Notes under the pieces: generated by a model
The model's input: the letters and a program-made list of their open reading frames with translations, nothing else
Databases searched by the model: none
Told to the model about the DNA's origin: nothing
NCBI RefSeq assembly: GCF_003846445.2
Contig: NZ_CP030139.2
Span: 558,001 to 622,000 of the forward strand
Direction of reading: 5' to 3'
Length of the DNA stretch: 64,000 nucleotides
From: Synechococcus elongatus PCC 11801
GTDB taxonomy: Bacteria; Cyanobacteriota; Cyanobacteriia; Synechococcales; Synechococcaceae
Shown: in pieces, positions 1 to 64,000 of the stretch
How the letters are laid out: every line of letters begins with the position of its first letter
How positions within the stretch are numbered: the first letter of the stretch is position 1
Made by a program: the position numbers and the translations under genes

Positions 1-19
1 CCTAAAAGAGGGTTGTCCC

Positions 20-709
20 GTGGCTGATTTACCGTCTGATTTTGACCTTGCCCCCTACATTGAGCACTCCCTGCTCGACCCCGCAGCCACCCTTCAGCAG
101 ATTGAGCAGCTTTGCCAAGAAGCCGATCGCTATCACTTCGCTGCAGTCTGTGTCTTTCCTTGGGTGGTGCGCCAAGCGCGGGAGTGGTTGAACGGGCGAT
201 CGCCTCGACTCTGCACGGTAATTGACTTTCCGAATGGCGCGAGCACGGCTGCCAGCAAGTGCTTCGCCGCTCAGGAAGCGGTCGAAAATGGGGCGCAAGA
301 ACTCAATGTCGTCGTCAACCTTGGCTGGTTGCGTAGCGACCGCGCTGATCTGGTTCACCAAGAACTGGCTGAAATAGTCGAGGCCACTGGCGTTCCGATC
401 AAGGCCATTCTCGAAGCCACGCGACTCAACCCCAGCGAACTGGAGCAACTGACTGACCTCTGTTTGGATGCAGGCATTACGATGCTGCAAATCAGTACAG
501 GTTGGTTTGGTGGTGCAACGCCTGCTTTGGTTCAACAACTACGGCAGCTGACCCGCAATCGTGTTGGTATTCACGCGGCGGGGGGCATTCGCACCTGGGA
601 CCAAGCAGCAGATCTGATCGAAGCGGGTGCCGTGCGGCTGGGGACATCCTATGGCCCCTTAATCCTTCAGCAACGGCTGGCTGATGCTGCTGTGGCGGCA
701 TCAGTGTGA
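20..709 (+). CDS. DeoC-family (deoxyribose-phosphate aldolase-like) protein, catalytic residues replaced
   Basis: This 229-residue protein aligns by eye along its whole length with cyanobacterial DeoC, a cytoplasmic TIM-barrel aldolase that splits 2-deoxyribose-5-phosphate into acetaldehyde and glyceraldehyde-3-phosphate. Family landmarks are present: the [11 protein letters not shown] start, the [14 protein letters not shown] strand, STGWFGGAT and AAGGIRT near the C terminus. At the three catalytic positions, however, the usual Asp is Asn96, the Schiff-base Lys is Gln157 and the second Lys is His185; I checked the codons AAT, CAA and CAC. Classical aldolase chemistry is therefore unlikely. 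The start is GTG, and the stop overlaps the recO start by four bases (GTGA), so the two are probably co-transcribed and translationally coupled. The family is sure; the function is open. Confidence 0.85.
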
Positions 710-1506
710 GTCGGACCTACACCACGACTGCGATCGTGCTTAAAGCCACGCCCTTGGGTGAGGCCGATCGCCTGCTAACCCTGCTCTCACCCGATCAAGG
801 ACTGCTGCGTGTCGTGGCAGCGGGTGCTCGTAAACCGCGATCAAAGTTGGGGGGCCGCACCGCCCTATTTGTCGTGGGGGAGTGCCTGATTGCCTGTGGC
901 AAAAGCCTCGATCGTCTCCAACAAGTCGAAACCCTGAGCAGCCACACTGCCCTCAGTGGCGACTTAGCCCGTCTAGCAGCAGCGCAATACTTAACTGAGC
1001 TAGTACTGGCCCAAGCCCTCGAGCGACACCCACAACCCGAACTCTTCGCATTACTCTGCCGCGATTTGGCACGACTCGAAACTCAGTCTGGCCTCGAAGT
1101 CCTACCCTATCTGCTGCACAGCACTTGGCAACTGTTGGCCTGGGCAGGCTGGGCGCCGCAAACGCACTACTGCTGCCTGACCCAGCAAGCCGTGCAACCG
1201 CGCTTGAATCAACCGCGCTGGCGCGTGCGCTACAGCCCAAGCTTGGGCGGTGTGTTGTCCGAGTCGGCAGCCTATCAGCGTCGCCCCAATCAGCGAGAAT
1301 TGTTATTAACCGCCACGGAGTTGGCTGCTTTGCAACAAATTCCTACGAGTGAAACCGTGCTAGCGCTGGATCGCTTGTCCTGCGACGGCTGGCAAATATT
1401 AGAGCGAGCGCTTCGCCACTCCGCCGAGTATCATCTGGAACGGCCCTTACAATCAGCGCTGTTACTAGAAACCTTGCTGACAGGATCCCATGTCGCCTCT
1501 GTCTGA
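706..1506 (+). CDS. recO: DNA repair protein RecO
   Basis: RecO is a cytoplasmic recombination mediator that works with RecR (and RecF) to load RecA on SSB-coated single-stranded DNA. The 266-residue product has the expected N-terminal OB-fold, opening with [22 protein letters not shown], then the helical C-terminal region with [19 protein letters not shown]. The four-cysteine zinc site seen in many RecO proteins is not evident; only the CC pair near residue 150 is present. The GTG start overlaps the deoC-like stop, and the 3' end overlaps the next gene by 17 bases, so this is the middle gene of a compact run. Length is normal for the family. Confidence 0.92.
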
Positions 1507-2869
1507 GTCTGTTCTAGAACAGCCACCAACGCCAGAGCATGCTTGTGACCCAACGGCCCCGCTTGATGTTGCTAAGGACGAGATGAAGGCTCAGCCGTCA
1601 CCTGTGGGTCGAACTGGATTTTGGCCCGTACTCCGCAATCCCAATTTTTTGGCGTTGTGGCTGGCAGAAATCTTTTCGCAGATGGCGGACAAGATCTATT
1701 TGGTCTTGATGATTGCCTTGATCAGCAGCCGCTTCCAGGTTGAGGGTCAACCAATCAGCGGCTGGGTTTCGGCCATTATGATTGCCTACACCATCCCTGC
1801 AGTGCTGTTTGGCTCTCTCGCCGGTGTCTGGGTCGATCGCGGTCCCCTCAAGCAGGTCTTGATCTGGAGCAACGTCATCCGAGGCGTGATGGTGTTAGCC
1901 ATTCCCTTGTTGCTCTACGTGACAGAGGGGCAAACTTGGCTGTTTGGACAGCCGGTCGGTTTTCAAATTCTGCTGACGATTACCTTTCTAGTCTCGACGC
2001 TCAACCAGTTCTTTTCGCCCGCTGAACAGGTTGTCATTCCCTTGATTGTGCGGCGATCGCATCTCCTCGCAGCCAACTCGATTTACACCACCACCACAAT
2101 GGGGGCGACGATCATTGGCTTTGCAGTCGGTGAACCTCTGTTGCGCCTGGCCGATCACCTGTTGCTTCAGGTCGGGATTGGTGAGGGCAAAGAGGTTCTT
2201 GTGGGTCTCTTTTACGTTCTCTCAGGGCTGGTATTTATCGGTCTGCGCTTGCGTCCCCGCGATCGCAGTCGCATGAGCGATCGCCACCTTTGGGTCGATG
2301 TGATGGACGGCCTGCACTATCTCCAGCAACAGCCCTTGGTGCGCTCAGCGATGGTGCAGCTAGTGATCCTGTTTTCCGTCTTTGCGGCACTGGCTGTTCT
2401 CGCGGTTCGGCTCGCAGAGCTGATTCCAAATCTGGGTGCTGATCAGTTTGGAATTCTGCTCTCGGTGGCTGGTTTAGGGATGGGCATTGGTGCCTTACTC
2501 GTCGGCCAGTTTGGCCAACGGTTTTCCCGCCAGCGGCTTGCCCTTGGCGGTTCTATTGGCATGGCGATCACGCTAGCTGTGTTGGGCTGCCTAGAACCCA
2601 GCATGACGGGCAGCGTCATCTGCATTACGACACTGGGCATTTTTGCGGCAGCGCTGGGGATTCCCATGCAGACGGTCATTCAAGAAAAAACGCCAACGGA
2701 CATGCGTGGCAAGGTCTTTGGGCTGCAAAATAACGCGATTAACATTGCACTGAGCCTGCCGCTCGCCCTGGCGGGTCTTGCAGAAAGTTGGCTGGGTTTG
2801 AGTGCGACGTTGCTGGGATTAGCAGCGATCGTCCTGTTGGGGAGCTGGCTGAGCCCAGGCCGCGCCTAG
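1490..2869 (+). CDS. Major facilitator superfamily transporter (MFS_3/DHA3-like)
   Basis: This 459-residue integral membrane protein has about twelve hydrophobic segments after a roughly 40-residue polar N-terminal tail. The first helix region (FWPVLRNPNFLALWLAEIFSQ) and the following GSLAGVWVDRGPLKQVLIWSN loop carry the MFS loop 2-3 signature (G-x3-D-R). The pattern fits the MFS_3 group, which includes EntS-type exporters and many cyanobacterial permeases of unknown substrate. The ATG start lies inside the recO coding end, which suggests co-expression with recO. I cannot assign a substrate; proton-driven export is inferred from the family. Confidence 0.85.
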   Translation: MSPLSESVLEQPPTPEHACDPTAPLDVAKDEMKAQPSPVGRTGFWPVLRNPNFLALWLAEIFSQMADKIYLVLMIALISSRFQVEGQPISGWVSAIMIAYTIPAVLFGSLAGVWVDRGPLKQVLIWSNVIRGVMVLAIPLLLYVTEGQTWLFGQPVGFQILLTITFLVSTLNQFFSPAEQVVIPLIVRRSHLLAANSIYTTTTMGATIIGFAVGEPLLRLADHLLLQVGIGEGKEVLVGLFYVLSGLVFIGLRLRPRDRSRMSDRHLWVDVMDGLHYLQQQPLVRSAMVQLVILFSVFAALAVLAVRLAELIPNLGADQFGILLSVAGLGMGIGALLVGQFGQRFSRQRLALGGSIGMAITLAVLGCLEPSMTGSVICITTLGIFAAALGIPMQTVIQEKTPTDMRGKVFGLQNNAINIALSLPLALAGLAESWLGLSATLLGLAAIVLLGSWLSPGRA

Positions 2870-2915
2870 CAAAACTGAGTGCTATCCTGCCCATTAAGAT
2901 TGATGTGGCGACGAT

Positions 2916-4067
2916 ATGCGGATTGCTTGGCTCGGTAAAAAGTCTCCTTTCTGCGGCAACGTTACCTACAGTCGAGAAATCACAAACGCGCTCCGCGATC
3001 GCGGGCATGATGTCAGCTTCTTTCACTTTGCACAAAGTGAAGCTGAAGCCAATGGCGAGATGGGAGAGGGCCTTGAAGTTTCGCTGCCCTGCCTCTACAA
3101 ATCGCAGATTTACACGATTCCCTCTTTCCGCTCGAGCAAGGTTCTCAAGTCTTCTCTGGAAGACATTCGACCGGATCTCGTCCATGCTTCACTGACACTC
3201 TCCCCCCTTGATTTCCTCTTGCCTGAAATCTGTGAGGAACTCGGGTTACCGCTGGTTGCCACCTTCCACCCGGCCTTTGACCATAAGCTGCGTAACATTT
3301 CGTCAGGCACGCAACACCTCACCTATCAGCTCTACGCACCCTGCCTCGCCCGCTACGATCGCACGATTGTTTTCTCGTACCTGCAGCGGGATTTGTTGAT
3401 CCGCCTAGGGGTTCCGAGCGATCGCATCGCCGTGATCCCTAACGGGGTCGATATCGATCGCTATAGTCCTGGCCCTTCTGACTTCAAGCAGGAACTTGGG
3501 GTCGATCGCCTGTTTGTCTACATGGGGCGGATTGCAGCTGAGAAAAATGTAGAGGCGCTGCTGCGCGGCTGGAAGCTCGCCAACCTCGGCCCCGAGAATC
3601 GACTCTTGATTGTGGGGGATGGCACTCTGCGATCGCTGTTGGAAGTCAGCTACGGCCCTGAGCAGGGTGTGCAATGGTGGGGCTTTGAGCCCAGTGAGCA
3701 ACGCCGTATTGAGATGCTGCGTGCGGCTGATGCCTTCATCCTGCCGTCGTTTGTAGAAGGGCTATCCCTTTCCCTGCTGGAAGCGATGGCCTGCGGTGCC
3801 GCTTGCCTTGCAACGGATGCTGGTGCTGATGGCGAGGTACTCGAAGGGGGAGCCGGCATTGTCCTTAATCCGCAGCGCACCTCCGCACAACTGCAAACTC
3901 TGCTGCCTGTCCTTCGCGACCAGCCCGAACTCACCGCCATTCTTGGCTGTAAGGCGCGCCAGCGAGTTCTCGATCGCTATACCCTTGAGGGCAACCTCGA
4001 TCGCTTAGAACAGCTCTACCAAGATTTGCTGCCGACTCCAACCCTCTCGGCCGGTGTCACTCCTTGA
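2916..4067 (+). CDS. GT4-type glycosyltransferase, possibly galactolipid (DgdA-like)
   Basis: This is a 383-residue GT-B fold retaining glycosyltransferase. The N-terminal acceptor domain starts MRIAWLGKKSPFCGNVTYSR. The C-terminal nucleotide-sugar domain has the family's E-x7-E motif in VEGLSLSLLEAMACG, preceded by VIPNGVDIDRY. From memory, the N terminus resembles the Synechocystis Slr1508 type, reported as the cyanobacterial digalactosyldiacylglycerol synthase DgdA, so a role in thylakoid lipid synthesis is plausible, but I could not align it. No signal peptide or membrane helix is present. It sits 46 bases after the MFS gene and faces fur on the other strand, ending 22 bases from fur's stop. 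The GT4 family call is firm; the substrate is an inference. Confidence 0.82.
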   Translation: MRIAWLGKKSPFCGNVTYSREITNALRDRGHDVSFFHFAQSEAEANGEMGEGLEVSLPCLYKSQIYTIPSFRSSKVLKSSLEDIRPDLVHASLTLSPLDFLLPEICEELGLPLVATFHPAFDHKLRNISSGTQHLTYQLYAPCLARYDRTIVFSYLQRDLLIRLGVPSDRIAVIPNGVDIDRYSPGPSDFKQELGVDRLFVYMGRIAAEKNVEALLRGWKLANLGPENRLLIVGDGTLRSLLEVSYGPEQGVQWWGFEPSEQRRIEMLRAADAFILPSFVEGLSLSLLEAMACGAACLATDAGADGEVLEGGAGIVLNPQRTSAQLQTLLPVLRDQPELTAILGCKARQRVLDRYTLEGNLDRLEQLYQDLLPTPTLSAGVTP

Positions 4068-4089
4068 GAGTTCAATCAGACTGGCGATC

Positions 4090-4533
4090 TTAGACCAGCG
4101 ATCGCTGGCAGGTGGGGCAGACGCCATGAATAGTCAGTTGGCAATCGAGTAGGTGGTACCCCTCTTTCTCAGCGGTTCTAGCACCAATTTTGAGGACTGA
4201 ATCGCTCTTAAACTCGATCGTCTTGTTGCAACTGACGCAGATCAAGTGATGGTGGTGCTTGAGCGGCTGGTTTAGTTCATAGTGCTTGTGATCTTCCGCT
4301 AAATCCAGCTCCCGCAGCAGACCCATGCGAGCCATGAGCTTGAGGGTGCGGTAGATCGTCGACAGGCTGATCGGGGAATTGCGGCTGAGCAGGTGATTGT
4401 AGAGATCCTCTGCGCTGAGATGCTCGCCCGCCGGTAGATTTTGGAAGACTCGCAGGATTTCTTCGCGTTGAGGCGTCAATCGCCAGCCTCGCTCATTCAG
4501 TTCCGCTTTGAGAGAGGCAGCTGTGTAGGTCAT
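4090..4533 (-). CDS. fur: Ferric uptake regulator Fur
   Basis: Fur is a dimeric, metal-dependent repressor of iron-stress genes. The 147-residue product has the N-terminal winged helix (GWRLTPQREEILRVF, then SLSTIYRTLKLMARMGLL, about residues 15-73). The C-terminal metal/dimer domain has the histidine run at 93-96 and two CxxC pairs (C99/C102 and C139/C142). It matches my memory of Fur described from Synechococcus PCC 7942. Paralogues PerR and Zur are alternatives, but the HHHH cluster and the overall sequence favour Fur. The ATG start is upstream of the HTH with no longer in-frame candidate. It lies tail-to-tail with the glycosyltransferase gene. Confidence 0.93.
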   Translation of the reverse strand: MTYTAASLKAELNERGWRLTPQREEILRVFQNLPAGEHLSAEDLYNHLLSRNSPISLSTIYRTLKLMARMGLLRELDLAEDHKHYELNQPLKHHHHLICVSCNKTIEFKSDSVLKIGARTAEKEGYHLLDCQLTIHGVCPTCQRSLV

Positions 4534-4607
4534 TGCGAGTCAACTAGCTCGGCATATTGAGAATGATAGCGGACGTGATCCCCAGACTCGCAATCCTCAC
4601 TCCCAAT

Positions 4608-5996
4608 TCAGGAAGCACTAGCCGGCAGTGCTGGCTGCTGACTGAGCCATTGCCGTGCCTGCCGATAGAAGCCCGTCAGGACTGTACTGCGCTGCTCCTG
4701 CGTCAGAATTTCGGGCAGGAGACGACTCAGTTCGAGCTTTGCTTCCGCAGTCTCTAGGCTGAGGTGAGGATGGCGCCGATGGAACTCCACCAAGGTGACG
4801 CCAACCACGCGGGTCAGGTAGGCGGCGCTCAGCGCCTGCACGGCTCCGCCCGCCACATAGGCCAAACCACTACTCTTCAGCAACCCAGCCAAGGTTTGGG
4901 TAGACCATTCCACAAGACCCAGTTTGAGCAAAAGATCCCCCACACTCAAGGCGATCGCTTTTGCCTGCTCGAGAGTGAAGCGCTGGTGGAAGATGCCACC
5001 GATCTCCACCAACATTTGACCATTGGCAGCGGCAGTAGCAATCAGGTCGAGGCTGGGCACAGGGCTAAGGAAAACAGTTCCCGCCACAATCCACTGGGTG
5101 CGATCAATCGCAGCGATCGCCCGTTGACGACGCTGTTCAAACAGTTGGGCGGTCAACCAAGCCTGCTGACGATTGATAGCACGATCTACGGCTTGTAATA
5201 AATGCTGTTCCAAACTGCGACTGCTCAACCATTGATCCAAGCGCTGCAGCAGGGCAGCCATTTCAGAGCGATCACTCGCCACTGCAGACACCGCCAGTAC
5301 ATCCTCAGCTGCCACCAAACCTGCTAAATGCGCGAGGACAGCCCGTCGCTGTTGCTCAGCCACTAAGGGCTGGGCCGGACTGTTGCAGATCACGAGGACT
5401 TCGGCTTGAGGCAACAGACTCTGCAGGCAACGCAGTTCTGAAGCGCTGAGTTCCCCGTTGATCACAAACAAGATCAGATCCGCAGTCAATAGATCGGGTG
5501 GTAGGGTGAATGCCTCTTCTGCCGTGGCAATGCTCCGGAACAGACAGAAGGTATCCAGCAACTCTAGGCTGAAGCGAGGCTGCCAAAAGCGAGCCAGAGC
5601 TTGAACGAGACTGGTTTTGCCTACGCCTGGCGCACCCACAACCGCCAGTTTTAGGTCTCGCGCTTGCAAACCCGAGCGCAATGTCGGTAGCGGATCTGCG
5701 CAGGCTTGTCCGTACTCTTCCGTCAGCTCAGTGACCTGCTGAGTCAGGGCATCCAACCGTGATTCCACGATCGCCCGCGTCAAAACTGGAGTCTTCGCTG
5801 TCGTTGCCGCGATCGCGGGTGGTTGACTTCGCAGCCAGCGCAACAGCAGGAGACCGGCGATCGCCAGCCCGAGCCACGATCCACCAGCACTGACCATAGC
5901 TAACAGGCGATCGCTCAGCCACAGGGTTCCGAAAAGCAGGGCACCCCCAATCAAAAGCATGCGCCCTGTTGTCCACGACCCTGACATGTTGATCAT
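4608..5996 (-). CDS. DUF697 membrane GTPase-like protein with degenerate GTPase motifs
   Basis: The 462-residue protein has two N-terminal hydrophobic helices (about residues 12-56), a P-loop GTPase domain and a C-terminal DUF697 region (about 290-400, WIVAGTVFLSPVPSLDLIATAA). The Walker A motif is intact (GAPGVGKT, 121-128). The position of the G3 motif reads LLDTFCLF rather than DTPG, and the G4 position reads VICNSP rather than NKxD, so nucleotide specificity may be altered or lost. It is a paralogue of the canonical GTPase gene at 46255-47796 and shares the same domain order. Such proteins are common and mostly uncharacterised in cyanobacteria; an inner-membrane location is inferred. It is followed by fur on the same strand after a 74-base gap. 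Confidence 0.8.
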   Translation of the reverse strand: MINMSGSWTTGRMLLIGGALLFGTLWLSDRLLAMVSAGGSWLGLAIAGLLLLRWLRSQPPAIAATTAKTPVLTRAIVESRLDALTQQVTELTEEYGQACADPLPTLRSGLQARDLKLAVVGAPGVGKTSLVQALARFWQPRFSLELLDTFCLFRSIATAEEAFTLPPDLLTADLILFVINGELSASELRCLQSLLPQAEVLVICNSPAQPLVAEQQRRAVLAHLAGLVAAEDVLAVSAVASDRSEMAALLQRLDQWLSSRSLEQHLLQAVDRAINRQQAWLTAQLFEQRRQRAIAAIDRTQWIVAGTVFLSPVPSLDLIATAAANGQMLVEIGGIFHQRFTLEQAKAIALSVGDLLLKLGLVEWSTQTLAGLLKSSGLAYVAGGAVQALSAAYLTRVVGVTLVEFHRRHPHLSLETAEAKLELSRLLPEILTQEQRSTVLTGFYRQARQWLSQQPALPASAS

Positions 5997-6535
5997 CCCT
6001 GCAGTTGCCGACGCCTTATTTTACCGGCGAGGAGGCTTCATCACTGTCTGGAACAGGATTCTCAACTAAGCGCAATGCACTTAAAGAATCAACTTATCGC
6101 TAAAACTTTATTTCGATCGATACCTTCCAGCAGTTCTGCTGTTTTGTGAGCACTCCACTGATAAGCCCGAGTCGTGGAGGAATTTGTAGCCAGACCAATT
6201 TAGGGCCGTGAGCTGCCGGATCCGGTGCAGTTCTGTCAACTATTCATGACTAACCACTTGCAGCTTAGTCAGTCAGTTCTCACACGTGGGTAATCCTAAG
6301 TTGCTGCCTGACCCACCGAGTGGCATAACCCCATGTGGAGCGATCGCCGCTACTTCACCAATTTCGAGGAAACACGATAGGGATGCTTGCCTTGCCCAAC
6401 CATGACACAGCACTGCGATCGCGCCTAGACCTCAAGCATTCGGTTGCTGACACGTAAACGCTGACTCGAAATATTCTCAGATCTTTTCTGGATTCATAGG
6501 TTGCGTTCATTGACTAGTTCCCCAACCCAACTTCC
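5997..6535. other. Long intergenic region between divergent genes
   Basis: About 540 bases separate the minus-strand DUF697 gene from the plus-strand aquaporin gene. I see no convincing gene. There is a short hairpin with AGCAG/CTGCT arms followed by a T-rich stretch near 6130-6145, and HIP1 sites at about 6342 and 6415. Promoters for both flanking genes should lie here, but I could not recognise clear -35/-10 pairs. The last HIP1 before a 2.3 kb gap is at 6415-6422. Confidence 0.4.
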
Positions 6536-7348
6536 ATGAACAAGATGATTCTTGCGCTTAAGCGTCACTGGCCAGAGTACTTAATCGAAGCTTGGGGGCT
6601 TGGAGTATTTATGGTGGCTGCTGGTGTTGTTGGAACCTTATTATTTTATCCTCAATCTCCCATCCATCAGACTATTACTAACCCTTGGATGCAGCGAGTT
6701 GTCATGGGGTTAGGCATGGGCTTAACCGCAATAATAATTATGTATTCCCCTTGGGGAAAGCGCTCAGGGGCACACATTAATCCAGCTGTTACCCTGACCT
6801 TTTATCGTTTGAATAAAATTGCAGGCTGGGATGCCTTTTTTTATATTATTTTTCAGTTTATTGGTGGTTTCTTGGGTGTTGTGATCGTCGCACTGCTATT
6901 GAGAGATCCCTTTACCCAAGCACCCGTTGATTATGTCGTGACTGTACCTGGAAGGCTTGGAGTATTGGCAGCGCTACTGGGTGAATATTTGATTGCCGTA
7001 ATCATGATGGGCATGGTCCTGTACACCAGCAATCAGCCAAAGCTAGAACGGTTGACGCCATTTTTTGCAGGCTGTCTAATTGTCAGCTACGTCATTTTTG
7101 AGTCACCGCTCTCAGGTTTTGGCATGAACCCTGCGCGGACCGTTGCCTCAGCTTTACCCTCCGGGATTTGGACGGCCATTTGGCTTTATTTTGTTGCACC
7201 GATTGCAGGCATGTTAACTGCAGCAGAACTCTATATACGGATGATCGGGCATCGCAATATCTTCTGCGCCAAGCTTTATCACGACCCTTTGTATCGCTGT
7301 ATACACTGTGGTCATCTCATCCATTGGCGTCGCCCTCATTTGAGATAG
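6536..7348 (+). CDS. MIP-family channel (aquaporin/glycerol facilitator-like)
   Basis: This 270-residue membrane channel has six hydrophobic helices and the two half-helix NPA motifs: HINPAVT at N82 and GMNPART at N198. It would pass water or small neutral solutes across the cytoplasmic membrane. After the last helix there is an unusual polar tail with C244, C255, C258 and H260 (RCIHCGH), a possible metal-binding knuckle; I recall similar tails in a bacterial MIP subgroup. The gene has no GCGATCGC site and uses more A/T-ending codons than its neighbours, which hints at a different origin. There is no operon partner: both sides have over 500 bases of non-coding sequence. The subtype is not resolved. 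Confidence 0.88.
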   Translation: MNKMILALKRHWPEYLIEAWGLGVFMVAAGVVGTLLFYPQSPIHQTITNPWMQRVVMGLGMGLTAIIIMYSPWGKRSGAHINPAVTLTFYRLNKIAGWDAFFYIIFQFIGGFLGVVIVALLLRDPFTQAPVDYVVTVPGRLGVLAALLGEYLIAVIMMGMVLYTSNQPKLERLTPFFAGCLIVSYVIFESPLSGFGMNPARTVASALPSGIWTAIWLYFVAPIAGMLTAAELYIRMIGHRNIFCAKLYHDPLYRCIHCGHLIHWRRPHLR

Positions 7349-7901
7349 GTCAAAAATATTGCTGCCACAAAGACTGAATGCGATCACAGCGGAACAAGAG
7401 ACCGAGATCGCCCGTTTAGATCAAGAGTTGTGAAATTTTTCTTATCCCTTAAGTGACAAGAAACTTTATCTTTAGTTATCTCGAGGCCAGTCCTAAGCGA
7501 TAGCAAGCCTAGGGACATTTATAAAAAGTAAAAGGTTCTAGCGCCCTCATAAACGAGCGTTATGGTGAATCCCGTAGGCTTTAGTTCTAAACCAACCGAA
7601 AGATGCAGTTGCCTCTGAGGTGATGCGTTGCTAAGCCTGCTGATTGGTCTCGTATAACATCTGCCGAGTGGAGTAAATGTGTGGCCCGGATATTGACCAC
7701 GGTGGACTCCCGACCCCAGCAGAAACCCGGCTTAGATTTTCTGACACACCCCGCGTGGCTTGCTCAGTTAAAGCCACTCTCTTCTGAATTGTGGCTTTGG
7801 CTGGCGTGTACCTCCGTGCGATCGAACGGTGTGCCTTGCCTTGATCGCTAACAGCTCATTGACTATCCGGGTTTGCTGCTAACGCCTAAGACTTTTTTCC
7901 A
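7349..7901. other. Long intergenic region with short coding remnant and hairpin
   Basis: The 550 bases between the aquaporin and GMC genes contain no full gene. At about 7361-7431 one plus-strand frame reads like the C-terminal end of a protein (AITAEQETEIARLDQEL, then stop), possibly a decayed gene. An 8-base inverted repeat (AAAGCCAC / GTGGCTTT) at about 7770-7798 could form a hairpin upstream of the GMC gene. No HIP1 site occurs here. I found no recognisable riboswitch. Confidence 0.35.
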
Positions 7902-9488
7902 ATGGCTATTAATCAAACACACTACGACATCGTCATCATTGGCACGGGTGCCGGAGGAGGAACGCTACTCCATCGCCTCGCTCCAAGCGGCAAGAAGATT
8001 CTAATTCTTGAGCAAGGGACTTATCTTCCCCGCGAAAAGGAAAACTGGAGCGCAACCGAGGTCTACGGCAAGGAACGCTATCACACCCACGATCAGTGGA
8101 TCGATAAGGAAGGCAAGGCGTTTCGTCCCCAGATGAGCTACTGGGTTGGAGGCAATACCAAAGTTTATGGCGCTGCCCTGCTGCGTCTGCGGGAGCGCGA
8201 CTTTGAAGCCGTCCAACATCGGGATGGAATCTCGCCCGAGTGGCCGCTGAAATACGCGGACTTTGAGCCCTACTACAGCCAAGCTGAAGCTCTATTTGAT
8301 GTTCACGGCGAGGATGGCAATGATCCGACTGCGCCACCCCGCCAAACTCCTTACCCCTATCCAGCAGTCAGTCATGAACCCCGCATGCAGGAGATTTATG
8401 ACGGGCTGCAGGGGCAGGGGCTAAAACCTTTTCATTTGCCAGTGGGGCTCAAGCTCAACGAGACGGAACGCGCCCTCTGGGACTGTATTCGGTGCGATAG
8501 CTGTGATGGCTTTCCCTGTTTGGTTCGGGGCAAAGCCGATAGTGAAGTCAACACAGTCAGGCCGGTACTGACTTACCCGAATGTCACCCTCAAGACTGAG
8601 GCCAAGGTGTTGCGGTTACTGACTAATGAGTCAGGCAGTGAGGTCACAGCCGTTGAAACCCAAATTGGCAGTGAGACTGTCTTGTTTAGTGGCGATGTCG
8701 TAGTGGTCAGTTGCGGGGCTGCAAACTCCGCCGCATTGTTGCTTCGCTCAGCGAGCGATCGCCATCCCAATGGCCTAGCCAACAGCTCTGATCAGGTCGG
8801 GCGCAACTTCATGAAGCACCTGACAACGGCGATGGTGGCGCTCAACGCCAAGAAAAACGAGTCGGTCTATCAAAAAACGATCGCAGTCAGTGATTTCTAT
8901 TGGGGCGAAGACGGTTACGACTACCCGATGGGCTTCATCCAAAATACGGGAAACGTACTGCCCGATATGATGCCAGCTGAAGCACCAGGGCTGCTGGCCT
9001 CGCTCCTCAAGATTGCTCCCAAGCTGGATGTTGATTTAGGGCCTCAGTACCAGACTGCAGCTCAGCATTCAGTGGGCTGGTGGTTCCAGACCGAGGACCT
9101 GCCCGATCCCAGTAATCGGGTGCGGGTCGTCAACGATCAAATTCATTTGGACTACACCCCTAACAACACTGAGTCGACTCAACGACTGATTCACCGTTGG
9201 ATCGACATTCTGAAAGCGGTCGATCGCGCCGATCACGTCATTCCCTTTAACCTCTATCCTCGCAGCAGTTCGCCCATTCAGGTGTTGGGACACCAGTGCG
9301 GTACCTGTCGCTTTGGGGAAGACCCGACGACATCGGTGCTCGATCTCAACTGTCGGACGCACGATGTCGACAACCTCTATGTGGTCGACAGCAGCTTTTT
9401 CTGCTCCAGTGCTGCGGTCAACCCGACCTTGACGATCATTGCCAACGCTCTACGGGTGGGTGATCACCTGCTCGAGCGGCTGGGCTAG
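7902..9488 (+). CDS. GMC-family FAD-dependent oxidoreductase
   Basis: The 528-residue GMC (glucose-methanol-choline) oxidoreductase has an N-terminal FAD-binding motif GTGAGGGTLLHRL (about residues 14-26), the region YWVGGNTKVYGAALLR that contacts FAD, and a C-terminal block with GHQCGTCRFG and AAVNPTLTI carrying the usual His/Asn pair. Mid-sequence (about 194-205) is a cysteine-rich stretch, CIRCDSCDGFPC, of a type seen in one bacterial GMC subgroup; its role is unknown to me. The family oxidises alcohols or sugars. An SDR dehydrogenase gene follows after about 70 bases, and two glucosidase-type genes lie further on, which suggests sugar or polyol metabolism by context only. No signal peptide is visible. 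Confidence 0.88.
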   Translation: MAINQTHYDIVIIGTGAGGGTLLHRLAPSGKKILILEQGTYLPREKENWSATEVYGKERYHTHDQWIDKEGKAFRPQMSYWVGGNTKVYGAALLRLRERDFEAVQHRDGISPEWPLKYADFEPYYSQAEALFDVHGEDGNDPTAPPRQTPYPYPAVSHEPRMQEIYDGLQGQGLKPFHLPVGLKLNETERALWDCIRCDSCDGFPCLVRGKADSEVNTVRPVLTYPNVTLKTEAKVLRLLTNESGSEVTAVETQIGSETVLFSGDVVVVSCGAANSAALLLRSASDRHPNGLANSSDQVGRNFMKHLTTAMVALNAKKNESVYQKTIAVSDFYWGEDGYDYPMGFIQNTGNVLPDMMPAEAPGLLASLLKIAPKLDVDLGPQYQTAAQHSVGWWFQTEDLPDPSNRVRVVNDQIHLDYTPNNTESTQRLIHRWIDILKAVDRADHVIPFNLYPRSSSPIQVLGHQCGTCRFGEDPTTSVLDLNCRTHDVDNLYVVDSSFFCSSAAVNPTLTIIANALRVGDHLLERLG

Positions 9489-9556
9489 GTGAATCTGCGT
9501 TTTCACGATTTTGATCCGTAGCCAGCTCTCACAAACCAACTCAAGGATGACTACCC

Positions 9557-10357
9557 ATGGGAAAACTCGATAATCAAATCGCTCTCGTCACTGGCAGCAG
9601 CCAAGGCATCGGCCAAGAAATTGCCATTCGGCTTGCCTCGGAAGGAGCCAGCGTTGTCATTGACTATCGCTCTCACCCAGAAGGCGCGGAAGAGACTCGC
9701 AAACAGGTAGAAGCAGCGGGCGCTCAATGTCATTTAGCCAAAGATCATGCGCCAGAAGGCTACGTGGTGCAGGCTGATCTGGGCGATGTCACTCAGGTTC
9801 GTAATCTCGTTGCCGAAAGCATCAAGCACTTTGGCAAGCTCGATATCTTAGTCAACAACGCCGGCATGGAACGGCGGGCTCCTTTCTGGGAGGTGACTGA
9901 GGCGGATTATGACATGGTCCTCAATGTCAATCTCAAGGGTGCTTTTTTTGCCACTCAAGCTTTAGTGCAACATCTTTTAGAAACAAAACGGCCTGGCAAG
10001 ATTATCAATATCAGCTCAGTCCACGAAGAGTTACCATTCCCCAATTTTGCTTCCTATTGCCTCAGCAAAGGTGGCATCAAAATGATGACTCGCGATCTGG
10101 CAGTCGAGCTGGGCGAGTACGGGATTACGATCAACAACGTCGCTCCGGGCGCGATCGAGACGCCAATCAATACAAATCTGTTGAACAATCCAACCGAGCT
10201 CAATGCACTCCTCGGGAACATCCCCTTAAAGCGTCTTGGCAAGCCGAAAGATATTGCTTCCTTAGTCCTATTCCTCGCATCACCGGATGCAGATTACATC
10301 ACGGGTACAACGATCTTTGCAGATGGCGGATTGCTCTGGAATTACCACGAGCAGTAA
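9557..10357 (+). CDS. Short-chain dehydrogenase/reductase, glucose 1-dehydrogenase-like
   Basis: The 266-residue classical SDR has the NAD(P)-binding TGSSQGIGQEIA motif near residues 13-24, LVNNAGMERR, and the catalytic S-Y-K set in NISSVHEEL and SYCLSKGG. The C-terminal TGTTIFADGG motif is typical of the glucose/gluconate dehydrogenase group of SDRs. It would catalyse NAD(P)-dependent oxidation of a sugar or sugar alcohol in the cytoplasm; the substrate is not proven. It follows the GMC oxidoreductase on the same strand and may share its transcript. A 15-base near-palindrome (TTCGTCA-G-TGACGAA, 10361-10375) follows the stop codon. Confidence 0.86.
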   Translation: MGKLDNQIALVTGSSQGIGQEIAIRLASEGASVVIDYRSHPEGAEETRKQVEAAGAQCHLAKDHAPEGYVVQADLGDVTQVRNLVAESIKHFGKLDILVNNAGMERRAPFWEVTEADYDMVLNVNLKGAFFATQALVQHLLETKRPGKIINISSVHEELPFPNFASYCLSKGGIKMMTRDLAVELGEYGITINNVAPGAIETPINTNLLNNPTELNALLGNIPLKRLGKPKDIASLVLFLASPDADYITGTTIFADGGLLWNYHEQ

Positions 10358-10564
10358 ATGTTCGTCAGTGACGAATAGCTGAATCGCCGAACTTGAGAGT
10401 CGCGATCGCATTGGTCGATTCCAGAGAACTTGTCTGTCAGCTCTGAATCAAGCGATCGCTCAATTCTTCCTTAGTCAGCACAACAATCAATAGATTTCGA
10501 ATCATCATTTTCAGCCACTGCCATCATCGCGATCGCCCCATTTGTCTCAGCTTGGAACAGCCTC

Positions 10565-13237
10565 ATGAATCCTGAACAACAGCGAATTCAGCAGAGCGTG
10601 GCCCCCAATTCGCCTTGGCGACAATGGGGACCCTATCTGAGCGAACGACAGTGGGGCACGGTGCGCGAAGACTACAGTGCGGGTGGCGATGCTTGGGATT
10701 ATTTCCCCCATGACCATGCGCGATCGCGAGCCTATCGCTGGGGAGAAGATGGGCTAGGTGGTTTTTGCGATCGCCAAGCCAATATCTGCTTTGCGCTGGC
10801 TTTTTGGAATGGCAACGATCCAATTCTGAAAGAGCGCCTATTTGGCCTCACAAATTCTGAGGGCAACCACGGAGAAGACGTCAAAGAATACTACTTCTAC
10901 GTCGACAACACGCCCACCCACAGCTACATGCGCTGGCGGTACAAATATCCTCAAGCAGCCTATCCCTACGAGGAACTAGTCGCTGTAAATGGCCAGCGAT
11001 CGAAATTTGATCCGGAGTATGAGCTGCTCGATACCGGCATTTTTGACGGCGGCTATTTCGATATCGAAGCGGAATACGCAAAAGCAACTCCATCTGATCT
11101 TGGCATTCGCCTCCAGATCACGAATCATGGATCGCAAACCGCCCCGATCGCAGTGCTACCGACCCTGTGGCTGCGCAATACCTGGACTTGGACAGGGGAA
11201 GTAGCCGCTGGCAGACTCACGCAAGTTGATGACCAGACGATTCAACTCAGTCATCGCGATTACGGCGATCGCTGGCTTTACTGCGATCGGGTGGATGGTG
11301 CTGAGCTTGAGCTGCTGTTTACCGACAATGAAACAAACTTTGCGCGACTGTTTGACAGCACTAATCCGTCGCCCTACGTCAAGGATGCGTTTCACCAGTA
11401 TCTGATTCAAGGCGATCGCGAGGCGGTCAATCCGGCTCAGACTGGCACGAAGGCCGCTGCTTGTTATCGCTTAGAAGTGCCAGCAGGCGAGACGATCACG
11501 CTCCAACTTCGCTTTTGCGATCGCCCCCAGACTGCTGCTTTTGACACCGATTTTGCTGACAGCTTCAGCCAACGGCAGCAGGAAGCCGACGACTTTTACC
11601 AAACGCTCTTTCCCAAACTGAGCGACGGCGATCGCCTGATTCAGCGTCAAGCCTTAGCTGCTTTGCTCTGGAGCAAGCAGGTCTATCTCTACGAAGTGCA
11701 GACTTGGCTACAGGGCGATGCAGGACAACCACCGCCACCTAGTCCGCGACAGAAGGGACGTAATGCCAGTTGGCGCATGTTCTCCGCCAATGACGTCATC
11801 CTCATGCCGGACACTTGGGAATACCCTTGGTTTGCGGCTTGGGACTGGGCTTTCCACTGCGTCGTGATGGCGCTGATTGACCCTGAGTTTGCCAAACAGC
11901 AGCTGCGCCTGTTGCTGAGCGACAACTACGTCAGTCCCAAGGGTCAGATTCCGGCCTATGAATGGGCCTTTGGCGATGTCAATCCGCCTGTACAGGCTTG
12001 GGCGGCTTGGAAGATTTACCAATCGGAAAAGGTCAGAACTGGAGAGGGCGATCGCGAGTTTCTACAGCAGATCTTCCAGCGGCTCTTGCCAAATTACTAC
12101 TGGTGGCTGAACCGCGAAGACCGCGACGATAAGAGCCTCTTCCAAGGCGGTTTTCTAGGGCTGGATAACATCACGATCTTCAATCGCAGCGCTCCCCTCC
12201 CAACGGGTGGCTACCTAGAACAGTCCGATGGCACTGCTTGGATGGGACTGTTTTCGCTCAACATGCTGGCGATCGCCCTGGAGCTGAATCAGCAAGGCAC
12301 GATTTACGACCACGCAATCAGCAGCTTTGTGCGGCAGTTCCTCAACATTGCCCAAGCGATGAATCAAATGGGCGATGACAATTTGGCGCTGTGGGACGAG
12401 ACGCACGGCTTCTACTTCAGTGCCCTCCGGTTCCCCGATGACAGCGAAGAGCAGCTGCAGGTCTACTCCTTGGTGGGATTAGCGCCGATGCTGGCCGTGC
12501 TGACGCTGGAGCCCAAATTTGTCCATGACTTGTCCGACATCCAAGAGGTGATGGACTGGGCTGCCAAGCATCACCCGGAACTGATCAACAACGTCGTTTG
12601 TACGACGACGGAGTGCAGCGAACAACGCCATCTACTCGCGATCGCCAGTCCCGAGCAGCTGCGGCGGTTACTGCAGCGACTACTCAATGAGGACGAGTTT
12701 TTGTCGCCCTACGGCATTCGCTCGATCTCCAAGGCCCATGCTCAAGACCCCTTCGTTCTTCACTATCGAGGCAACAGCTTTGGGGTGGACTACGAACCGG
12801 GAGAATCCACCAGCGCGACCTTTGGCGGTAATTCCAACTGGCGCGGCCCGATCTGGTTCCCAATGAACTATCTCCTGATCGAATCGCTCCAGCGCTACTA
12901 CCATTACCTCGGCGACGAGTTCCAGGTTGAATGTCCCACTGGCTCAGGCCAACTGATGACACTCAAGCAAGTCGCCCAAGAACTATCGCAACGGCTGGTC
13001 AATGTCTTCCGCACTCAGCCTGATGGCTCTCGACCCACCTACGGCGACATCGAACGCTTCCAGACCGATCCCCACTGGCGTGATCTGCTGCTGTTCCATG
13101 AATATTTCCATGGCGATACCGGCAAAGGGCTGGGGGCAAGTCAGCAAACTGGCTGGACGGCCTTGGTCGCGCAGTTGATTCAAGAACTAAACGATGAGAC
13201 TTTCTACGACTCTCTGGGCTTGATGCCATCGTTTTAG
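10565..13237 (+). CDS. GH63-type glucosidase (MGH1-like glycoside hydrolase)
   Basis: This 890-residue protein begins with the conserved block GPYLSERQWGTVREDYS, AWDYFPHDHARSRAYRWGED, found in a large family of bacterial proteins annotated as glucosidases of the GH63/MGH1 clan. The second half has an (alpha/alpha)6-barrel pattern with NASWRMFSANDVILMPDTW, DWAFHCVVMALIDPEFAKQQL and NSNWRGPIWFPMNY. The likely activity is hydrolysis of an alpha-glucosidic or glycosylglycerate bond in the cytoplasm, as no signal peptide is seen. It lies 12 bases before the debranching-enzyme gene, so the two are probably an operon acting on glycogen-derived or compatible-solute glucosides. The exact substrate is unknown. 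Confidence 0.85.
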   Translation: MNPEQQRIQQSVAPNSPWRQWGPYLSERQWGTVREDYSAGGDAWDYFPHDHARSRAYRWGEDGLGGFCDRQANICFALAFWNGNDPILKERLFGLTNSEGNHGEDVKEYYFYVDNTPTHSYMRWRYKYPQAAYPYEELVAVNGQRSKFDPEYELLDTGIFDGGYFDIEAEYAKATPSDLGIRLQITNHGSQTAPIAVLPTLWLRNTWTWTGEVAAGRLTQVDDQTIQLSHRDYGDRWLYCDRVDGAELELLFTDNETNFARLFDSTNPSPYVKDAFHQYLIQGDREAVNPAQTGTKAAACYRLEVPAGETITLQLRFCDRPQTAAFDTDFADSFSQRQQEADDFYQTLFPKLSDGDRLIQRQALAALLWSKQVYLYEVQTWLQGDAGQPPPPSPRQKGRNASWRMFSANDVILMPDTWEYPWFAAWDWAFHCVVMALIDPEFAKQQLRLLLSDNYVSPKGQIPAYEWAFGDVNPPVQAWAAWKIYQSEKVRTGEGDREFLQQIFQRLLPNYYWWLNREDRDDKSLFQGGFLGLDNITIFNRSAPLPTGGYLEQSDGTAWMGLFSLNMLAIALELNQQGTIYDHAISSFVRQFLNIAQAMNQMGDDNLALWDETHGFYFSALRFPDDSEEQLQVYSLVGLAPMLAVLTLEPKFVHDLSDIQEVMDWAAKHHPELINNVVCTTTECSEQRHLLAIASPEQLRRLLQRLLNEDEFLSPYGIRSISKAHAQDPFVLHYRGNSFGVDYEPGESTSATFGGNSNWRGPIWFPMNYLLIESLQRYYHYLGDEFQVECPTGSGQLMTLKQVAQELSQRLVNVFRTQPDGSRPTYGDIERFQTDPHWRDLLLFHEYFHGDTGKGLGASQQTGWTALVAQLIQELNDETFYDSLGLMPSF

Positions 13238-13249
13238 GGGCCTGCGACG

Positions 13250-15295
13250 ATGACCATTACTTTCGGCCGAGAGATCTGTGGTGATCTCGCGATCGCCCAG
13301 CAGCGCGAATGGCTGGTCACCAACGAGATTGGTGGCTACGCCTCGGGCACGGTTGCTGGACTGCCAACTCGCGGCTACCACGGGCTTTTAGTAGCAGCCC
13401 TGAAGCCACCCCTCGATCGCACCTTGCTAGTCACACATCTCGATGAGCAAGTCGACTATGGCGAACTGTCATTGCCGTTGAGTACGACCCGCTGGGCCGA
13501 TGGCACCGTTGCTCCTCGAGGCTACGAGCAGCTGGAGCAGTTTTGGTTGGATGGCACGATACCGGTTTGGCAATTTGCGATCGCTGATGCGCTTTTAGAA
13601 AAGCGGATTTGGATGGAGCCGAAAGCCAACACGACCTATGTCTCCTATCGGCTGCTGCGCGGCAGTCTGCCGCTCCAGCTCACTGTCAAAACCTTGGTCA
13701 ATTACCGCAGTTACCACAGCCGCACCCAAGCCGGTGACTGGCGCATGGATGTGCAGCCGGTGGAGAACGGCCTCAAAGTATTAGCTTGGCCGCAAGCCAG
13801 CCCCTTCTATCTACTGGCACCGCAGGGCGACTGGGCGATCGCCCAAGAATGGTATCGGGGCTTTGAACTGGCAATCGAAGCCGAGCGGGGACTCAGCGAT
13901 CGCGACGACAATCTGCTGGTCGGGTCTTGCCATCTCAGACTCATGCTTGGAGAAACCGTTTGCCTGATCGCCAGCACGGAGGCCAAGCCGGATTTCGATG
14001 CCGCAGCCTCCCTCCAGCGCACCCAATCGCAAACCCAAACGAGGCTGCAGCAGTGGCACAACGCGCAGCCGGACCTTGCAGCGAAAGCACCTGATTGGAT
14101 TCGACAACTGGTGCTAGCAGCGGATCAATTTGTTGTCGATCGCCCACTCCCCAAGCACCCCGAGGGGAAAAGCCTGCTGGCGGGATACCACTGGTTTGCT
14201 GATTGGGGCCGAGACACGATGATCAGCTTGCCGGGGCTGACGCTAGCGACTGGTCGGCCCAACCTTGCCCGAGAAATTCTGCTCACGTTTGCCCAGTTTG
14301 TTAGTCAGGGAATGTTGCCCAACCGCTTCCCTGACGATGGCAATCCCCTCACCGATGCGGACTACAACACGGTGGATGCCACCCTTTGGTACGTAGAAGC
14401 TGTCCGTCAATACCTTGATTTCAGTGGGGACAAAACCTTGCTCACTGAGATTTTTCCAGTGCTGCAGAACATTATTCATTGGCATCAGCAAGGCACCCGC
14501 TTCAATATTCATCTCGATCGCCAAGATGGTCTGCTTGCTGCTGGAACAGCGGGCGTACAGCTGACTTGGATGGATGCCAAGGTCGGCGACTGGGTGGTGA
14601 CGCCCCGCATGGGTAAGCCGATCGAGATCAATGCTCTCTGGTACGCTGCCCTGCGATCGCTGGCTCACTTTGCCCGGTGTTTAGGCCAGCCCAGCGCGGA
14701 TTACGACCAGCTGGCAGAGGCAACCCTCAAGGGATTTCAGCGGTATTGGCAGCCGGACAAAGGCTACTGCTTCGATGTGCTCGATAGCCCGACGGGCGCT
14801 GACCCCAGCTTGCGCACCAATCAACTACTGGCAATTTCCCTCGGTTGCGATCGCGATCAACCCGCCCTACTCACGCCTGACCAACAAAAGCAGGTGGTGA
14901 CGATTTGCGGGCAGCAGTTGTTGACTTCCTTTGGACTGCGCAGTTTGGCTCCCCATCAGCCCCAATATCAGGGACATTACGGCGGCGACCAAACCCAGCG
15001 TGATAGTGCCTACCATCAGGGCACCGTTTGGGCTTGGTTGCTGGGGGTCTATGCGATCGCTCACTATGCTGTCTTTCGCGATCGCGCCTCGGCAGATCAG
15101 GTCTTACAGCCGATCGCCCATCACTTGCAAACTGCGGGGCTGGGAACTGTTAGCGAAATCTTTGACGGCGACCCGCCCTTTCAACCGCGCGGTTGTATTG
15201 CCCAAGCTTGGTCCGTGGGTGAAATTCTGCGGGCTTGGACGGTGATTCACCAGACGGCCGTCTCCCCAGATCCTGCTGCGATCGCTCTAACCTGA
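13250..15295 (+). CDS. Glycogen debranching enzyme (amylo-alpha-1,6-glucosidase type)
   Basis: The 681-residue product has the N-terminal GDE_N domain (WLVTNEIGGYASGTVAGLPTR, residues about 19-39) and a C-terminal (alpha/alpha)6 amylo-alpha-1,6-glucosidase domain with HWFADWGRDTMISLPGLTLATG and LPNRFPDDGNPLTDADYNTVDA. It is predicted to remove alpha-1,6-linked glucose from glycogen branch stubs. This is the GH133-like form, distinct from the GlgX/isoamylase GH13 type. It follows the GH63 gene by 12 bases with an ATG start, consistent with co-translation. Length and domain layout are normal for archaeal and cyanobacterial members. Confidence 0.87.
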   Translation: MTITFGREICGDLAIAQQREWLVTNEIGGYASGTVAGLPTRGYHGLLVAALKPPLDRTLLVTHLDEQVDYGELSLPLSTTRWADGTVAPRGYEQLEQFWLDGTIPVWQFAIADALLEKRIWMEPKANTTYVSYRLLRGSLPLQLTVKTLVNYRSYHSRTQAGDWRMDVQPVENGLKVLAWPQASPFYLLAPQGDWAIAQEWYRGFELAIEAERGLSDRDDNLLVGSCHLRLMLGETVCLIASTEAKPDFDAAASLQRTQSQTQTRLQQWHNAQPDLAAKAPDWIRQLVLAADQFVVDRPLPKHPEGKSLLAGYHWFADWGRDTMISLPGLTLATGRPNLAREILLTFAQFVSQGMLPNRFPDDGNPLTDADYNTVDATLWYVEAVRQYLDFSGDKTLLTEIFPVLQNIIHWHQQGTRFNIHLDRQDGLLAAGTAGVQLTWMDAKVGDWVVTPRMGKPIEINALWYAALRSLAHFARCLGQPSADYDQLAEATLKGFQRYWQPDKGYCFDVLDSPTGADPSLRTNQLLAISLGCDRDQPALLTPDQQKQVVTICGQQLLTSFGLRSLAPHQPQYQGHYGGDQTQRDSAYHQGTVWAWLLGVYAIAHYAVFRDRASADQVLQPIAHHLQTAGLGTVSEIFDGDPPFQPRGCIAQAWSVGEILRAWTVIHQTAVSPDPAAIALT

Positions 15296-15303
15296 ACCTG
15301 CCC

Positions 15304-16695
15304 ATGACCCCAGACTCCCACAGCTTTGTCTCCTCGCTCCTTGCTTCGCGGATGCGGTTTAGACGCTTTCTCGAAGCCTCCGAGGGCCTCAACCTCGTGC
15401 TGCTCTGGGCAGCGATCGCGGGGTTGATGGTGGGGCTGGTGGGCGGAGCTTTTCGGTGGCTGACCTCAGCCACCTTAAACGGTCGGGTGCAGTGGCTGGC
15501 GTCCTTGTCCTTGGGGCCAGAACTGGTGGCCTCGGTGCTGCTGTCTGGTGGCATGGTGGCACTGGGGTTTTATCTGATGCGTCGCTATGCCCCAGATACC
15601 TCGGGCAGCGGCATTCCCCAGATTGAAGGCTGGCTAGCTGGTTTTTTCCCAATGTTGTGGCGGCGAGTCCTAACAGTGAAGTTCCTCGCCGGCATTTTGA
15701 CGCTGGGGAGCGGCATGGTGATGGGTCGCGAAGGCCCAACGATTCAAATGGGTGGGGCGATCGGTCAGATGGTGTCGAGCTGGTGTCGAGCCTCGACTGA
15801 GCAGGCACGGGTGTTGGTAGCAGCCTGTGCCGGTGCTGGCTTGGCGACCGCCTTTAATGCGCCCCTGGCGGGAATTGTCTTCGTCTTCGAAGAGATGCGG
15901 CCCACCTTTCAGAACCGGCTAGGGGCATATCAGGCCGTGACGATCGCTTGCATCACCGCGACGATTAGCACCCAACTCCTGCTGGGCAAGGGACCCACGA
16001 TCGAGCTGACGCAGTTTGGAGCACCGCCCCTCTCTTCCCTCTGGGTGTTTGTGCTGCTGGGGCTGGCTTGTGGGGCGGTCGGCTATAGCTTTAACCGGTT
16101 GCTGGTCTGGAGTCTTGACCGCTTCGCCACCCTCCAAGGGTTGCCTTTGCGGCTAACAGGGCTGGGCGTTGGTGGCTTCATTGGCTTAGTTAGCTGGCTC
16201 TATCCCCCCGCAACCAACAGTGGCGAAAATCTGGTGCTTTGGGCGTTTGATACGGTCGAGCCAGTCCGCACATTGCTATTGCTGTGCAGCGTACGATTTG
16301 CTCTAACGCTCCTCTGCTATGGCTCAGGGGCACCTGGCGGAATCTTTGCCCCGCTACTCTCGATCGCTACTTTGTTTTCTCTGGGACTGGGGCAGTTAAC
16401 CGTCAACTGGTTGCCAGAATTATTGCCTCAGCCTGAAGTGCTGGCGATCGCGGGGATGGGGGCACTTGTCGCTGCGACTGTTCAAGCGCCGCTGACAGCC
16501 ATTCTTTTAACGACTGAAATTACAAGTAATTACTGGTTGATTTTGCCCATTATGGTCAGCTGCTTAGCCGCAACTCTTGTCGCGCATGGCCTGGGCAACC
16601 GGCCAATCTATACAGTGCTGCTCGAGCGGCGATTGACCGATGCTGGCATCTCTTTACCTAAAATGAACCCTCGAAACGAAGCACTCGACCTGTAG
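15304..16695 (+). CDS. ClC-family chloride channel/antiporter
   Basis: The 463-residue polytopic membrane protein carries the ClC selectivity-filter motifs: GSGIPQIEGW, GREGPTIQMGG with the gating glutamate, and GAPGGIFAPLL. A tyrosine near the C-terminal end (RPIYTVLLERRL) is placed like the central-site Tyr of E. coli ClcA. There is no C-terminal CBS or USP domain. An in-frame ATG at 15235 lies inside the debranching gene; I chose ATG 15304 because the longer version adds 23 residues unlike the family and overlaps the upstream gene by 60 bases. It is nine bases after the debranching stop, so it may be read through from that operon. Function: chloride or other anion exchange. Confidence 0.9.
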   Translation: MTPDSHSFVSSLLASRMRFRRFLEASEGLNLVLLWAAIAGLMVGLVGGAFRWLTSATLNGRVQWLASLSLGPELVASVLLSGGMVALGFYLMRRYAPDTSGSGIPQIEGWLAGFFPMLWRRVLTVKFLAGILTLGSGMVMGREGPTIQMGGAIGQMVSSWCRASTEQARVLVAACAGAGLATAFNAPLAGIVFVFEEMRPTFQNRLGAYQAVTIACITATISTQLLLGKGPTIELTQFGAPPLSSLWVFVLLGLACGAVGYSFNRLLVWSLDRFATLQGLPLRLTGLGVGGFIGLVSWLYPPATNSGENLVLWAFDTVEPVRTLLLLCSVRFALTLLCYGSGAPGGIFAPLLSIATLFSLGLGQLTVNWLPELLPQPEVLAIAGMGALVAATVQAPLTAILLTTEITSNYWLILPIMVSCLAATLVAHGLGNRPIYTVLLERRLTDAGISLPKMNPRNEALDL

Positions 16696-16821
16696 GGATG
16701 TTAATGAGCTCATAAAGGCTACTGAGATGCAATCTACATGTACGCAAAATTCAATAATTAAGCCTGCAATTAAAGATAACTTTTATGGCTAAATTAAAGC
16801 TGATTTTCAATCAATTGAACA

Positions 16822-18132
16822 TTAAATCTGACTACTGCTAGAAGATGCGATCGCTTGGTCAAGCAACTGTAGAGGATGCAAGATTGGCAAGTTCAGTCCT
16901 TGTTCTCGCAAGTGGCGTTGAATTTGCACATAGCAACCAATGTTGGCTGATGCAATGACTTGGGCACCCGTTGCTGCTAGCGATCGCGCCTTTTGCTGGC
17001 CGAGTTCAGCGGCTATTTCAGGTTGAACAAGGTTATAAATGCCTGCACTACCGCAACAAAGTTGGGCATCGACGGGCTCTCGCAATTCCACGCCAGGAAT
17101 TTGCTGCAACAGTTGCCGTGGTTGATTGCAAATTTTCTGGCCGTGCAACATATGGCAAGCGTCTTGGTAGACGATCGCCAACGGTGCATCTTGCAGCGGT
17201 TGTAGTTCAGTCGTCAGACCAACATTGGCCAGAAATTCTTGAACATCTTGGACGCGATCGGCTAGTTTCTGAGCGCGATCGCTCCACTCGGGATCATTGG
17301 CCAAAATGTCGCCGTAATGCTTGAGGGTGTGACCACAACCAGAAGCCGTCACCAAAATGGCATCGAGATTTTCTGCCTCAAAGCTGGTGATCACGGCGCG
17401 CGCCAGATCTTGTGCCTGCTGCATCTCCCCTTGATGATGGGCAACCGCGCCGCAACATCCCTGCTGGGGTGGGATCACAACTTCGCAGCCGTTAGCTTGC
17501 AGCACCCGCACTGCCGCCGCATTGACCTCGGGATTAAACAGCCGTTGCACGCAGCCCAGCAGCAGACCTACACGGAAGCGGCGATCGCCTTGGGCGGGTA
17601 GCACGGTTGGCCAATCGTCTCGGAAGCTCGATTCACTCAGCGGTGGCAAGAGGGCAGAGGCTGCTGCCAGTTGTGGAAACTTTTGCAAGAGTGGCTGGCG
17701 GTTGACCCAGGCTTGCAGTCCAGATGATTGGTAGATCTGCCCTAGTCGCAGAATTGGGCGCAATCGTTGGGGATAGGGCAAGAAGGTAAACAGCAACTTC
17801 CGCCACAGCGCTTCTGGCCAAGGTCGCTGGTGTTCTTGGGCGATGCGCTGCCGCATCTGGTCGATCAGTTGGTCGTACTGCACCCCTGATGGGCAAGCAC
17901 TAGTACAAGCCAAACAACCCAAGCAGCTATCGAAATGCTCAACGACCGTATCGGTCAGCTCAATGCGTCCCTGCTTGAGACTGTCCATTAAGTAGACACG
18001 ACCGCGCGGGGAATCCGTCTCGCGTCCTAGAACGCGATAGCTAGGGCAATCCGAGAGGCAAAAGCCGCAGTGAACACAGGCGTCGGTGAGGTGCGGTGTC
18101 GCCGCTGCGATCGCGCTTGTCGTTTCAGCCAC
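16822..18132 (-). CDS. glcF: Glycolate dehydrogenase iron-sulfur subunit GlcF
   Basis: The 436-residue subunit has two N-terminal 4Fe-4S ferredoxin motifs, CVHCGFCLSDCP (residues 19-30) and CLGCLACTSACP. Two C-terminal cysteine-rich CCG domains follow (GCCGAVAHHQGE and CCGSAGIYNLVQPE). It passes electrons from glycolate oxidation, the first step in recycling the photorespiratory product 2-phosphoglycolate, to the membrane quinone pool. The start is GTG, two bases after the glcE stop, so the two are co-transcribed. A GlcD catalytic subunit is not in this window and must be encoded elsewhere. Confidence 0.92.
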   Translation of the reverse strand: MAETTSAIAAATPHLTDACVHCGFCLSDCPSYRVLGRETDSPRGRVYLMDSLKQGRIELTDTVVEHFDSCLGCLACTSACPSGVQYDQLIDQMRQRIAQEHQRPWPEALWRKLLFTFLPYPQRLRPILRLGQIYQSSGLQAWVNRQPLLQKFPQLAAASALLPPLSESSFRDDWPTVLPAQGDRRFRVGLLLGCVQRLFNPEVNAAAVRVLQANGCEVVIPPQQGCCGAVAHHQGEMQQAQDLARAVITSFEAENLDAILVTASGCGHTLKHYGDILANDPEWSDRAQKLADRVQDVQEFLANVGLTTELQPLQDAPLAIVYQDACHMLHGQKICNQPRQLLQQIPGVELREPVDAQLCCGSAGIYNLVQPEIAAELGQQKARSLAATGAQVIASANIGCYVQIQRHLREQGLNLPILHPLQLLDQAIASSSSSQI

Positions 18133-18134
18133 AC

Positions 18135-19412
18135 TTACTCCTCTAAACCAGCCAAAAAGCGTCCGGGGGCTAATCGGAATTGCGGATCAAATTGTCGTTT
18201 GATCGATCGCATCACCGCTAGCCCTTGACCGGGATAGCCCCAAATATCCAGCTGTTGCTTCAAGCTGATCGGCGCTGCCAAGACCGATAGGAATCCTTCA
18301 GCGACCTCACAACTGCGCCGCAGCCGCAAGATCGTCTCAACGGTCGGCGTTGTTTCCGGCCACATCAACCAACCTGCTCCACTCGCCGCATGGATTCGCC
18401 CCAAGGCTTCCGGCGCGATCGCCTCTAATTCTGTGAGGAACTGCGGTAACTGACTGGGCAAAAGCGCTAGCTTCAACAGCGTTGCGGCGTTGGTTTGTGG
18501 CTCACAGGCGTGATTCAGTTGGCTCCAAACCGTTTCCTCGACAGTCATTGCTGCCAGACCCAAGCGGGTTGCCTGTGCCTCAACAGCCTGTTGTTGTTCC
18601 TGCACGCTGATAGCCACCGAGCCAAAGCGTAGAAGCAGCGTCCACTGCGATCGCAGCCCCAAGCGTTCAGCCGTCGCGGGAGCGAGCAAATCAAAAGCAA
18701 CGGGGGTGAGGTCGCTACGAATCAGTTGCGATCGCAGTTGCAAAATCGCCTCGCGATCGCCTTGGCAAGCGATCGTGCTCCAAGCACTGGGAAGCGGATA
18801 GGTGCGGAAGGTCAGCTTGCCAATCAGCCCCAAGCTGCCCCAAGAGCCATGTAGCAGCTTCATCATGTCGTAGCCAGCGACATTCTTAACGACGCGGCCA
18901 CCGCCCTTCGCCCACTGTCCGTCGTGGCGTAGGAAAGCAATGCCAATTAAAAAGTCGCGCAAACTACCGTAGCGATGGCGCAGTGATCCCGACATACCTG
19001 TGGCGACCAAGGCACCCAAACTCGAGGAGTCACCGGCGATCGGGTCAAAGGGCAGCCACTGACCAGCCTCCGCGAGAATGGCTTGCAGTTGCCCAAGGGT
19101 CATGCCCGCTTCCACGGTCACTGTCAGGTCAGCCGCCGCATGTTCAATCAGGCGATCGCAGCCAGCCGTACTAATCACCGCATTGACAGGGTTTCCGAGT
19201 CCGCCCCAATCCAGTCGCGTGCCGCGTCCCGCTGGTAGGACTCGCCAGCCCTCAGCTGCGGCTTTCTGCATCAGCTCCGCTAAAGCATCGAGATCGGGCG
19301 GCACCCACCAGTCGGGATCACCCAGACGTGCCAGTTCACCCCCACTGCGCTCCGACAGTGGAAACGGTGCAGATGCGGCCTTCCAATCGGCCAAGCTGGC
19401 AGCCGCAGCCAT
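18135..19412 (-). CDS. glcE: Glycolate dehydrogenase FAD-binding subunit GlcE-like
   Basis: This is an FAD-linked oxidase subunit of about 425 residues. The PCMH-type FAD-binding domain includes VLPAGRGTRLDWGG, PIAGDSSSLGALVATG and GGRVVKNVAGYDMMKL, followed by a GlcE-type C-terminal domain ending PGQGLAVMRSIKRQFDP. It partners GlcF just downstream in oxidising glycolate to glyoxylate. The open frame extends to 19511, into the icd 3' end, but the first 33 residues are unlike the family; the ATG at 19412 (MAAAASLADWK) is the sensible start and clears icd. It lies 64 bases after icd on the same strand and may share its transcript. GlcD-type paralogues are the main alternative name. Confidence 0.86.
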   Translation of the reverse strand: MAAAASLADWKAASAPFPLSERSGGELARLGDPDWWVPPDLDALAELMQKAAAEGWRVLPAGRGTRLDWGGLGNPVNAVISTAGCDRLIEHAAADLTVTVEAGMTLGQLQAILAEAGQWLPFDPIAGDSSSLGALVATGMSGSLRHRYGSLRDFLIGIAFLRHDGQWAKGGGRVVKNVAGYDMMKLLHGSWGSLGLIGKLTFRTYPLPSAWSTIACQGDREAILQLRSQLIRSDLTPVAFDLLAPATAERLGLRSQWTLLLRFGSVAISVQEQQQAVEAQATRLGLAAMTVEETVWSQLNHACEPQTNAATLLKLALLPSQLPQFLTELEAIAPEALGRIHAASGAGWLMWPETTPTVETILRLRRSCEVAEGFLSVLAAPISLKQQLDIWGYPGQGLAVMRSIKRQFDPQFRLAPGRFLAGLEE

Positions 19413-19476
19413 CAAAAAAGGTGCTCCGGACAAGACGTCTGAGCACCAACTTACCAGTTTGCTTTGTCGCGATCGC

Positions 19477-20904
19477 CTAATCGTCGAAATGCTTGACGAT
19501 TGCTTCGGCAAATTCCGAGCACTTGAGCGGCTGATCGACTGCTGGTTCCATTAAGCGTGCCAAGTCGTAGGTGACTTCGCGGTTGGCGATCGCTTGGCTG
19601 ATGCCCTTGGTAATCAGGTCGGCGGCCTCTTGCCAGCCCAGATACTCCAGCATCATCACGCCAGAAAGGATGACAGAGCCGGGGTTGATGCGATCGAGGC
19701 CAGCATGCTTGGGTGCCGTGCCATGGGTCGCTTCAAAGATCGCCGCTTCATCGCCGATGTTCGCCCCAGGCGCCATGCCCAGACCGCCGACGACCGCTGC
19801 TGCCGCATCGGAGATATAGTCGCCGTTCAGGTTCATCGTCGCCAGCACCGAGTATTCGCCCGGGCGAGTCTGAATCTGTTGGAAGATGCTGTCGGCAATG
19901 CGATCGTCCACCAGCACTTTGGACTTCCACTGACCATTGCCGTGGGTCGCGCCGATGCTGTCGAGTACCTCTTTGACTTCAGCCACGACCGCTGCCTGTT
20001 TCTCAGGCGTCATGGAGTCGTAGCCCGGCTCAATCATGCGGGCGTTTTCTTCCAGGCTGATATCAGGCTGCTTCTCTTGATTCGAGAGAATCCAGCTTTC
20101 CCGCTCGGTGACACAGTCGGTGCGGAACTCCGTCGTCGCTAGCTCATAACCCCAGTCCCGGAAGGCTCCTTCCGTGAACTTCATAATGTTGCCCTTGTGG
20201 ACAAGGGTGACGTGACGCTTACGGCCTTCGAGGCGCAGCGCATGCTCGATCGCACGACGAATCAAGCGCTGGCTACCGGTTTTGCTGATCGGCTTGATGC
20301 CAATGCCGGAATCGAGACGGATTTGCTTCTTACCCAAGCTGGGGCTGTTGGGAATAAAGTCCTCATTCAGCAGCTTGATCAGGCGATCGCCGGTGGGGTC
20401 ACCCTGCTTCCATTCGATGCCGAGGTAGATGTCCTCAGTGTTCTCGCGGTAGACCACCACATCGAGTTGTTCCGGCGTCCGGTGCGGTGAAGGTGTACCG
20501 GTGTAGTAGCGACAGGGACGCACACAGGCATAGAGGTCAAAGATTTGCCGCAGCGCCACGTTCAGCGATCGAATACCGCCACCGATCGGCGTGGTCAGCG
20601 GACCTTTGATGGCAACGCCATATTCCCGAATCGCCGTCAGCGTATCTTCCGGCAGGTATTGATAGGTGCCGTAGAGGTCGCAGGCTTCGTCGCCAGCGTA
20701 GACCTTGAACCAAGTGATTTTGCGCTGACCGCCATAGGCTTTGGCAACGGCTGCATCAAGAACACGCTCAGTTGCCGGCCAGATATCAACGCCGGTACCG
20801 TCGCCACGGATGAAAGGGATGATCGGGTTGTCGGGAACAATCGGCTTGCCGGCTTCAAAGCGAATTTTGCTGCCTTCGCTGGGGGGTTGAATCTTCTCGT
20901 ACAT
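19477..20904 (-). CDS. icd: NADP-dependent isocitrate dehydrogenase
   Basis: Icd converts isocitrate to 2-oxoglutarate with NADP, supplying the carbon skeleton for ammonium assimilation in cyanobacteria, which lack a standard 2-oxoglutarate dehydrogenase. The 475-residue length is typical of the cyanobacterial enzyme, longer than the 416 of E. coli. Landmarks are [16 protein letters not shown], the [26 protein letters not shown] substrate loop, [11 protein letters not shown] and [18 protein letters not shown]. The icd-glcE-glcF order agrees with what I recall of the S. elongatus chromosome. The ATG start faces a divergent small gene across about 135 bases, where the promoters should lie. Confidence 0.96.
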
Positions 20905-21039
20905 CGACGGCTACCAGCCTCCGAAACATCCACGTCATTTCAAGCCTACGGGAGAGCGATCGCCTATCCTGTAGGCGCTGATGCCATTCCCCCGAAAGAT
21001 TGCGCTAGTCTACCCAACAACGAACGCGCTTCTGCGCCC

Positions 21040-21501
21040 ATGCGACGGGGTCTTCGGGTCGTGAATGCAGCCGAACAAGCTACTAACGTGCAACTGGCCA
21101 GCAAGATAGCCACGCTCGTCAACTTGTTCAAGCAGCAGTTCCCCGATGCTCGCGCCGATCTCAAACCGTGGCGCAATGACCCTGAGACAGAACAATGGCT
21201 TGATCCCGACTCGATCGATATCGGTTTCCATTTGCCAGGTTGGAGCCCCCGCTTTCAGAGCCGCAGCATTTTGGTGCAAGTCCGGTTGTTACCGACCTCC
21301 GAAACAGGCGATCGCCGCTTACTGGGGATTGATGCGGTTGGACTGAGTCATGTCGGGGAACAGTGGCGGCTGTCCACGATCGCAGATTGGCAGATTCGCG
21401 GCCCCAAAACACCAGCTTCTGATGTCTGCGATCGTCTGAAACAGTTCTGCCGCCAGACTTTCGATCTCTTCAATGCCAGCGACTCTCAGCTCTCGGCCTA
21501 G
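21040..21501 (+). CDS. Conserved hypothetical protein, divergent from icd
   Basis: The frame stays open far upstream (to 20545) but that part is antisense to icd and is not coding. Candidate starts are ATG 21040 (153 residues) and GTG 21061 (146 residues, with a GGGG run about ten bases upstream). The product is soluble and mixed alpha/beta, with an N-terminal helix NVQLASKIATLVNLFKQQF and a strand-rich middle (SIDIGFHLPGW, RSILVQVRLLP). I do not recognise a domain; it resembles small conserved cyanobacterial proteins of unknown function. No membrane segment or signal peptide is visible. Strand and end are confident; the start is uncertain. Confidence 0.7.
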   Translation: MRRGLRVVNAAEQATNVQLASKIATLVNLFKQQFPDARADLKPWRNDPETEQWLDPDSIDIGFHLPGWSPRFQSRSILVQVRLLPTSETGDRRLLGIDAVGLSHVGEQWRLSTIADWQIRGPKTPASDVCDRLKQFCRQTFDLFNASDSQLSA

Positions 21502-21601
21502 TCTTAAGCAAATCTTAAATCCCGATTCAGCCCTTGCGGATTCCTCAAGGGGTGCGTACTATGCGCAAAGCTTCAGTCATTAAGTTTCATTAAACGGCAC
21601 A

Positions 21602-21790
21602 ATGAGCAACGCAGTTCTCGATCGTCCCGCTCCGGCTGCCTCAACGACCAGCCTTGATCGACTTAAATCGTTGTACAGCACTGATCATCAAGCTGAACTC
21701 TTGGTCTTGCAAGCTGAAGTTGAAACGCTCCTCTGTCAAATCCACAGTTTGAAAGGACGCAACTCATCAAAGATTGAAGGTCTGAACTAG
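21602..21790 (+). CDS. Small conserved hypothetical protein (62 aa)
   Basis: This is a 62-residue polar protein. A Pro/Ala-rich N terminus precedes a predicted helix (LDRLKSLYSTDHQAELLVLQAEVETLLCQIHSLKG) with heptad-like leucine spacing, which could form a short coiled coil. It has its own upstream region of 100 bases, with ATG at 21602 in AAACGGCACAATG, and is closed by two successive terminator-like structures (21788-21808 and 21824-21884). That arrangement suggests an abundant, independently transcribed small gene. No function can be assigned. Confidence 0.7.
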   Translation: MSNAVLDRPAPAASTTSLDRLKSLYSTDHQAELLVLQAEVETLLCQIHSLKGRNSSKIEGLN

Positions 21791-21808
21791 GTCTCAACCT
21801 AGGGTTTT
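21788..21808 (+). terminator. Terminator-like hairpin overlapping the end of the 62-aa gene
   Basis: A perfect 6-base inverted repeat (CTAGGT-CTCA-ACCTAG) straddles the stop codon and is followed by GGTTTTCC. It is short, and acts in tandem with the stronger terminator 20 bases on. Confidence 0.5.
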
Positions 21809-21823
21809 CCCAGTATTTACAAC

Positions 21824-21884
21824 AAAAAGCGCACCCAGTTCTAGTTCGGCTCGTTGGGCGAGCAATCCCTAGGGTGCGCTTTTT
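21824..21884 (+). terminator. Strong rho-independent terminator, probably bidirectional
   Basis: A perfect 13-base inverted repeat (AAAAAGCGCACCC / GGGTGCGCTTTTT) encloses a 35-base loop that itself can pair (GCTCG/CGAGC). The A-run on the left and T-run on the right would terminate transcription on either strand. Confidence 0.85.
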
Positions 21885-22136
21885 GATTTGTCTGTTGAAC
21901 TGTGAAACCGAACAAGATCTTGTTGCGTAACCAGGCAGATAACCTGTCGTAATGACGGAACCGAATCCGCTGAAATGGATATTCGACTTGATACAGGAAA
22001 GACGTCTTTCTGATGAAGATTGGAACATTCTATCAAGCTACAAATCGGTGGTTATCCTCAACTGTCTGAAGTTTATTTAGAGGCAGACCCGATTCAATCG
22101 GAAGTTGCTCCCAAAACCTTAGAGGAGGACGAGTCG

Positions 22137-22250
22137 ATGAGCGATCAAGTATCGTTCCAAATCCTGAGAGAAGGCAGTGTGAGACAGTGTTTGGTTACCT
22201 CTCAACTAACAGCTGATCCACTACGGAGTGGATTCTTTTCTGTTGTCTGA
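22137..22250 (+). CDS. Possible small protein (37 aa) with strong ribosome binding site
   Basis: ATG 22137 is preceded by AGGAGG (22123-22128), an excellent Shine-Dalgarno match eight bases away. The 37-residue product (MSDQVSFQILREG... ending SGFFSVV) matches no family I know. The same frame is open back to a TTG at 22020, which would give 76 residues. A terminator-like hairpin (22216-22233, followed by TCTTTTC) lies inside the last codons, which is unusual for a protein gene. A transcript ending there would lack the stop codon. It may be a real short gene, or a small RNA whose sequence happens to be open. Confidence 0.45.
   Translation: MSDQVSFQILREGSVRQCLVTSQLTADPLRSGFFSVV
22216..22233 (+). 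terminator. Terminator-like hairpin inside a short ORF
   Basis: A 7-base perfect stem (ATCCACT/AGTGGAT) with loop ACGG is followed by TCTTTTCTG. It precedes the stop codon of the 37-aa reading frame by 15 bases. Confidence 0.5.
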
Positions 22251-22318
22251 AGCCCAGTGGCTTCATCTATTACTGTAGTCGAGGATACGTGTGGGGATCG
22301 CTTTCTTCACCATTTGTT

Positions 22319-23023
22319 TCATACCAGGAAGTCATCACTCTCAGACTGAGCAGTTGTTCCTAGTTCCAGTTGTTGTAAGGCATGTTCTGCAGCAGCAGAG
22401 ACTTGAGGATGGCTATCTTTAACGAGGTAACGCAGCGCTGATAAGGCCTTATCGCAGGGAAGCTTTCCGAGTGCCTCTGCTAAGCGCTGACGAACCAGCC
22501 AGTCTTCAGCGGCTACAAAGCGCAAAATCTGATCGACCGCATCGATCGCCCCAATTTCACCCAAGGCTGCGATCGCAGCTTGATGGAGCAACACTTCCTC
22601 ACTATCCAGGGCTTGAATCAGAGCATCCCGAGCCCGTGCATTTTGCAGATTCCCCAGCGCTACCGCTGCACTAAAACGCACCAGCCAAGACGTGTCTTCG
22701 TAGAACACGCGCAGCAGGGGCTCTAGGGCTTGTTCATCCTGGAGATAACCGAGCGCTCCGGCTGCACTGGCTCGAATGCCGTAATCGTCCTCCGTTTCCA
22801 GCACCTCTAGGAGCAAGGGCAAACACTCAGGGGTCTGCTTGATCCCAAGGGCAAAAACCGCCATCGATCGCACTTGGATACTTTCATCAGCCAGCACTTT
22901 TTTAATCAAAGGGACGGCATCCTCAGCCTCAACGTCCCGCAGAGAAGCCAGCGCAATCAGGCGATCGCGCGATTGCTCACTCTCCAGTTGCCTCGCGAGC
23001 TGGGCAAGGTCCATCGCGCTCAT
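22319..23023 (-). CDS. HEAT-repeat protein (phycobilisome lyase-like/IaiH/NblB group)
   Basis: The 234-residue protein is almost entirely HEAT-like helical repeats of about 31 residues, each ending in a motif such as VRSMAVFALGIKQ, IRASAAGALGYLQ, VRFSAAVALGNLQ and LHQAAIAALGEIG. Cyanobacterial relatives include the phycobilin lyase subunits CpcE/F, the phycobilisome-degradation factor NblB and the iron-sulfur-associated IaiH; the sequence alone does not choose among them, and no phycobilisome gene is adjacent. A scaffold or protein-binding role is the safe inference. Start ATG 23023; a second ATG three codons on (MDLAQLARQLE) is also possible. Confidence 0.82.
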   Translation of the reverse strand: MSAMDLAQLARQLESEQSRDRLIALASLRDVEAEDAVPLIKKVLADESIQVRSMAVFALGIKQTPECLPLLLEVLETEDDYGIRASAAGALGYLQDEQALEPLLRVFYEDTSWLVRFSAAVALGNLQNARARDALIQALDSEEVLLHQAAIAALGEIGAIDAVDQILRFVAAEDWLVRQRLAEALGKLPCDKALSALRYLVKDSHPQVSAAAEHALQQLELGTTAQSESDDFLV

Positions 23024-23149
23024 TCGCTACCCCTCGGGATCACTCTCTTTATTGTTAGGGGATGTTGAAGGATGCGGTGGGCGATCCCAATCCGTCTCTG
23101 CTCAGCATGGGGCGATCGCCCATAGTCCACGGTGAAGTACCTGCTACAC

Positions 23150-23178
23150 AAAAAAACCCCGAGCTTGCACACTCGGGG
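23150..23178 (-). terminator. Rho-independent terminator of the thiosulfate/sulfate-binding protein gene
   Basis: On the minus strand a perfect 7-base stem (CCCCGAG / CTCGGGG) is followed by seven T residues. It lies 38 bases after the stop codon of the binding-protein gene, as expected for its terminator. Confidence 0.9.
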
Positions 23179-23215
23179 CTGTCGATGGGGGGCGATGAGG
23201 ACGAGTTAGGGGAGA

Positions 23216-24301
23216 TTAGCGGCCTTGGATTTGGTCGAAGATGCCGCCGTCAGAGAAGAACTTCTTATCTGCTGCAGCCCAGCCGCCAAAGCTTCTAATG
23301 TTGAATAGCTTTTGAATCGGCGGGAAATTCTTGCGATATTTCTGAGCGACGGCTGCATTAGCAGGCCGGAAGCCGACTTTGGCCAGTTCCTCTTGGGCTT
23401 CAGGGGTAAAGACAAAGCGGGTAAAGGCATCTGCGATCGCTTTGGTCTTGCGCTTATTCGCGATCTTATCGACGACAGCGATCGGTGTTTCGATCGCAAT
23501 GTTGACCTGCGGCGTGATGCAGTTCCCCACATCTTCACCGTTGAGGCGCGCCAAGATGACTTCGTTCTCGTAGTTCAGAAGTACATCACCCTGATTCTTC
23601 TTGTAGAAGATATCGGTGGATTCGCGAGCGTCCTTAGCCAATACGGGGACGTTGTCATAGACCTTCTTCACGAAGTCGAAGGCTTGTTTCTCGGTACCGC
23701 CATTCTTGGCCACAGAACCGTAGAGCGCGAGGAAGTTCCAACGAGCCCCACCCGAGGTTTTGGGGTTGGCGGTCACAATGCGAACTCCAGGCCGAGCCAA
23801 ATCAGACCAGCCTTTGATTTTCTTGGGATTGCCTTTGCGGGTGCAAATCACCACCACAGAGCTAGAGAGGTTGGAGTTGTTGGGCAGGCGTTTTTGCCAG
23901 CCTTTGCCAATCAAACCAGCTCGTTCTAGGCGAGCGGTATCCGATTCCAAGGCCAAAGCTGCGATATCCGCTTCCAGACCGTCGAGGATCGCACGGGTTT
24001 GCGAACCGGAACCGCCATAGCTACCGCGAATGGTGACATCTTGTCCCTTCTCGCGTTTCCACTTAGCAGTGAATTTTGGAATGATGCGATCGTAGGCAGC
24101 CTTGGTGACTGCATAGGACACCAGCACCAGCTCTTGTTTTGCTTGTGCGACCTGCTGCGGGGTGGACCCTGCTGCGCTGGTTTGAGCGTTGCGCGCTCCG
24201 GCGGTTGTGGCAAAGCTGCCTGCTGCGATCGCGGCGGCTAAACCACCTGCCAGCGATCGTTTGATACCAGGCCGAAGCGGGAGGAAAGAACGGAAGCCCA
24301 T
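23216..24301 (-). CDS. Sulfate/thiosulfate-binding periplasmic protein
   Basis: This is the substrate-binding component of a sulfate/thiosulfate ABC importer (Sbp/CysP type), with a signal peptide of about 36 residues (RPGIKRSLAGGLAAAIAAGSFATTAGA). The mature domain carries family motifs LVLVSYAVTKAAYDRIIPKF, GSYGGSGSQTRAILDGLEADI and NPKTSGGARWNFLALYG. Its size, about 361 residues, is normal. The frame extends to 24334, but ATG 24301 gives the proper signal peptide. PCC 7942 carries an annotated thiosulfate-binding protein gene close to icd, which fits. The cognate permease and ATPase genes are not in this window. The upstream divergent region contains nested inverted repeats that may be control sites. 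Confidence 0.88.
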   Translation of the reverse strand: MGFRSFLPLRPGIKRSLAGGLAAAIAAGSFATTAGARNAQTSAAGSTPQQVAQAKQELVLVSYAVTKAAYDRIIPKFTAKWKREKGQDVTIRGSYGGSGSQTRAILDGLEADIAALALESDTARLERAGLIGKGWQKRLPNNSNLSSSVVVICTRKGNPKKIKGWSDLARPGVRIVTANPKTSGGARWNFLALYGSVAKNGGTEKQAFDFVKKVYDNVPVLAKDARESTDIFYKKNQGDVLLNYENEVILARLNGEDVGNCITPQVNIAIETPIAVVDKIANKRKTKAIADAFTRFVFTPEAQEELAKVGFRPANAAVAQKYRKNFPPIQKLFNIRSFGGWAAADKKFFSDGGIFDQIQGR

Positions 24302-24590
24302 GAAAACTACTCTAAACCGATAGAGATTAGGCAAATTAGTTTAGAGGGGGACTCTCTCGAAAAAATGTCCCCCCTGAGACTTGACAAAACTCACGGATTA
24401 ATGGGTGTCTCAGGGAAATTTACATAGCCTGAGGTTGCTCCAAGCGCAGGATCAGCGGGCTGTGTTGCTTTGCCTTACACCGATCGCCTTGCTTGGCTAG
24501 ATCCCTAGAGCACTTGTTGTCGCTCGAAAATGACCTAAAACTTGACCGACATACCGATGTTTTTGTGCTGTGCCACAGGCGAGCGTTGCG
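24302..24590. promoter_or_regulatory. Divergent regulatory region with nested inverted repeats
   Basis: This 289-base region separates two divergent genes of sulfur and carbon-concentrating type. It holds a 7-base repeat GGGGGAC/GTCCCCC (24346-24352, 24367-24373), then an 8-base perfect repeat CCTGAGAC/GTCTCAGG (24373-24380, 24407-24414). A TTGACA hexamer (24381-24386) lies between the arms of the second repeat. No clear -10 box sits 17 bases downstream. The layout suggests an operator or attenuator; a sulfur-responsive regulator is only an inference from the neighbours. Confidence 0.5.
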
Positions 24591-25169
24591 ATGGCGGTTT
24601 TAGAAGAAGTCTTGCAGGCGAACCGAAACTATGCGGAATCGTTTGGAACCAAGGGATCCTTGGCACTGCCACCAGCTCGGCAGTTCGCCATCTTGACCTG
24701 CATGGATGCCCGGCTTGATCCCGCGCAGTATGCCGGATTGAAAGAGGGTGATGCCCACGTCATTCGCAATGCTGGAGGCCGTGCCAGTGATGATGCGATT
24801 CGCTCGCTCGTCATCTCCTACAAGCTGCTCGGCACCAAAGAGTGGTTTGTGATTCATCACACCGATTGCGGTATGGAGTTCTTCACGAATTCGGTGATTG
24901 GCAATCTGCTAGCGAACAGCTTAGAAACCGCTGTTTTAGGCCCCGATGGATTCACCAATGTCGGACAAGGGCCAGGTTCAGAGGAAGGGAAATACATTCA
25001 CTGGCTAACCATTGATGACCCTATTCAGAGTGTGGTTGAGGATGTGCAGCGTATTCGGAAGCATCCTTTAGTCCCTGCCAATATCCCGATCTATGGCTAT
25101 CTCTACGATGTGCGATCGGGTCGTTTGATTGAAGTGCCTGAAGCAACGACTGCTGGTGCCGCTCGCTAG
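24591..25169 (+). CDS. Beta-class carbonic anhydrase
   Basis: The 192-residue beta-carbonic anhydrase is of the small mycobacterial CanA (Rv1284) type. Zinc ligands and active-site residues are visible: C37, D39 and R41 in TCMDARLD, and H90 and C93 in [25 protein letters not shown] is also diagnostic. It would interconvert CO2 and bicarbonate in the cytoplasm; it is not CcaA, the carboxysomal enzyme, which is longer. Some CanA-like proteins in other bacteria are tied to sulfur metabolism, and here the gene stands between a sulfate-binding protein and a sulfur-linked gene group. ATG 24591 was preferred to GTG 24570. Confidence 0.88.
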
Positions 25170-25234
25170 CAGAAACACTGCTGAAATCTGCTCATTCCCT
25201 GCTTGTTTTTTATTCCTCCGCTGTTGAAAACACC

Positions 25235-26254
25235 ATGATCCGTATTCGAAACCGTTGGTTCCGTTGGCTAGCGATCGCTCTTGCTACCCTTGTTGCCAGC
25301 ATTGGTATTGCAACGGTTAGCTTTGCTGCGACAGGGGTCACACCTGATCAAGTCTTGAGTGCCATTGAAGGGACATTTGGAGTCAACGTAGGGCAACGGC
25401 GCAACCACATCAAAGGGACTTGTGCTGTTGGCAATTTTGTCGCGACGGCTGAAGCCAAGACCTACTCGCGATCGCCCCTCTTCTCAGGCAAATCTATTCC
25501 CGTTGTGGCTCGTTTCTCCCTCGCAGGAGGCAATCCGAAAGCCCCTGACACTGCCAAAAATCCACGTGGCCTCGGGCTTCAGTTCCAGTTGCCGAATAAT
25601 CGCTTCTTGAACATGGCACTGATCAATACCCCTGTCTTCGGGGTCGCCAGTCCAGAGGGGTTTTATGAAAACATACTGGCAATTCGACCAGACCCTACAA
25701 CAGGAAAACCCGATCCCGAAAAGGTGAAGGCATTCCGTGAAAAGTATCCAGAGAATAAAGCTCAGGCTGCCTTTCTCGCTAGTAACAATCCTCCAACTAG
25801 TTATGCCAACACAAGCTACTTTGGTCTACACGCCTTTAAGTTCATTAATCAAACCAATCAAACCCGTCTCGTGCGTTGGCAGTTTGTCCCCCAAGATGGT
25901 GAAAAGCGACTGACGGATGCGGAACTCCAAGCGGCACCTGCCAATTTTTTGGAACAGAAACTGATTGAAAGAACGCAACAAAGTCCAGTGAAATGGGACT
26001 TCTGGATCACGCTGGGTCAGCCCGGCGATGCGGAAGATAATCCAACGATCGCCTGGCCGAGCGATCGCCAGCAGGTAAAAGTTGGAACCCTGACTTTGAC
26101 GGCTGCTTCTCCACAGCCAGGAGCCGCCTGCGAAGGAATCAACTATGATCCGCTGGTCTTAAGTGATGGAATTGAACCGACCAACGATCCGGTCTTGCAG
26201 TTCCGTTCAGGCGTTTATGCACTCTCCTATAGCAAGCGCAGCCGTGGCCTTTAA
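25235..26254 (+). CDS. Exported catalase-like haem protein (SrpA-like)
   Basis: This 339-residue protein has a Sec signal peptide (WLAIALATLVASIGIATVSFA, cleavage near residue 31) followed by a minimal catalase fold. Family marks are the RRNHIKGTCAVGNF segment with the distal-type His, NPRGLGLQFQLPNN, and near the C terminus SGVYALSYSKR with the likely proximal Tyr. The catalase-related peroxidases of this size bind haem and usually show peroxidase rather than catalase activity. SrpA, from the sulfur-regulated plasmid locus of PCC 7942, belongs to this family. It lies 65 bases after the carbonic anhydrase gene and before MgtC and ChrA. A periplasmic location is inferred from the signal peptide. 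Confidence 0.85.
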   Translation: MIRIRNRWFRWLAIALATLVASIGIATVSFAATGVTPDQVLSAIEGTFGVNVGQRRNHIKGTCAVGNFVATAEAKTYSRSPLFSGKSIPVVARFSLAGGNPKAPDTAKNPRGLGLQFQLPNNRFLNMALINTPVFGVASPEGFYENILAIRPDPTTGKPDPEKVKAFREKYPENKAQAAFLASNNPPTSYANTSYFGLHAFKFINQTNQTRLVRWQFVPQDGEKRLTDAELQAAPANFLEQKLIERTQQSPVKWDFWITLGQPGDAEDNPTIAWPSDRQQVKVGTLTLTAASPQPGAACEGINYDPLVLSDGIEPTNDPVLQFRSGVYALSYSKRSRGL

Positions 26255-26355
26255 CCACAACTCTGGCTTGATTTCAAGGCGCTTCAGAACCGGCCGATCG
26301 CGCTAGCACCCCGGAGTGAATAGCGCTCAGACAAGAGAGCCATGAGCACCTAACT

Positions 26356-26904
26356 ATGAATGTGATCTTTCTTCCTCAAGGCGACTGGCTCGGTCTCTCC
26401 TATCGGCTGCTGTTAGCGATGTTGGTAGGTGCCGTGATTGGGCTCAATCGTCAGAGAGGAGGACGACCGGCGGGAATGCGAACCTTCACTCTTGTGGCGA
26501 TGGGGTCTGCACTGTTTGTGATGGTGCCATTGCAAGCAGAAGGTGACAGCAGCTTTGCTGCGATCAATGCCCTTAGCCGAACCGTGCAGGGGGTTGCTGC
26601 AGGCGTGGGCTTTCTTGGAGCTGGACTAATTCTGCAACGCGCTCCCAAAACCAAGCGATCGGGTCGGCCTCGCGTTAGTGGCCTAACCACCGCCGCCACC
26701 ATTTGGATTACAGCTGCTTTGGGTGCTGTGATTGGCTGTGGCCTTTGGCAACTTGGCCTGATCGGAGCCTTTTTTACCTTGCTGACCCTGAGTGGCTTCA
26801 AGCGCTTACAACGAATCGCGTGGCTACGACAAAGCTGGGAACGATTGATCGCTTGGGACGCAAAGACTTTACCCGCCGATACAGAAGAAGAGGACGATGA
26901 TTAA
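26356..26904 (+). CDS. MgtC/SapB family membrane protein
   Basis: The 182-residue protein has four or five hydrophobic helices and the family signature GLNRQRGGRPAGMRTFTLVAMGSALF near residues 29-54, plus GVAAGVGFLGAGLIL. MgtC-like proteins influence magnesium limitation responses, membrane potential and ATP synthase in other bacteria; direct transport is doubtful. The acidic C-terminal tail (TEEEDDD) is polar and cytoplasmic. The ACT-like C-terminal domain of long MgtC is missing, as in the short SapB form. It follows the catalase-like gene after about 100 bases and may be co-transcribed. Confidence 0.85.
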   Translation: MNVIFLPQGDWLGLSYRLLLAMLVGAVIGLNRQRGGRPAGMRTFTLVAMGSALFVMVPLQAEGDSSFAAINALSRTVQGVAAGVGFLGAGLILQRAPKTKRSGRPRVSGLTTAATIWITAALGAVIGCGLWQLGLIGAFFTLLTLSGFKRLQRIAWLRQSWERLIAWDAKTLPADTEEEDDD

Positions 26905-27056
26905 GGTGCTCAACGATCACATTAATTAAGGTCTGTTGATTTCAAGCATGATTGCATCAAGAAATGATTGTTGCGGTTTCCTTGGAATCAATGAAATAAC
27001 CAAAAATCATCATTTAATTAGTTCTCTGACCTAGTCTTCATTCTCTTGTTCTATAA

Positions 27057-28241
27057 ATGACAGATTCTGAATCTTTCACTCATGTCCAGCCAGTATATTC
27101 GCTCAAGCAGCTGACCCAGTATTTTCTGAAGCTGGGAACACTTGGCTTTGGCGGCCCGATCGCCTTAGTTGGCTATATGCATCGGGATCTCGTGGAAGAA
27201 CGCCAATGGGTCTCTGATGCAGAGTATCAAGAAGGACTGACCCTGGCTCAAGTCGCCCCTGGTCCACTAGCAGCGCAACTATCGTTTTATTTGGGTTATG
27301 TCCACTATGGATTTCTAGGGTCAGCATTAGTTGGATTTGCCTTTGTCCTGCCTTCTTTCCTAATCGTTGTTGCACTGGGATGGGCTTACACCCTTTATGG
27401 TGGCTTAAATTGGATGCAGGCAGTGTTTTATGGCGTCGGAGCTGCTGTCATTGGCATCATTGCTATCAGTGCATATAAATTAACGCGAAAAACAGTTGGA
27501 ACAAGCTGGTTATTGTGGAGCATTTATTTGGTTAATGCTGTTACGACAATTGTGACAGAATCAGAACGAGTTGAGCTGATCTTGGGTTCTGGGGCTCTTG
27601 TTTTACTCATCAAGTTCCCACCTAAGCACTGGATTAAGCAGAACCGCTTGAATAGTTTCATCGGGTTGCCTCTGATTCCTCTCTTGGCAGCAGTACCCAC
27701 TGCGACTACAAGTTTGCTCGGTCAGATTGCACTCTTTTTTACCCAAGCAGGTGCATTTGTATTTGGCAGTGGACTCGCGATTGTTCCCTTCTTGTATGGC
27801 GGTGTAGTTAAAGACTTTGGTTGGCTCAACTCCCAGCAATTTTTAGATGCTGTTGCTGTTGCAATGATTACACCAGGACCGGTTGTCATTACAACGGGCT
27901 TTATTGGCTTTCTAGTGGCTGGATTTCCGGGGGCTTGCGTTGCAGCGATCGCAATGTTTATTCCTTGTTATCTTCTGACAGTAATTCCCGCACCCTATTT
28001 TAAAAAGCATGGGAAGAACCCTAAGATTTCTACGTTTGTGAATGGTGTTACTGTCGCAGCTACTGGGGCAATCGCAGGAGCTGTTGTTGTTCTAGGACGA
28101 CAATCTCTTCACGATCTCCCTACATTTTTGATTGGGCTCATTGCTTTAATTAGCTCATGGAAACTGGGTAAAAAGTTGCCAGAGCCTTTAATCATCGTGA
28201 TTGCAGCGATCGCAGGAGTCATTTTCTGGCCCAAGCAGTAG
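27057..28241 (+). CDS. chrA: Chromate/anion transporter ChrA (SrpC-like)
   Basis: The 394-residue polytopic protein is made of two homologous CHR domains: the first opens FLKLGTLGFGGPIALVGYMHRDLVEE with LTLAQVAPGPLAAQLSFYLGY, the second has FTQAGAFVFGSGLAIVPFLYGGVV with AVAMITPGPVVITTGFIGFLV. This is the bidomain form that effluxes chromate. In PCC 7942 the homologue SrpC is plasmid-borne and sulfur-regulated, and chromate is a sulfate analogue, so its place in a sulfur gene group makes sense. The start is the ATG at 27057 (MTDSESFTHVQ). The stop is followed by a 7-base hairpin (AGCCAAC/GTTGGCT, 28244-28265) without a T-tract. Confidence 0.9.
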   Translation: MTDSESFTHVQPVYSLKQLTQYFLKLGTLGFGGPIALVGYMHRDLVEERQWVSDAEYQEGLTLAQVAPGPLAAQLSFYLGYVHYGFLGSALVGFAFVLPSFLIVVALGWAYTLYGGLNWMQAVFYGVGAAVIGIIAISAYKLTRKTVGTSWLLWSIYLVNAVTTIVTESERVELILGSGALVLLIKFPPKHWIKQNRLNSFIGLPLIPLLAAVPTATTSLLGQIALFFTQAGAFVFGSGLAIVPFLYGGVVKDFGWLNSQQFLDAVAVAMITPGPVVITTGFIGFLVAGFPGACVAAIAMFIPCYLLTVIPAPYFKKHGKNPKISTFVNGVTVAATGAIAGAVVVLGRQSLHDLPTFLIGLIALISSWKLGKKLPEPLIIVIAAIAGVIFWPKQ

Positions 28242-28327
28242 TCAGCCAACTAACTTCGGTTGGCTACCCTATATGAATCATCCCAAATGCACCGTTTTGT
28301 AACCCAGAGGGCAGGCTAATCCAAGCC

Positions 28328-28352
28328 AAAACCATTACTGTCAGTAGGTTTT
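28328..28352. promoter_or_regulatory. Hairpin just upstream of the cysteine synthase gene
   Basis: AAAACC and GGTTTT arms plus an inner TACT/AGTA pairing around a GTC loop form an almost continuous hairpin 13 bases before the ATG. It could be an operator or an RNA element affecting translation. Confidence 0.4.
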
Positions 28353-28364
28353 AAGCCAAGAGTA

Positions 28365-29354
28365 ATGCCGCAAATTCTCAATCGACTAACGGAATGGATC
28401 GGCAATACCCCGCTGGTACGCCTCCAAGAGACAGCTCAGCAATATGGGGCGATCGCGGAAGTGCTGCTCAAGTTGGAATATTTGAATCCGCTGGGAAGTG
28501 TCAAAGATCGCACAGCTTTTAACTTGATCCAGTCGGCGCGATCGCAGGGACTGATTACCGCTGGAACTACCCTGATCGAACCCACCACCGGCAACACCGG
28601 AATTGGTTTGGCTTTTGCAGCGGCGGCTGAACAGTTGCGGCTGATTCTCGTCATGCCCGATCGCGTCAGTGCTGAGCGGATCCGCTTGGCCAAACTGCTT
28701 GGGGCAAAAGTCGTTCTCACCCCTGCGGCGGAAGCGATGCTCGGCTGTATTGCCAAAGCGCAAGCCTTGCAACAGGAAATTCCAGACAGTGTGATTCTGC
28801 AACAGTTTCAAAATCCGGCGAATCCCAGCATTCATCAAGCAACCACAGGGCCAGAAATTTGGCGCGATACCGAAGGTGAGGTCGATATTGTCGTGGCAGG
28901 TGTCGGGACGGGTGGAACCCTAATGGGCATTTCCCGCTACCTCAAGCCCTTGAGACCCAGCTTGCAAAGCATTGCCGTTCAACCGGCGCGATCGCCCGTT
29001 CTCTCTGGTGGGGTGGCCGGATCGCATCAGCTGACTGGAATGGGCCCTAATTTTGTTTCCCCCTTAGTCGACCACAGTCTCATTGATGAAGTCCTCTCGG
29101 CCTACGAAGAGGATGCGATCGCAGTGATTCGCACCTGTGCTGCCCGCGAAGGCATTCCCCTCGGCATCTCCAGTGGAGCCATTGTTTGGGCTGCATTACA
29201 GGTTGCCAAACGCCCAGAAAATGCGGGGAAGCGCATCGTAGCGGTCTGTCCTTCCGGCAGTGAACGCTATCTCTCCAGCACATTGCTTGCCGACATCAAC
29301 CTTGAGAGCGATGACATTTCTGATTGGGTCGCGATCGCCCAAAGTCAGGCATGA
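28365..29354 (+). CDS. Cysteine synthase (O-acetylserine sulfhydrylase), SrpG-like
   Basis: This 329-residue PLP enzyme makes cysteine from O-acetylserine and sulfide. The Schiff-base lysine is K47 in LGSVKDRTAF; the substrate loop TTGNTGIGLAFAAAAE and the phosphate-binding GVGTGGTLMG are intact. The N-terminal IGNTPLVRL motif is standard. It belongs to the CysK/CysM family; the plasmid-encoded, sulfur-regulated SrpG of PCC 7942 is the same kind of enzyme and of similar length. Its stop overlaps the ATG of the gamma-glutamyltransferase gene (ATGA), implying translational coupling of cysteine synthesis and glutathione breakdown. No partner serine acetyltransferase is visible here. Confidence 0.92.
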   Translation: MPQILNRLTEWIGNTPLVRLQETAQQYGAIAEVLLKLEYLNPLGSVKDRTAFNLIQSARSQGLITAGTTLIEPTTGNTGIGLAFAAAAEQLRLILVMPDRVSAERIRLAKLLGAKVVLTPAAEAMLGCIAKAQALQQEIPDSVILQQFQNPANPSIHQATTGPEIWRDTEGEVDIVVAGVGTGGTLMGISRYLKPLRPSLQSIAVQPARSPVLSGGVAGSHQLTGMGPNFVSPLVDHSLIDEVLSAYEEDAIAVIRTCAAREGIPLGISSGAIVWAALQVAKRPENAGKRIVAVCPSGSERYLSSTLLADINLESDDISDWVAIAQSQA

Positions 29355-30877
29355 CTTCTGTTGCGAGGCGGCTGGGGCGCAGCCCTATCTATGCCCAGAA
29401 TGTGGTTGCCACCTCGCATCCACTCGCGACTGCTGCAGGCATTGAAGCGCTGCGTGCTGGTGGTAATGCCATTGATGCCGCGATCGCAGCGGCCATTACC
29501 CTCACGGTTGTCGAACCGACAGGAAACGGTGTTGGTGGCGACACCTTTGCCCAAATCTGGACGGGCGATCGCCTCTATGGCTTGAATGCGTCCGGGCGAT
29601 CGCCCAAGGCTTGGACCCCGGAACGGTTTGCACACTTACCGCAGATGCCCCAGCAGGGATGGGAGAGCGTCACGGTGCCCGGAGCCGTTTCTGCGTGGGT
29701 CGCACTCTCCGATCGCTGGGGACAGCTCCCGTTCGCCCAACTGTTCCAAGAAGCCATTCGCCACGCAGAAGAAGGGTTTGCGATCGCCCCTCAAGTGGCC
29801 TACTGGTGGCGTTTCTATGCCCCAGAGACCGCCCCAACCGTCGGAGAATGGCAGCGCAATCCAGAACTTGCCCAGAGTCTCCGCCAAATTGCTGAGAGTC
29901 ATGGCGAGGCGTTTTATCGCGGGGATCTGGCTCGGAAAATAATCGCAGCGGCTCAGGCAGCCGGTGGCGGACAAACCCTCGCAGATTGGGCCGAGCATCA
30001 AGTGGAATGGGTGGAACCTCTTTCGGTCAGCTACAGCGGGGCAGAGGTCTGGGCCTTGCCACCCAACAGCCAAGGCATAATTACGCCGATTGCCTTGGAA
30101 CTGCTCAAGCGTTGGCGCGGACCAGAAGCCGCGAGTGAAAGCGGCACGAATCAACATCGGCTGCTGGAAGTGGTGCGAGCTGCCCTCGATCTGGGCTATC
30201 GCGAACTCGGGGATCTAGATTGGATGCCTCTGACGCCAGCTGAACTGCTCCATCCCCGACGACTCGATCGCCTCGCCGCCACCCTCAGTCCCAAAGTGGC
30301 AGCAACCTATGCGACTCAAAGCACTCCGACGGGCGGCACTGTCTACCTCTGCACTGCCGATGCTCAGGGGCGAATGGTGTCCTTGATTCAGTCCAACTAT
30401 CAGGGATTTGGGGCGCGGGTCGAGGTCCCGGGCACAGGGCTGACTTTCAATAATCGTGGGGCTTGCTTTGTTCTCACCCCCGGACATCCCAATCAGGTGG
30501 GGCCCCAGAAACGACCCTTTCATACCTTGACGCCGGGTTTTTTGACGCGGAATGGTCAAGCCCTCGCCGCCTTTGGCGTTATGGGCGGGCCGCTCCAAGC
30601 TCAGGCACAGGTGCAGCTCCTGCATCGCCTTTTAGATCGCGGCGAGAATGTCCAAGCGGCGATCGAAGCCCCTCGCTGGGAAGCCCAAACCAACGGCACC
30701 GTGCGGATTGAACCCGGGTTCCCGTCAGCAACCTATGCCAGCTTGACTCGTCGCGGTCATCGCCTAGAGCGGCAGCCAGAACCCAGACTGGGTGGTGGAC
30801 AAATCATTTGGCGACAGCCCCGAGGCTATGTCGCCGCTTCCGATCCGCGTAAGGATGGCCAGGCCTCAGGCTTCTAG
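29351..30877 (+). CDS. Gamma-glutamyltransferase family protein (Ntn hydrolase)
   Basis: This 508-residue protein is related to gamma-glutamyltranspeptidases, which cleave the gamma-glutamyl bond of glutathione and similar compounds after self-processing at an internal threonine. The N-terminal part has VVATSHPLATAAGIEALRAGGNAIDAA and PTGNGVGGDTFA; the expected processing site is the Thr in TGGTVYLCTADAQGRM (around 328), followed by SNYQGFGARVEVPGTG. The THxS form of classical Ggt is absent, as in the YwrD-like subgroup. No signal peptide is visible, so a cytoplasmic role is likelier than the periplasmic one of E. coli Ggt. The ATG overlaps the cysteine synthase stop; a TTG at 29324 is rejected. 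Confidence 0.87.
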   Translation: MTSVARRLGRSPIYAQNVVATSHPLATAAGIEALRAGGNAIDAAIAAAITLTVVEPTGNGVGGDTFAQIWTGDRLYGLNASGRSPKAWTPERFAHLPQMPQQGWESVTVPGAVSAWVALSDRWGQLPFAQLFQEAIRHAEEGFAIAPQVAYWWRFYAPETAPTVGEWQRNPELAQSLRQIAESHGEAFYRGDLARKIIAAAQAAGGGQTLADWAEHQVEWVEPLSVSYSGAEVWALPPNSQGIITPIALELLKRWRGPEAASESGTNQHRLLEVVRAALDLGYRELGDLDWMPLTPAELLHPRRLDRLAATLSPKVAATYATQSTPTGGTVYLCTADAQGRMVSLIQSNYQGFGARVEVPGTGLTFNNRGACFVLTPGHPNQVGPQKRPFHTLTPGFLTRNGQALAAFGVMGGPLQAQAQVQLLHRLLDRGENVQAAIEAPRWEAQTNGTVRIEPGFPSATYASLTRRGHRLERQPEPRLGGGQIIWRQPRGYVAASDPRKDGQASGF

Positions 30878-31005
30878 AACAGGGACTTGTATGGCGAGAT
30901 AGAAGTTGCGATCGCCTGCAGGTCTTTGTGCACACCCAAGGACGCACAGTGATTCCAAGATTTGCGCGATCGCAGAGGAGCGAAATGTGACCAAGGCACA
31001 GCATA

Positions 31006-31044
31006 ATACTACTGCTTGACGGTAGTAACGTAGCGCAGTAGTAT
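31006..31044 (+). promoter_or_regulatory. Promoter and operator candidate of the higBA pair
   Basis: TTGACG (31016-31021) and TAGTAT (31039-31044) are spaced by 17 bases, a good sigma-70 match. A perfect 9-base inverted repeat (ATACTACTG 31006-31014, CAGTAGTAT 31036-31044) brackets the promoter and covers the -10 box, as expected for autorepression by the antitoxin. The toxin GTG starts only two bases after the -10 box, so transcription from here would begin inside the coding frame. Confidence 0.55.
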
Positions 31045-31045
31045 C

Positions 31046-31330
31046 GTGATCATCGGCTTCAGCTCCAACGAAACTAAGCTCATCTTTGAGGGTTTTAAGT
31101 CTCGCGATTACCCGCCAGATATTCAAAGAGCTGCCTTGCGTAAGCTGCTACTGATCGACGCAGCAACATCCGTCAATGATTTACGGGTCCCCCCTGGCCA
31201 CCGGCTAGAAAAACTCGCAGGCGATCGCAAGGGGCAATACAGCATTCGGATCAACGATCAATGGCGAATCTGCTTTGTTTGGACCGCTGAGAATAATGCC
31301 GACCAAGTTGAAATCGTAGACTACCACTGA
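31046..31330 (+). CDS. higB: HigB-type toxin (RelE superfamily mRNA interferase)
   Basis: The 94-residue protein is a HigB toxin of the plasmid-maintenance killer family, which cleaves translated mRNA at the ribosome. It shows the family's RLEKLAGDRKGQYSIRINDQWRICFVW core and ends in EIVDYH. The start is GTG 31046; no later Met gives a full fold. It is complete and precedes the antitoxin by 11 bases, the reversed toxin-first order typical of higBA. It stands at the left edge of a patch of damaged and possibly transferred genes. Confidence 0.9.
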   Translation: MIIGFSSNETKLIFEGFKSRDYPPDIQRAALRKLLLIDAATSVNDLRVPPGHRLEKLAGDRKGQYSIRINDQWRICFVWTAENNADQVEIVDYH

Positions 31331-31341
31331 GCTAACTGGTC

Positions 31342-31644
31342 ATGGACGAAAATCGACTGCCTAACATTCATCCCGGAGAAATTCTGAGGCTAGACTTTCT
31401 CGAGCCTTTGGAAATCACGCCCTATCGCCTCAGTAAGGCTATTGGGGTTCCGCAGACCCGCATTAGTGAAATTCTGGCTGAGAAGCGCAGCATCACTGCA
31501 GACACAGCCCTGCGCTTATCCAAGTACTTCGGCAATAGCCCTCAATTTTGGATGAACTTGCAAGCCCAATACGATTTACGTCAGGCTCAAGTAGAGAATC
31601 CAGAAGCTTACGCGCACATTCCCGCCCTTCAACTGACTCATTGA
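31342..31644 (+). CDS. higA: HigA-type antitoxin (XRE family)
   Basis: The 100-residue antitoxin has the HigA opening (LPNIHPGEILRLDFLEPLEITPYRLS), a helix-turn-helix (AIGVPQTRISEILAEKRSITADTALRLSKYFG) and the FWMNLQAQYDLR end. It binds and neutralises HigB and represses the operon promoter. The frame is intact and of normal length. The ATG lies 11 bases after the higB stop. Confidence 0.92.
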   Translation: MDENRLPNIHPGEILRLDFLEPLEITPYRLSKAIGVPQTRISEILAEKRSITADTALRLSKYFGNSPQFWMNLQAQYDLRQAQVENPEAYAHIPALQLTH

Positions 31645-31702
31645 TGCAAGGTTAATTGCAGCCCATCAAGAGTGATGCTGAGGCTTGAGCCTATCTTCTT
31701 GG

Positions 31703-31734
31703 CTCTGCGGTGTTTTTGGGATGGGGCGATCGCC
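31703..31734 (+). repeat. Left copy of a 32-base direct repeat
   Basis: CTCTGCGGTGTTTTTGGGAT followed by GGGGCGATCGCC. A copy with 29 of 32 identical bases lies at 34281-34312 in the same orientation, with a few more matching bases to the left of both. The two flank the accessory patch containing the acetamidase gene. Confidence 0.55.
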
Positions 31735-31952
31735 TTAAGCAACTCATGCCAGTGGGTTCATCGATGAGGTTGAGGACGTTCAACCGCGATCGCTTCGGGC
31801 GGTTGATCGCGGAGGTGTTTTACCAAGGAAAGAATGTGAGCCTTCAGATGGTCAGAGAAGGTCAGGCGGTGGTGTACCGGCAGTATCTAATCGGATGCGA
31901 TCGCAATGCTTATTTGTCTGCGGAGTTAGAAGCAAAGGCGATCGAGTTTTAG
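31710..31952 (+). pseudogene. Thermonuclease (SNase-like) fragment
   Basis: About 70 residues match the middle of cyanobacterial staphylococcal-nuclease-like proteins: DRLKQLMPVGSSMRLRTFNRDRFGRLIAEVFYQGKNVSLQMVREGQAVVYRQYL. The N-terminal third, with the catalytic Asp/Arg/Glu cluster, and the C-terminal tryptophan-rich end are missing, so it should be inactive. The frame begins without a ribosome binding site, immediately at the direct repeat at 31703. It is a remnant of a secreted nuclease gene. Confidence 0.75.
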
Positions 31953-32104
31953 GGGTGCGATCGGCCGCATGAGGCAACCTAGGCGGACAGCCAACAGGCT
32001 CTGATTGTCAGAACCAAAACGCGAACGTAATAAAGGCTACACATTCGCAAGAACCCTTAACAAATAATTCCCCATGTTTTCGGTTTGTTTATTGGTTTTC
32101 ATCT
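31953..32104. other. Intergenic, left boundary of HIP1-free segment
   Basis: No gene is seen. The last GCGATCGC before the acetamidase segment is at 31897-31904 and the next is at 34074-34081, so base composition changes about here. Confidence 0.35.
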
Positions 32105-33424
32105 GTGGCAAAACGTCGTGATTTTTTGTTGGGTGCTGCTGCGACGGCGGCTGCCGCGGCTGTGCTGCGTCCCTCTAAGGGCAAGGCCCAGACGAAGCGT
32201 GAGGAAATGATCGCGCTGAAGGAGGGCTTTGTGGGCCAGTATCAGGGGGGCGTCTATCTCCTGCCTGCTACGGATGAAACTGTGCAGTGGGGCTGGTTCA
32301 ACAATGCCGAAACGCCCCGCGCCCGTATTAAGTCGGGGGATACCATCATCCTCGAAACGATGATGGCCTCCCAAAACCAAGTGCTTCCTGGCGTTTCCAT
32401 TGAGGAAATCACTCGCCTGCGGGTCGATAATCCTGGCCGTGGCCCTCACACCATTACTGGGCCTGTATTTATTGAAGGGGCCGAGCCGGGCGACGTTCTA
32501 AAGGTAAAAATTAACCGGATTGTTCCCCGCACCTACGGCTGCAACTGGAACCTGCCGGGTGAGTTGGGTTTGGGTCAATTTCCCAAGCTTTTCCCCGAAC
32601 CTCAGGCCAAGTATTTTTACTTGGATATGGCTCGCGGCAAGACCGAATTCCTACCCGGTATCGAGCTACCGGTGCGGCCCTTCCCCGGCATTTTGGGCGT
32701 AGCCCGCGCCGAGAGCGGCCAGTACAGCACCGTTCCTCCTGGCCCCTTTGGCGGCAACATGGACTGCCGGGAAATGGTAGAAGGCACAACGGTTTATCTG
32801 CCTGTATTTGTGGAAGGGGCACTGCTATGGTCGGGTGACTCCCACGCGGTGCAGGGCAACGGCGAAATCAACCTGACGGCGGTAGAGTCGGCCTTCAACG
32901 AACTCAACCTCACGGTAGAGGTCATCAAGAAGAAGCCCCTGTCTTGGCCCCGAATTGAATCCGACACCCACTGGATGACTGTGGGCTACGACCGCGACAT
33001 GAACAAGGCCATCCGCATTATGGAAGAGGAAACGATCAAGTTTCTGGCGGAATGGAAGGGCCTGAACAGCAGCGATGCCCGCCGCTACATGGCCACCTAT
33101 GGCGATATTCGGGTAGCCGAAGTCGTTAATCAGCTCAAGGGTGTGTATTGCATGCTGTCTAAAACCGACGGTCCCGCCATGGCTGCGCTGCCGATGAAGG
33201 ATACCCGCACGGATTTCGTTACCCATGCGGTCAACGCCGACGCTATGGAAGCCATGAACCAGGCGGCGCTAACGCTCGTTAATCGCATCAAAGATGAAAA
33301 GAGGCTAACGGCGCTGGACGCCTACTCCCTAGCGAGCTTGGCGCTGGATGCCCGTATTGGCCGTATGGAAGCGGGGGCTTACCATATCCACTGCCTCATG
33401 CCCAAATCTACTTGGGTGTCCTAG
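32105..33424 (+). CDS. Tat-exported acetamidase/formamidase family protein
   Basis: The 439-residue protein has a twin-arginine signal (KRRDFL at residues 3-8, then an alanine-rich helix ending near KAQ, residue 29), followed by an FmdA/AmdA acetamidase-formamidase domain. Family marks are PETVQWGW-like ETVQWGWFNN, GPHTITGPVFIEGAEPGDVLKVKI, FGGNMDCREMVEGTTVYLPVFVEGALLWSGDSHAVQGNGE. These enzymes hydrolyse formamide or short amides to ammonia and acid; export of one to the periplasm is less common. The start is GTG. The gene contains no HIP1 site in a genome rich in it and uses codons such as GGC and GCC differently from its neighbours, which supports horizontal acquisition. It has no operon partner. 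Confidence 0.88.
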   Translation: MAKRRDFLLGAAATAAAAAVLRPSKGKAQTKREEMIALKEGFVGQYQGGVYLLPATDETVQWGWFNNAETPRARIKSGDTIILETMMASQNQVLPGVSIEEITRLRVDNPGRGPHTITGPVFIEGAEPGDVLKVKINRIVPRTYGCNWNLPGELGLGQFPKLFPEPQAKYFYLDMARGKTEFLPGIELPVRPFPGILGVARAESGQYSTVPPGPFGGNMDCREMVEGTTVYLPVFVEGALLWSGDSHAVQGNGEINLTAVESAFNELNLTVEVIKKKPLSWPRIESDTHWMTVGYDRDMNKAIRIMEEETIKFLAEWKGLNSSDARRYMATYGDIRVAEVVNQLKGVYCMLSKTDGPAMAALPMKDTRTDFVTHAVNADAMEAMNQAALTLVNRIKDEKRLTALDAYSLASLALDARIGRMEAGAYHIHCLMPKSTWVS

Positions 33425-33906
33425 AGGCTAGCCGGTGGTCTATCAGCATTGGTTGTATGAGTCCTAATCGGTTGGATGGATACAGCGCTGGCGTGACCCA
33501 AGCTACACCTTTACGTTTGGCAGACTACTAGTAGTCTCAACAAAAATCCCGGTTTCTAAACTCGCTATCCAGTCGTCCTGGGATAGTAGGGGCAAAGAAG
33601 CTGGGATTTTTGTAGGTCTTGGGGAGACCAGAGACAAGGGAAAAATCGTACGCACAGCTGAGATCCAAGCCTGCCTGACTAACCGAGGGAGCATCGGTAA
33701 GACTCGATTTCTCAGAACCCATTCTGGAAATAGTTCTCTCAAGTTCTGCTTGGTACGACGAGTTTCGAAAATGTCTAGTGCTTAATGGTAGGTAGACTGT
33801 TTTAGATTTATTCATACGGAATGAATAGAGCTGCCTCTCTAGGTCAGTTTGGGAGAGGCTTAATGTAGAGCGCTCAGCTTTAATCCAGCTCAAAGGGATT
33901 GATCAG
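33425..33906. other. Non-coding stretch after the acetamidase gene
   Basis: Besides the hairpin element at 33522-33612 I see nothing functional. Minus-strand frames here (up to 118 residues) have no family resemblance, no ribosome binding site and run through the hairpin. HIP1 is absent. Confidence 0.4.
33522..33612. repeat. Palindrome plus hairpin element (MITE-like)
   Basis: A perfect 16-base palindrome (AGACTACTAGTAGTCT, 33522-33537) is followed by an imperfect inverted repeat with 17-base arms (CAAAAATCCCGGTTTCT at 33541-33557; its near complement at 33596-33612, 15 of 17 pairing). I recall AAAAATCCCGG-type elements as frequent in filamentous cyanobacteria, so this may be a small mobile repeat that came in with the acetamidase gene. 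Confidence 0.55.
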
Positions 33907-34012
33907 CTACAGACCTACAATGTTTTGAAAGTCCTTGGCGTTGCGTGTCACCAAAGGCAAGTTTTCTGTGAGAGCAGTGGCGGCAATGATCACATCAGGT
34001 AGCTTGATTCGT
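33907..34012 (-). pseudogene. VapC (PIN-domain toxin) 3' remnant
   Basis: On the minus strand a frame reads RIKLPDVIIAATALTENLPLVTRNAKDFQNIVGL and stops. This is the C-terminal third of a VapC ribonuclease, with the PDxxIAATA and LVTRNxKDF motifs. The first 90 or so residues, including the first catalytic Asp, are gone; the remnant begins inside the 3' end of the antitoxin gene. An internal deletion fused the end of the antitoxin gene to the end of the toxin gene. Confidence 0.8.
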
Positions 34013-34234
34013 TGCTACTGGCGCAGTTGAGTCGGTCTGTCCCCAGGCACCTTGGGTTTCAGCGAAAATACGGGCGATCGCTTGCTCATCAATAACGGAC
34101 TCACCTTCAGCAGATAGTGCGTCATCGGCAGCAGGCAAGACGATCACTTCCAGACGGCGATCGCGCAGGGATGGGGGCAAATCCAAGCTGAGATGGGTGC
34201 CGCTCACTTGCACGATTTGACGATGGGCTTCCAT
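33995..34234 (-). CDS. VapB-like antitoxin, partner truncated
   Basis: This 79-residue protein has a short beta-rich N terminus (QIVQVSGTHLSLDLPPSLRDRRLEVIVLPA), as in AbrB/VapB-type or DUF2281-type antitoxins, and a helical, acidic C-terminal part (IDEQAIARIFAETQGAWG). Its last residues read into the fused VapC remnant frame-shifted, so the natural C terminus may be altered (TDSTAPVATNQAT). With the toxin destroyed it has no obvious job except as leftover or cross-regulator. Function is inferred from position and from the adjacent PIN remnant. Confidence 0.55.
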   Translation of the reverse strand: MEAHRQIVQVSGTHLSLDLPPSLRDRRLEVIVLPAADDALSAEGESVIDEQAIARIFAETQGAWGQTDSTAPVATNQAT

Positions 34235-34280
34235 CTGAGCTTTGACCAGCGGATGGGGCTAGATGTTTTGATCTTCTCTT

Positions 34281-34312
34281 CTCTGCCGTGTTCTAGGGAT
34301 GGGGCGATCGCC
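34281..34312 (+). repeat. Right copy of the 32-base direct repeat
   Basis: CTCTGCCGTGTTCTAGGGAT followed by GGGGCGATCGCC; 29 of 32 bases identical to 31703-31734. The 2.55 kb between the copies includes the HIP1-free acetamidase segment and the VapB/VapC remnant. Confidence 0.55.
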
Positions 34313-34442
34313 AGCAAGCAAGCTGTCGCAAAAAAAACAGCGATCGCTTGTCAATTGTCACCACGGAAACCTTGAAATCATCCGGCTAGCCGAGATGCTA
34401 CCGAACAGACCTCGATCGCCGGTTTAGCGATCGCGAGAAAGG

Positions 34443-34580
34443 TTGCTGATCAATCTGCCGCTGAACTACGACCCCAACAATGACCCCAGCCAACTGCCCC
34501 GCGTCCGCTGGCGAAGTCATGCCCAGCTGCTCTATACCACCTGGCTGAACTACGAGGTCTATCAACCCGCATCGCGATGA
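34443..34580 (+). pseudogene. metA: Homoserine O-acyltransferase (MetA-like) 3' remnant
   Basis: A 45-codon frame ending in TGA reads [20 protein letters not shown], then [17 protein letters not shown]. It matches the C-terminal end of MetA, where E. coli has a comparable PYNYFPHNDPQNTP...WRSHGNLLFTNWLNYYVYQ. The roughly 260 upstream residues, including the catalytic Cys and His, are missing, and there is no start or ribosome binding site. It is the relic of a methionine-biosynthesis gene, acquired or lost at this spot. Confidence 0.72.
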
Positions 34581-34780
34581 CCGATCAGGCGATCGCCCCT
34601 TTAAAACTCCAGTCAGACGCTTGAAAAACTTGTAGCTTGCAGTACTTGTGTTTGGTCTCCTCGCCCAACTAGCGTAAACATCAAAATCTCAATCGATTTA
34701 TCGGTGATTACAGCTGTTCCTCGTTTCAAAGAGAACAGGTCACGACATCGGTAGTGATTGAGCTGACCCTAGGAGTGTTT
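34581..34780. other. Upstream region of the ABC transporter operon
   Basis: About 200 bases with no gene. It should hold the promoter for the five-gene run beginning at 34781; I could not identify a convincing -35/-10 pair. Confidence 0.3.
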
Positions 34781-35308
34781 ATGCCGCTGTATCTCGTTGA
34801 GGCAAGCCTGCCAGAAGTCACTCCCGAGATTGTGCAAACCCAGCTGAGTGAGTTGGCGGCAGCCGCTAGCCAACAGCAAGCCGTTTTGATCGAAGCGCAA
34901 GTTGCCCGCAGCGATCGCAAGATTTTTGTGATTGTTGAAGCGGATTCTGAAACGGTTGCTCAGGCCGCCGTTAAACCGAGTCCTTGGGCGATCGCCGCGA
35001 TTAAGCAAGTTCGATTGATTGGCCAAGACCCGCGCACCAATCCCGATCGCAAAACAGAAGCCAATTACCTCGTGGAGTGGGATTTACCCGCTGGCCTAAC
35101 GATGGAGACCTATCTCCAACGCAAAGCCGAGAAGACCCCGCTCTATGCCCAAGTGCCCGAAGTGCAGTTCGAGCGCACCTACGTCTGCGAAGACCTATCC
35201 AAATGTCTTTGCTTCTACGACGGTCCTGACGAAGCAGCGGTTCGCCGTGCCCGTGAAGTCGTTGGGGCTCCCATCGATCGCCTCGCTGCCATCGAAACCA
35301 TCGGTTGA
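34781..35308 (+). CDS. DUF4242-type small protein, first gene of transporter operon
   Basis: The 175-residue protein begins MPLYLVEASLPEVTPEIVQTQ and seems to contain two tandem ferredoxin-like halves of the DUF4242/SCO4226 type. The second half starts YLVEWDLPAGLTMETYLQRK and includes FERTYVCEDLSKCLCFYDGPDEAAVRRAREVVGAPIDRLAAI. DUF4242 members bind nickel in Streptomyces, but the function here is unknown. The ATG at 34781 was chosen over GTG 34754. It lies 11 bases before the acyl-CoA-dehydrogenase-like gene and clearly belongs to that operon, so a role in handling the imported compound is likely. Confidence 0.72.
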   Translation: MPLYLVEASLPEVTPEIVQTQLSELAAAASQQQAVLIEAQVARSDRKIFVIVEADSETVAQAAVKPSPWAIAAIKQVRLIGQDPRTNPDRKTEANYLVEWDLPAGLTMETYLQRKAEKTPLYAQVPEVQFERTYVCEDLSKCLCFYDGPDEAAVRRAREVVGAPIDRLAAIETIG

Positions 35309-35319
35309 GGGATGCTGGG

Positions 35320-36381
35320 ATGCCAACCACCACTCTGCTAAACGAGATTCAAGCGCTCTCCGCCGCTGATCCTGAGCACCGCTCCCAAAGCCTCGATATT
35401 CTCCAGCTCATTGCCCAAGCCGGTTGGTTAGGGCTCGGGGTCGATCGCCAGCAGGGTGGTAACGGTGGCTCCATTCTGGATGCAGTCGAAGCGATCGCCG
35501 CTGTTTCCGAAGTCTGTTTGACCAGTGGCTTTGCTTTTTGGTGCCAACGGACGTTTATTCAGTACCTTACTGCTAGCGAGAATGACTGGCTGAAATCTGA
35601 GGTTCTGCCCATCGTTCTGCGGGCTGAAAAGGCCGGAGCGACGGGAATGTCCAATGCCATGAAGCATCTCTCGGGCTTGGAACCCTTGCGGCTCAACGCT
35701 GAACGTCAAACTGGCGGAATTCAGTTGCAAGGCTCCCTACCTTGGGCTTCCAATCTGGTCCCTAAGCAATTTTTTGTGGCTGTGGCCACGGAAACTCGCG
35801 ACGGAGAGGTCTTGATTGTGGCGATTCCCTCCCATGCCTTGGGGGTTGAACGCAGTCCTGACTTTGACTTACTGGGGATGGTTGCCGCCTCGACGGGTGC
35901 CCTCAATTTCGATCAGGTCTGGCTACCCGATCGCTGGATCATCGCTGAGGCAGGACGGGCCTTCTTGCCCAAAGTGCGCCCGAGTTTTCTGCTCTTTCAG
36001 TGCGGATTACCTCTCGGAACCATTCGAGCGGCACTCAAAGCGATCGCCCCAACCCTGAGTGGGCCCAGTGCAGTTCTCAAGAGCCGTTACTCTCAAGTTC
36101 AAATTCAACTTGAGGGGCTGACCGCCGATCTGCATGCCTTGGCGCAGCTCAGCGAGTTCTCGTTGCCACAACTCCGTCAGTTGTTTGAATTGCGGATTGC
36201 CCTCACCCGCTTGGCGACCGAGGTGACTTGGCTAGAGCTAGAAGCTCGTGGGGGCAAGGGCTACCACGCTGGCAGCACCGCGAAACGGCTGCGAGAAGTT
36301 GCCTTTTTACCCGTGCTGACGCCGAGCTTGGTGCAACTGGAGCGCGAACTGCAGCGCACCGCTGCTGAGGCAGTGGCATGA
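35320..36381 (+). CDS. Acyl-CoA dehydrogenase-fold flavoprotein (SfnB/DszC-like)
   Basis: This 353-residue protein has the acyl-CoA dehydrogenase fold: helical N-terminal domain (LIAQAGWLGLGVDRQQGGNGGSILDAVEAI), a beta-domain middle (GATGMSNAMKHLSG, GIQLQGSLPWASN) and a helical C-terminal domain (LTRLATEVTWLELEARGGKGY). Members next to sulfonate-type ABC transporters, such as SfnB and related FMN-dependent monooxygenases, act on organosulfur compounds rather than acyl-CoA, and I infer something similar here. The catalytic glutamate of true dehydrogenases is not obvious. ATG 35320 is preferred over TTG 35305. Its end overlaps the next gene by four bases (ATGA). Confidence 0.75.
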   Translation: MPTTTLLNEIQALSAADPEHRSQSLDILQLIAQAGWLGLGVDRQQGGNGGSILDAVEAIAAVSEVCLTSGFAFWCQRTFIQYLTASENDWLKSEVLPIVLRAEKAGATGMSNAMKHLSGLEPLRLNAERQTGGIQLQGSLPWASNLVPKQFFVAVATETRDGEVLIVAIPSHALGVERSPDFDLLGMVAASTGALNFDQVWLPDRWIIAEAGRAFLPKVRPSFLLFQCGLPLGTIRAALKAIAPTLSGPSAVLKSRYSQVQIQLEGLTADLHALAQLSEFSLPQLRQLFELRIALTRLATEVTWLELEARGGKGYHAGSTAKRLREVAFLPVLTPSLVQLERELQRTAAEAVA

Positions 36382-37190
36382 CCACCACAATCGCCGATCC
36401 GGTTGTCAACCCGCGATCGCCCACTGACATCATCCTGCAGGCGCGATCGCTGACCAAGCACTATCGCAGCGGCAACCACAACGTCACCGCCTTTCAAGAT
36501 CTCACCCTCAGCTTGCACCCGGGCGAGATCGTCTGTCTGTTAGGGCCCAGTGGCTGTGGCAAATCCTCCTTGCTGCAAGCGATCGCCTGCCTCCAAAGCA
36601 TTGATGCCGGCGAAATTCAGTTTCTGGGTCAGCCGCTGCGTCAGCCACATCCGCGCATTGGCTTTGTCTTCCAAGAACCGGCGCTGCTGCCTTGGCAGAC
36701 CGTCTGGCAAAACGTCTCCTTTGGCTTGGAACTGAAACAGGGGCCACAGCTAAGTGACAGTCAGCGGCGATCGCGAATTAGTGAAGCCCTAGAACGAGTT
36801 GGGCTAGCTGGCTCTGAACGCGCCTATCCTCGGCAGCTCTCAGGCGGCATGGCCCAGCGGGTGGCTCTTGCCCGTGCTTTGGCTCGCCATCCCCATCTGC
36901 TGTTGCTAGATGAGCCCTTCGCGGCTCTGGATGCGATCCATCGCTTGGAAATGCAGAAGCTGCTGCTGGAGGCGATCGCAGGACAAACCGAAGCCGTGTT
37001 GATGGTCACCCACGACCTCGATGAAGCCTTGCTACTGGGCGATCGCGTCATCCTGATGCATCGCAACCCCGGTCGCTTCGGTCAGCAGTGGATCATTCCC
37101 CAGCCGCGTCCGCGGTTTCATTGCCTGACTGACCTCAGTGGCTTGCGTGCCGAAATCCTGCAAGCCCTCTCCGATTCCCTGACTCCGTAA
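36378..37190 (+). CDS. ABC transporter ATP-binding protein (SsuB/TauB/NrtD-like)
   Basis: The 270-residue ATPase of the nitrate/sulfonate/taurine importer family has Walker A GPSGCGKSS (about 56-63), the signature LSGGMAQRVALARAL, Walker B LLLLDEPFAALD and the H-loop VTHDLDEA. It powers the permease encoded by the fifth gene of this run. The ATG overlaps the stop of the acyl-CoA-dehydrogenase-like gene, indicating translational coupling. It lacks the regulatory C-terminal domain of cyanobacterial NrtC/CmpC. Confidence 0.92.
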   Translation: MTTTIADPVVNPRSPTDIILQARSLTKHYRSGNHNVTAFQDLTLSLHPGEIVCLLGPSGCGKSSLLQAIACLQSIDAGEIQFLGQPLRQPHPRIGFVFQEPALLPWQTVWQNVSFGLELKQGPQLSDSQRRSRISEALERVGLAGSERAYPRQLSGGMAQRVALARALARHPHLLLLDEPFAALDAIHRLEMQKLLLEAIAGQTEAVLMVTHDLDEALLLGDRVILMHRNPGRFGQQWIIPQPRPRFHCLTDLSGLRAEILQALSDSLTP

Positions 37191-37214
37191 TTCTTACTCG
37201 CTGAGTTAACGACC

Positions 37215-38438
37215 ATGATTCATCCGCCGTTCTGCCAATGCTGCGGCCTGTCCCGCCGCCAATTCCTCAAGCTTTCAGGCTTGTTTACAGGGTCTCTCGC
37301 TCTTGCTGCAGGCTGCCGTCCGGGCAATGAAACCTCAACCGCACCCAGTAGCCCTGCCAATGACCAGCCCCTCAAAATTGGCTATCTGCCGATTACCGAT
37401 GCGGCACCCCTCCTGATCGGTCATTCTCAAAAGTTCTTTGAACAGGAAGGGTTACAGGTTGAAGCCCCAACCCTGTTCCGCTCTTGGCCCCAGATTATCG
37501 AGGCATTTATCGCCCGGAAGGTGAACGCCATTCACATCCTGATGCCCGCCACTATTTCGCTGCGCTATGGCCGGAACTTCCCTGCCAAGGTGGTTGCTTG
37601 GAACCACACCAATGGCTCAGCCCTAACGGTGGGGCCGAGTGTCAACAAGGTTGAAGACTTAGCCGGTCGCACGATCGCAGTGCCCTTTTGGTACTCCGTC
37701 CATAACGTTGTGCTGCAACAAGTGCTGCAAGACACAGGGCTAAAAGTAGTGCGTCGTCCTCGGGAAGCAGCGATCGCAGACGATGAAGTCAACTTGGTGG
37801 TGCTACCCCCGCCAGACATGATTTCAGCCTTAGCCAACGACAGCATTGGCGGCTACATCGTGGCCGATCCATTTAATGCCGCCGCTGAAAAACGCAAGGT
37901 TGGCAAGATTCTCCGCTTCACCGGTGATGTCTGGAAAGATCACGCCTGCTGTGTGATTTTCATGCACGAAGACGACCTTAAAGAACGGCCAGAATGGGCG
38001 CAGCGAGTCGTCAATGGCTTGGTGGCTTCCCAAGCGTGGATGCGCGATCGCCGCCAAGAAGTTGCCGAAATTCTTTCCAAGGATGGAGTCGGCAAGTATA
38101 CGCCCCACCCACTACCCATCCTGCAGCAGGCGCTGACTGCCTACAGCCCCGAAGTCTATGGCCCCATCGGAGCTATTCGCCATGCCGATTGGGGCAGCGA
38201 TCGCATTGACTTCCAGCCCTATCCCTTCCCGTCCTACACCGAGAAGTTAGTCACGCTGCTGCAACAAACTCAAGTTGAAGGCGAGCGAACCTTCCTCGAT
38301 CAACTCTCGCCCCAGCAGGTCGCCACCGATTTAGTGGATGACTCTTTTGTCCGAAAAGCGATCGCGGCAAAGGGTGGCCCCGCTCAATTTGGCTTGACTC
38401 CCGACTTCCGTCGTCAAGAAGTCTTCCAGGTCAGTTGA
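37215..38438 (+). CDS. ABC transporter substrate-binding lipoprotein (SsuA/NrtA-like)
   Basis: The 407-residue binding protein has a combined export signal: a twin-arginine motif SRRQFLK (residues 13-19) and a lipobox LAAGC with Cys34 as lipid attachment site. The mature part is a NMT1-type fold (PLKIGYLPITDAAPLLIGHSQ, ALTVGPSVNKVEDLAGRTIAVPFWYSVHN) related to nitrate, bicarbonate, sulfonate and taurine binding proteins. It would catch an anionic or small organic substrate outside the plasma membrane. An odd cysteine cluster (CQCCG, residues 7-11) precedes the twin arginines. The substrate cannot be read from sequence. Confidence 0.88.
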   Translation: MIHPPFCQCCGLSRRQFLKLSGLFTGSLALAAGCRPGNETSTAPSSPANDQPLKIGYLPITDAAPLLIGHSQKFFEQEGLQVEAPTLFRSWPQIIEAFIARKVNAIHILMPATISLRYGRNFPAKVVAWNHTNGSALTVGPSVNKVEDLAGRTIAVPFWYSVHNVVLQQVLQDTGLKVVRRPREAAIADDEVNLVVLPPPDMISALANDSIGGYIVADPFNAAAEKRKVGKILRFTGDVWKDHACCVIFMHEDDLKERPEWAQRVVNGLVASQAWMRDRRQEVAEILSKDGVGKYTPHPLPILQQALTAYSPEVYGPIGAIRHADWGSDRIDFQPYPFPSYTEKLVTLLQQTQVEGERTFLDQLSPQQVATDLVDDSFVRKAIAAKGGPAQFGLTPDFRRQEVFQVS

Positions 38439-38439
38439 G

Positions 38440-39237
38440 ATGACGATTAGCCTGCGATCGCGCCGCCCCTGGTTCTCTGGTTGGCAGCGAATTATCCAGT
38501 GGATTCCTTATCCCTTGCGAGGGCTGCTGTTAGGACTGTTGATCTGGAGTGCTTTGACCTCCGCTTGGATCAACCCTGATCCGGTGTGGCAGGCCTTTGC
38601 CCCTGAATCAGCGATCGCGGCTTTAGGGAAATTGCTGTTCAACGGCACGCTCTGGCCACACATCGGTGCAAGCCTGCAACGAGTGGCCGTGGGCTTATTG
38701 GCAGCGATCACGGTTGGGGTTCCGATTGGTTTGCTGTTTGGGCTGGTGCCAACAATCGAGCGATCGGCAACCGGAGCATTGCAGTTCATCCGCATGATCT
38801 CGCCCCTGTCCTGGATGCCGATTGCCGTCATGGCCTTTGGTATTGGTGATCTACCGGTCTATTTCTTGCTAGCGATCGCTGCCGTCTGGCCAATTCTGCT
38901 CAGTACCAGCAGCGGTACTGCCGCCGTCAACCAGAAACTCTTGCTTCTAGCTCGTAGCCTCTGTGCGACTCGCAGTGAGACGATTCGGCGTGTGGTGATT
39001 CCTGCGATCGTGCCGCAAATTCTCGTGGGTCTTCGGCTGGCGATCGGCACGATTTGGATTGTCCTGGTTCCTGCTGAAATGCTAGGGGTTAGCTCGGGAC
39101 TGGGCTACTTCATCCTCGATACCCGCGATCGCATTGCCTACAACGAACTCACCGCCGTTCTATTGGCGATCGGCCTGATTGGCTGTGCTTTGGATTGGAG
39201 CCTGCAATCCCTGCAGAAACACTGGCAGCTCAATTAA
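38440..39237 (+). CDS. ABC transporter permease (SsuC/TauC-like)
   Basis: The 265-residue permease has about six membrane helices and the cytoplasmic coupling loop (LARSLCATRSETIRRVVIPAIVPQIL), a version of the EAA motif. It pairs with the ATPase and the lipoprotein just upstream. The start ATG is one base after the lipoprotein stop. It is the last gene of the run; the next gene lies about 240 bases on. Confidence 0.9.
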   Translation: MTISLRSRRPWFSGWQRIIQWIPYPLRGLLLGLLIWSALTSAWINPDPVWQAFAPESAIAALGKLLFNGTLWPHIGASLQRVAVGLLAAITVGVPIGLLFGLVPTIERSATGALQFIRMISPLSWMPIAVMAFGIGDLPVYFLLAIAAVWPILLSTSSGTAAVNQKLLLLARSLCATRSETIRRVVIPAIVPQILVGLRLAIGTIWIVLVPAEMLGVSSGLGYFILDTRDRIAYNELTAVLLAIGLIGCALDWSLQSLQKHWQLN

Positions 39238-39480
39238 GAGCACCTCATCCAATCATTAGCCAGAGTCTCAATTCTTTTGCTCAGTATTTTGACCGTGCAA
39301 ACGGATTCGAATGATTGACGATTTCATCTGAGACTTCGCTGGGGGATTCAGACTGTCCTAATTCTGCGGCGATCGCAAGGGATGGCCTAGATTAAGCAGT
39401 GGTCAACAGGAGAGCCGCGATCGCTTGGATCTGGATCGGGGTTCTTCCGGCGATCGCTCCGCTTGTGTCGAGACGCCACT

Positions 39481-41031
39481 ATGCCGCAGTCCCATGAATC
39501 CGTTGACCTGATTGTCATTGGCAGTGGCTTGGGCGGGCTGTGCTGTGGTGCTTTAGCCGCTCGCTATGGCCTCGACGTGCTGGTTTTGGAAGCTCACGAT
39601 CGCCCCGGAGGTGCTGCTCATGGCTTTGAGCGGCGTGGTTTTCACTTTGAATCTGGCCCGTCGCTCTGGTCAGGCTTAGGGCGCTGGCCGAGTACCAATC
39701 CGCTGGCTCAAGTCTTACGAGCGATCGGAGAAGAAGTGCCGGTCCTGACCTATCGCGAATGGGGCGTGTTGCTGCCCGAAGGCCAGTTACAGATTGGGGT
39801 GGGCAACACCGACTTTCTCAAAACAGTCACCGCCCTGCGTGGACCAGCTGCTGCTCAAGAGTGGCAAGACTTCATGACTTGGCTGGCTCCCTATAGTGCT
39901 GCTGCTAATGCGCTGCCCTTGTTGGCGTTACGGCCTGGGCTCAGTCTGTTCAACACCTTGGCGGGAAGTGCTGGCAAACTGCTACCGCATCTGGGGCGGA
40001 TGGCTGCTTTGGGTGGCGCATTTGGCCCGATCGCTCGACGTCATCTCAGCGATCCGTTTCTGCTCAACTGGGTGGAACTGCTCTGCTTTTTGATCAGTGG
40101 ATTGCCTGCGGATCAAACCAGTGCAGCAGCAATGGCGACCTTGTTTGGAGAATGGTTTGAGCCGGACGCCTGTTTGGAATATCCGGTTGGCGGTAGTGCT
40201 GCGATCGCAGAGGCACTGGTTCGAGGACTCCAAAAACAGGGTGGCACCTTGCAAGTCCGCAGCCGAGTCACCGAAATTCTGGTGGAAGGCGATCGCGCCT
40301 GTGGCGTTCGCTGTGCCGATGGTCAGATAATTCACGCCCGTCGCGCCGTGGTCAGCAACGCCAGCATTTGGGACACATTGAACCTGCTGCCTAGCGATAG
40401 CCTGCCGACTCGCTGGCGAGAACAGCGGCAGCAAACCCCCGCTTGTCATGGCTTTTTACATCTTCACCTTGGGCTGCGCGGCGATGATTTGCAGCACTTA
40501 CCGCTGCATCACGTTTGGGTGGGTGATTGGCAGCGAGGGATCACTGCAGAACGCAACATGGTGGTGCTCTCAATGCCATCTCTGCTGCAACCTGACCTTG
40601 CACCAGCCGGCCATCAGGTCTTGCACGGTTACACCCCAGCCAATGAACCGTGGGAATTGTGGCGAGATTTAGAGCCAGGCAGTGCGGTCTACGAGGCACA
40701 AAAACGCGATCGCTGTCAAATCTTCTGGGATGTGCTGGAGCAATTGATCCCCGACGTCCGCGATCGCGCTGTGATTTCCTTGGAGGGTACGCCGCGCACC
40801 CAAGCCCACTATCTCAACACCTTTCAGGGCAGCTATGGGCCTGCGATCGGTGCGGATCAGGGACTGTTCCCCGGTTGCCAGACCCCAATTGCCAATCTAT
40901 TGCTCTGTGGAGCCAGCGTTTTCCCGGGCATTGGGGTTCCACCCGTCGCTACCAGTGGAGCGCTGGCAGCCCATGCCCTCGTTCCCGCCAGCCAACAGAA
41001 GAAAATGCTCAAGGAGATCGGCATTCTCTAA
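39481..41031 (+). CDS. CrtISO/phytoene-desaturase-like FAD oxidoreductase
   Basis: The 516-residue protein has an N-terminal Rossmann FAD motif (DLIVIGSGLGGLCCGALAARYGLDVLVLEAHDRPGGAAHGFERRG) and the C-terminal TPIANLLLCGASVFPGIGVPPVATSGALAAHAL block of carotenoid isomerases and desaturases. The nearest named family is prolycopene isomerase CrtISO (CrtH), but cyanobacteria carry several paralogues (CrtO, CruA-like and unknown), so the substrate is open. ATG 39481 is preferred over ATG 39463 because the FAD motif is normally close to the N terminus. It stands alone, with about 240 bases upstream and a hairpin-rich tail region. Confidence 0.82.
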   Translation: MPQSHESVDLIVIGSGLGGLCCGALAARYGLDVLVLEAHDRPGGAAHGFERRGFHFESGPSLWSGLGRWPSTNPLAQVLRAIGEEVPVLTYREWGVLLPEGQLQIGVGNTDFLKTVTALRGPAAAQEWQDFMTWLAPYSAAANALPLLALRPGLSLFNTLAGSAGKLLPHLGRMAALGGAFGPIARRHLSDPFLLNWVELLCFLISGLPADQTSAAAMATLFGEWFEPDACLEYPVGGSAAIAEALVRGLQKQGGTLQVRSRVTEILVEGDRACGVRCADGQIIHARRAVVSNASIWDTLNLLPSDSLPTRWREQRQQTPACHGFLHLHLGLRGDDLQHLPLHHVWVGDWQRGITAERNMVVLSMPSLLQPDLAPAGHQVLHGYTPANEPWELWRDLEPGSAVYEAQKRDRCQIFWDVLEQLIPDVRDRAVISLEGTPRTQAHYLNTFQGSYGPAIGADQGLFPGCQTPIANLLLCGASVFPGIGVPPVATSGALAAHALVPASQQKKMLKEIGIL

Positions 41032-41148
41032 AAGAGCCCGCCAGCCTTGGTGTCAAGGTCTGATGAGCCTCAGACTCAGGGGTAATACCGGATTGTTTTA
41101 CCCGCTGCGATCGCGGCTCCCCAGTGTGCCTCATCCGAAATCTTGTTG

Positions 41149-41211
41149 CAGGGGGGCTGAGGGAGTCGAGTCCCCCTGAGTGCGTGCGGTGGGGGTGCAC
41201 AATCCCCCCAC
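41149..41211. other. Two adjacent GC-rich hairpins in convergent intergenic region
   Basis: Hairpin A has arms CAGGGGG/CCCCCTG (41149-41155, 41172-41178); hairpin B has arms GTGGGGG/CCCCCAC (41189-41195, 41205-41211). They lie between the convergent carotenoid-isomerase-like gene and lspA. No T-tract follows either on either strand, so simple rho-independent termination is not certain. A structured RNA or repeat is possible. Confidence 0.5.
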
Positions 41212-41279
41212 GAACCGACGGCTATCATCTCCAAACCAACCCGCTTCAGAATGAATCGTCCTCGCTGATCGCTCGTCAA

Positions 41280-41774
41280 TTACAAAGTCTGGGGAGGTTG
41301 TCCCGATCGCCGACGCGTCCAGAGTGGACGGACAAAGGACAGCAGGAGACAGGCAACCCCAAGATTGATCAAGACATCGGCAATATTGAAAACGGGAAAA
41401 CGAATCAGCCGAAAGTCGAGAAAATCAATGACGGCGCCATCGTAGAAGCGATCAAGGCCATTGCCAAAAGCACCCGCAAAAATCAGGCCGTAGCCCCACT
41501 GCTCACTACGCGTCATCCGTGGGCCAAACCAAGCCCACACCGCCAGCCCCAAACAGACCAGAAAGGAAAGCCAGCGCAGCCAGCCACTTCCGCCACTGAA
41601 CAGACTGAAGGCAGCACCTGAGTTGCGCACGTAGGTGAAATGGAAGACCTGGGGCCAGATCGGCCAGCTTTGATAGAGCTGAAATTCAGTGACTACCCAA
41701 AGCTTACTGAGGCGATCGCAGATCAAGCCGCCCAGGGCTGGGATCCAAAAGGCGGGATAGCGAAAGCGCATCAT
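41280..41774 (-). CDS. lspA: Lipoprotein signal peptidase LspA
   Basis: LspA cleaves lipoprotein signal peptides at the lipid-modified cysteine in the inner membrane. The 164-residue product has four helices and both catalytic aspartate motifs: FGNGLDRFYDGAVIDFLDF and FNIADVLINLG. It follows bioY on the same strand after 27 bases. Lipoproteins with lipobox signals occur in this window (37215-38438), giving it plausible clients. Start ATG 41774; a second Met follows directly. Confidence 0.94.
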   Translation of the reverse strand: MMRFRYPAFWIPALGGLICDRLSKLWVVTEFQLYQSWPIWPQVFHFTYVRNSGAAFSLFSGGSGWLRWLSFLVCLGLAVWAWFGPRMTRSEQWGYGLIFAGAFGNGLDRFYDGAVIDFLDFRLIRFPVFNIADVLINLGVACLLLSFVRPLWTRRRSGQPPQTL

Positions 41775-41801
41775 TCGGGTGCAGTGTGCAGATCAACTTT
41801 T

Positions 41802-42383
41802 CTAGTAGAGCAGAAGCCGCCGCAACAGGAAGGCGATCAAGGTGACACAGCAGACGAGCGCTAGTTGCCCCGAGAGCGGTCCGATATTGTATTGCCAGAG
41901 CAGGCTGGGTAAGGCTGCTGCCCCGCCATGTAAACCACCTCCTAGAGTCAGCAGGGCCAGATAGATCGCCCCAAAAAACTGGACGGTTGCCAGTCCCAAC
42001 AGACAACCCAGGCTCAGATGTTCAGGTGTGACTGGCTGACGAAAGGCCCAGCGACCGCAGAGCCAAGCTGCTGGCAAAAAGCCAAGCAGGAAGCCAAAGC
42101 CCGGCTCTTGCCAATAGCCTGGGCCTCCGCCTTGGCTAAAGACGGGATAGCGACTGAGCCCTAGAGCCAGATAGGCCACTTGGGCGAGAAAGCTGGCTTC
42201 GGCACCGCCCATACAACTGGTGAACAGCATCGCCGCCACTTGGGCTGAACTGGTCAATGAATAGGTGAGCCACCGTAGACTGCCATCTTGCCAGGTTGGC
42301 ACCACGATCGCCGGTTCAATAAACGTGCCTGCGATCGTCAGCAGCAATCCAATTCCCGCCCAAAGCAATCCCGTTAGCGACAA
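41802..42383 (-). CDS. bioY: Biotin transporter S-component BioY
   Basis: The 193-residue membrane protein has five or six helices and the BioY motifs TSCMGGAEASFLAQVAYLALGLSRYPVFSQGGG and EPGFGFLLGFLPAAWLCG. BioY takes up biotin alone or with the ECF ATPase module. Its pairing with lspA in one transcript is a common cyanobacterial arrangement as far as I recall. Start ATG 42383. Confidence 0.9.
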   Translation of the reverse strand: MSLTGLLWAGIGLLLTIAGTFIEPAIVVPTWQDGSLRWLTYSLTSSAQVAAMLFTSCMGGAEASFLAQVAYLALGLSRYPVFSQGGGPGYWQEPGFGFLLGFLPAAWLCGRWAFRQPVTPEHLSLGCLLGLATVQFFGAIYLALLTLGGGLHGGAAALPSLLWQYNIGPLSGQLALVCCVTLIAFLLRRLLLY

Positions 42384-42529
42384 GTTTTTCCCCTGCGAGG
42401 GTCAGCCTCCACCTCGCAGAGCAGCATAACGCGGCGATCGCATCCCGTCTGCGCTGATCCGCCGAATGACCAGTCCATTGCCAGTTCTGCCGTGTACGCT
42501 AGCAACGCTGCCACCCGTGGACTGACGGC

Positions 42530-43054
42530 ATGAGTGCTTTGTTGCTGTACCCGGTTCTGCTCGATCTGCTGCGAGGTACGGTCGCTGCCTTGGCGATCGC
42601 CCTGGTGGGAGGGGGGCTGATCGGGGCGATCGCGGGAGCCGTCAATCGGCGCTGGCGACGGACCCTGGCTGGCAGCCTGCTGGGTAGTTTTTGGGGTGTC
42701 TTGCTGCTGGCCATTCTGCCGATCAGCGTGATTCCGGGACTGATCGGTGGAGGCCCTTATGCGGGAGTCTACGTTCTCGCCTTTGCTGTGATTTTGTTGC
42801 CACTTGGCTTGGCCGTGGGCGCAACGCTTGGCATTCTGATTTTTCTACGCTGTAGCCCACCCCAAATTCGACGTTGGCTGGCTTGGGTTGTGATCGTTGG
42901 CTATGGGGTGATGACGATCGCCCTGACTCTCAGTTGGGCGCGTTACTGCAGTCGTAACTACTGTGAGTTTCTGGAGTCCCCGAATGTTGGCCAGACGCCC
43001 ATGATCGTCTCTTTGGCTAGCGCGATCGCGCCTCCCGCTCACTTCCACCCATGA
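42530..43054 (+). CDS. Hypothetical membrane protein upstream of KdpD-like gene
   Basis: The 174-residue protein has four strongly hydrophobic segments (ALAIALVGGGLIGAIAGAV; LLGSFWGVLLLAILPISVIPGLIGG; VYVLAFAVILLPLGLAVGATLGILIFL; WLAWVVIVGYGVMTIALTLSW) and a short polar C terminus. I recognise no family. Its stop overlaps the ATG of the KdpD-like gene by four bases, so the two are coupled and may work together at the membrane. Confidence 0.7.
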   Translation: MSALLLYPVLLDLLRGTVAALAIALVGGGLIGAIAGAVNRRWRRTLAGSLLGSFWGVLLLAILPISVIPGLIGGGPYAGVYVLAFAVILLPLGLAVGATLGILIFLRCSPPQIRRWLAWVVIVGYGVMTIALTLSWARYCSRNYCEFLESPNVGQTPMIVSLASAIAPPAHFHP

Positions 43055-44169
43055 TGCCGCTGTTGAAAGCTCGACGCGGCCGCCACAAAGTCTTTATTGG
43101 CATGGCTCCCGGCGTTGGCAAAACCTATCGCATGCTGCAGGAAGGGCATCAACTGCGCAGCGAGGGGTTGGATGTCGTGATTGGGTTGCTGGAAACCCAC
43201 GGACGGCTTGAAACCCGACAGCAAGCCCAAGGATTGGAGACGATTCCTGCGCGCCAGCTGACCTATAACGGCGTGGTCCTCAGTGAAGTTGATATCGAGG
43301 CGATCTTGCAGCGTCAGCCGCAACTGGTCCTGATCGATGAACTGGCTCACACCAACGCTCCGGGGTCGGTCAATGAAAAGCGCTATCAGGATGTGGAACT
43401 ACTGCTGAGGGCAGGCTTGGATGTCTATTCCACCGTCAACATTCAGCACCTCGAAAGCCTGAATGATCTCGTGGCTCGCATTACCGGCGTGATTGTGCGC
43501 GAGCGCATTCCCGATCGCCTCTTGGAGGAAGCCGATGAGGTCGTCGTGGTTGATGTGACGCCCGAAACCCTAGAGGAGCGTTTGCGCGAAGGCCGGATCT
43601 ATGCCCTCGAGAAGGTTCCCCAAGCCCTGACCAATTTCTTCCAACGGCACCATCTGGTGGCCCTGAGAGAACTGGCCCTGCGCGCTGTGGCCGACAGCAT
43701 CGAAGAGCAAGCTGCGGGCGATCGCCAAGGAGCCGGAACCGTCAGCGTCCGCGAGCGAGTCTTGGTCTGTCTGTCCACTCATCCCCAGTCGATTCGGTTG
43801 TTGCGGCGGGCAGCCCGCCTGACGAGTGCCATGGATGCGCGCCTGTATGTGCTGTTTGTGGCGGATCCGCAGCGGTTTTTGACCAAAGCCGAAGTGCTGC
43901 AACTCGAGACTTGCGATCGGCTCTGCGAGATGTTTGAGGGCACCTTTCTCCGCGTTGAAAGCACCGATGTCGTTGCGGCGATCGCCAAGGCAGCCACCGA
44001 GCAACGCATCACCCAAGTCGTCATTGGCGAAAGCCCCAGTCGCAAGTGGCTGTGGTGGCTGCGACGTCCCCTGACCGATCGCCTGCTCCAACGGTTACGA
44101 GGCCAGGGAGTTGACTTGCATATCATCAGCTTCCCCGGTGAGCACCCCACTGCAGAACTTGATGGCTAG
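43051..44169 (+). CDS. kdpD: Kinase-less KdpD: sensor N-terminal domain plus USP domain
   Basis: The 372-residue protein equals the N-terminal cytoplasmic part of the potassium sensor KdpD: a P-loop KdpD domain (GMAPGVGKTYRML, Walker A about 17-25; LVLIDELAHTNAPGS, Walker B) and a universal-stress-protein-like domain (about 245-360, RVLVCLSTHPQSIRLLRRAARLTS ... VVIGESPSRKW). The membrane helices, dimerisation and histidine-kinase domains are absent. Short KdpD proteins of this kind are known in Anabaena. No kdpABC or kdpE gene is in view, so its role in K+ response is inferred from the family. The ATG overlaps the upstream membrane-protein gene. Confidence 0.88.
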   Translation: MMPLLKARRGRHKVFIGMAPGVGKTYRMLQEGHQLRSEGLDVVIGLLETHGRLETRQQAQGLETIPARQLTYNGVVLSEVDIEAILQRQPQLVLIDELAHTNAPGSVNEKRYQDVELLLRAGLDVYSTVNIQHLESLNDLVARITGVIVRERIPDRLLEEADEVVVVDVTPETLEERLREGRIYALEKVPQALTNFFQRHHLVALRELALRAVADSIEEQAAGDRQGAGTVSVRERVLVCLSTHPQSIRLLRRAARLTSAMDARLYVLFVADPQRFLTKAEVLQLETCDRLCEMFEGTFLRVESTDVVAAIAKAATEQRITQVVIGESPSRKWLWWLRRPLTDRLLQRLRGQGVDLHIISFPGEHPTAELDG

Positions 44170-44216
44170 ACCAGAATCCGCCAGCATCAAGAGTGGATGG
44201 ATTCTGCGGAAAGACG

Positions 44217-44804
44217 ATGGCAAAAACCGCTTCGACCATGTTGGCTCTGGGGACTGTTGCACCTGATTTTGCCCTGCCGGATGTTGTCTCTGGTCGCACG
44301 GTTCAACTGGCGGACTTTCGCGATCGCCCTGGCCTGCTGGTGATGTTCATCTGTCAGCACTGCCCATTCGTCAAGCACATCGAAGTGGAGCTGGCCGCGA
44401 TCGGTCATGACTATCCCGACTTGGGCATCGTGGCGATCAGCCCCAACAGCCTCCAGACTCATCCCCAGGATGGTCCTGAACAGCTGAAGGCGCAGGCTGA
44501 GCGTTTGGGCTTTGCCTTCCCCTATTGCCTCGATGAAAGTCAAGCTGTCGCCAAGGCTTACACGGCAGCCTGCACACCAGACTTTTTCCTGTTCGATCGC
44601 GATCGCCGCTTGGTCTACCGCGGTCAACTGGATGACAGTCGCCCCAGCAACGATCGCCCGGTGACGGGAGCAGATCTACGGGCTGCCATTACCGCTGTGC
44701 TTGCAGGAGAGGCACCTAGTGCCGACCAAAAACCCAGCATTGGCTGCAACATCAAGTGGCACCCAGGCCAAGAACCGGACTATTACGGCGCGCAATTGGT
44801 TTGA
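44217..44804 (+). CDS. Thioredoxin-fold (AhpC/TSA-type) protein
   Basis: The 195-residue protein is of the peroxiredoxin-like redoxin family: LGTVAPDFALPDVVSGRTVQLADF, then the active-site segment MFICQHCPFVKHIEVEL with a CxxC-type pair (CQHC), and TPDFFLFDRDRRLVYRGQLDD. Relatives are annotated as thioredoxin family proteins in many cyanobacteria; a thiol-disulfide or peroxide-handling role is likely. A GGAAAGA ribosome binding site precedes ATG 44217, which I chose over the longer in-frame start at 44193. The gene ends in a convergent region with a strong 11-base hairpin. Confidence 0.85.
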   Translation: MAKTASTMLALGTVAPDFALPDVVSGRTVQLADFRDRPGLLVMFICQHCPFVKHIEVELAAIGHDYPDLGIVAISPNSLQTHPQDGPEQLKAQAERLGFAFPYCLDESQAVAKAYTAACTPDFFLFDRDRRLVYRGQLDDSRPSNDRPVTGADLRAAITAVLAGEAPSADQKPSIGCNIKWHPGQEPDYYGAQLV

Positions 44805-44902
44805 GCGATCTCGACCTCAGCTCCCTGCTGATCAAGCGGGAGCAAGCGGCTGATCGATGCGCTGAAGCAAACAGATGGTCGAGGCTCAGCGATGCCCACA
44901 AG

Positions 44903-44935
44903 GCAGTCTGGGTCATCCAATAACACCCAGACTGC
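44903..44935. terminator. Strong hairpin between convergent genes
   Basis: A perfect 11-base inverted repeat (GCAGTCTGGGT / ACCCAGACTGC) with an 11-base loop sits between the thioredoxin-fold gene and the DUF1818 gene, and touches the stop codon of the latter. It is a likely bidirectional terminator, though neither side has a long T-run. Confidence 0.65.
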
Positions 44936-45300
44936 TAAAAAGCCTTGAGCGTGTGGGTCGCTGCCACTAAATCCGGTACGGCAGCAGCGGGCCAGCAGGC
45001 TTCGACGCGGCGATCGCTGGCGAGGATCAAACGCAGGTCATAGGCATCAGGAAAACCCTCAGCCTCGAGCCAGAGCAGAGCTGACTCCGCTTCGATCTGC
45101 AGGCGTTCCTCGGGCATCAATTCACTGGCGATCGCCGCGATCGTTTCCGCAAGTTGCTGAACCAGCCGACAGAAGTCGGCCATCTCGTCCGCAGTCAGCT
45201 CGACTGCCCAATCCGTGGTACCCACTAAGCCGGGATAGCGTTCTGCTGCCTCATCCCAGCCCAGCCGCCAACCTGACCCTTCGCGCAGAATTCGCCCCAT
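44935..45300 (-). CDS. DUF1818 family cyanobacterial protein
   Basis: The 121-residue cyanobacteria-specific protein starts MGRILREGSGWRLGWDEAAERYPGLVG and has the DWAVELTADEMADFCRLVQQL block, both diagnostic for DUF1818. It is soluble and acidic; its function is unknown. It is the third gene of a tight minus-strand run (rpoZ, exported protein, DUF1818), five bases after the preceding stop. Confidence 0.85.
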   Translation of the reverse strand: MGRILREGSGWRLGWDEAAERYPGLVGTTDWAVELTADEMADFCRLVQQLAETIAAIASELMPEERLQIEAESALLWLEAEGFPDAYDLRLILASDRRVEACWPAAAVPDLVAATHTLKAF

Positions 45301-45305
45301 CTTCC

Positions 45306-45878
45306 CTAGCGCAACAGATCAGCCGATCCCCGACCGGGCAAAGCAGGCAGTGGCGGCACGGCTGGTGTTGGCACTGGTGGGGTCGGCCGCACTTCGGGCG
45401 GTGCAAGTGTCTCTTCTGGCGGCACCGCTGCTGTTTGTGGACGCGGCACTACGGCCAAAATCGCATCGATCAGGCGATCGCGTTCAGCGCGAGTGAGTTT
45501 CGCGATCGCTTGCAAATCACTTTGAAGCGGATTAGGGGAAAGCGTTTCGAAGCCGGGATAGTCCTCGGGGCGCAGGACCCCATTCACACCCAGCAGATCC
45601 GCCATCGTGATCTTCCAATCCAAGCGCGAGGCCAAACGACGGTTACGGTTCTGCTGATGGAAGCGAATTAGACGCGACACCAGCGTATCGGTCGGACGCA
45701 GCTCGCCACTGCGCACGCCACGGTAGGTATTGGCACGCTCGAGATTAGGCAGCTTTTCATAAACGAGCTGCCCAATCTCTTCAGGTCTGGGAGGCCGCTG
45801 CGCCTCAGCTACGGATGCGTAGCAGAGCAGGAGAGCCAGCACACCGCTCCACAGTCTTAGGGTGCGTTGCCGCTTCAC
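45306..45878 (-). CDS. Exported hypothetical protein with proline-rich tail
   Basis: The 190-residue protein has a signal peptide (LWSGVLALLLCYASVAEA, cleavage near residue 26) and a globular domain (EEIGQLVYEKLPNLERANTYRGVRSGELRPTDTLVSRLIRFHQQ...). The C-terminal tail is proline-rich (PPEVRPTPPVPTPAVPPLP), as in proteins crossing the periplasm or cell wall. I recognise no named family. The GTG start overlaps the rpoZ stop by four bases (GTGA), so its translation is coupled to the RNA polymerase omega gene, an arrangement that probably reflects compact gene packing. Confidence 0.75.
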   Translation of the reverse strand: MKRQRTLRLWSGVLALLLCYASVAEAQRPPRPEEIGQLVYEKLPNLERANTYRGVRSGELRPTDTLVSRLIRFHQQNRNRRLASRLDWKITMADLLGVNGVLRPEDYPGFETLSPNPLQSDLQAIAKLTRAERDRLIDAILAVVPRPQTAAVPPEETLAPPEVRPTPPVPTPAVPPLPALPGRGSADLLR

Positions 45879-46105
45879 CCGCCAATGATCTCCGGCTGGT
45901 TCAACTCGTCTGACATTTCCAAAATGGCGCGCAGCACAGGCTTAATGCCAGTTTCCTCGCTCAGATTTTCCATCTCCTCGTAGCGCGCTTGCTTGGCACG
46001 ACGCGCGATCTGCAGGGTGACGTGGTAGCGATTGGGGGAAGCTACAATCAGGCTCTCAGCTTTGAAGAGCAGATCTTGAGAATCCAGATCGAAGCGCTGG
46101 AGCAT
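45875..46105 (-). CDS. rpoZ: RNA polymerase omega subunit
   Basis: This 76-residue protein matches the cyanobacterial and plastid (Ycf61) form of omega: RFDLDSQDLLFKAESLIVASPNRYHVTLQIARRAK, and the conserved end KPVLRAILEMSDELNQPEIIGG. Omega binds the beta-prime subunit and aids polymerase assembly and sigma recruitment. The ATG is preceded by about 150 bases of non-coding sequence shared with a divergent GTPase gene. It is the first gene of the three-gene run. Confidence 0.94.
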   Translation of the reverse strand: MLQRFDLDSQDLLFKAESLIVASPNRYHVTLQIARRAKQARYEEMENLSEETGIKPVLRAILEMSDELNQPEIIGG

Positions 46106-46254
46106 GATGATTCAGCAAAGGCGACAAGACTTTCAGTTTAATACGGGCGGCTAGTGCTGGTGGCTGCGTGGGGACAATTGGCAAGCTGCTGAGCAGCTAG
46201 CTGAGGCGATCGCCAGATACGCTACAAGGGCGAAGCGCTGGAGGCAGAGGGTCG

Positions 46255-47796
46255 ATGCTGCGCAATACGCGGCTCTTGGTCTTGGGAGTCTTAGTCTTGG
46301 TTGCGCTGGGGCTGGTGATCTGGGTGATCGATGCCCTGCAGCGCCTCTACTGGCAGTTGTCCTACAGCTCGCCCCTGCTGGCAGGATTTCTGATCTTTGT
46401 CTTAGTGCTGATGATCGTGGCGGTCATCGGCAGCCTGATCTATTCCTTTAGTCGCTTTGGCCGTTCGCCTAAGCGATCGCAGCCCATCCAGCTCCCTGAG
46501 GTCAAGGCCGAAGCTGCCGAAGAAAACCTCAAGGCGGTACAGCAACAGGTCAACCAAATCGCCGATGAAATTGCCCGGGAGGCACTGCTCGAGCGATCGC
46601 GACAGATTGCTACCGAACTGGAACGCGGTGAGCTGCGGGTGGTGATTTTTGGCACAGGCTCAGCGGGCAAAACCTCTCTGATCAATGCGCTGCTCGGTCG
46701 CATTGTCGGCAAGGTCGAAGCAACGATGGGTTCTACGGAAGAGGGTGAGACCTATCGTTTGGGGCTGCGTGGGGTAGGGCGTGACATTTTAATCACGGAT
46801 ACGCCGGGAATTTTGGAAGCAGGCGTGGCGGGTCGATTACGGGAAAAGCTGGCGCGCCAGTTAGCAGTCGAAGCAGATCTCCTGCTGTTTGTGGTCGATA
46901 ACGATTTGCGCCGCTCAGAACTGGAGCCTTGTCTCGATCTGGCTCGGATTGGCAAGCGATCGCTCCTGATCTTCAACAAGGCGGATCTTTACGAAGAGCG
47001 CGATCGCGAGGTGATTCTGGCGCGTCTTCGGGAGCGCCTTAAGGGGCTGATTCCACCCGCAGACATTCTGACGGCTAGCGCATGTCCGCAGCCGGTGCGC
47101 CTACCGGATGGCAGCTTTTTGCAGCCAGAGCCAGAGGTGACAACGCTGCTCAAGCGAATGGCAGCAGTTCTCCGCAGTGAAGGCGAGGATTTGATTGCTG
47201 ACAACATCCTGCTGCAGTCGCAGCGCTTGGGTGAAGAGACGCGACAACTACTCGATCAGCAGCGGCAACGGCAAGCTGAGCAAATCGTCGATCGCTTTCA
47301 GTGGATTAGCGCTGGCGTAATTGCTGTGACGCCTTTACCTGGCCTAGATCTACTAGGGACCGCCGCAGTCAATGCCCAGATGGTGATCGAAATTGGCCGC
47401 CTCTATGACTGTGATCTCGATCGCGATCGCGGGCGAGATTTGGCCTTGTCTCTCGCTCGAACACTGACAAGTTTAGGCCTGATCAAAGGGGCCACTCAGA
47501 TTGTGGCAGCAGCCTTGCAAACTAACGTGGCGACTGCCATTTTAGGTCGCGCGATTCAGGGCGTGAGTGCCGCTTACCTAACGCGAATTGCAGGCAGAAG
47601 CTTCATTGAATATTTCCGCCAAAACCAAAGCTGGGGTGATGGCGGCATCACAGAGGTCGTTCAGCAACAATTCCAGCTCAATCGTCGCGATGAATTTATT
47701 CGTAGCTTTATTCAAGATGCTTTGGTTCGGGTTGTAGAACCCCTAACTGCCAAGTTGGAAGGGCGGCTATTACCTCCAGGCGATCGATCGCGCTAA
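46255..47796 (+). CDS. DUF697 membrane GTPase (canonical motifs)
   Basis: The 513-residue protein has two N-terminal membrane helices (about 7-26 and 40-64), an Era/dynamin-like GTPase domain and a C-terminal DUF697 domain. G motifs are intact: Walker A GTGSAGKT (133-140), DTPG (182-185) and NKAD (241-244). The DUF697 part includes WISAGVIAVTPLPGLDLLGTAA. It is the conserved counterpart of the degenerate paralogue at 4608-5996. Related proteins (YcjF/Slr-type) are membrane GTPases of unknown task, possibly in membrane remodelling. Start ATG 46255 with GAGGCAGAGG upstream. Confidence 0.87.
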   Translation: MLRNTRLLVLGVLVLVALGLVIWVIDALQRLYWQLSYSSPLLAGFLIFVLVLMIVAVIGSLIYSFSRFGRSPKRSQPIQLPEVKAEAAEENLKAVQQQVNQIADEIAREALLERSRQIATELERGELRVVIFGTGSAGKTSLINALLGRIVGKVEATMGSTEEGETYRLGLRGVGRDILITDTPGILEAGVAGRLREKLARQLAVEADLLLFVVDNDLRRSELEPCLDLARIGKRSLLIFNKADLYEERDREVILARLRERLKGLIPPADILTASACPQPVRLPDGSFLQPEPEVTTLLKRMAAVLRSEGEDLIADNILLQSQRLGEETRQLLDQQRQRQAEQIVDRFQWISAGVIAVTPLPGLDLLGTAAVNAQMVIEIGRLYDCDLDRDRGRDLALSLARTLTSLGLIKGATQIVAAALQTNVATAILGRAIQGVSAAYLTRIAGRSFIEYFRQNQSWGDGGITEVVQQQFQLNRRDEFIRSFIQDALVRVVEPLTAKLEGRLLPPGDRSR

Positions 47797-47829
47797 CCTT
47801 CTCCAGATCAAATCATCTGTTCTAATGAT

Positions 47830-48804
47830 TTAGGAATCACTATTATTTTGGCGCCACTCCATTCGCCTTTTCCAGATTTTCAATGCCTTTTCTAAAAGAT
47901 TTTCCAAAGATCTCTGATTAAATGGCTGTTTGACTTCTTTATAAGTAACTCGCCGTCTGAGGTCAAGCTGAAATCCAGCATGGCAGGTTCCCCAGTAGCT
48001 GGCCGTAATCCAATTAGTCCAGTAGCGAAATCTTCTGACTCGCCCACGGAAGAAGTTTTCATCATTAGGAAACCAGAAGAAAATACAGAACTCACGCGCA
48101 GGATCAATGCACAATTCTGCTACATGCTTTTTGCCTTTTCCATAAAAAATACTTTGACCTTGAACAACTTCTTGAATGCGTGGATCGAAGTTGAGGATTT
48201 TGATCCGTAATTTCAGGAGGTGATCACGTTGCTTTGGCGTACAACGTTTAAGCCAAGTCAGCATCAGAGGTGGCGGGTCAGGTAAAGCAGCTGGCGTGTT
48301 TGGAAGTTGGAAGACTGGGATCTGTTGCTGGCGCTGCTCTTGAGTGTGGAGATTGAGTACTATCAGATAGTGATTTTGAGCCTGTTGCTCGATTTGGTGC
48401 TGATACAACTCAAAGGACAGTTGACTGTAGCGAACATCAGTCAAGTTATCGGGATGATAGCTAGGCGCGATCGCAATCAGTCGAATCGGGCGTAGATAGT
48501 TAACCTGATCAGCACAAGGCTGCTCTTGAGCGATCGCATCAAAATAACGAGTTAGTTGTGGCACTAAATATCGGTCTTCTACAACTTTTAGTTCAATCAC
48601 GATCAGCTCGTTTTCGTAACCGATCGCTAAAATATCGCAACACTGATTGTTGATGCGGAACTGACGCTGTAGAGGCTGACAGTCTAAATAGTCAGGTAGA
48701 AATTCCCATAAAAAGCGTTCGAGTTCGCTTTCATTGGCAAATTTCCAGCTAAAGCCCGATGAAATTAACTGAATCTCTTGGAGATTTAAACTGGTGTTAC
48801 GCAT
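47830..48804 (-). CDS. PD-(D/E)XK nuclease-fold protein (NucS/DUF91-like N-terminal part)
   Basis: The 324-residue protein has in its first third a restriction-endonuclease-like core: CDILAIGYENELIVIELKVVEDRYLVPQLTRYFDAI. The D of CDIL and the ELK of VIELK match the D...ExK catalytic pattern of DUF91/NucS and other PD-(D/E)XK families. The C-terminal two thirds (LRIKILNFDPRIQEVVQGQSIFYGKGKKHVAELCIDPAREFCIFFW) resemble the DUF5655-type domain often found at the end of such proteins. A role in DNA repair or defence is possible, but no methyltransferase or partner is adjacent. The gene is richer in A/T than its neighbours. Start ATG 48804. Confidence 0.65.
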   Translation of the reverse strand: MRNTSLNLQEIQLISSGFSWKFANESELERFLWEFLPDYLDCQPLQRQFRINNQCCDILAIGYENELIVIELKVVEDRYLVPQLTRYFDAIAQEQPCADQVNYLRPIRLIAIAPSYHPDNLTDVRYSQLSFELYQHQIEQQAQNHYLIVLNLHTQEQRQQQIPVFQLPNTPAALPDPPPLMLTWLKRCTPKQRDHLLKLRIKILNFDPRIQEVVQGQSIFYGKGKKHVAELCIDPAREFCIFFWFPNDENFFRGRVRRFRYWTNWITASYWGTCHAGFQLDLRRRVTYKEVKQPFNQRSLENLLEKALKIWKRRMEWRQNNSDS

Positions 48805-48924
48805 CGAAATTTTAGCTGTAATAGATTGAGAGAGACACTGCGACCACTCAGCCTTTTAACCACTGAAATTAGTGCAAGGAATAAGCTGGTAATCGCAGTT
48901 GAACTATCTGTATAAACTTGCAAC

Positions 48925-49182
48925 TCAGGACTTCCGTTCGGCTTCTCCAAGCAGAACCAAAATGCTATTGAGAAAGCCTTCGACTTCTGCTTGATAAGCA
49001 CCTAATGCTCGCGATCGCTCTGCCGTGACCAACTCAGTAAGTAACCGAAGACCTTGACCGCTCTGCCATTTCTTAAGGGCTTCCTCATCCCCAGTTGAGA
49101 CTGCGTTGATCAGTGCTGCATATTCTTGGGCTGCAACACCAGCACGAATCCAGCTGGGAGTAAAACGACTGAGAGGGGACAT
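48925..49182 (-). CDS. Small conserved hypothetical protein
   Basis: This protein of about 85 residues starts MSPLSRFTPSWIRAGVAAQEYAALI and is predicted all-helical (STGDEEALKKWQSGQGLRLLTELVTAERSRALGAYQAEVEGFL). A GTG at 49197 would add five residues. I know no function; similar short proteins occur across cyanobacteria. It has its own non-coding flanks of about 115 bases on each side. Confidence 0.6.
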   Translation of the reverse strand: MSPLSRFTPSWIRAGVAAQEYAALINAVSTGDEEALKKWQSGQGLRLLTELVTAERSRALGAYQAEVEGFLNSILVLLGEAERKS

Positions 49183-49297
49183 TGGGGTTGTTCTCACGCT
49201 TTTCTCTAGTGTCCGCGATCGCCTTCAAACTGAAAGTCCTCCCCCGAGCAGTTGAGAGAGGAACTTACATTGATGAAATTGGATGTTTGAGCAGAAC

Positions 49298-51388
49298 CTA
49301 GGCGGCTTGCAGGCCACTGTGACGTAGCAATGGTTCCGTAGCCGGTTCGCGGCCCCGGAAGTCGACAAACACCGTCAGCGGATGTTGGCTACCGCCTTGG
49401 GCGAGCACCGTATCGCGGAAGCGGCGACCGAGCGTTTGCACCGCCGTTTCATTGCTGAGATCGACTTCTTCAAAGGCAGAGAAGGCATCGGCACTGAGCA
49501 CTTCCGCCCATTTGTAGCTGTAGTAGCCCGCCGCATAGCCCCCCGCGAAGATGTGCCCGAAGGAGCAGAGGAAAGCATCATCCGGCAGGGGTTGCAGCAC
49601 CGAGGTTTTAGCCGCAATGCGATCGCGAACTGCCTCCACTGTCTCGGTTCCTTGTGGATCGAAGCGGTGATGGAGTTCCAGATCTAGCAAGCTGAAGTTG
49701 ATCTGGCGCAGCATTCCAGACCCTGCCATGAAGGTACGGGCAGCCAGCAGTTTTTCGTAGTAGGCCTCTGGCAGGGGTTCGCCAGTTTGCCAATGACGAG
49801 CCATACCGAAGAGCGTGGCACGGTCGTAGCACCAGTTCTCCATGAATTGACTGGGCAGCTCAACGGCATCCCATTCAACGTTATTGATGCCAGAGCAACC
49901 CGGATGATCGACGGTCGTCAGCATGTGCTGCAGACCGTGACCGAACTCATGGAAGAGCGTTTCCACTTCCGCAAAGGTCATCAGGCTGGGCTGATCACCC
50001 ACCGGCGGCGTTTGGTTGCAAATCAAATAGGCAACCGGATTACGACTGATGGTGCGATCGCCCAACTGGAAACGCGCCCGTCCTAAACAGTCATCCATCC
50101 AAGCTCCACTCCGTTTTTCAGCCGGACGGCTGTAGGGATCGAGATAGAAGGCCGCGATCGCTTCACCCTGTTCGTTCTTGACTTGGAAGTAGCGCACATC
50201 ACTCTGCCAAATCGGGGCTTGGCCATCCGCAGCTTCAATTTGGATGCCGAATAGACGCTGGCAGAGACCAAACAATCCTTCCAGCACCCGCGGCAGTGGG
50301 AAGTAGGGGCGCAGCTCTTCAGCGTTGAAAGCAAACTTGGCTTCCCGTAGCCGCTCCGACCAGAAGCTAATGTCCCACTGTTTCAAGTCGTCAGCTTCCG
50401 GTGCCCCTTGCTCTTGGGCAAAGGCTTTGAGTGCTTCCAAATCCGCGATCGCGGCATCCCAGCTAGCGACTCGCAGTTCTTCTAGCAGTCCTTCGACAGC
50501 TTCGACAGAAGGGGCCATCTTGCTGGCCAAACTCAACTCGGCATAGGTGTTAAAGCCCAGCAGTTGTGCTTTTTGGCGACGCAGCTCCAAAATCTGCTGA
50601 ATCAGCGGCCGGTTGTCCAATTCGCCTTCAGTGGCGCGACGGATGTAAGCCCGATAAACCTGTTCCCGCAGATCGCGGCGCTCGCTGTACTTCAGGAAGG
50701 GGCCAAAGCTGGGAAAATCCAGGGTGATTCGCCAAGGGCCTGCTTCGGGCGTTGCATTGGTTTCACCAGCGGCTTGGGCAGCTTGAGCCGCCAAGGCCAG
50801 CAAACTCTCGGGTAGCCCGACAATTTCTTCCGGTGTGGTCAGCGTCAGGCTAAACGCTTTGGTTGCATCCAGCACGTGGTTACTGAATTCCGTGGAGAGC
50901 CGCGCTAGTTCCATTTGGATGGCGTTGAAGCGCTCTTGTTGTTTGGGCGGCAATCCAACCCCTGCCAGTTCTGCTTCACGAATCGCACTTTCAACAATCC
51001 GTTTTTGTCCGGCATCCAGTTGCGACCACTGATCGCCGTCACGCAGTGCCTTAAATCCTTCGTAGATCGGACGGCTCTGACCGAAACGGCTATAGAACGC
51101 CACGATCGCCGGTTGCATCGCTTGGTAGGCTTCGCGCAGTTCATCACTATTGCGCACGCCCATCAGGTGCCCGACGATACCCCAGCTCCAGCGCAGGCGT
51201 TCTCCAATCTGATCGAGCGGCACCACCAACCCTTCCCAAGTCGGTTCTAGGCTCTGTTCCAACTGGCTGAGTTCTGCTTCTAGGTCCTGCAGCAGGTCAG
51301 CGATCGCGGCGACATCCTGCGGCTGAATCTGATCGAAGGGCGGCAGACCTTCTCCACGCAAGAGCGGGTTTGCGACGGTGCTGGGCAT
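49298..51388 (-). CDS. prlC: M3-family oligopeptidase A (zinc metallopeptidase)
   Basis: The 696-residue cytoplasmic enzyme degrades short peptides, including released signal peptides. The zinc motif HEFGH (His480-Glu-Phe-Gly-His484) sits in VETLFHEFGHGLQHML, followed by the conserved NNVEWDAVELPSQFMENW block that provides the third ligand region, and later AGSGMLRQINFSLLDLELH. Length is normal for OpdA/PrlC. The start is ATG 51388. The 264-base divergent gap to the next plus-strand gene contains no obvious gene. Confidence 0.94.
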   Translation of the reverse strand: MPSTVANPLLRGEGLPPFDQIQPQDVAAIADLLQDLEAELSQLEQSLEPTWEGLVVPLDQIGERLRWSWGIVGHLMGVRNSDELREAYQAMQPAIVAFYSRFGQSRPIYEGFKALRDGDQWSQLDAGQKRIVESAIREAELAGVGLPPKQQERFNAIQMELARLSTEFSNHVLDATKAFSLTLTTPEEIVGLPESLLALAAQAAQAAGETNATPEAGPWRITLDFPSFGPFLKYSERRDLREQVYRAYIRRATEGELDNRPLIQQILELRRQKAQLLGFNTYAELSLASKMAPSVEAVEGLLEELRVASWDAAIADLEALKAFAQEQGAPEADDLKQWDISFWSERLREAKFAFNAEELRPYFPLPRVLEGLFGLCQRLFGIQIEAADGQAPIWQSDVRYFQVKNEQGEAIAAFYLDPYSRPAEKRSGAWMDDCLGRARFQLGDRTISRNPVAYLICNQTPPVGDQPSLMTFAEVETLFHEFGHGLQHMLTTVDHPGCSGINNVEWDAVELPSQFMENWCYDRATLFGMARHWQTGEPLPEAYYEKLLAARTFMAGSGMLRQINFSLLDLELHHRFDPQGTETVEAVRDRIAAKTSVLQPLPDDAFLCSFGHIFAGGYAAGYYSYKWAEVLSADAFSAFEEVDLSNETAVQTLGRRFRDTVLAQGGSQHPLTVFVDFRGREPATEPLLRHSGLQAA

Positions 51389-51652
51389 ACAAGCCGAATA
51401 GAATGCAACTGCTTTTGATTGTGGCGGATGCCAGCGGTAGGCTGCCGTACCAGCCTCTCACTCTGTCTGGAGTTAGCGATCGCCTCTCTCGATGCAGTGA
51501 CTCAAATCCAGTCACGATGATGACTTGCAACTGTAGGGAAATTCTGGCTCCATATCCCCAGACTTCCAGATAGCGCCGCAGGGCTGCTCGGTTAGCATCA
51601 CAGCAGCGCGATCGCACAACCGCTTCAATGGGTTGATCTCACCCAAAACGAT

Positions 51653-52135
51653 ATGACCTTTCAACGATTGGACGCGATCGCAACAGGGATCCTAGCCATA
51701 GCTGCTGGGGGCGTCACCATCGCTGTTACCTGGACACCCTTTTGGGAAACCTGGCAGCGGGCAATCCGTCAACAACAGACAATGGGAACTGTGGTAGCGC
51801 TAGAAATCACCCAGACCTGTCGCCAAATCCAACGCGGTAATCCCTTCAAATGCAGCCGCCGGGAGAAAGAACAATGCCCGGTCGTGCAGTATCAAGCCAT
51901 CGGGGTCAACCAACCGCTGCAGCTGCGGGACTGTTCCCAAAACGCCAGTGTGGGGACGGTATTCGAGGTGATGTATGACCGCCAGTCCCCGACTAATGCG
52001 TATTTAGTGGGACCGTCGACTGGATTCGTAGAAGGAACCTCACGACTTTGGGCCAGCGTGCCTGTGGGGTTCGGCATTCTACTGCTGATCTCGGGGGGCT
52101 CTAAATTCTGGTCGAGTGACCGCGATCGCCCGTAA
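51653..52135 (+). CDS. DUF3592-like membrane protein
   Basis: The 160-residue protein has two membrane helices, near residues 10-28 (ATGILAIAAGGVTIAVTW) and 133-150 (WASVPVGFGILLLISGG). The beta-rich external loop between them contains several cysteines and the segment GTVFEVMYDRQSPTNAYL. That layout is typical of DUF3592 proteins, whose function is unknown. The cysteines (C58, C68 area, C77, C95 area) may form disulfides outside the membrane. It ends 14 bases before a convergent gene. Confidence 0.65.
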   Translation: MTFQRLDAIATGILAIAAGGVTIAVTWTPFWETWQRAIRQQQTMGTVVALEITQTCRQIQRGNPFKCSRREKEQCPVVQYQAIGVNQPLQLRDCSQNASVGTVFEVMYDRQSPTNAYLVGPSTGFVEGTSRLWASVPVGFGILLLISGGSKFWSSDRDRP

Positions 52136-52149
52136 CTCAACCAAGTGCT

Positions 52150-52620
52150 TCAAATTGCCTCGCGCGTAGCTGGGCCAAAGGATTCGGGGCGATCGCCTGC
52201 CCTCACGAGGTTGCGATAGAGCCGTTCAGTCAGTCCTGACTGATCTTGAACAGGCATAAACGCTTCGCCAGGCTGCTCCGGCAACCAAGGCTGAGTCATA
52301 GCGATCGCAGGCACTGATATTTCAAGCGAAAGATGCTCGGATTGTTCAGGAACTTCTCCTAGCAAGAGACGTTCGTAATCTGGGCTGTAGTGGCAGTTGG
52401 GTTGACCCCGTCGCTGCCATAAGGAAAGGATTTGAGCGATCGATACCCAGCGATAGCGCCCTTGGTAAATCGCTTCAACTGTGGCGGGATAAATCCAAGC
52501 TTCGGGGTGACGGGCTCGTAGATTTTGGAGCACCTCGGCAGCACGGACCGCTGATAGTTCAAAGTAGCGTTCCAGCAAGTAGATGACAGCCGCTTTCGTT
52601 GTGGTCACAGTGGGCTCCAA
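52150..52620 (-). CDS. Hypothetical protein
   Basis: The protein is up to 156 residues: TTG 52620 has GGGAGG 12 bases upstream; GTG 52611 (153 residues) is the alternative. The first half is helical and basic-aromatic (VIYLLERYFELSAVRAAEVLQNLRARHPEAWIYPATVEAIYQGRYRWVSIAQILSLWQRRG), suggesting a small nucleic-acid- or protein-binding domain; the second half looks disordered with prolines. I recognise no family. Its upstream region is unusually A/T-rich and contains a near-repeat described separately. Confidence 0.55.
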   Translation of the reverse strand: MEPTVTTTKAAVIYLLERYFELSAVRAAEVLQNLRARHPEAWIYPATVEAIYQGRYRWVSIAQILSLWQRRGQPNCHYSPDYERLLLGEVPEQSEHLSLEISVPAIAMTQPWLPEQPGEAFMPVQDQSGLTERLYRNLVRAGDRPESFGPATREAI

Positions 52621-52639
52621 TGCGACAGCCTCCCAGTAG

Positions 52640-52760
52640 CTGAATTAAAAACTTTTTCGATTGTTTTAACCGACGCAATTTTTATGATGAGGATTTAACT
52701 CAACACAGCAGTTTTGATGATGATTAAACTCAAAGTTTGGTAAAAAGTTTAGCAAATTGG
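52640..52760. promoter_or_regulatory. A/T-rich control region with near-direct repeats
   Basis: Two similar stretches, ATGATGAGGATTTAACTCAA and GATGATGATTAAACTCAA (about 52682-52702 and 52714-52733), lie upstream of the minus-strand gene ending its 5' region at 52620. The A/T richness contrasts with the rest of the window. A regulator-binding site is plausible. Confidence 0.35.
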
Positions 52761-52818
52761 TCACCAGCCATTGTCACCTAGGCTACCGACCGGCTACGAC
52801 CTTCTGGCAAGTCCAGCG

Positions 52819-55005
52819 CTAGTTTTGTCCACCGAGCCCTTGCCAGTCAAAGTCATTGAGTTGAATCGCTAGAATCCCGACTTGCTGGTTGGGGTTGTAG
52901 CTCAAAGACACCCCAAAGGCACGGCGGCTATATTCCAAGCGATAAGTGGTGTTAAAAGCTTCATTGGTGTCGAGGTTAATCGCGCTGGTGACCCCGACGA
53001 GGAAAGGACCGAGCAACTGCTGAGTTGCCCCCAACACCAAGACATTGCGATCGACCAAGCGATCGAACAGGAACGGAGAAAAGCCTTGGCCCGTCGATCG
53101 CAGATAGTCAGCCCGGAGGTTGGTGTAGTCGAAAAAATCTCCGGCAAACTTACCAAGGGTTAAATCAGCTCCAAAGCGATAGGCGAGCGAGTTTTGGCTG
53201 GTGCCGTCGCTATAGTTCGTGATCACACCCGTGATTTCAGGAATGATCCGAAGTCCTGGGGTCACTGGTGCTGAGGTATAACGCAAGCCAGCATCCGGCG
53301 TGGCCGGTAACGGATCTTCGCGCCAGAGCGTAATCGGTAGAGTTAGACCGGTTTCTAGCTGAAAGCGATTGAGATTGGCAAGGGCCGGTGAGGGTTGAGC
53401 GCCCAGTAGATTGGGCTGATCAGTCAGGGCTAACAGATTTTGGTAACTAGCTTGAAACCGAAAATTTAGCCCATCAATGCGTGGAAAGGTGTCACTCGGA
53501 TTCACACCAGCAAGCGCCAGTAAGTTTAACCGCCGGGTCTCTAGCGTCACCCCATAGCTTTGCTGCACAGTTTGCACACCGAGCGAGCCATTGAAACGGC
53601 GCTCTCGGTAGCGATAGTTGAGCAAGAGGTCAAAGAAACCAAAATCCTGCCGGAGGTCTGAGCTAATCCGGCTTTGGGTCCCCAAGTTCTCAGGGTTGAG
53701 ACTGGCCAAATTGGTAATCAGGCTGAACTGGGTATTGGGAGCAATATTGGCGTTCAGTCGTCCCACCAAGCCAAAAGCATCGAGCGGATTGACGGAATTG
53801 ACTTCGACATCGTTGCCCAGCTCGCGGCCCCCTCCGGCCAAGTTAATCGCCCGCTGTAGCAAAAACTGAGGCGTCAAGGATAGCTGGATATTGTTTTCGT
53901 TGATAACCGAAAACTCACGCTCCAAAAATGCCCCGTTGCGATCCACTCCATCAAAGCCAACAGTCAGAATACCGCCTTCTCGCTCCTGCACCACGCTGTT
54001 GTTGTCGGGGAGTGGAATGCGGAGACTGTTCTCGAGCACCAAACCGGAGCCAAAAATCCCTAGGCTGCCCAAGCTACCCGGTGGGGCTTGATAGGTTGCT
54101 TGCGCAGAGCGAATCTCTGCTTGGGGAGGTGCAAAGGGGTCATTCGTGAGGGCAATATCTTTCGCAGTCCAGCCGTCGGGACCGAGATCGAGGCGATCGG
54201 CCTGAAAACGAACATTTTGAACACCGCCGCGAATGTCAAAACCACTGATTTGAGTAGGGAGAACGGCGCCGGGATTAGTCAGGCTTTGGAGGTCACTGGG
54301 GTCGGTATACTCGCCCCCGAAGGCAGAGGTGACCAGCAGTTGACCAATGCGACGAACATTGGTGACCGGTTGTTCGAGTTCTTCAACCGACTGAATGCGA
54401 TCGGCAATATCCGTACTCGGTGGAATGGAGGGATCGAGATCCCGTGCTCCAGTGGGACCTGTATTGAAACGGCCTTGGGCATTGAGCAGGGTGCCGTTTT
54501 CTTGGAGCAGGTTGTAGGTCAGCTGACTGCCCCGTGCTACTTGCTGGCCGCGAAGCAACCAAACCCGCCCTTCGGCCTTGAGGGTATTGGCCTGAAGATT
54601 GACTTGAATCTCGTCGGCAAAGAGAACACCGCCGCGAAAGCGTAATGAAGCACGCCCTTGAGCAATCACTAATTGGCGTTCGCCGTCGAAGCTCTGGCGA
54701 TCGGCCTGTAATCGCACGATGCCCAAGGACTCCAAGTTGGGTAGAGCAGGAGCCGTTTCGGCCTGTGGCTGCGGGGCAGTTGTTGGCGTTGTTACAGGGT
54801 CTGTTGGACTAGCAGCTGGTGTGGGGGCAGGTAGCCGCAGGCTCGGTCGAGCTGGAGGGGGACTGGCATCTTGGGATGGCGGTAGGACAGAACCCGGTGC
54901 TGCAGGACGGGCACTGGCTGGGGATTGGGCGATCGCCTGTTCTACCCGCTCAGTGGGGGCCACAATCTCGGCAACAACCGAAGTGGGGGGCAAACTGTCG
55001 AGCAT
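52819..55005 (-). CDS. DUF3769 outer-membrane beta-barrel protein (LptD-like)
   Basis: The 728-residue protein has a proline/alanine-rich linker (residues 20-90), then an LptA/OstA-like beta region (VRLQADRQSFDGERQLVIAQGRASLRFRGGVLFADEIQVNLQANTLKAEGRVWLLRGQQ), then a long region of beta strands with alternating residues ending in NPNQQVGILAIQLNDFDW, a likely barrel closed at the C terminus. This matches cyanobacterial DUF3769 proteins, thought to be the counterpart of LptD in lipopolysaccharide insertion. No signal peptide is visible at ATG 55005, and a stop lies a few codons upstream, which is odd for an exported protein. Confidence 0.8.
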   Translation of the reverse strand: MLDSLPPTSVVAEIVAPTERVEQAIAQSPASARPAAPGSVLPPSQDASPPPARPSLRLPAPTPAASPTDPVTTPTTAPQPQAETAPALPNLESLGIVRLQADRQSFDGERQLVIAQGRASLRFRGGVLFADEIQVNLQANTLKAEGRVWLLRGQQVARGSQLTYNLLQENGTLLNAQGRFNTGPTGARDLDPSIPPSTDIADRIQSVEELEQPVTNVRRIGQLLVTSAFGGEYTDPSDLQSLTNPGAVLPTQISGFDIRGGVQNVRFQADRLDLGPDGWTAKDIALTNDPFAPPQAEIRSAQATYQAPPGSLGSLGIFGSGLVLENSLRIPLPDNNSVVQEREGGILTVGFDGVDRNGAFLEREFSVINENNIQLSLTPQFLLQRAINLAGGGRELGNDVEVNSVNPLDAFGLVGRLNANIAPNTQFSLITNLASLNPENLGTQSRISSDLRQDFGFFDLLLNYRYRERRFNGSLGVQTVQQSYGVTLETRRLNLLALAGVNPSDTFPRIDGLNFRFQASYQNLLALTDQPNLLGAQPSPALANLNRFQLETGLTLPITLWREDPLPATPDAGLRYTSAPVTPGLRIIPEITGVITNYSDGTSQNSLAYRFGADLTLGKFAGDFFDYTNLRADYLRSTGQGFSPFLFDRLVDRNVLVLGATQQLLGPFLVGVTSAINLDTNEAFNTTYRLEYSRRAFGVSLSYNPNQQVGILAIQLNDFDWQGLGGQN

Positions 55006-55107
55006 CGCAGCCAGTCGATTTCAGCCCAACAATACTACCGTTCCTGCCAAGCGACGCCGGCACTTCAGCAGCCACCACTCCGACTGACCCGATCGCCTAC
55101 ACAACAA

Positions 55108-55132
55108 GGCCACCAGCGATGTGCTAGTGGCC
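55108..55132 (-). terminator. Terminator candidate after psbI
   Basis: Arms GGCCACTAGC and GCTGGTGGCC (read on the minus strand; one mismatch) are followed by TTGTTGTG. It lies about 30 bases after the psbI stop codon. Confidence 0.6.
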
Positions 55133-55162
55133 TCTGAGGAAATTACGATTTAAGACCGGATC

Positions 55163-55282
55163 TTAGTCTTCGAGGTCTTTGCGGCTCGGGGTTCGGGCCG
55201 GGTCACTCGACAGGAAGCCGAAGACAAACAGAGCAACGAAGAAGAGTACGACAACGTAGACCGTAACCTTCAAAGCCAGCAT
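55163..55282 (-). CDS. psbI: Photosystem II reaction centre protein I
   Basis: The 39-residue protein is [20 protein letters not shown] followed by [19 protein letters not shown]. One membrane helix and the conserved [16 protein letters not shown] tail identify PsbI, a small subunit next to D1 and the CP43 side of photosystem II that helps assembly and stability. The ATG is at 55282 with TAATAATG context. It is monocistronic with its own terminator candidate and is too short for most gene callers. Confidence 0.95.
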
Positions 55283-55393
55283 TATTAGGGTTCTCCGCGA
55301 GCGTCAGAGCCGTCCAGGGGCGAGCGCCACAAGCGCCCAACAGCCTTCCCATCATACCTGAGCCGATCCCCCATCCCGAGGCTGTAACGGAAG

Positions 55394-56203
55394 TTAGCGA
55401 TCCCAAATCGATCGCAACCATTGCCAAAGCCGCAGGAATCCTTGTTCACACCAGGCAATCGCACGATCCAACCAGTCAACCAAAAACTGGAGCGGATGCT
55501 GGATGTAGCGAACACTGGTGACCTGAGCATCAAGAGTGGTATCCGCGATCGTAGGGGGTAGACCAACACGCAGCGGGGTTCCGGCAAGCGGTTGGACGTG
55601 AGTAGTTGCTGCCGCTGGTAGCTCCAACGGTTCAGGAATAGCCAAAGCAGGAAGTTGGAAGAGTTGAGTGAACGGTCGGAAGGGCAGGAGCAAGAGCGAT
55701 CGCAGGCCGCGCAAGCTGAATCGCCTGCGGGAACTGAGCAGTTGGCGGCGTTGAGCTAACCACCAGACCAGCCGTTGTTGCAGCAATAAACGCTGCTCGG
55801 AGCTGAGAGAGAGGAGTTGATTGTGGTGATCGACCAGGACCAAGCTGCGATCACTTAAATCTGTGGCGACGCCGCGCACGATCGCGCTAGGAGGGCGTCG
55901 TTGGAGCCACGATCGCGGGGACTTGGCTAGCTCAAAGGTCCAGCGCTGGGCGATCGCGAGGACGTCTTGAACCGGATGATCACTGGGCAAAGCTGTAGGC
56001 TCGGCAGCAGGTTGACCAGCCATCGTCGGAATTTGATCGCGCGATCGCCAGAAGGCTAGGAGCGGTACCGCGAGCAGTTCCAGTGTCCAGCGTGAAAAAA
56101 GCTTGAGGCCGCGCAGTTTTTGACGCACGCGATCGCGCCACTGCCGTCCTTGGCGGAGGATAAGATTGAACAGCCGACTCTGGTAGGGACCTGCGGAAGT
56201 CAT
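55394..56203 (-). CDS. Hypothetical protein with membrane-proximal basic region
   Basis: This 269-residue protein starts MTSAGPYQSRLFNLILRQGRQW when ATG 56203 is used; the open frame runs on to 56293, into the divergent gene's start region. It has an N-terminal basic, amphipathic stretch, one short hydrophobic segment (WTLELLAVPLLAFW), and several arginine/leucine-rich helices (QRLLLQQRLVWWLAQRRQLLSSRRR). I know the type only as a conserved cyanobacterial protein without function. It lies 36 bases from the GH38 start on the opposite strand, and about 110 bases upstream of psbI on the same strand. Confidence 0.65.
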   Translation of the reverse strand: MTSAGPYQSRLFNLILRQGRQWRDRVRQKLRGLKLFSRWTLELLAVPLLAFWRSRDQIPTMAGQPAAEPTALPSDHPVQDVLAIAQRWTFELAKSPRSWLQRRPPSAIVRGVATDLSDRSLVLVDHHNQLLSLSSEQRLLLQQRLVWWLAQRRQLLSSRRRFSLRGLRSLLLLPFRPFTQLFQLPALAIPEPLELPAAATTHVQPLAGTPLRVGLPPTIADTTLDAQVTSVRYIQHPLQFLVDWLDRAIAWCEQGFLRLWQWLRSIWDR

Positions 56204-56239
56204 GCCGGATTGCGGAGCCGACCCGATTCTATCCCGCTT

Positions 56240-59200
56240 GTGAAGGCTGACTCTGCTGCGATCGCTGCCCTTGTGACGCTGCTGCGTCGGCAAACAGAAG
56301 TTGACTTACAACCTCAGTGGCGAATTGCTCCTACCACTGTTCAATCTGAAGATTGTCTAATCGCCCAAGGATTCGAGACTTGGCCGATCGCGGAGCGCAA
56401 CGAAAAGCAGCACATTGCTTGGGCGCGAGGTCAGCAAACGTATTGGCTTGCTTGCTGTTGGACGATTCCTGATCGCTGCGATCGCTGGCCCATTGCTGGC
56501 ATGGCCTTGCGGCTAGCGCTGACCTGGTGGGCAGAAGCTGCTGAAGTCTATGTCGATGGACAGTTAGTTCAAACCGGTGATCTCTTTGATTGCAGCAGTC
56601 GAGTGCTGTTGCGGGAAGCAGCTCAACCAAGCGATCGCATTCAGCTGTTACTACGCCTTGTCAGCCCCGGTCACGATGATGGGGCTTTGGTGCGATCGCA
56701 GCTCATCTTCGAGTCCTCGTCAGCCTTGCCGGAACCGAGTTTCTTGGGGCAAGAGCTGGCGGTAGTTGCCAGTTTTACCGAACAGCTGCAACCGGATCTC
56801 CTGCCGAAGCTAGAGGCGATCGCGCAGTCTTTTACGAACTTGGATTGCAGCCAAGCCGATGCACCAAATCAATTGGCGGCACTGCGGGATCAACTGGCTG
56901 CGATCGCTGCACCCATCCCCGATCGCCGAGTGACGCTGCTCGGTCACGCCCACCTCGATTTGGCTTGGCTCTGGCCGGTTGCTGAGACTTGGGAGGCAGC
57001 ACAACGCACCTTTGAATCCGTGCTGAAGCTGCAGGCAGAGTTCCCTGAGCTGACCTTTGGTCACTCGACGCCGGCGCTTTATCAGTGGATTGAAGAGCAT
57101 CGGCCCGATCTGTTCGCTGCTATTCAAGACCAAATTGCCGCAGGACGTTGGGAGGTCAATGCGGGGCCGTGGGTCGAGCCAGAACTGAATCTAGTCAGCG
57201 CAGAATCGCTGGTGCGGCAACTGCTTTACGGGCAGCGTTACAGTGCCAAGACTTTGGGCGTGCAGAACCGCGTTGCTTGGCTGCCGGATAGTTTTGGCTT
57301 TTGCTGGCAACTGCCGCAGCTGCTGCAACAGGCAGGGATCGATACCTTCGTCACTCAAAAGTTGCGCTGGAATGACAGCACCCAATTCCCCCATGGACTG
57401 TTCCGCTGGCGATCGCCCGATGGCAGTGAAGTACTTGCGCTGATGTCGGCATCAATCGGGACTGGGATTGATCCCGAGGCGATCGCTAATTACAGCTGGG
57501 AGTGGGAGCAGCAAACCGGCCTCTCAGAAGCGCTCTGGCTACCGGGGGTTGGCGATCATGGCGGCGGCCCTACTCGCGACATGTTGGAGCAAGCCCGCCG
57601 CTGGCAACAGTCGCCTTGCTTCCCCGAACTGCAATTCGACACACTAACGGCCTACCTCGATCGATTGGGCGATCGAGATCGCCTACCGGTTTGGGATAAC
57701 GAACTCTATTTGGAATTTCACCGTGGCTGTTACACCAGCCATGCCGACCAGAAAGCCTACAACCGCCAAGCGGAAACGGCTTTATATAGCGCCGAAGTCT
57801 GGGCCAGTTTTGCCAGTCTGCTAACGGGCACGGACTATCCCCAAGCCGATTTAGAAGCAGCTTGGAAGGCAACGCTGTTTAACCAGTTCCACGACATTTT
57901 GCCTGGCTCGGCTATTCCCGAGGTCTACGCTGACGCCGACCCTGAATGGCAACAGGCGATCGCTACAGCAGCACAAGTCACGGCAACAGCCATGCAGGCG
58001 ATCGCGGCACAAATTAGCTGGCCATCCGCTCCGAGTCCTACCGCTGAGCCGCTACTGGTCTTCAACGATCTCCCACACGATCGCACTGCCGTGCTGGCGA
58101 TCGACGGACATTGGCGCCTTTTTGATCTGGCAGGACAAGAACTTCTAAGTCAGTTCACACCAACCCAGACTCTTGTGGCGGTGACTGTCACGGGAATTGG
58201 CTGGTTGGGTTTGTGGCGGGAACCCGCGATCGCGACCCTTCCAACGATCGATCCATCTGTGCCGTTAGCGCTTGCCAATGATTGGCTGCAAGCCACAATC
58301 GACCCACGGACAGGGGATCTCCAGCAGCTACGCGATCGCCAAGAACAATCGCTGTTAGACGGCCAAGGCAATCAATTCCAGCGCTTTCAAGACCAAGGTC
58401 AGTATTGGGATGCTTGGAACATCGATCCGGCCTACGAGCAGCATCCTCTTGAAGCACCAGAGTTACAGTCCCTAACTTGGCTAGAGCAGGGCCCACTGCG
58501 CTGGCGGCTAAGACGAGTTTTGCGCTGCGATCGCTCGACGATTACACAGGATTATGTGCTGACGACATCGGATCCTTGGCTGAAGCTGGAAACCACGATT
58601 GACTGGCAGCAACGCCATGAACTGTTAAAAGTTGCTTTTCCGACCACGGTTACAGCTTCTGCGGCGACCTACGAAATGGCAGCTGGCGCGATCGCCCGAT
58701 CGACACAACCAAAAACGCCTGAAGAGGCAGCCCAATGGGAAGTTCCGGCCTTACGTTGGGCTGATTTGAGTGATGAGCAAGGTGGCCTCGCCGTTCTGAA
58801 TGACTGTAAATATGGCTATGACTGTCGCGATCGCCAGCTGCGGCTAACCCTGCTGCGGGGGAGCACTTGGCCGGATCCCCAAGCCGATTTAGGGCAGCAT
58901 CAATTTGCCTATGCGCTTTATCCGCACCCAGAATCTTGGCAAACAGCGGGCGTTGCATCCTTGGCACGTGACTTCAATCAGCCTTTACGAGTTCAGCCCG
59001 TGCGATCGGGGCAAGGCTCCTTGCACCCTAACCAGAAACTGTTGAGCTGGAAGACTGATCAGCTCTTGCCCCTTGCCATTAAACGTTCAGAGGATGGCGA
59101 TCGTTGGCTGCTGCGCTGCTACGAGGCAACTGGTCAGACAGCACAGCTGGAACTGACGGGCGATCGCGCTTGGCAGTTGGGAACGCGTTTGGATGGACTG

Positions 59201-59296
59201 GAGCAACCGCTATCCCACGCTTCCACGAAGATTCAGCCTTGGCAAATCGCCAGTTTTGAGTTGCAGACAAATGAGGAGGGTGAGGCCAAGGGTTGA
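56240..59296 (+). CDS. Alpha-mannosidase-type glycoside hydrolase, GH38
   Basis: The protein of about 1,018 residues has the GH38 catalytic domain: zinc-binding HAHLDLAWLWPVAETW, the nucleophile block LPDSFGFCWQLPQLLQQAG and GVGDHGGGPTRDML. It is preceded by an N-terminal beta-sandwich (ARGQQTYWLACCWTIPD, EAAEVYVDGQLVQTGDLFD) and followed by the mannosidase C-terminal beta domains (LKLETTIDWQQRHELLKVAFP). It should remove alpha-mannose from glycans, in the cytoplasm as no signal peptide is seen. GTG 56240 is preferred over TTG 56120, which overlaps the divergent gene; the exact start is uncertain. Confidence 0.88.
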   Translation: MKADSAAIAALVTLLRRQTEVDLQPQWRIAPTTVQSEDCLIAQGFETWPIAERNEKQHIAWARGQQTYWLACCWTIPDRCDRWPIAGMALRLALTWWAEAAEVYVDGQLVQTGDLFDCSSRVLLREAAQPSDRIQLLLRLVSPGHDDGALVRSQLIFESSSALPEPSFLGQELAVVASFTEQLQPDLLPKLEAIAQSFTNLDCSQADAPNQLAALRDQLAAIAAPIPDRRVTLLGHAHLDLAWLWPVAETWEAAQRTFESVLKLQAEFPELTFGHSTPALYQWIEEHRPDLFAAIQDQIAAGRWEVNAGPWVEPELNLVSAESLVRQLLYGQRYSAKTLGVQNRVAWLPDSFGFCWQLPQLLQQAGIDTFVTQKLRWNDSTQFPHGLFRWRSPDGSEVLALMSASIGTGIDPEAIANYSWEWEQQTGLSEALWLPGVGDHGGGPTRDMLEQARRWQQSPCFPELQFDTLTAYLDRLGDRDRLPVWDNELYLEFHRGCYTSHADQKAYNRQAETALYSAEVWASFASLLTGTDYPQADLEAAWKATLFNQFHDILPGSAIPEVYADADPEWQQAIATAAQVTATAMQAIAAQISWPSAPSPTAEPLLVFNDLPHDRTAVLAIDGHWRLFDLAGQELLSQFTPTQTLVAVTVTGIGWLGLWREPAIATLPTIDPSVPLALANDWLQATIDPRTGDLQQLRDRQEQSLLDGQGNQFQRFQDQGQYWDAWNIDPAYEQHPLEAPELQSLTWLEQGPLRWRLRRVLRCDRSTITQDYVLTTSDPWLKLETTIDWQQRHELLKVAFPTTVTASAATYEMAAGAIARSTQPKTPEEAAQWEVPALRWADLSDEQGGLAVLNDCKYGYDCRDRQLRLTLLRGSTWPDPQADLGQHQFAYALYPHPESWQTAGVASLARDFNQPLRVQPVRSGQGSLHPNQKLLSWKTDQLLPLAIKRSEDGDRWLLRCYEATGQTAQLELTGDRAWQLGTRLDGLEQPLSHASTKIQPWQIASFELQTNEEGEAKG

Positions 59297-59340
59297 GCCG
59301 CTGGTGAGAGACGGAATACCTGGGCAGAATCAACGCCGAC

Positions 59341-59368
59341 AAAAATCCCCGCTGTTATTGGCGGGGAT
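59341..59368 (-). terminator. Terminator between psbY and the GH38 gene
   Basis: On the minus strand ATCCCCGC-CAATAACA-GCGGGGAT is followed by TTTTTG: a perfect 8-base stem and T-run just after the psbY stop codon. It also lies 45 bases after the convergent GH38 stop and may serve both. Confidence 0.88.
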
Positions 59369-59391
59369 CATGAGCTTCCGTCGCGGAGGGA

Positions 59392-59514
59392 TTAAGCTTG
59401 GTCGCCTTTCAGAGCGCGGTTGAGCTGATCCAACGCTGCTTTGCCGATGTTGAACACTGCCCAGCCAGCTGCCAATAGAATCGGAGCTAGGACAACAATT
59501 AAACGCCAGTCCAT
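59392..59514 (-). CDS. psbY: Photosystem II protein Y
   Basis: The 40-residue product is [20 protein letters not shown] followed by [20 protein letters not shown]. The DWR start, single membrane helix and FNIxxAALxQL tail identify PsbY, a peripheral small subunit of photosystem II near cytochrome b559. A good ribosome binding site (TTAGGAGAG) precedes the ATG. It is monocistronic and ends at a clear terminator. Confidence 0.95.
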
Positions 59515-59560
59515 CTCAACTCTCCTAAGGTATTTGCGCGATCGCGCAGACTTTCCTTAA

Positions 59561-60109
59561 TCATTGTGCGGATTCCGATCCTTTTTCGCTAGTCTTGACG
59601 CCCTGTCGTTGGGCGTGGGCTTCAGCCAAAGCAACATAGTGCTGGGCGTGCTGACGCAGATCAGCGATCTCCGTTTCACTCAGGGAACGCACAACCTTGG
59701 CCGGGACTCCCATCGCGAGGCTGCCAGCCGGAATTGATTTGGTGACGACAGCACCCGCCCCAACAATGCTGCCAGCCCCAATCTGGACACCATTGAGAAT
59801 GATGGCTCCGATCCCAATCAAGCTGCCAGCGCCAATCTGAGCCGAGTGAATGACTGCACGGTGGCCAACAGTGACCTCCGCTTCCAGGATCGTGGGCTGT
59901 CCGGGGTCGCCGTGAAGAACAGCTCCATCTTGGACGTTGCTGTCGCGGCCGATGACAATGCGCTCGACATCGCCCCGCAGAACGGCAGTTGGCCAAATGC
60001 TGACGCCTTCCTCGAGAACGACATCTCCGCAGATCACAGCACTCCCGGCAATGTAAGTTGCTCGCTGACAGTCGGGTTCGCCCCAAGCCCGATCGCCAAA
60101 TGCAGTCAT
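59561..60109 (-). CDS. Gamma-carbonic-anhydrase-like hexapeptide-repeat protein
   Basis: The 182-residue left-handed beta-helix protein is of the YrdA/PaaY/CaiE and CcmM-N group, built of hexapeptide repeats (IGAGSLIGIGAIILNGVQIGAGSIVGAGAVV). The three zinc-ligand histidines of gamma-carbonic anhydrases are present: H66 in GAVLHGD, H83 in TVGHRA and H88 in VIHSA. Activity is not assured, since many members with the ligands are inactive as anhydrases. It would be a soluble trimer. It is a separate gene from the beta-type enzyme at 24591. Start ATG 60109. Confidence 0.87.
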   Translation of the reverse strand: MTAFGDRAWGEPDCQRATYIAGSAVICGDVVLEEGVSIWPTAVLRGDVERIVIGRDSNVQDGAVLHGDPGQPTILEAEVTVGHRAVIHSAQIGAGSLIGIGAIILNGVQIGAGSIVGAGAVVTKSIPAGSLAMGVPAKVVRSLSETEIADLRQHAQHYVALAEAHAQRQGVKTSEKGSESAQ

Positions 60110-60272
60110 GGTCTCACTCTCCTCTGGAGTCTGTGTAGGTCGTTGCCATTGTCAGCTGTGAGGTGTGCAGCCTTGATAGAACCCTACAAATTGAAAGCCT
60201 TGCTGAAGAGCCCACTGCCGCCCGCGATCGCTCGCTAAAATGTCGGCCTAGAACTGCCCGCAAGGATCTCGA

Positions 60273-60782
60273 ATGGTCTACTCGGCCGCCCAGTATCCTC
60301 TCTTTGGTGCCGAGATCAGCTGCCCGCACTGTCGGCAGACTATTCCTGCTCTAACGCTCACCGATTCCTATCTTTGCAATCGGCACGGTGCTTTCGAGGC
60401 CAATCCCCAAACGGGCGAACTGACTCACTTGCAGTCTGGACGGATCTGGCGGCGCTGGGATGAGCAATGGCATCGCCAGCATACCCATCCCGATGGTTTG
60501 CGGTTTGAAATTCACGAAGCCCTCGATCGCCTGTTTAGCCAAGGGCAACATGCTGTACGAATTACGATCGCCGTGCGCTATCGCGAGTTGCTGCGCAGCT
60601 ACTGGCAGCGATCGGGCAGCTTTGGCAGTGCTTCGGTCGCCGGCGAGCACCGTATCTATGGTCTCCCCGTACAGTTCAGCCCTGCACCCGAGGAAGATCC
60701 TTGCTGGGCAGTGATCAATTTTCAACTGGAGTCAAAAGACGGAACCTTGATGCGCTATCCCCATTTCCGGCTGTTTGATTGA
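60273..60782 (+). CDS. TIGR02652-type cyanobacterial protein with CxxC zinc-finger start
   Basis: The 169-residue protein has an N-terminal CPHC pair (residues 18-21, AEISCPHCRQTIPAL) and a further Cys (C35) followed by NRHG, suggesting a small zinc site. A domain with SGRIWRRWDEQWHRQHTHPDGLRFEIHEALDRLF and ITIAVRYRELL follows. I recall this as the TIGR02652 family, restricted to cyanobacteria and of unknown function. Start ATG 60273. It lies 126 bases before leuB, so co-transcription is possible but unproven. Confidence 0.8.
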   Translation: MVYSAAQYPLFGAEISCPHCRQTIPALTLTDSYLCNRHGAFEANPQTGELTHLQSGRIWRRWDEQWHRQHTHPDGLRFEIHEALDRLFSQGQHAVRITIAVRYRELLRSYWQRSGSFGSASVAGEHRIYGLPVQFSPAPEEDPCWAVINFQLESKDGTLMRYPHFRLFD

Positions 60783-60907
60783 CCACAGTCGTCCCCTCTA
60801 GGGTGTTGGGGAACACCGCCTAGCTCTCCGATCGCTCTGACCCTGATTTTGAGTGAGAGGGAAAGCCTTCTAGTACAGTGAAAATCGCTGACTTCAGGCG
60901 ATCGCTC

Positions 60908-62005
60908 ATGACCCGCACCTACCGCATCACCTTGCTTCCTGGCGATGGCATTGGCCCCGAAATCATGGCGGTGACTGTCGAGATTCTGCGGGCGATCGGT
61001 CGCCAGTTTGATCTGGCATTTGAGTTTCAAGAAGCTCTGATTGGTGGCTCAGCGATCGATGCCACCGGAGAACCCTTGCCAGAGGCAACTCTGGCAACCT
61101 GTCGCAACAGCGATGCGGTGCTCTTGGCGGCGATCGGTGGCTACAAGTGGGATTCGCTCCCGCGATCGCAGCGTCCAGAAACCGGTCTGCTGGGACTGCG
61201 GGCTGGCCTCGGCTTATTTGCCAATCTTCGACCCGCAGCAATTCTGCCGCAGTTGGTCGATGCTTCCTCTCTCAAACGCGAGGTGATTGAGGGCGTCGAT
61301 CTGATGGTGGTGCGGGAACTGACCGGCGGCATCTACTTTGGGGAGCCCAAGGGATGCTTTGCCGATGAGCAAGGACGTCAGCGTGCTTTCAACACCATGG
61401 TCTATCGCGAGGACGAAATCGATCGCATTGGTCGGGTAGCCTTTGACATTGCTCGCAAACGGGGTAAGCGGCTCTGCTCAGTGGATAAGGCAAATGTGTT
61501 GGAGGTCTCTCAACTCTGGCGCGATCGGATGACGCTGCTGAGCAGTGAGTATGCCGATGTCGAACTGAGTCACCTCTACGTCGATAACGCGGCGATGCAG
61601 CTGGTGCGCTGGCCCAAGCAGTTCGACACCATCGTCACGAGCAATCTGTTTGGCGACATCCTCTCGGACATTGCCGCCATGCTGACGGGCAGCATTGGCA
61701 TGTTGCCCTCTGCCAGCTTGGGAGCAGAAGGGCCAGGTGTCTTCGAGCCAGTGCATGGTTCCGCACCGGATATTGCCGGTCAAGATAAGGCCAATCCCTT
61801 GGCTCAGGTCTTGAGTGCGGCCATGATGCTGCGCTATGGCTTGGATGAGCCCGAAGCCGCTACTCGCATTGAGGCTGCGGTCAATCAAGTGCTTGATCAG
61901 GGCTACCGCACTGGCGATTTGTATGCCGAGGGCATGACGCTGGTGGGCTGTAAGGCCATGGGGGATGCCTTGCTCGCAGCCTTGGAGTCTCCCATCCCTG
62001 CCTAG
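60908..62005 (+). CDS. leuB: 3-isopropylmalate dehydrogenase
   Basis: The 365-residue NAD-dependent enzyme oxidises and decarboxylates 3-isopropylmalate in leucine synthesis. Motifs: [33 protein letters not shown], the substrate-contacting [15 protein letters not shown], and [20 protein letters not shown], ending with [17 protein letters not shown] 60908 begins ten codons after a GTG at 60878 that would add KIADFRRSL; the shorter start fits the family. It is followed by a hairpin terminator at 62019-62044. Confidence 0.95.
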
Positions 62006-62018
62006 GCACCACCACTCA

Positions 62019-62044
62019 GTCCCCGCAAACGCCTCGGCGGGGAC
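62019..62044 (+). terminator. leuB terminator candidate
   Basis: A perfect 8-base stem (GTCCCCGC / GCGGGGAC) with a 10-base loop lies 14 bases after the leuB stop and is followed by TTCTACTC, a weak T-tract. Confidence 0.7.
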
Positions 62045-62586
62045 TTCTACTCAATTTTCAATAGCGCAGCATTTGAGCCAATCAACCGGCTGAGGCTGCA
62101 CAACTGGGAACGAAGACAAACTGAGGCGCGATCGTGCCTACTGATCTCCTTCCAGCACCCCAAAAACTCCGAGAGCTGCTCGGTTGGTTGGGTCGGGGTC
62201 GCAGTGATGCTGTTTTTGGAGAAGATCGCGTCAATTTTAGTTTTTCTACTGCAATTGCTGGGTTAAATTGGTCAGTTTCCTGATCTTGTCTTCGGTTGAC
62301 ATACTAAATCAATGCCAACAGCAACCTATTGAGGACAGAGCACTTGCATCCAGACCATTCCAAGGAGAGGGTTGCAATATCACCATCAACTTGCAAGAGA
62401 GCCACCAACACATGGAGCTTTCGATCACTCACAATCAAGCTTCCGATTTGTTGTAAGGCAGCCAGCTCAGCGCTAGGGCGGTGCGATCGCTGAAACAGAC
62501 CATACAAGATAGCCACGCAGCAGGCAAAGAAGATGATTCTGTTTTACAATCAAGCCCAATTTCAGTGATGGTTGTTTGATAGCTAA
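62045..62586. other. Long region without a convincing full gene, before glycosyltransferase genes
   Basis: Apart from the 49-residue frame at 62134, nothing coding is supported. One HIP1 occurs at about 62482. Composition becomes A/T-richer toward the next gene, suggesting the edge of a different genomic segment. Confidence 0.35.
62134..62283 (+). CDS. Possible truncated gene fragment (49 aa)
   Basis: A GTG-started frame reads PTDLLPAPQKLRELLGWLGRG, then SDAVFGEDRVNFSFSTAIAGLNWSVS, and stops. The first 30 residues look like the natural N terminus of a protein, while the end changes character, suggesting truncation. No family is recognised. It may be noise. Confidence 0.3.
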   Translation: MPTDLLPAPQKLRELLGWLGRGRSDAVFGEDRVNFSFSTAIAGLNWSVS

Positions 62587-63360
62587 ATGGGCAAAAATGT
62601 AATTCTTTCAGCAGTTGTAGGCTATTCTTACGACAAAGTAGATCTGTTCCTATCCTCTGCATTACGTAACACATCTGCAGATGTTATTTTGATAGCATCA
62701 AAAACTTCACCTCAGCTTCGCCACCAATTACTGAGTTCGCCACGAGTGAAATTAGTGACTATTGATTTCCAGGGCGAACTAACTGAGATGGTATTTCGAC
62801 GCTTCTTTATTGCCAAAGAGATTTTGGCAAAAATTGAAGCAGATGAGGTGCTACTTAGCGATGCACGTGATGTCTATTTTCAATCTGATCCATTTGGTAT
62901 AGAGGGAATTGTTTTTGCAGAAGAGCCTCAACTCATTGCAAGCTGCCAAGTGAATAGCAGTTGGGTCAAGAAATACTTAGGAGAAGATGAGTATCAAATA
63001 ATCTCTTCAAATCCTGTTCTCTGTGCTGGCACAATTTTGGGTGAGAGACTAGAGCTCATTAGCTTTCTTGAGCACTTTACACAAAAAATGTCCAGCTTAC
63101 GATCGCGGCAAACTGACTTAGCTTGGGGTGTTGACCAAGCCTGCCTCAACAGTATGGTGTGGAACACCCACTCAAATCCAACTTATAAAACTTCTAGAAA
63201 CTACCAAGGCTTTGCACTAACACTCTTCCATGAACAGTCATTTTTGATCAATGCAGAGGGACGGCTGATCAATCGCGATCGCAGCATCATTCCAGTCATT
63301 CATCAATACGATCGCTTCCCTTGGTTAGCGCAGCATCTCCGCACATTTATCCCATCCTAG
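62587..63360 (+). CDS. Glycosyltransferase-like protein (DxD-type)
   Basis: The 257-residue protein has features of GT-A family enzymes: a nucleotide-binding start (NVILSAVVGYSYDKVDLFLSSAL), a middle DARDVYFQSDPF motif where D-x-D would coordinate the sugar nucleotide metal, and a C-terminal VIHQYDRFPWL segment with a His as found in related families. Similar proteins in cyanobacteria are annotated as glycosyltransferases or as hypothetical. The gene is A/T-rich and has few HIP1 sites, which fits surface-polysaccharide genes that move between strains. No signal peptide is visible. Confidence 0.65.
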   Translation: MGKNVILSAVVGYSYDKVDLFLSSALRNTSADVILIASKTSPQLRHQLLSSPRVKLVTIDFQGELTEMVFRRFFIAKEILAKIEADEVLLSDARDVYFQSDPFGIEGIVFAEEPQLIASCQVNSSWVKKYLGEDEYQIISSNPVLCAGTILGERLELISFLEHFTQKMSSLRSRQTDLAWGVDQACLNSMVWNTHSNPTYKTSRNYQGFALTLFHEQSFLINAEGRLINRDRSIIPVIHQYDRFPWLAQHLRTFIPS

Positions 63361-63518
63361 GCTGCGTTGTGACTCTCAACTTTTCAGCCACTTTCGCTTT
63401 TTAGTCGGGTAAGAGTTGAGCCAAGCAGATGTAGCGCCAACTCGCAGTATCATGCCGCAAGGCCCTTGGGCACTTGTTGGCGGCTCTCTTCGGACTTTTC
63501 CTTTCGTCACGCATCGGC

Positions 63519-64000
63519 ATGAATCTGCTGTTCATTCACCAAAATTTTCCTGGCCAGTGGAAGCACCTTGCTCCAGCGATGGCTGCCTTACCCAACTACC
63601 GAGCAGTAGCCTTGGCGATGCACGATCGCCCCATCCATGCACCGGGGGTAGAGGTCCGGCGCTACAAAGCGAAGCGAAGCAGCACACCCAACATTCATCC
63701 TTGGAGTGTTGACTTCGAAAGCCAGATGATTCGGGGTGAATCCTGTGCTGATGCTTGCATTCAGTTACGCAATGAGGGCTTTATCCCGGATGTGATTTGT
63801 GCACACCCAGGCTGGGGTGAAGCGCTATTCCTCAAAGATGTATGGCCTAAGGTCAAGATTCTGGGCTATCACGAGTTTCACTACCACAAGGATGCCTCGA
63901 GTTTCGATCGTGAGTTCGTGGCACCTCCTTCCTGGCAGGATGCTTGTCGTTTGCGAACTAAAAATGCTTCTTTTTTGCTGGGCTACGAAGATATTGACTG
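63519..64000 (+). CDS. GT4-type glycosyltransferase, 5' part (cut by window end)
   Basis: The frame from ATG 63519 is open to the window edge (160 residues). It begins MNLLFIHQNFPGQWKHLAPA and continues ...PDVICAHPGWGEALFLKDVWPKVKILGYHEFHYHKDASSFDREF. The HQNFPGQ start and HPGWGE motif identify the acceptor domain of a GT4-like family common in polysaccharide clusters. The C-terminal nucleotide-sugar domain lies outside the window. It starts about 160 bases after the preceding glycosyltransferase-like gene on the same strand, so a surface-sugar locus probably continues to the right. Confidence 0.85.
   Translation, partial: MNLLFIHQNFPGQWKHLAPAMAALPNYRAVALAMHDRPIHAPGVEVRRYKAKRSSTPNIHPWSVDFESQMIRGESCADACIQLRNEGFIPDVICAHPGWGEALFLKDVWPKVKILGYHEFHYHKDASSFDREFVAPPSWQDACRLRTKNASFLLGYEDID

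What the first reader, a model, noticed from the sequence alone, without database searches (positions are those of the whole stretch)
20..709. DeoC homologue with all three catalytic residues replaced
The frame is intact, conserved along its full length and coupled to recO, yet the aldolase Asp is Asn96, the Schiff-base Lys is Gln157 and the proton-relay Lys is His185. Loss of all three in an otherwise well-kept barrel suggests a pseudo-enzyme with a new binding or regulatory role, or a different lyase chemistry. Co-expression with recO hints at nucleotide salvage or repair sensing.
Basis: partly seen in the sequence, partly recalled or inferred. Interest (0 to 1): 0.8.

Follow-up and report, generated by a model that had tools for sequence, protein, structure and literature searches.

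The report
Cyanobacterial aldolase without its catalytic lysine
A gene annotated as a DNA-sugar-cleaving aldolase has lost every residue that does the chemistry in this cyanobacterium, and the same key lysine was lost separately in several other cyanobacteria, including marine Synechococcus and Prochlorococcus, yet the protein is still preserved, so it probably does something other than its label says.

Summary
Confirmed. Window 20-709 encodes an intact DeoC (2-deoxyribose-5-phosphate aldolase, DERA) in which E. coli D102/K167/K201 are N96/Q157/H185. It is the genome's only DeoC. The other species of its genus has the same three residues (92% identical; dN/dS 0.04), so this is no sequencing error. 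DERA chemistry should be impossible: the protein has only two lysines, neither at the Schiff-base site.

It was lost at least four, probably five or six times: S. elongatus group (Q), marine Synechococcus/Prochlorococcus (Q), a Thermostichus-like family (M), Trichodesmium (V), one further genome (Q). All of these keep deoC directly before recO; wherever testable it is under purifying selection. In the marine clade the phosphate-gripping positions are 99% kept while the rest of the pocket decays. All 35 readable DeoCs from non-photosynthetic sister classes keep D/K/K.

Best reading: a pseudo-aldolase that still binds a phosphorylated ligand but no longer cleaves it. Ligand and role are unknown. 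A role in repair or salvage is not shown, since the recO neighbour is a general feature of cyanobacterial deoC. The gene is non-essential in S. elongatus PCC 7942 (PMC5464585).

The parts
20..709 (+). deoC pseudogene-like but intact: DERA-fold protein, 229 aa, without the class I aldolase triad
   Evidence: AlphaFold2 mean pLDDT 97.1; best PDB matches are DERAs, TM 0.89-0.91, rmsd 1.0-1.2
62..64 (+). E15 (E. coli D16); also E in many DeoCs that keep D/K/K
305..307 (+). N96 in place of the catalytic Asp (E. coli D102)
401..403 (+). K128 (E. coli K137), one of only two lysines in the protein; kept in all D/K/K cyanobacterial DeoCs
488..490 (+). Q157 in place of the Schiff-base Lys (E. coli K167)
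572..574 (+). H185 in place of the proton-relay Lys (E. coli K201)
500..502 (+). G161 of the kept phosphate-binding loops (with G188, G189, G208, T209, S210)
581..586 (+). G188-G189, kept phosphate-binding loop
641..649 (+). G208-T209-S210, kept phosphate-binding loop
706..1506 (+). recO, start overlaps the deoC stop (GTGA)
1490..2869 (+). MFS transporter, third gene of the conserved deoC-recO-MFS-glycosyltransferase block
   Evidence: same order in L217 and L221
2916..4067 (+). GT4 glycosyltransferase, fourth gene of the block

Best explanation
The protein is a pseudo-aldolase: a correctly folded DERA barrel, vertically inherited as the cyanobacterial DeoC, that can no longer form the Schiff base with deoxyribose 5-phosphate or acetaldehyde. 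Shown by sequence: loss of all three catalytic residues, single copy, same loss in the sister species, purifying selection, and at least four independent losses of the same lysine in other cyanobacteria. Inferred: it still binds a phosphorylated small molecule (or a partner protein through the same surface) by its kept phosphate loops, and the selected function is this binding, for example sensing, sequestering or scaffolding. This function probably already existed beside catalysis in the ancestral cyanobacterial DeoC, which is why catalysis could be shed repeatedly while the gene stayed. Ligand and partner are unknown.
For: Triad N/Q/H by alignment to PDB and E. coli DERA. K167 makes the covalent bond, and D102 and K201 take part in proton transfer, in DERA (PMC8403123). 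Only two lysines in the whole protein. Only DeoC in the genome. dN 0.042, dS 0.986, dN/dS 0.043 between the two species, against 0.056 for recO and about 0.05 for the MFS gene. Other lysine-less clades: Thermostichus-like family median 0.060, marine Synechococcus genera 0.07-0.19, Prochlorococcus 0.20, against about 0.03-0.27 in clades that keep the lysine. Census of 210 cyanobacterial DeoCs: 61 lack the lysine, in five groups. Careful tree: 6 changes of state (bootstrap 5-6); AU test rejects joining the S. elongatus pair with the marine Q clade (p = 0.00025), the M family (p = 0.027) and L154 (p = 0.041). Six phosphate-loop positions are 99% kept in the lysine-less marine Synechococcus and in Prochlorococcus, against 58% and 33% for other conserved positions (permutation p 0.00015 and 0.0009). 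Models of the window protein and of a Prochlorococcus DeoC are confident barrels closest to DERA. No genome of 390 passes the deoB cut-off, so the canonical deo catabolic route is not in place. Sister classes: 35 of 35 readable DeoCs keep D/K/K.
Against: No binding, structure with ligand or phenotype is known. The phosphate-loop positions are mostly glycines and may be kept for the fold; they are also fully kept in clades that have the lysine. The gene is reported non-essential in S. elongatus PCC 7942 (PMC5464585), so any function is dispensable in the laboratory. 19 of 390 genomes show no DeoC match. K128 could in principle act as another amine.
Confidence: 0.62

Rival explanations
1. Slowly decaying relic: the aldolase reaction is no longer needed, and the open frame is held only because translation of recO depends on it (GTGA overlap) or because decay is slow.
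For: deoC and recO overlap by 4 bases. The canonical deo pathway is absent. The gene is non-essential in PCC 7942 (PMC5464585). Prochlorococcus DeoC is very diverged (57.7 bits to TIGR00126, under the cut-off).
Against: Coupling would not keep amino acids, yet dN/dS is 0.036-0.060 in the S. elongatus and Thermostichus-like groups, as in lysine-keeping relatives. 57 of 65 conserved positions are kept. Lysine-less clades are old (whole genera and most of the marine family) and the frame is intact in all of them.
Confidence: 0.18
2. A different reaction: the N/Q/H pocket, perhaps with K128 as a moved amine, catalyses another lyase, isomerase or hydratase reaction on a phosphorylated sugar.
For: The replacements are all polar, fixed in both species of the genus; K128 is kept in the S. 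elongatus, Thermostichus-like, Trichodesmium and L154 proteins. Phosphate loops are kept.
Against: The combination N/Q/H is found in one genus only, while other lysine-less lineages carry Q, M or V in otherwise different pockets, which fits loss better than one new chemistry. K128 is also lost in the marine clade. No metal-binding set is apparent in the sequence (inference).
Confidence: 0.13
3. Ordinary DERA whose catalytic residues were misaligned, or sequence errors.
For: High score to the DERA equivalog model.
Against: Ungapped alignment around all three sites; no other lysine near; same residues in an independently sequenced sister species.
Confidence: 0.02

Closest known systems
Deoxyribose-phosphate aldolase (DERA, DeoC, EC 4.1.2.4; TIGR00126, PF01791)
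   Same: Full-length homology, same barrel (TM 0.89-0.91 to solved DERAs), phosphate loops, C44 (E. coli C47) and K128 kept
   Different: Schiff-base Lys, relay Lys and catalytic Asp all replaced (Q157, H185, N96)
DeoC of marine Synechococcus and Prochlorococcus
   Same: Also lacks the Schiff-base lysine, with Gln at the same position; phosphate loops kept; same deoC-recO-MFS-glycosyltransferase block
   Different: Relay lysine kept, Asp kept or Glu; rest of the pocket much more changed; independent loss
Pseudoenzymes kept as regulators or partners, such as trypanosome AdoMetDC prozyme (mentioned in PMC6221367)
   Same: Catalytically dead relative of a known enzyme held by selection
   Different: No active paralogue in the genome to be regulated; mechanism unknown

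Membership tests
DERA (class I aldolase, EC 4.1.2.4) | Homology over the full length and TIM-barrel fold | tested here: met
DERA (class I aldolase, EC 4.1.2.4) | Schiff-base lysine (E. coli K167) | tested here: not met
   Q157; role of K167 from PMC8403123
DERA (class I aldolase, EC 4.1.2.4) | Proton-relay lysine (K201) and Asp (D102) | tested here: not met
   H185 and N96
DERA (class I aldolase, EC 4.1.2.4) | Phosphate-binding loops | tested here: met
   G161, G188, G189, G208, T209, S210 kept
DERA (class I aldolase, EC 4.1.2.4) | Cleavage of deoxyribose 5-phosphate | not testable with these tools
   needs purified protein
Pseudoenzyme | Catalytic residues lost in an otherwise conserved fold | tested here: met
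   57 of 65 conserved positions kept, triad lost
Pseudoenzyme | Kept by purifying selection after the loss | tested here: met
   dN/dS 0.043 between two species that share the loss
Pseudoenzyme | A demonstrated non-catalytic function | not testable with these tools
   no data found in the library

The most novel reading that the evidence does not exclude
Cyanobacterial DeoC in general carries a second, non-aldolase function (binding a phosphorylated metabolite or a partner), old enough to have preserved the protein through at least four independent losses of the Schiff-base lysine, and in Prochlorococcus and marine Synechococcus it is the only function left.
Probability: 0.5. Interest if true: 0.75.

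Novelty: new variant of a known kind. Interest (0 to 1): 0.6.

Why it matters
The protein is labelled deoxyribose-phosphate aldolase by curated models at scores far above the cut-off (window 208.9, L154 223.9, L159 239.5 bits against 117.3), and published work on Prochlorococcus and on cyanobacterial core genes treats it as a sugar-degrading enzyme (PMC5974335 lists deoC under sugar degradation; PMC5464585 counts DERA as conserved but non-essential). For the lysine-less lineages that reaction should be removed from metabolic reconstructions. Repeated loss of the same catalytic lysine, with the gene and its place kept, is a natural experiment that separates catalysis from some other function of a widespread core gene.

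Tried and rejected
Sequencing error: rejected by the sister species. A second normal deoC: none. One shared origin of Gln157 in the S. elongatus group and the marine clade: not rejected on a large quick tree (p = 0.31, but that search was poor, one constrained tree even scored higher), rejected on a careful 46-row tree (p = 0.00025). Trichodesmium and L154 as one loss: not rejected (p = 0.75), although they carry V and Q and a genome of L154's own genus keeps K, hence 'at least four'. D16 to E15 as a fourth catalytic loss: dropped, because 27 sister-class DeoCs with D/K/K also have E. recO linkage as a clue to function: weak, since it is common to lysine-keeping cyanobacteria and absent in 40 sister-class loci. 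Genome-contig scan gave only 5 loci. Five of 40 sister-class sequences could not be read at the triad because of misalignment.

Full report
What is there. Window 20-709 is an intact 229-residue frame with a GTG start. It matches the NCBIfam equivalog deoC (TIGR00126) with 208.9 bits against a cut-off of 117.3, Pfam DeoC and solved DERAs at up to about 43% identity. The window lies at 558001-622000 of contig 1 of a 2.80 Mb genome, and this is its only DeoC. AlphaFold2 gives a confident barrel (mean pLDDT 97.1) that superposes on solved DERAs with TM 0.89-0.91 and rmsd 1.0-1.2.

The catalytic residues. Alignment with PDB DERAs and with E. coli MG1655 DeoC places N96 at D102, Q157 at K167 and H185 at K201. 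In DERA, K167 forms the covalent bond to the aldehyde, and D102 and K201 take part in protonation and deprotonation (PMC8403123); K167 and K201 are ion-paired with D102 and D16 (PMC4693242). All of this charge arrangement is altered here. D16 is E15, but E is also found in sister-class DeoCs with an intact triad. The whole protein has two lysines, K80 and K128. Of 65 positions that are at least 90% conserved in D/K/K cyanobacterial DeoCs, 57 are kept; the 8 changed ones include the triad (P = 0.0013). So the change is aimed at the active site and is not general decay.

Not an error, and under selection. The other held genome of the genus (G001; its length, 2,696,255 bases, equals that of S. 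elongatus PCC 6301 as I remember it) has the same N/Q/H at 92% identity. Between the two, dN is 0.042, dS 0.986 and dN/dS 0.043, against 0.056 for recO and about 0.05 for the next gene (Nei-Gojobori, so approximate). The loss predates the split and the protein has been conserved since.

Recurrent loss. A census of about 210 DeoCs from Cyanobacteriia gives D/K/K as the main state. The Schiff-base lysine is absent in 61: Q in both members of the S. elongatus group; Q (one I) in all 49 marine-type sequences of family f2, which include the small Prochlorococcus-like genomes, while 15 other members of f2 keep K; M in seven sequences of f5 (two chromosome lengths match Thermostichus-type strains JA-3-3Ab and JA-2-3B'a from memory); V in two Trichodesmium MAGs; Q in one genome of f24 (L154), whose own genus also holds a K sequence (L130). 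On a careful tree without the catalytic columns, the lysine changes six times (bootstrap 5-6). AU tests reject joining the S. elongatus pair with the marine Q clade (p = 0.00025), with the M family (p = 0.027) and with L154 (p = 0.041). A larger quick tree did not reject the first of these, but its search was poor. Trichodesmium and L154 could not be separated by the test. I therefore claim at least four independent losses, probably five or six. In sister classes 35 of 35 readable sequences keep D/K/K, so loss is derived.

Selection in the other lysine-less groups. Within-genus dN/dS medians are 0.060 (M family), 0.07-0.19 (marine Synechococcus-type genera) and 0.20 (Prochlorococcus), overlapping those of lysine-keeping genera (0.03-0.27). 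For L154 and Trichodesmium there were no suitable pairs. In the marine clade, six phosphate-loop positions are 99% kept, whereas other conserved positions fall to 58% (marine Synechococcus-type) and 33% (Prochlorococcus); permutation p 0.00015 and 0.0009. Most of these positions are glycines, so a structural reason is possible. The Prochlorococcus protein is still predicted to be a DERA-like barrel (pLDDT 92.9, TM 0.92 to DERA) although it scores under the DERA cut-off (57.7 bits).

Surroundings. deoC and recO overlap by GTGA at 706-709. recO follows deoC in 157 of 215 loci, in every lysine-less one, and in many with a full triad; in none of 40 sister-class loci. The block deoC-recO-MFS transporter-GT4 glycosyltransferase is found in the window, in L217 and in the marine L221. 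Upstream in the window's genome lies a polyketide-cyclase/lipid-transport-type (SRPBCC) protein (L216 9236-10006); in L221 it is a ribosome-hibernation-type protein (my reading of the sequence, not tested). The recO neighbour is therefore an old cyanobacterial feature and gives no special hint at repair. The canonical phosphopentomutase deoB passes its cut-off in none of 390 genomes, so a full deo catabolic route is not evident even where DeoC looks active.

What it most likely does. Shown: it lacks the residues that DERA catalysis needs, is conserved, and belongs to a pattern of repeated loss. Inferred: the retained function is non-catalytic binding, most likely of a phosphorylated small molecule at the kept loops; this function probably predates the losses. 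Not known: ligand, partner, pathway. The rivals are a relic kept by slow decay or by coupling to recO, against which the low dN/dS speaks; and a changed chemistry, for which there is no positive evidence but which cannot be excluded because K128 is kept in four of the five groups.

Known before? A library of 5.39 million open papers gave no report of a catalytically dead DERA in cyanobacteria; subscription papers are not covered. PMC5464585 reports DERA as conserved but non-essential in S. elongatus PCC 7942; PMC5974335 lists Prochlorococcus deoC under sugar degradation. I rate it a new variant of a known kind (a pseudoenzyme), with interest because of the recurrence and the ecological weight of the organisms.

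Noticed in passing
L047-L100 (family f2, marine Synechococcus- and Prochlorococcus-type genomes): Schiff-base lysine of DeoC replaced by Gln (once Ile) in all 49; relay lysine kept, Asp kept or Glu; Prochlorococcus DeoC so diverged that it falls under the NCBIfam cut-off.
   Followed up: yes
L158, L159, L161, L163, L164, L166, L168 (family f5): Schiff-base lysine replaced by Met; one family member (L167) keeps Lys. dN/dS about 0.06.
   Followed up: partly
L051 and L054 (family f2, lysine-keeping branch): Only the relay lysine is changed (Ser, Glu) while the Schiff-base Lys and Asp are kept.
   Followed up: no
L151, L155, L156, L160, L165, L170-L175: Catalytic Asp is Glu with both lysines kept; of these, the f13, f30 and f33 loci (L160, L170-L175) show no recO next to deoC.
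   Followed up: partly
G164, G231, G301 (genus g98, family f23): No DeoC match in three genomes of one genus with small genomes; deoC may be lost there.
   Followed up: no
L216 9236-10006 (upstream of the window): SRPBCC/polyketide-cyclase-type gene ends 14 bases before the deoC start, possible first gene of the operon in this genus.
   Followed up: partly

Follow-up and report, generated by a model that had tools for sequence, protein, structure and literature searches.

Genes with srp names lie on pANL, a plasmid of Synechococcus elongatus PCC 7942, and srp is expanded as "sulfur-regulated plasmid" gene in the text on srpI of an eLife paper. In PMC13125312, the pANL genes for the binding protein and the permease go by the names srpL and srpM and are classed under nitrate uptake, their drop accompanying a general drop of pANL genes; sulfur control of these two genes rests on their names. 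For Staphylococcus aureus, a table in PMC8158120 gives SA0165 as a DUF4242 protein, and Table 2 of PMC5480029 lists SA0165-SA0169, which include TauB, TauA and TauC, as CymR regulated, with expression lowered 11- to 34-fold by sulfide. Within the DUF4242 family, PMC4186839 describes SCO4226 as a nickel-binding protein with low-affinity sites formed by His and oxygen ligands. The module described here was not found as such in the full-text literature searched, most subscription journals lying outside its scope.

We analyzed a window of 64,000 nucleotides from the freshwater cyanobacterium S. elongatus PCC 11801, in which the sequence-only reading had placed a five-gene uptake and oxidation operon at 34781-39237. 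This run is real, since all five open reading frames are intact, and lie on the + strand at the positions given by that reading; their Pfam families are listed in Table 1. From gene 1 to gene 5, the junctions are an 11-nt gap, a 4-nt ATGA overlap, a 24-nt gap, and a 1-nt gap. We found an orthologous operon on 6 of the 6 S. elongatus plasmid records retrieved (86.6% DNA identity over 97% of 4601 bases), and blastn aligned window positions 34590-39227 with pANL 16958-21595 at 85.9% identity. On pANL, the operon sits near chrA-cysK-GGT, within a sulfur-metabolism block whose gene content comprises carbonic anhydrase, catalase, MgtC, a chromate transporter, cysteine synthase, and a GGT-like protein. 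The DUF4242 member had been called an undescribed component; this is the case for its function, but the operon itself already carries srp names.

Table 1. Coordinates of the operon and of its flanking srp features in the window
Feature	Coordinates	Strand	Basis
SCO4226/DUF4242 protein, two-repeat, 175 aa, C142-x-C144	34781..35308	+	PF14026 83.5 bits, cut-off 28.5 (Pfam)
Acyl-CoA-dehydrogenase-fold flavoprotein, 353 aa, without either catalytic Glu	35320..36381	+	Acyl-CoA_dh_N PF02771 28.3 bits, cut-off 22.9 (Pfam)
ABC transporter ATPase, nitrate/taurine type	36378..37190	+	ABC_tran PF00005 120.7 bits, cut-off 25 (Pfam)
Substrate-binding protein NMT1_2, Tat lipoprotein-type, srpL orthologue	37215..38438	+	PF13379 156.8 bits, cut-off 24.7 (Pfam)
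Single ABC permease, srpM orthologue	38440..39237	+	BPD_transp_1 PF00528 76.2 bits, cut-off 26.4 (Pfam)
Upstream region, probably the operon's own promoter region	34590..34780	+	Conserved with pANL 16958-17148
Remainder of srp sulfur block	24477..30880	+	86% to pANL 10486-16927; ChrA, CysK, GGT by Pfam in window

The conserved upstream region probably represents the operon's own promoter region; a search for the sigma-70 consensus gave no match. It contains the block TCAATCGnTTTATCGGTnATT, present in one copy in the window and one copy in pANL, in both cases upstream of the operon. As a single-copy element, this block is specific to the operon promoter, and a regulon-wide DNA motif was ruled out.

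We found the complete five-gene module in Cyanobacteria, Chloroflexota, and Actinomycetota. Because the gene order is kept in such distant phyla and on the six S. elongatus plasmid records, it is not due to chance. The first position (slot 1) is occupied by an AhpD-like CxxC protein in the modules of Pseudomonadota and Deinococcus (CMD type) and by OsmC in other cyanobacteria and in some others. The pairing of DUF4242 with the flavoprotein, which the sequence-only reading had singled out for a conservation check, is kept in 11 of the 11 cyanobacterial genomes holding the module's DUF4242. Slot-1 DUF4242 proteins carry [KR]CxC in 43 of 43 module members, slot-1 CMD proteins carry GCxxC..GH in 35 of 36, and all 8 slot-1 OsmC proteins contain one or more Cys; judged by these motifs, each variant places a thiol family in slot 1. 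The 43 DUF4242 sequences, unthinned, and the 85 flavoproteins considered below, thinned from 106, derive from 26 loci (in plasmid records, in cyanobacterial genomes, and in the window) and from 80 further loci, among which some genomes are counted twice (e.g., L032 and L047), and the alignments exclude rows with stops, rows outside the length limits, and near-duplicates.

The importer had been labeled "SsuABC-like," which is a loose label, the binding protein scoring 89 bits against the 163.5-bit cut-off of the SsuA model TIGR01728. The best NCBIfam models for the ATPase include taurine and nitrate ATPases, all under cut-off, while the TAT domain TIGR01409 was recognized in the binding protein (19.3 versus a cut-off of 16.7). 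Residues R89, W91, H70, H107, H131, H163, H243, C245, and C246 are invariant in 45 of 45 binding proteins, and the closest solved chain, 3un6 (E 2e-29), retains H131, H163, and the CC pair in the alignment. THI5-like chemistry for this CC pair was set aside, with THI13 matching only at E 0.81, and remains a lead. Median identity of the binding protein to that of the window was 52% among 26 DUF4242-type and 56% among 28 CMD-type proteins, compared to 34 and 41%, respectively, for the flavoprotein. The better conservation of the binding protein makes it likely that DUF4242-type and CMD-type modules have one ligand in common.

After 3un6, the nearest solved binding proteins are of the nitrate and bicarbonate types, and the closest solved chains include NrtA, NrtC, and CmpC. 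Together with the filing of srpL and srpM under nitrate uptake and with a formamidase-like gene upstream of the operon (32105-33424), this would fit an importer that supplies nitrogen or carbon by way of a nitrate-, cyanate-, or formamide-like substrate, the sulfur context then being due to chance. However, the position aligned to the NrtA Lys, which we take to have a role in nitrate binding, varies (K in 20, R in 13, and others in 12 of 45), this being the single contact position compared. Furthermore, the formamidase-like gene lies in a 3.7-kb insert missing from pANL, and the sulfur context is found both in pANL and, according to the published tables, in S. aureus. We thus consider uptake of a nitrogen or carbon source improbable.

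The AF2 model of the DUF4242 protein (pLDDT 92.5) shows two beta-alpha-beta-beta-alpha-beta repeats. Dimeric alpha/beta-barrel proteins (coproheme decarboxylase and chlorite-dismutase-like) matched its fold at TM 0.5-0.6, and these matches were rejected as a guide to function. Since SCO4226 binds nickel, the operon might encode an importer for a metal or a metal-thiol complex, with DUF4242 handling the metal like SCO4226 and the invariant His and Cys residues of the binding protein, in part retained in 3un6, acting as ligands. Against this, the protein scores 18.5 bits for the SCO4226 equivalog NF033706 (cut-off 125), the SCO4226 sites do not use CxC, the flavoprotein has no obvious role in metal uptake, and the 25 neighbor families listed in either tally include no recurrent metal-resistance gene. 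A metal importer therefore appears quite improbable.

The AF2 model of the flavoprotein (pLDDT 95.3) confirmed an acyl-CoA dehydrogenase fold, the closest solved fold being isovaleryl-CoA dehydrogenase (8sgr; Z 40.3, rmsd 2.3 over 347 residues). None of the 85 flavoproteins has Glu at residue 222, and all have T, A, or S at residue 334; in MCAD-type or IVD-type enzymes the catalytic base, a Glu, occupies one of these positions, 222 being taken from the alignment and 334 from its ungapped extension by eye. Because both catalytic Glu positions are lost, ordinary acyl-CoA dehydrogenase activity is unlikely for this protein. W142, Q227, E326, F329, and P335 are invariant in the same 85 proteins.

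Membership in the SfnB/DszC family, proposed by the sequence-only reading, was not supported, as the flavoprotein scores 38.4 bits against 430.9 for SfnB (TIGR04022), even though this is its best NCBIfam hit, and 18.3 against 850 for DszC (NF043015), which is also listed. A DszC- or MsuC-like monooxygenase that works in a two-component system with FMNH2 and attacks a sulfone, sulfinate, or sulfonate, with slot 1 only clearing hydrogen peroxide leaked by reduced flavin, would nevertheless be in line with the lost Glu, with the TdsC fold match (5xb8, Foldseek rank 16, TM 0.79, 20% identity), and with the match of MsuC 6u76 in a profile search. AhpD-like and OsmC families are, in addition, associated with peroxide. 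Those family scores, the closer fold of isovaleryl-CoA dehydrogenase, and the lack of a flavin reductase gene within the operon or module make such a monooxygenase rather unlikely. DszC and MsuC entries are absent among the best 50 fold matches listed, which does not exclude them. Fold comparison, in which the nearest matches are isovaleryl-CoA dehydrogenase and like enzymes, was discarded as a means of deciding between monooxygenase and dehydrogenase.

Luciferase-like monooxygenase genes were found near 6 of 23 CMD-type modules versus 0.41 expected, in a density search covering 23 of 25 loci (without L073 and L074) and with events not all independent, since L077 and L087 are both Thauera. Near DUF4242-type modules, such genes occurred at 3 of 21 loci versus 0.94 expected (P 0.07), and rhodanese accounted for 3 of 96 neighbor ORFs, two of them within one Limnothrix locus (baseline, about 245 domains in 125.7 Mb of the genomes concerned). 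These enrichments were too weak for sulfur neighbors to serve as proof for DUF4242-type modules. Of the ORFs chosen for the two neighbor tallies, 96 of 133 and 121 of 173 were covered.

In weighing sulfur scavenging, we counted in its favor the pANL sulfur block, the srp names, the S. aureus CymR operon, 3un6, and the luciferase-like neighbors of CMD-type modules, as well as the slot-1 thiols, the Glu loss, and the conservation of the binding protein. We counted against it the nitrate filing of srpL and srpM, the nitrate and bicarbonate structural relatives, and a flavoprotein model nearest to true acyl-CoA dehydrogenases, along with the absence of a flavin reductase from the operon, the weak sulfur-gene enrichment of the DUF4242 type, and an S. 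aureus operon without a listed flavoprotein.

The sulfur role guessed by the sequence-only reading is backed by the pANL orthology, the srp names, and the CymR-regulated S. aureus operon, while the SfnB/DszC identity was not supported, and we consider it probable that the operon scavenges sulfur. On the outer side of the membrane, a Tat-exported SrpL-type lipoprotein would bind a small organosulfur compound, and the ABC importer, with one ATPase and a permease that would be a homodimer because there is one permease gene, would carry it in. The cytosolic flavoprotein, lacking the base for acyl-CoA oxidation, would then oxidize the compound at or beside sulfur, and the CxC thiol pair of DUF4242 would accept or reduce the oxidized sulfur intermediate or remove flavin-made peroxide, a job that AhpD-like and OsmC proteins would do in other lineages. 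Sulfide or sulfite released in this way would be turned into cysteine via the cysteine synthase of the srp block. Gene content, pANL orthology, cross-phylum conservation, the slot-1 swap, the Glu loss, and the invariant CxC come from this analysis, and the evidence that sulfur controls the srp block and the S. aureus operon comes from published papers. As a whole, the explanation by organosulfur uptake, flavin oxidation, and thiol-protein handling, of which we infer the chemistry and the substrate, has evenly balanced chances, and the individual chemical steps (the flavin reaction and the thiol role) are doubtful.

More tentatively, the module could be a cross-phylum module for organosulfur assimilation, in which a new class of flavoenzyme, with the acyl-CoA-dehydrogenase fold but no base, works alongside a thiol partner. 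CxC DUF4242, CxxC AhpD-like, and OsmC proteins would be interchangeable as this partner and fill a single step, for example by accepting a sulfenyl or persulfide group that the substrate donates. If so, DUF4242 would gain a first catalytic role and thereby a testable function, and model cyanobacteria, soil Pseudomonadota, Chloroflexota, and perhaps S. aureus would have a sulfur-source pathway in common. That three unrelated thiol families swap in slot 1 narrows the range of chemistry to seek, and the PCC 7942 copy, on a plasmid of a tractable laboratory strain, makes the question directly answerable.

Compared to known systems, the importer belongs to the same superfamily as SsuABC, TauABC, and NrtABC, with adjacent genes for binding protein, permease, and ATPase, but its binding protein falls under the SsuA, TauA, and SaoX cut-offs and has its own invariant His/Trp/CC signature. 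SfnB, DszC, and MsuC are flavoenzymes that have lost the dehydrogenase base, as the window flavoprotein has by alignment, and they resemble it in fold superfamily and in nearby NitT/TauT-type transporters; the window protein, however, is shorter, far under their curated cut-offs, and has a distinct set of invariant residues. With SCO4226, the DUF4242 protein shares the PF14026 domain and a ferredoxin-like fold, while differing in its two repeats per chain, its CxC, and its score under the NF033706 cut-off. S. aureus SA0165-SA0169 (NWMN_0115-0119) likewise places DUF4242 beside TauB/TauA/TauC-like genes under CymR regulation and sulfide repression, but, as listed in the published tables on which this comparison is based, no flavoprotein separates DUF4242 from the ATPase there, and the set ends in a putative formate dehydrogenase gene. 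The pANL srp operon differs in that the PCC 11801 operon is chromosomal, with the 3.7-kb insert located between GGT and the operon, and agrees with it in the five genes, their order, the upstream region, and the chrA-cysK-GGT neighbors.

All five genes of the operon were found on the + strand at the positions given by the sequence-only reading, separated, in order, by 11, -4, 24 and 1 nt. Domains of the five proteins were assigned with Pfam and NCBIfam, and none of the five reached the cut-off of any named sulfur, nitrate or nickel equivalog in these collections. The module, composed of a DUF4242 protein in its first position (slot 1), a flavoprotein, an ABC ATPase, a binding protein and a permease, is a real, conserved uptake and oxidation unit and is probably sulfur-regulated.

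In a megablast search of the plasmid collection, window 34700-39300 matched six records, all of them S. elongatus plasmids (86.6% identity, 97% of the query), and the operon is present in the pMAL record. The flavoprotein and the DUF4242 protein of PCC 7942 were 93.8% and 90.3% identical, respectively, to those of the window. On the PCC 7942 plasmid pANL, the operon is preceded by genes for carbonic anhydrase, catalase, MgtC, a chromate transporter, cysteine synthase and a GGT-like protein, and the window carries this same srp block as two separate matching halves, with about 3.7 kb between them that has no counterpart at that place in pANL. Both the pANL-matching block and the encapsulin gene srpI (at 497650, 99% identity) sit on the 2.7-Mb contig C1, so that this close relative of S. 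elongatus carries its copy of the srp block on the chromosome. The module is orthologous to known srp genes, uncharacterised in the literature consulted.

Compared with pANL, the insert interrupts the block precisely where the GGT-like gene gives way to the probable promoter region of the operon. It also contains a gene remnant. A stretch immediately upstream of the operon (141 bp, 80% identity to G000:C1:2314311-2314452) presumably encodes, as read by eye from a sequence motif, the last part of a MetA-like homoserine acyltransferase. The flavoprotein gene directly downstream of the operon, beyond the end of the pANL match, scored 279 of 587 bits against the NCBIfam CrtISO model.

Features of the srp locus in the window
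Feature	Window position	Remark
First half of srp block	24477-30880	matches pANL 10486-16927
Insert	30881-34589	3.7 kb
HigB-like toxin and HTH partner	31046-31644	inside insert
Formamidase-like Tat protein	32105-33424	inside insert
Stretch 81% identical to pANL 1985-2271	34026-34312	inside insert
MetA-like remnant (presumed)	34427-34567	
Second half of srp block, on the operon side	34590-39227	matches pANL 16958-21595
Carotenoid-isomerase-like flavoprotein	39463-41031	

Among 386 cyanobacterial genomes, the flavoprotein was found in 17, and the DUF4242 profile match was confined to 11 of these. The two genes were adjacent in 11/11, so that the pairing whose conservation the sequence-only reading had proposed to check does hold, while the other six genomes carry an OsmC gene in place of DUF4242. 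Whole modules were present in 9 of the 11 DUF4242-type genomes, the exceptions being G095, with a broken ATPase, and G014, without a binding protein; at the G014 locus (L039 9207-11159) the permease directly follows the ATPase. In Microcystis aeruginosa LEGE 91341 (L035 and L049) the module ATPase is split into three frames, by decay or assembly error. The binding-protein profile matched in 12 of the 386 genomes, namely, 10 of the 11 DUF4242-type genomes, G201 and G133.

Scanning GTDB genome contigs with a single flavoprotein sequence gave no loci; with the flavoprotein alignment, 86 were confirmed, and the best 80 were kept and classified by our own thresholds. These best 80 comprised DUF4242 with (26) or without (2) the binding protein, CMD (AhpD-like) with (28) or without (5) it, the binding protein but no gene recognised in slot 1 (3) and the flavoprotein alone (16). 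By record title, their DUF4242 type came from Cyanobacteria, Chloroflexota (including Thermomicrobium) and Actinomycetota, and their CMD type mostly from Pseudomonadota. Annotated plasmids carry the DUF4242 type (Thermomicrobium roseum, Pseudonocardia), the CMD type (Deinococcus, Roseomonas, Variovorax, Bartonella, Agrobacterium) and the OsmC type (Corynebacterium, Pseudosulfitobacter). Two Neisseria gonorrhoeae records of about 2.17 Mb in the plasmid collection (NZ_CP119140.1 and NZ_CP119142.1), each with a 28% flavoprotein match, look like misfiled chromosomes.

The slot-1 families (PF14026, PF02627 and PF02566) are mutually unrelated in Pfam, but each bears cysteine: CxC in 43/43 module DUF4242 proteins, GCxxC..GH in 35/36 CMD proteins and at least one Cys in 8/8 OsmC proteins. 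Both AhpD and OsmC are established families of thiol peroxidases, and we infer that the slot-1 step is thiol redox chemistry. The CxC motif looks specific to the module, because it is absent from the four PF14026 repeats (read from the printed proteins) of G011 and G288, the sole further cyanobacterial genomes with this family.

The AF2 model of the flavoprotein (pLDDT 95) has the acyl-CoA-dehydrogenase fold, with isovaleryl-CoA dehydrogenase as nearest structure (Z 40.3) and the dibenzothiophene monooxygenase TdsC at Foldseek rank 16. The positions of the catalytic Glu in IVD-type and MCAD-type enzymes align to residues 222 and 334, the latter by extending the alignment by eye. Glutamate occurs at neither position in any of 85 relatives, which argues against dehydrogenation of acyl-CoA, although a monooxygenase is not thereby proved; W142, Q227, E326, F329 and P335 are invariant in 85/85.

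The binding protein is more conserved than the flavoprotein, with median identities to the window, among the best 80 of 86 loci, of 52% (DUF4242 type) and 56% (CMD type) against 34% and 41%. Because of this, and because R89, W91, H107, W129, H131, W159, H163, W240, H243, C245 and C246 are unchanged in 45/45 binding proteins, a single ligand across phyla, whatever the slot-1 family, seems likely. Five invariant histidines and an invariant Cys-Cys (window gene 37215-38438) would not be usual in a protein that binds sulfonate or nitrate. The closest solved structure is 3un6 (E 2e-29), which we take to be an S. aureus protein.

Luciferase-like monooxygenases were the commonest non-module neighbours in both sets (4/96 and 7/121 ORFs). 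Against genome-wide density, their enrichment was clear near CMD-type modules (6/23 loci, 0.41 expected) and not clear near DUF4242-type modules (3/21, 0.94 expected). TauD and an NMT1-like binding protein adjoin the module at one Pseudomonas locus, and a luciferase-like oxidoreductase and a rhodanese lie downstream of it on the Pseudonocardia plasmid. Rhodanese genes flank the module of Limnothrix (L047) on either side, at 5980-6972 (by Pfam) and 13395-13835 (by match position). In a Chloroflexota MAG (L120 5065-6678), a gamma-glutamyltransferase gene is directly upstream of a DUF4242-type module, as in S. elongatus.

As for sulfur, PMC13125312 gives the names srpL and srpM to the TauA-like and TauC-like pANL genes. 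In S. aureus, Table 2 of PMC5480029 lists hypothetical SA0165, TauB, TauA, TauC and SA0169 as CymR-regulated and repressed 11- to 34-fold by sulfide, and a table in PMC8158120 gives SA0165 as a DUF4242 protein. PMC9796851 shows a joint fall of a DUF4242 gene and ssuB, whose locus tags (RS00910, RS00915) are adjacent.

New here are the spread of the module across phyla, the exchange of thiol proteins in slot 1 and a flavoprotein that lacks the catalytic base. In S. aureus, as in our operon, a DUF4242 gene is grouped with TauB/TauA/TauC-like genes. The last member of the S. aureus set is a putative formate dehydrogenase, and a formamidase-like gene adjoins our operon; this coincidence is possibly a hint of a C1 product, and possibly chance. 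With the acyl-CoA dehydrogenases, isovaleryl-CoA dehydrogenase being nearest, the flavoprotein shares the fold but neither catalytic Glu, and with pANL the window shares the srp gene block, differing by the insert and the chromosomal site.
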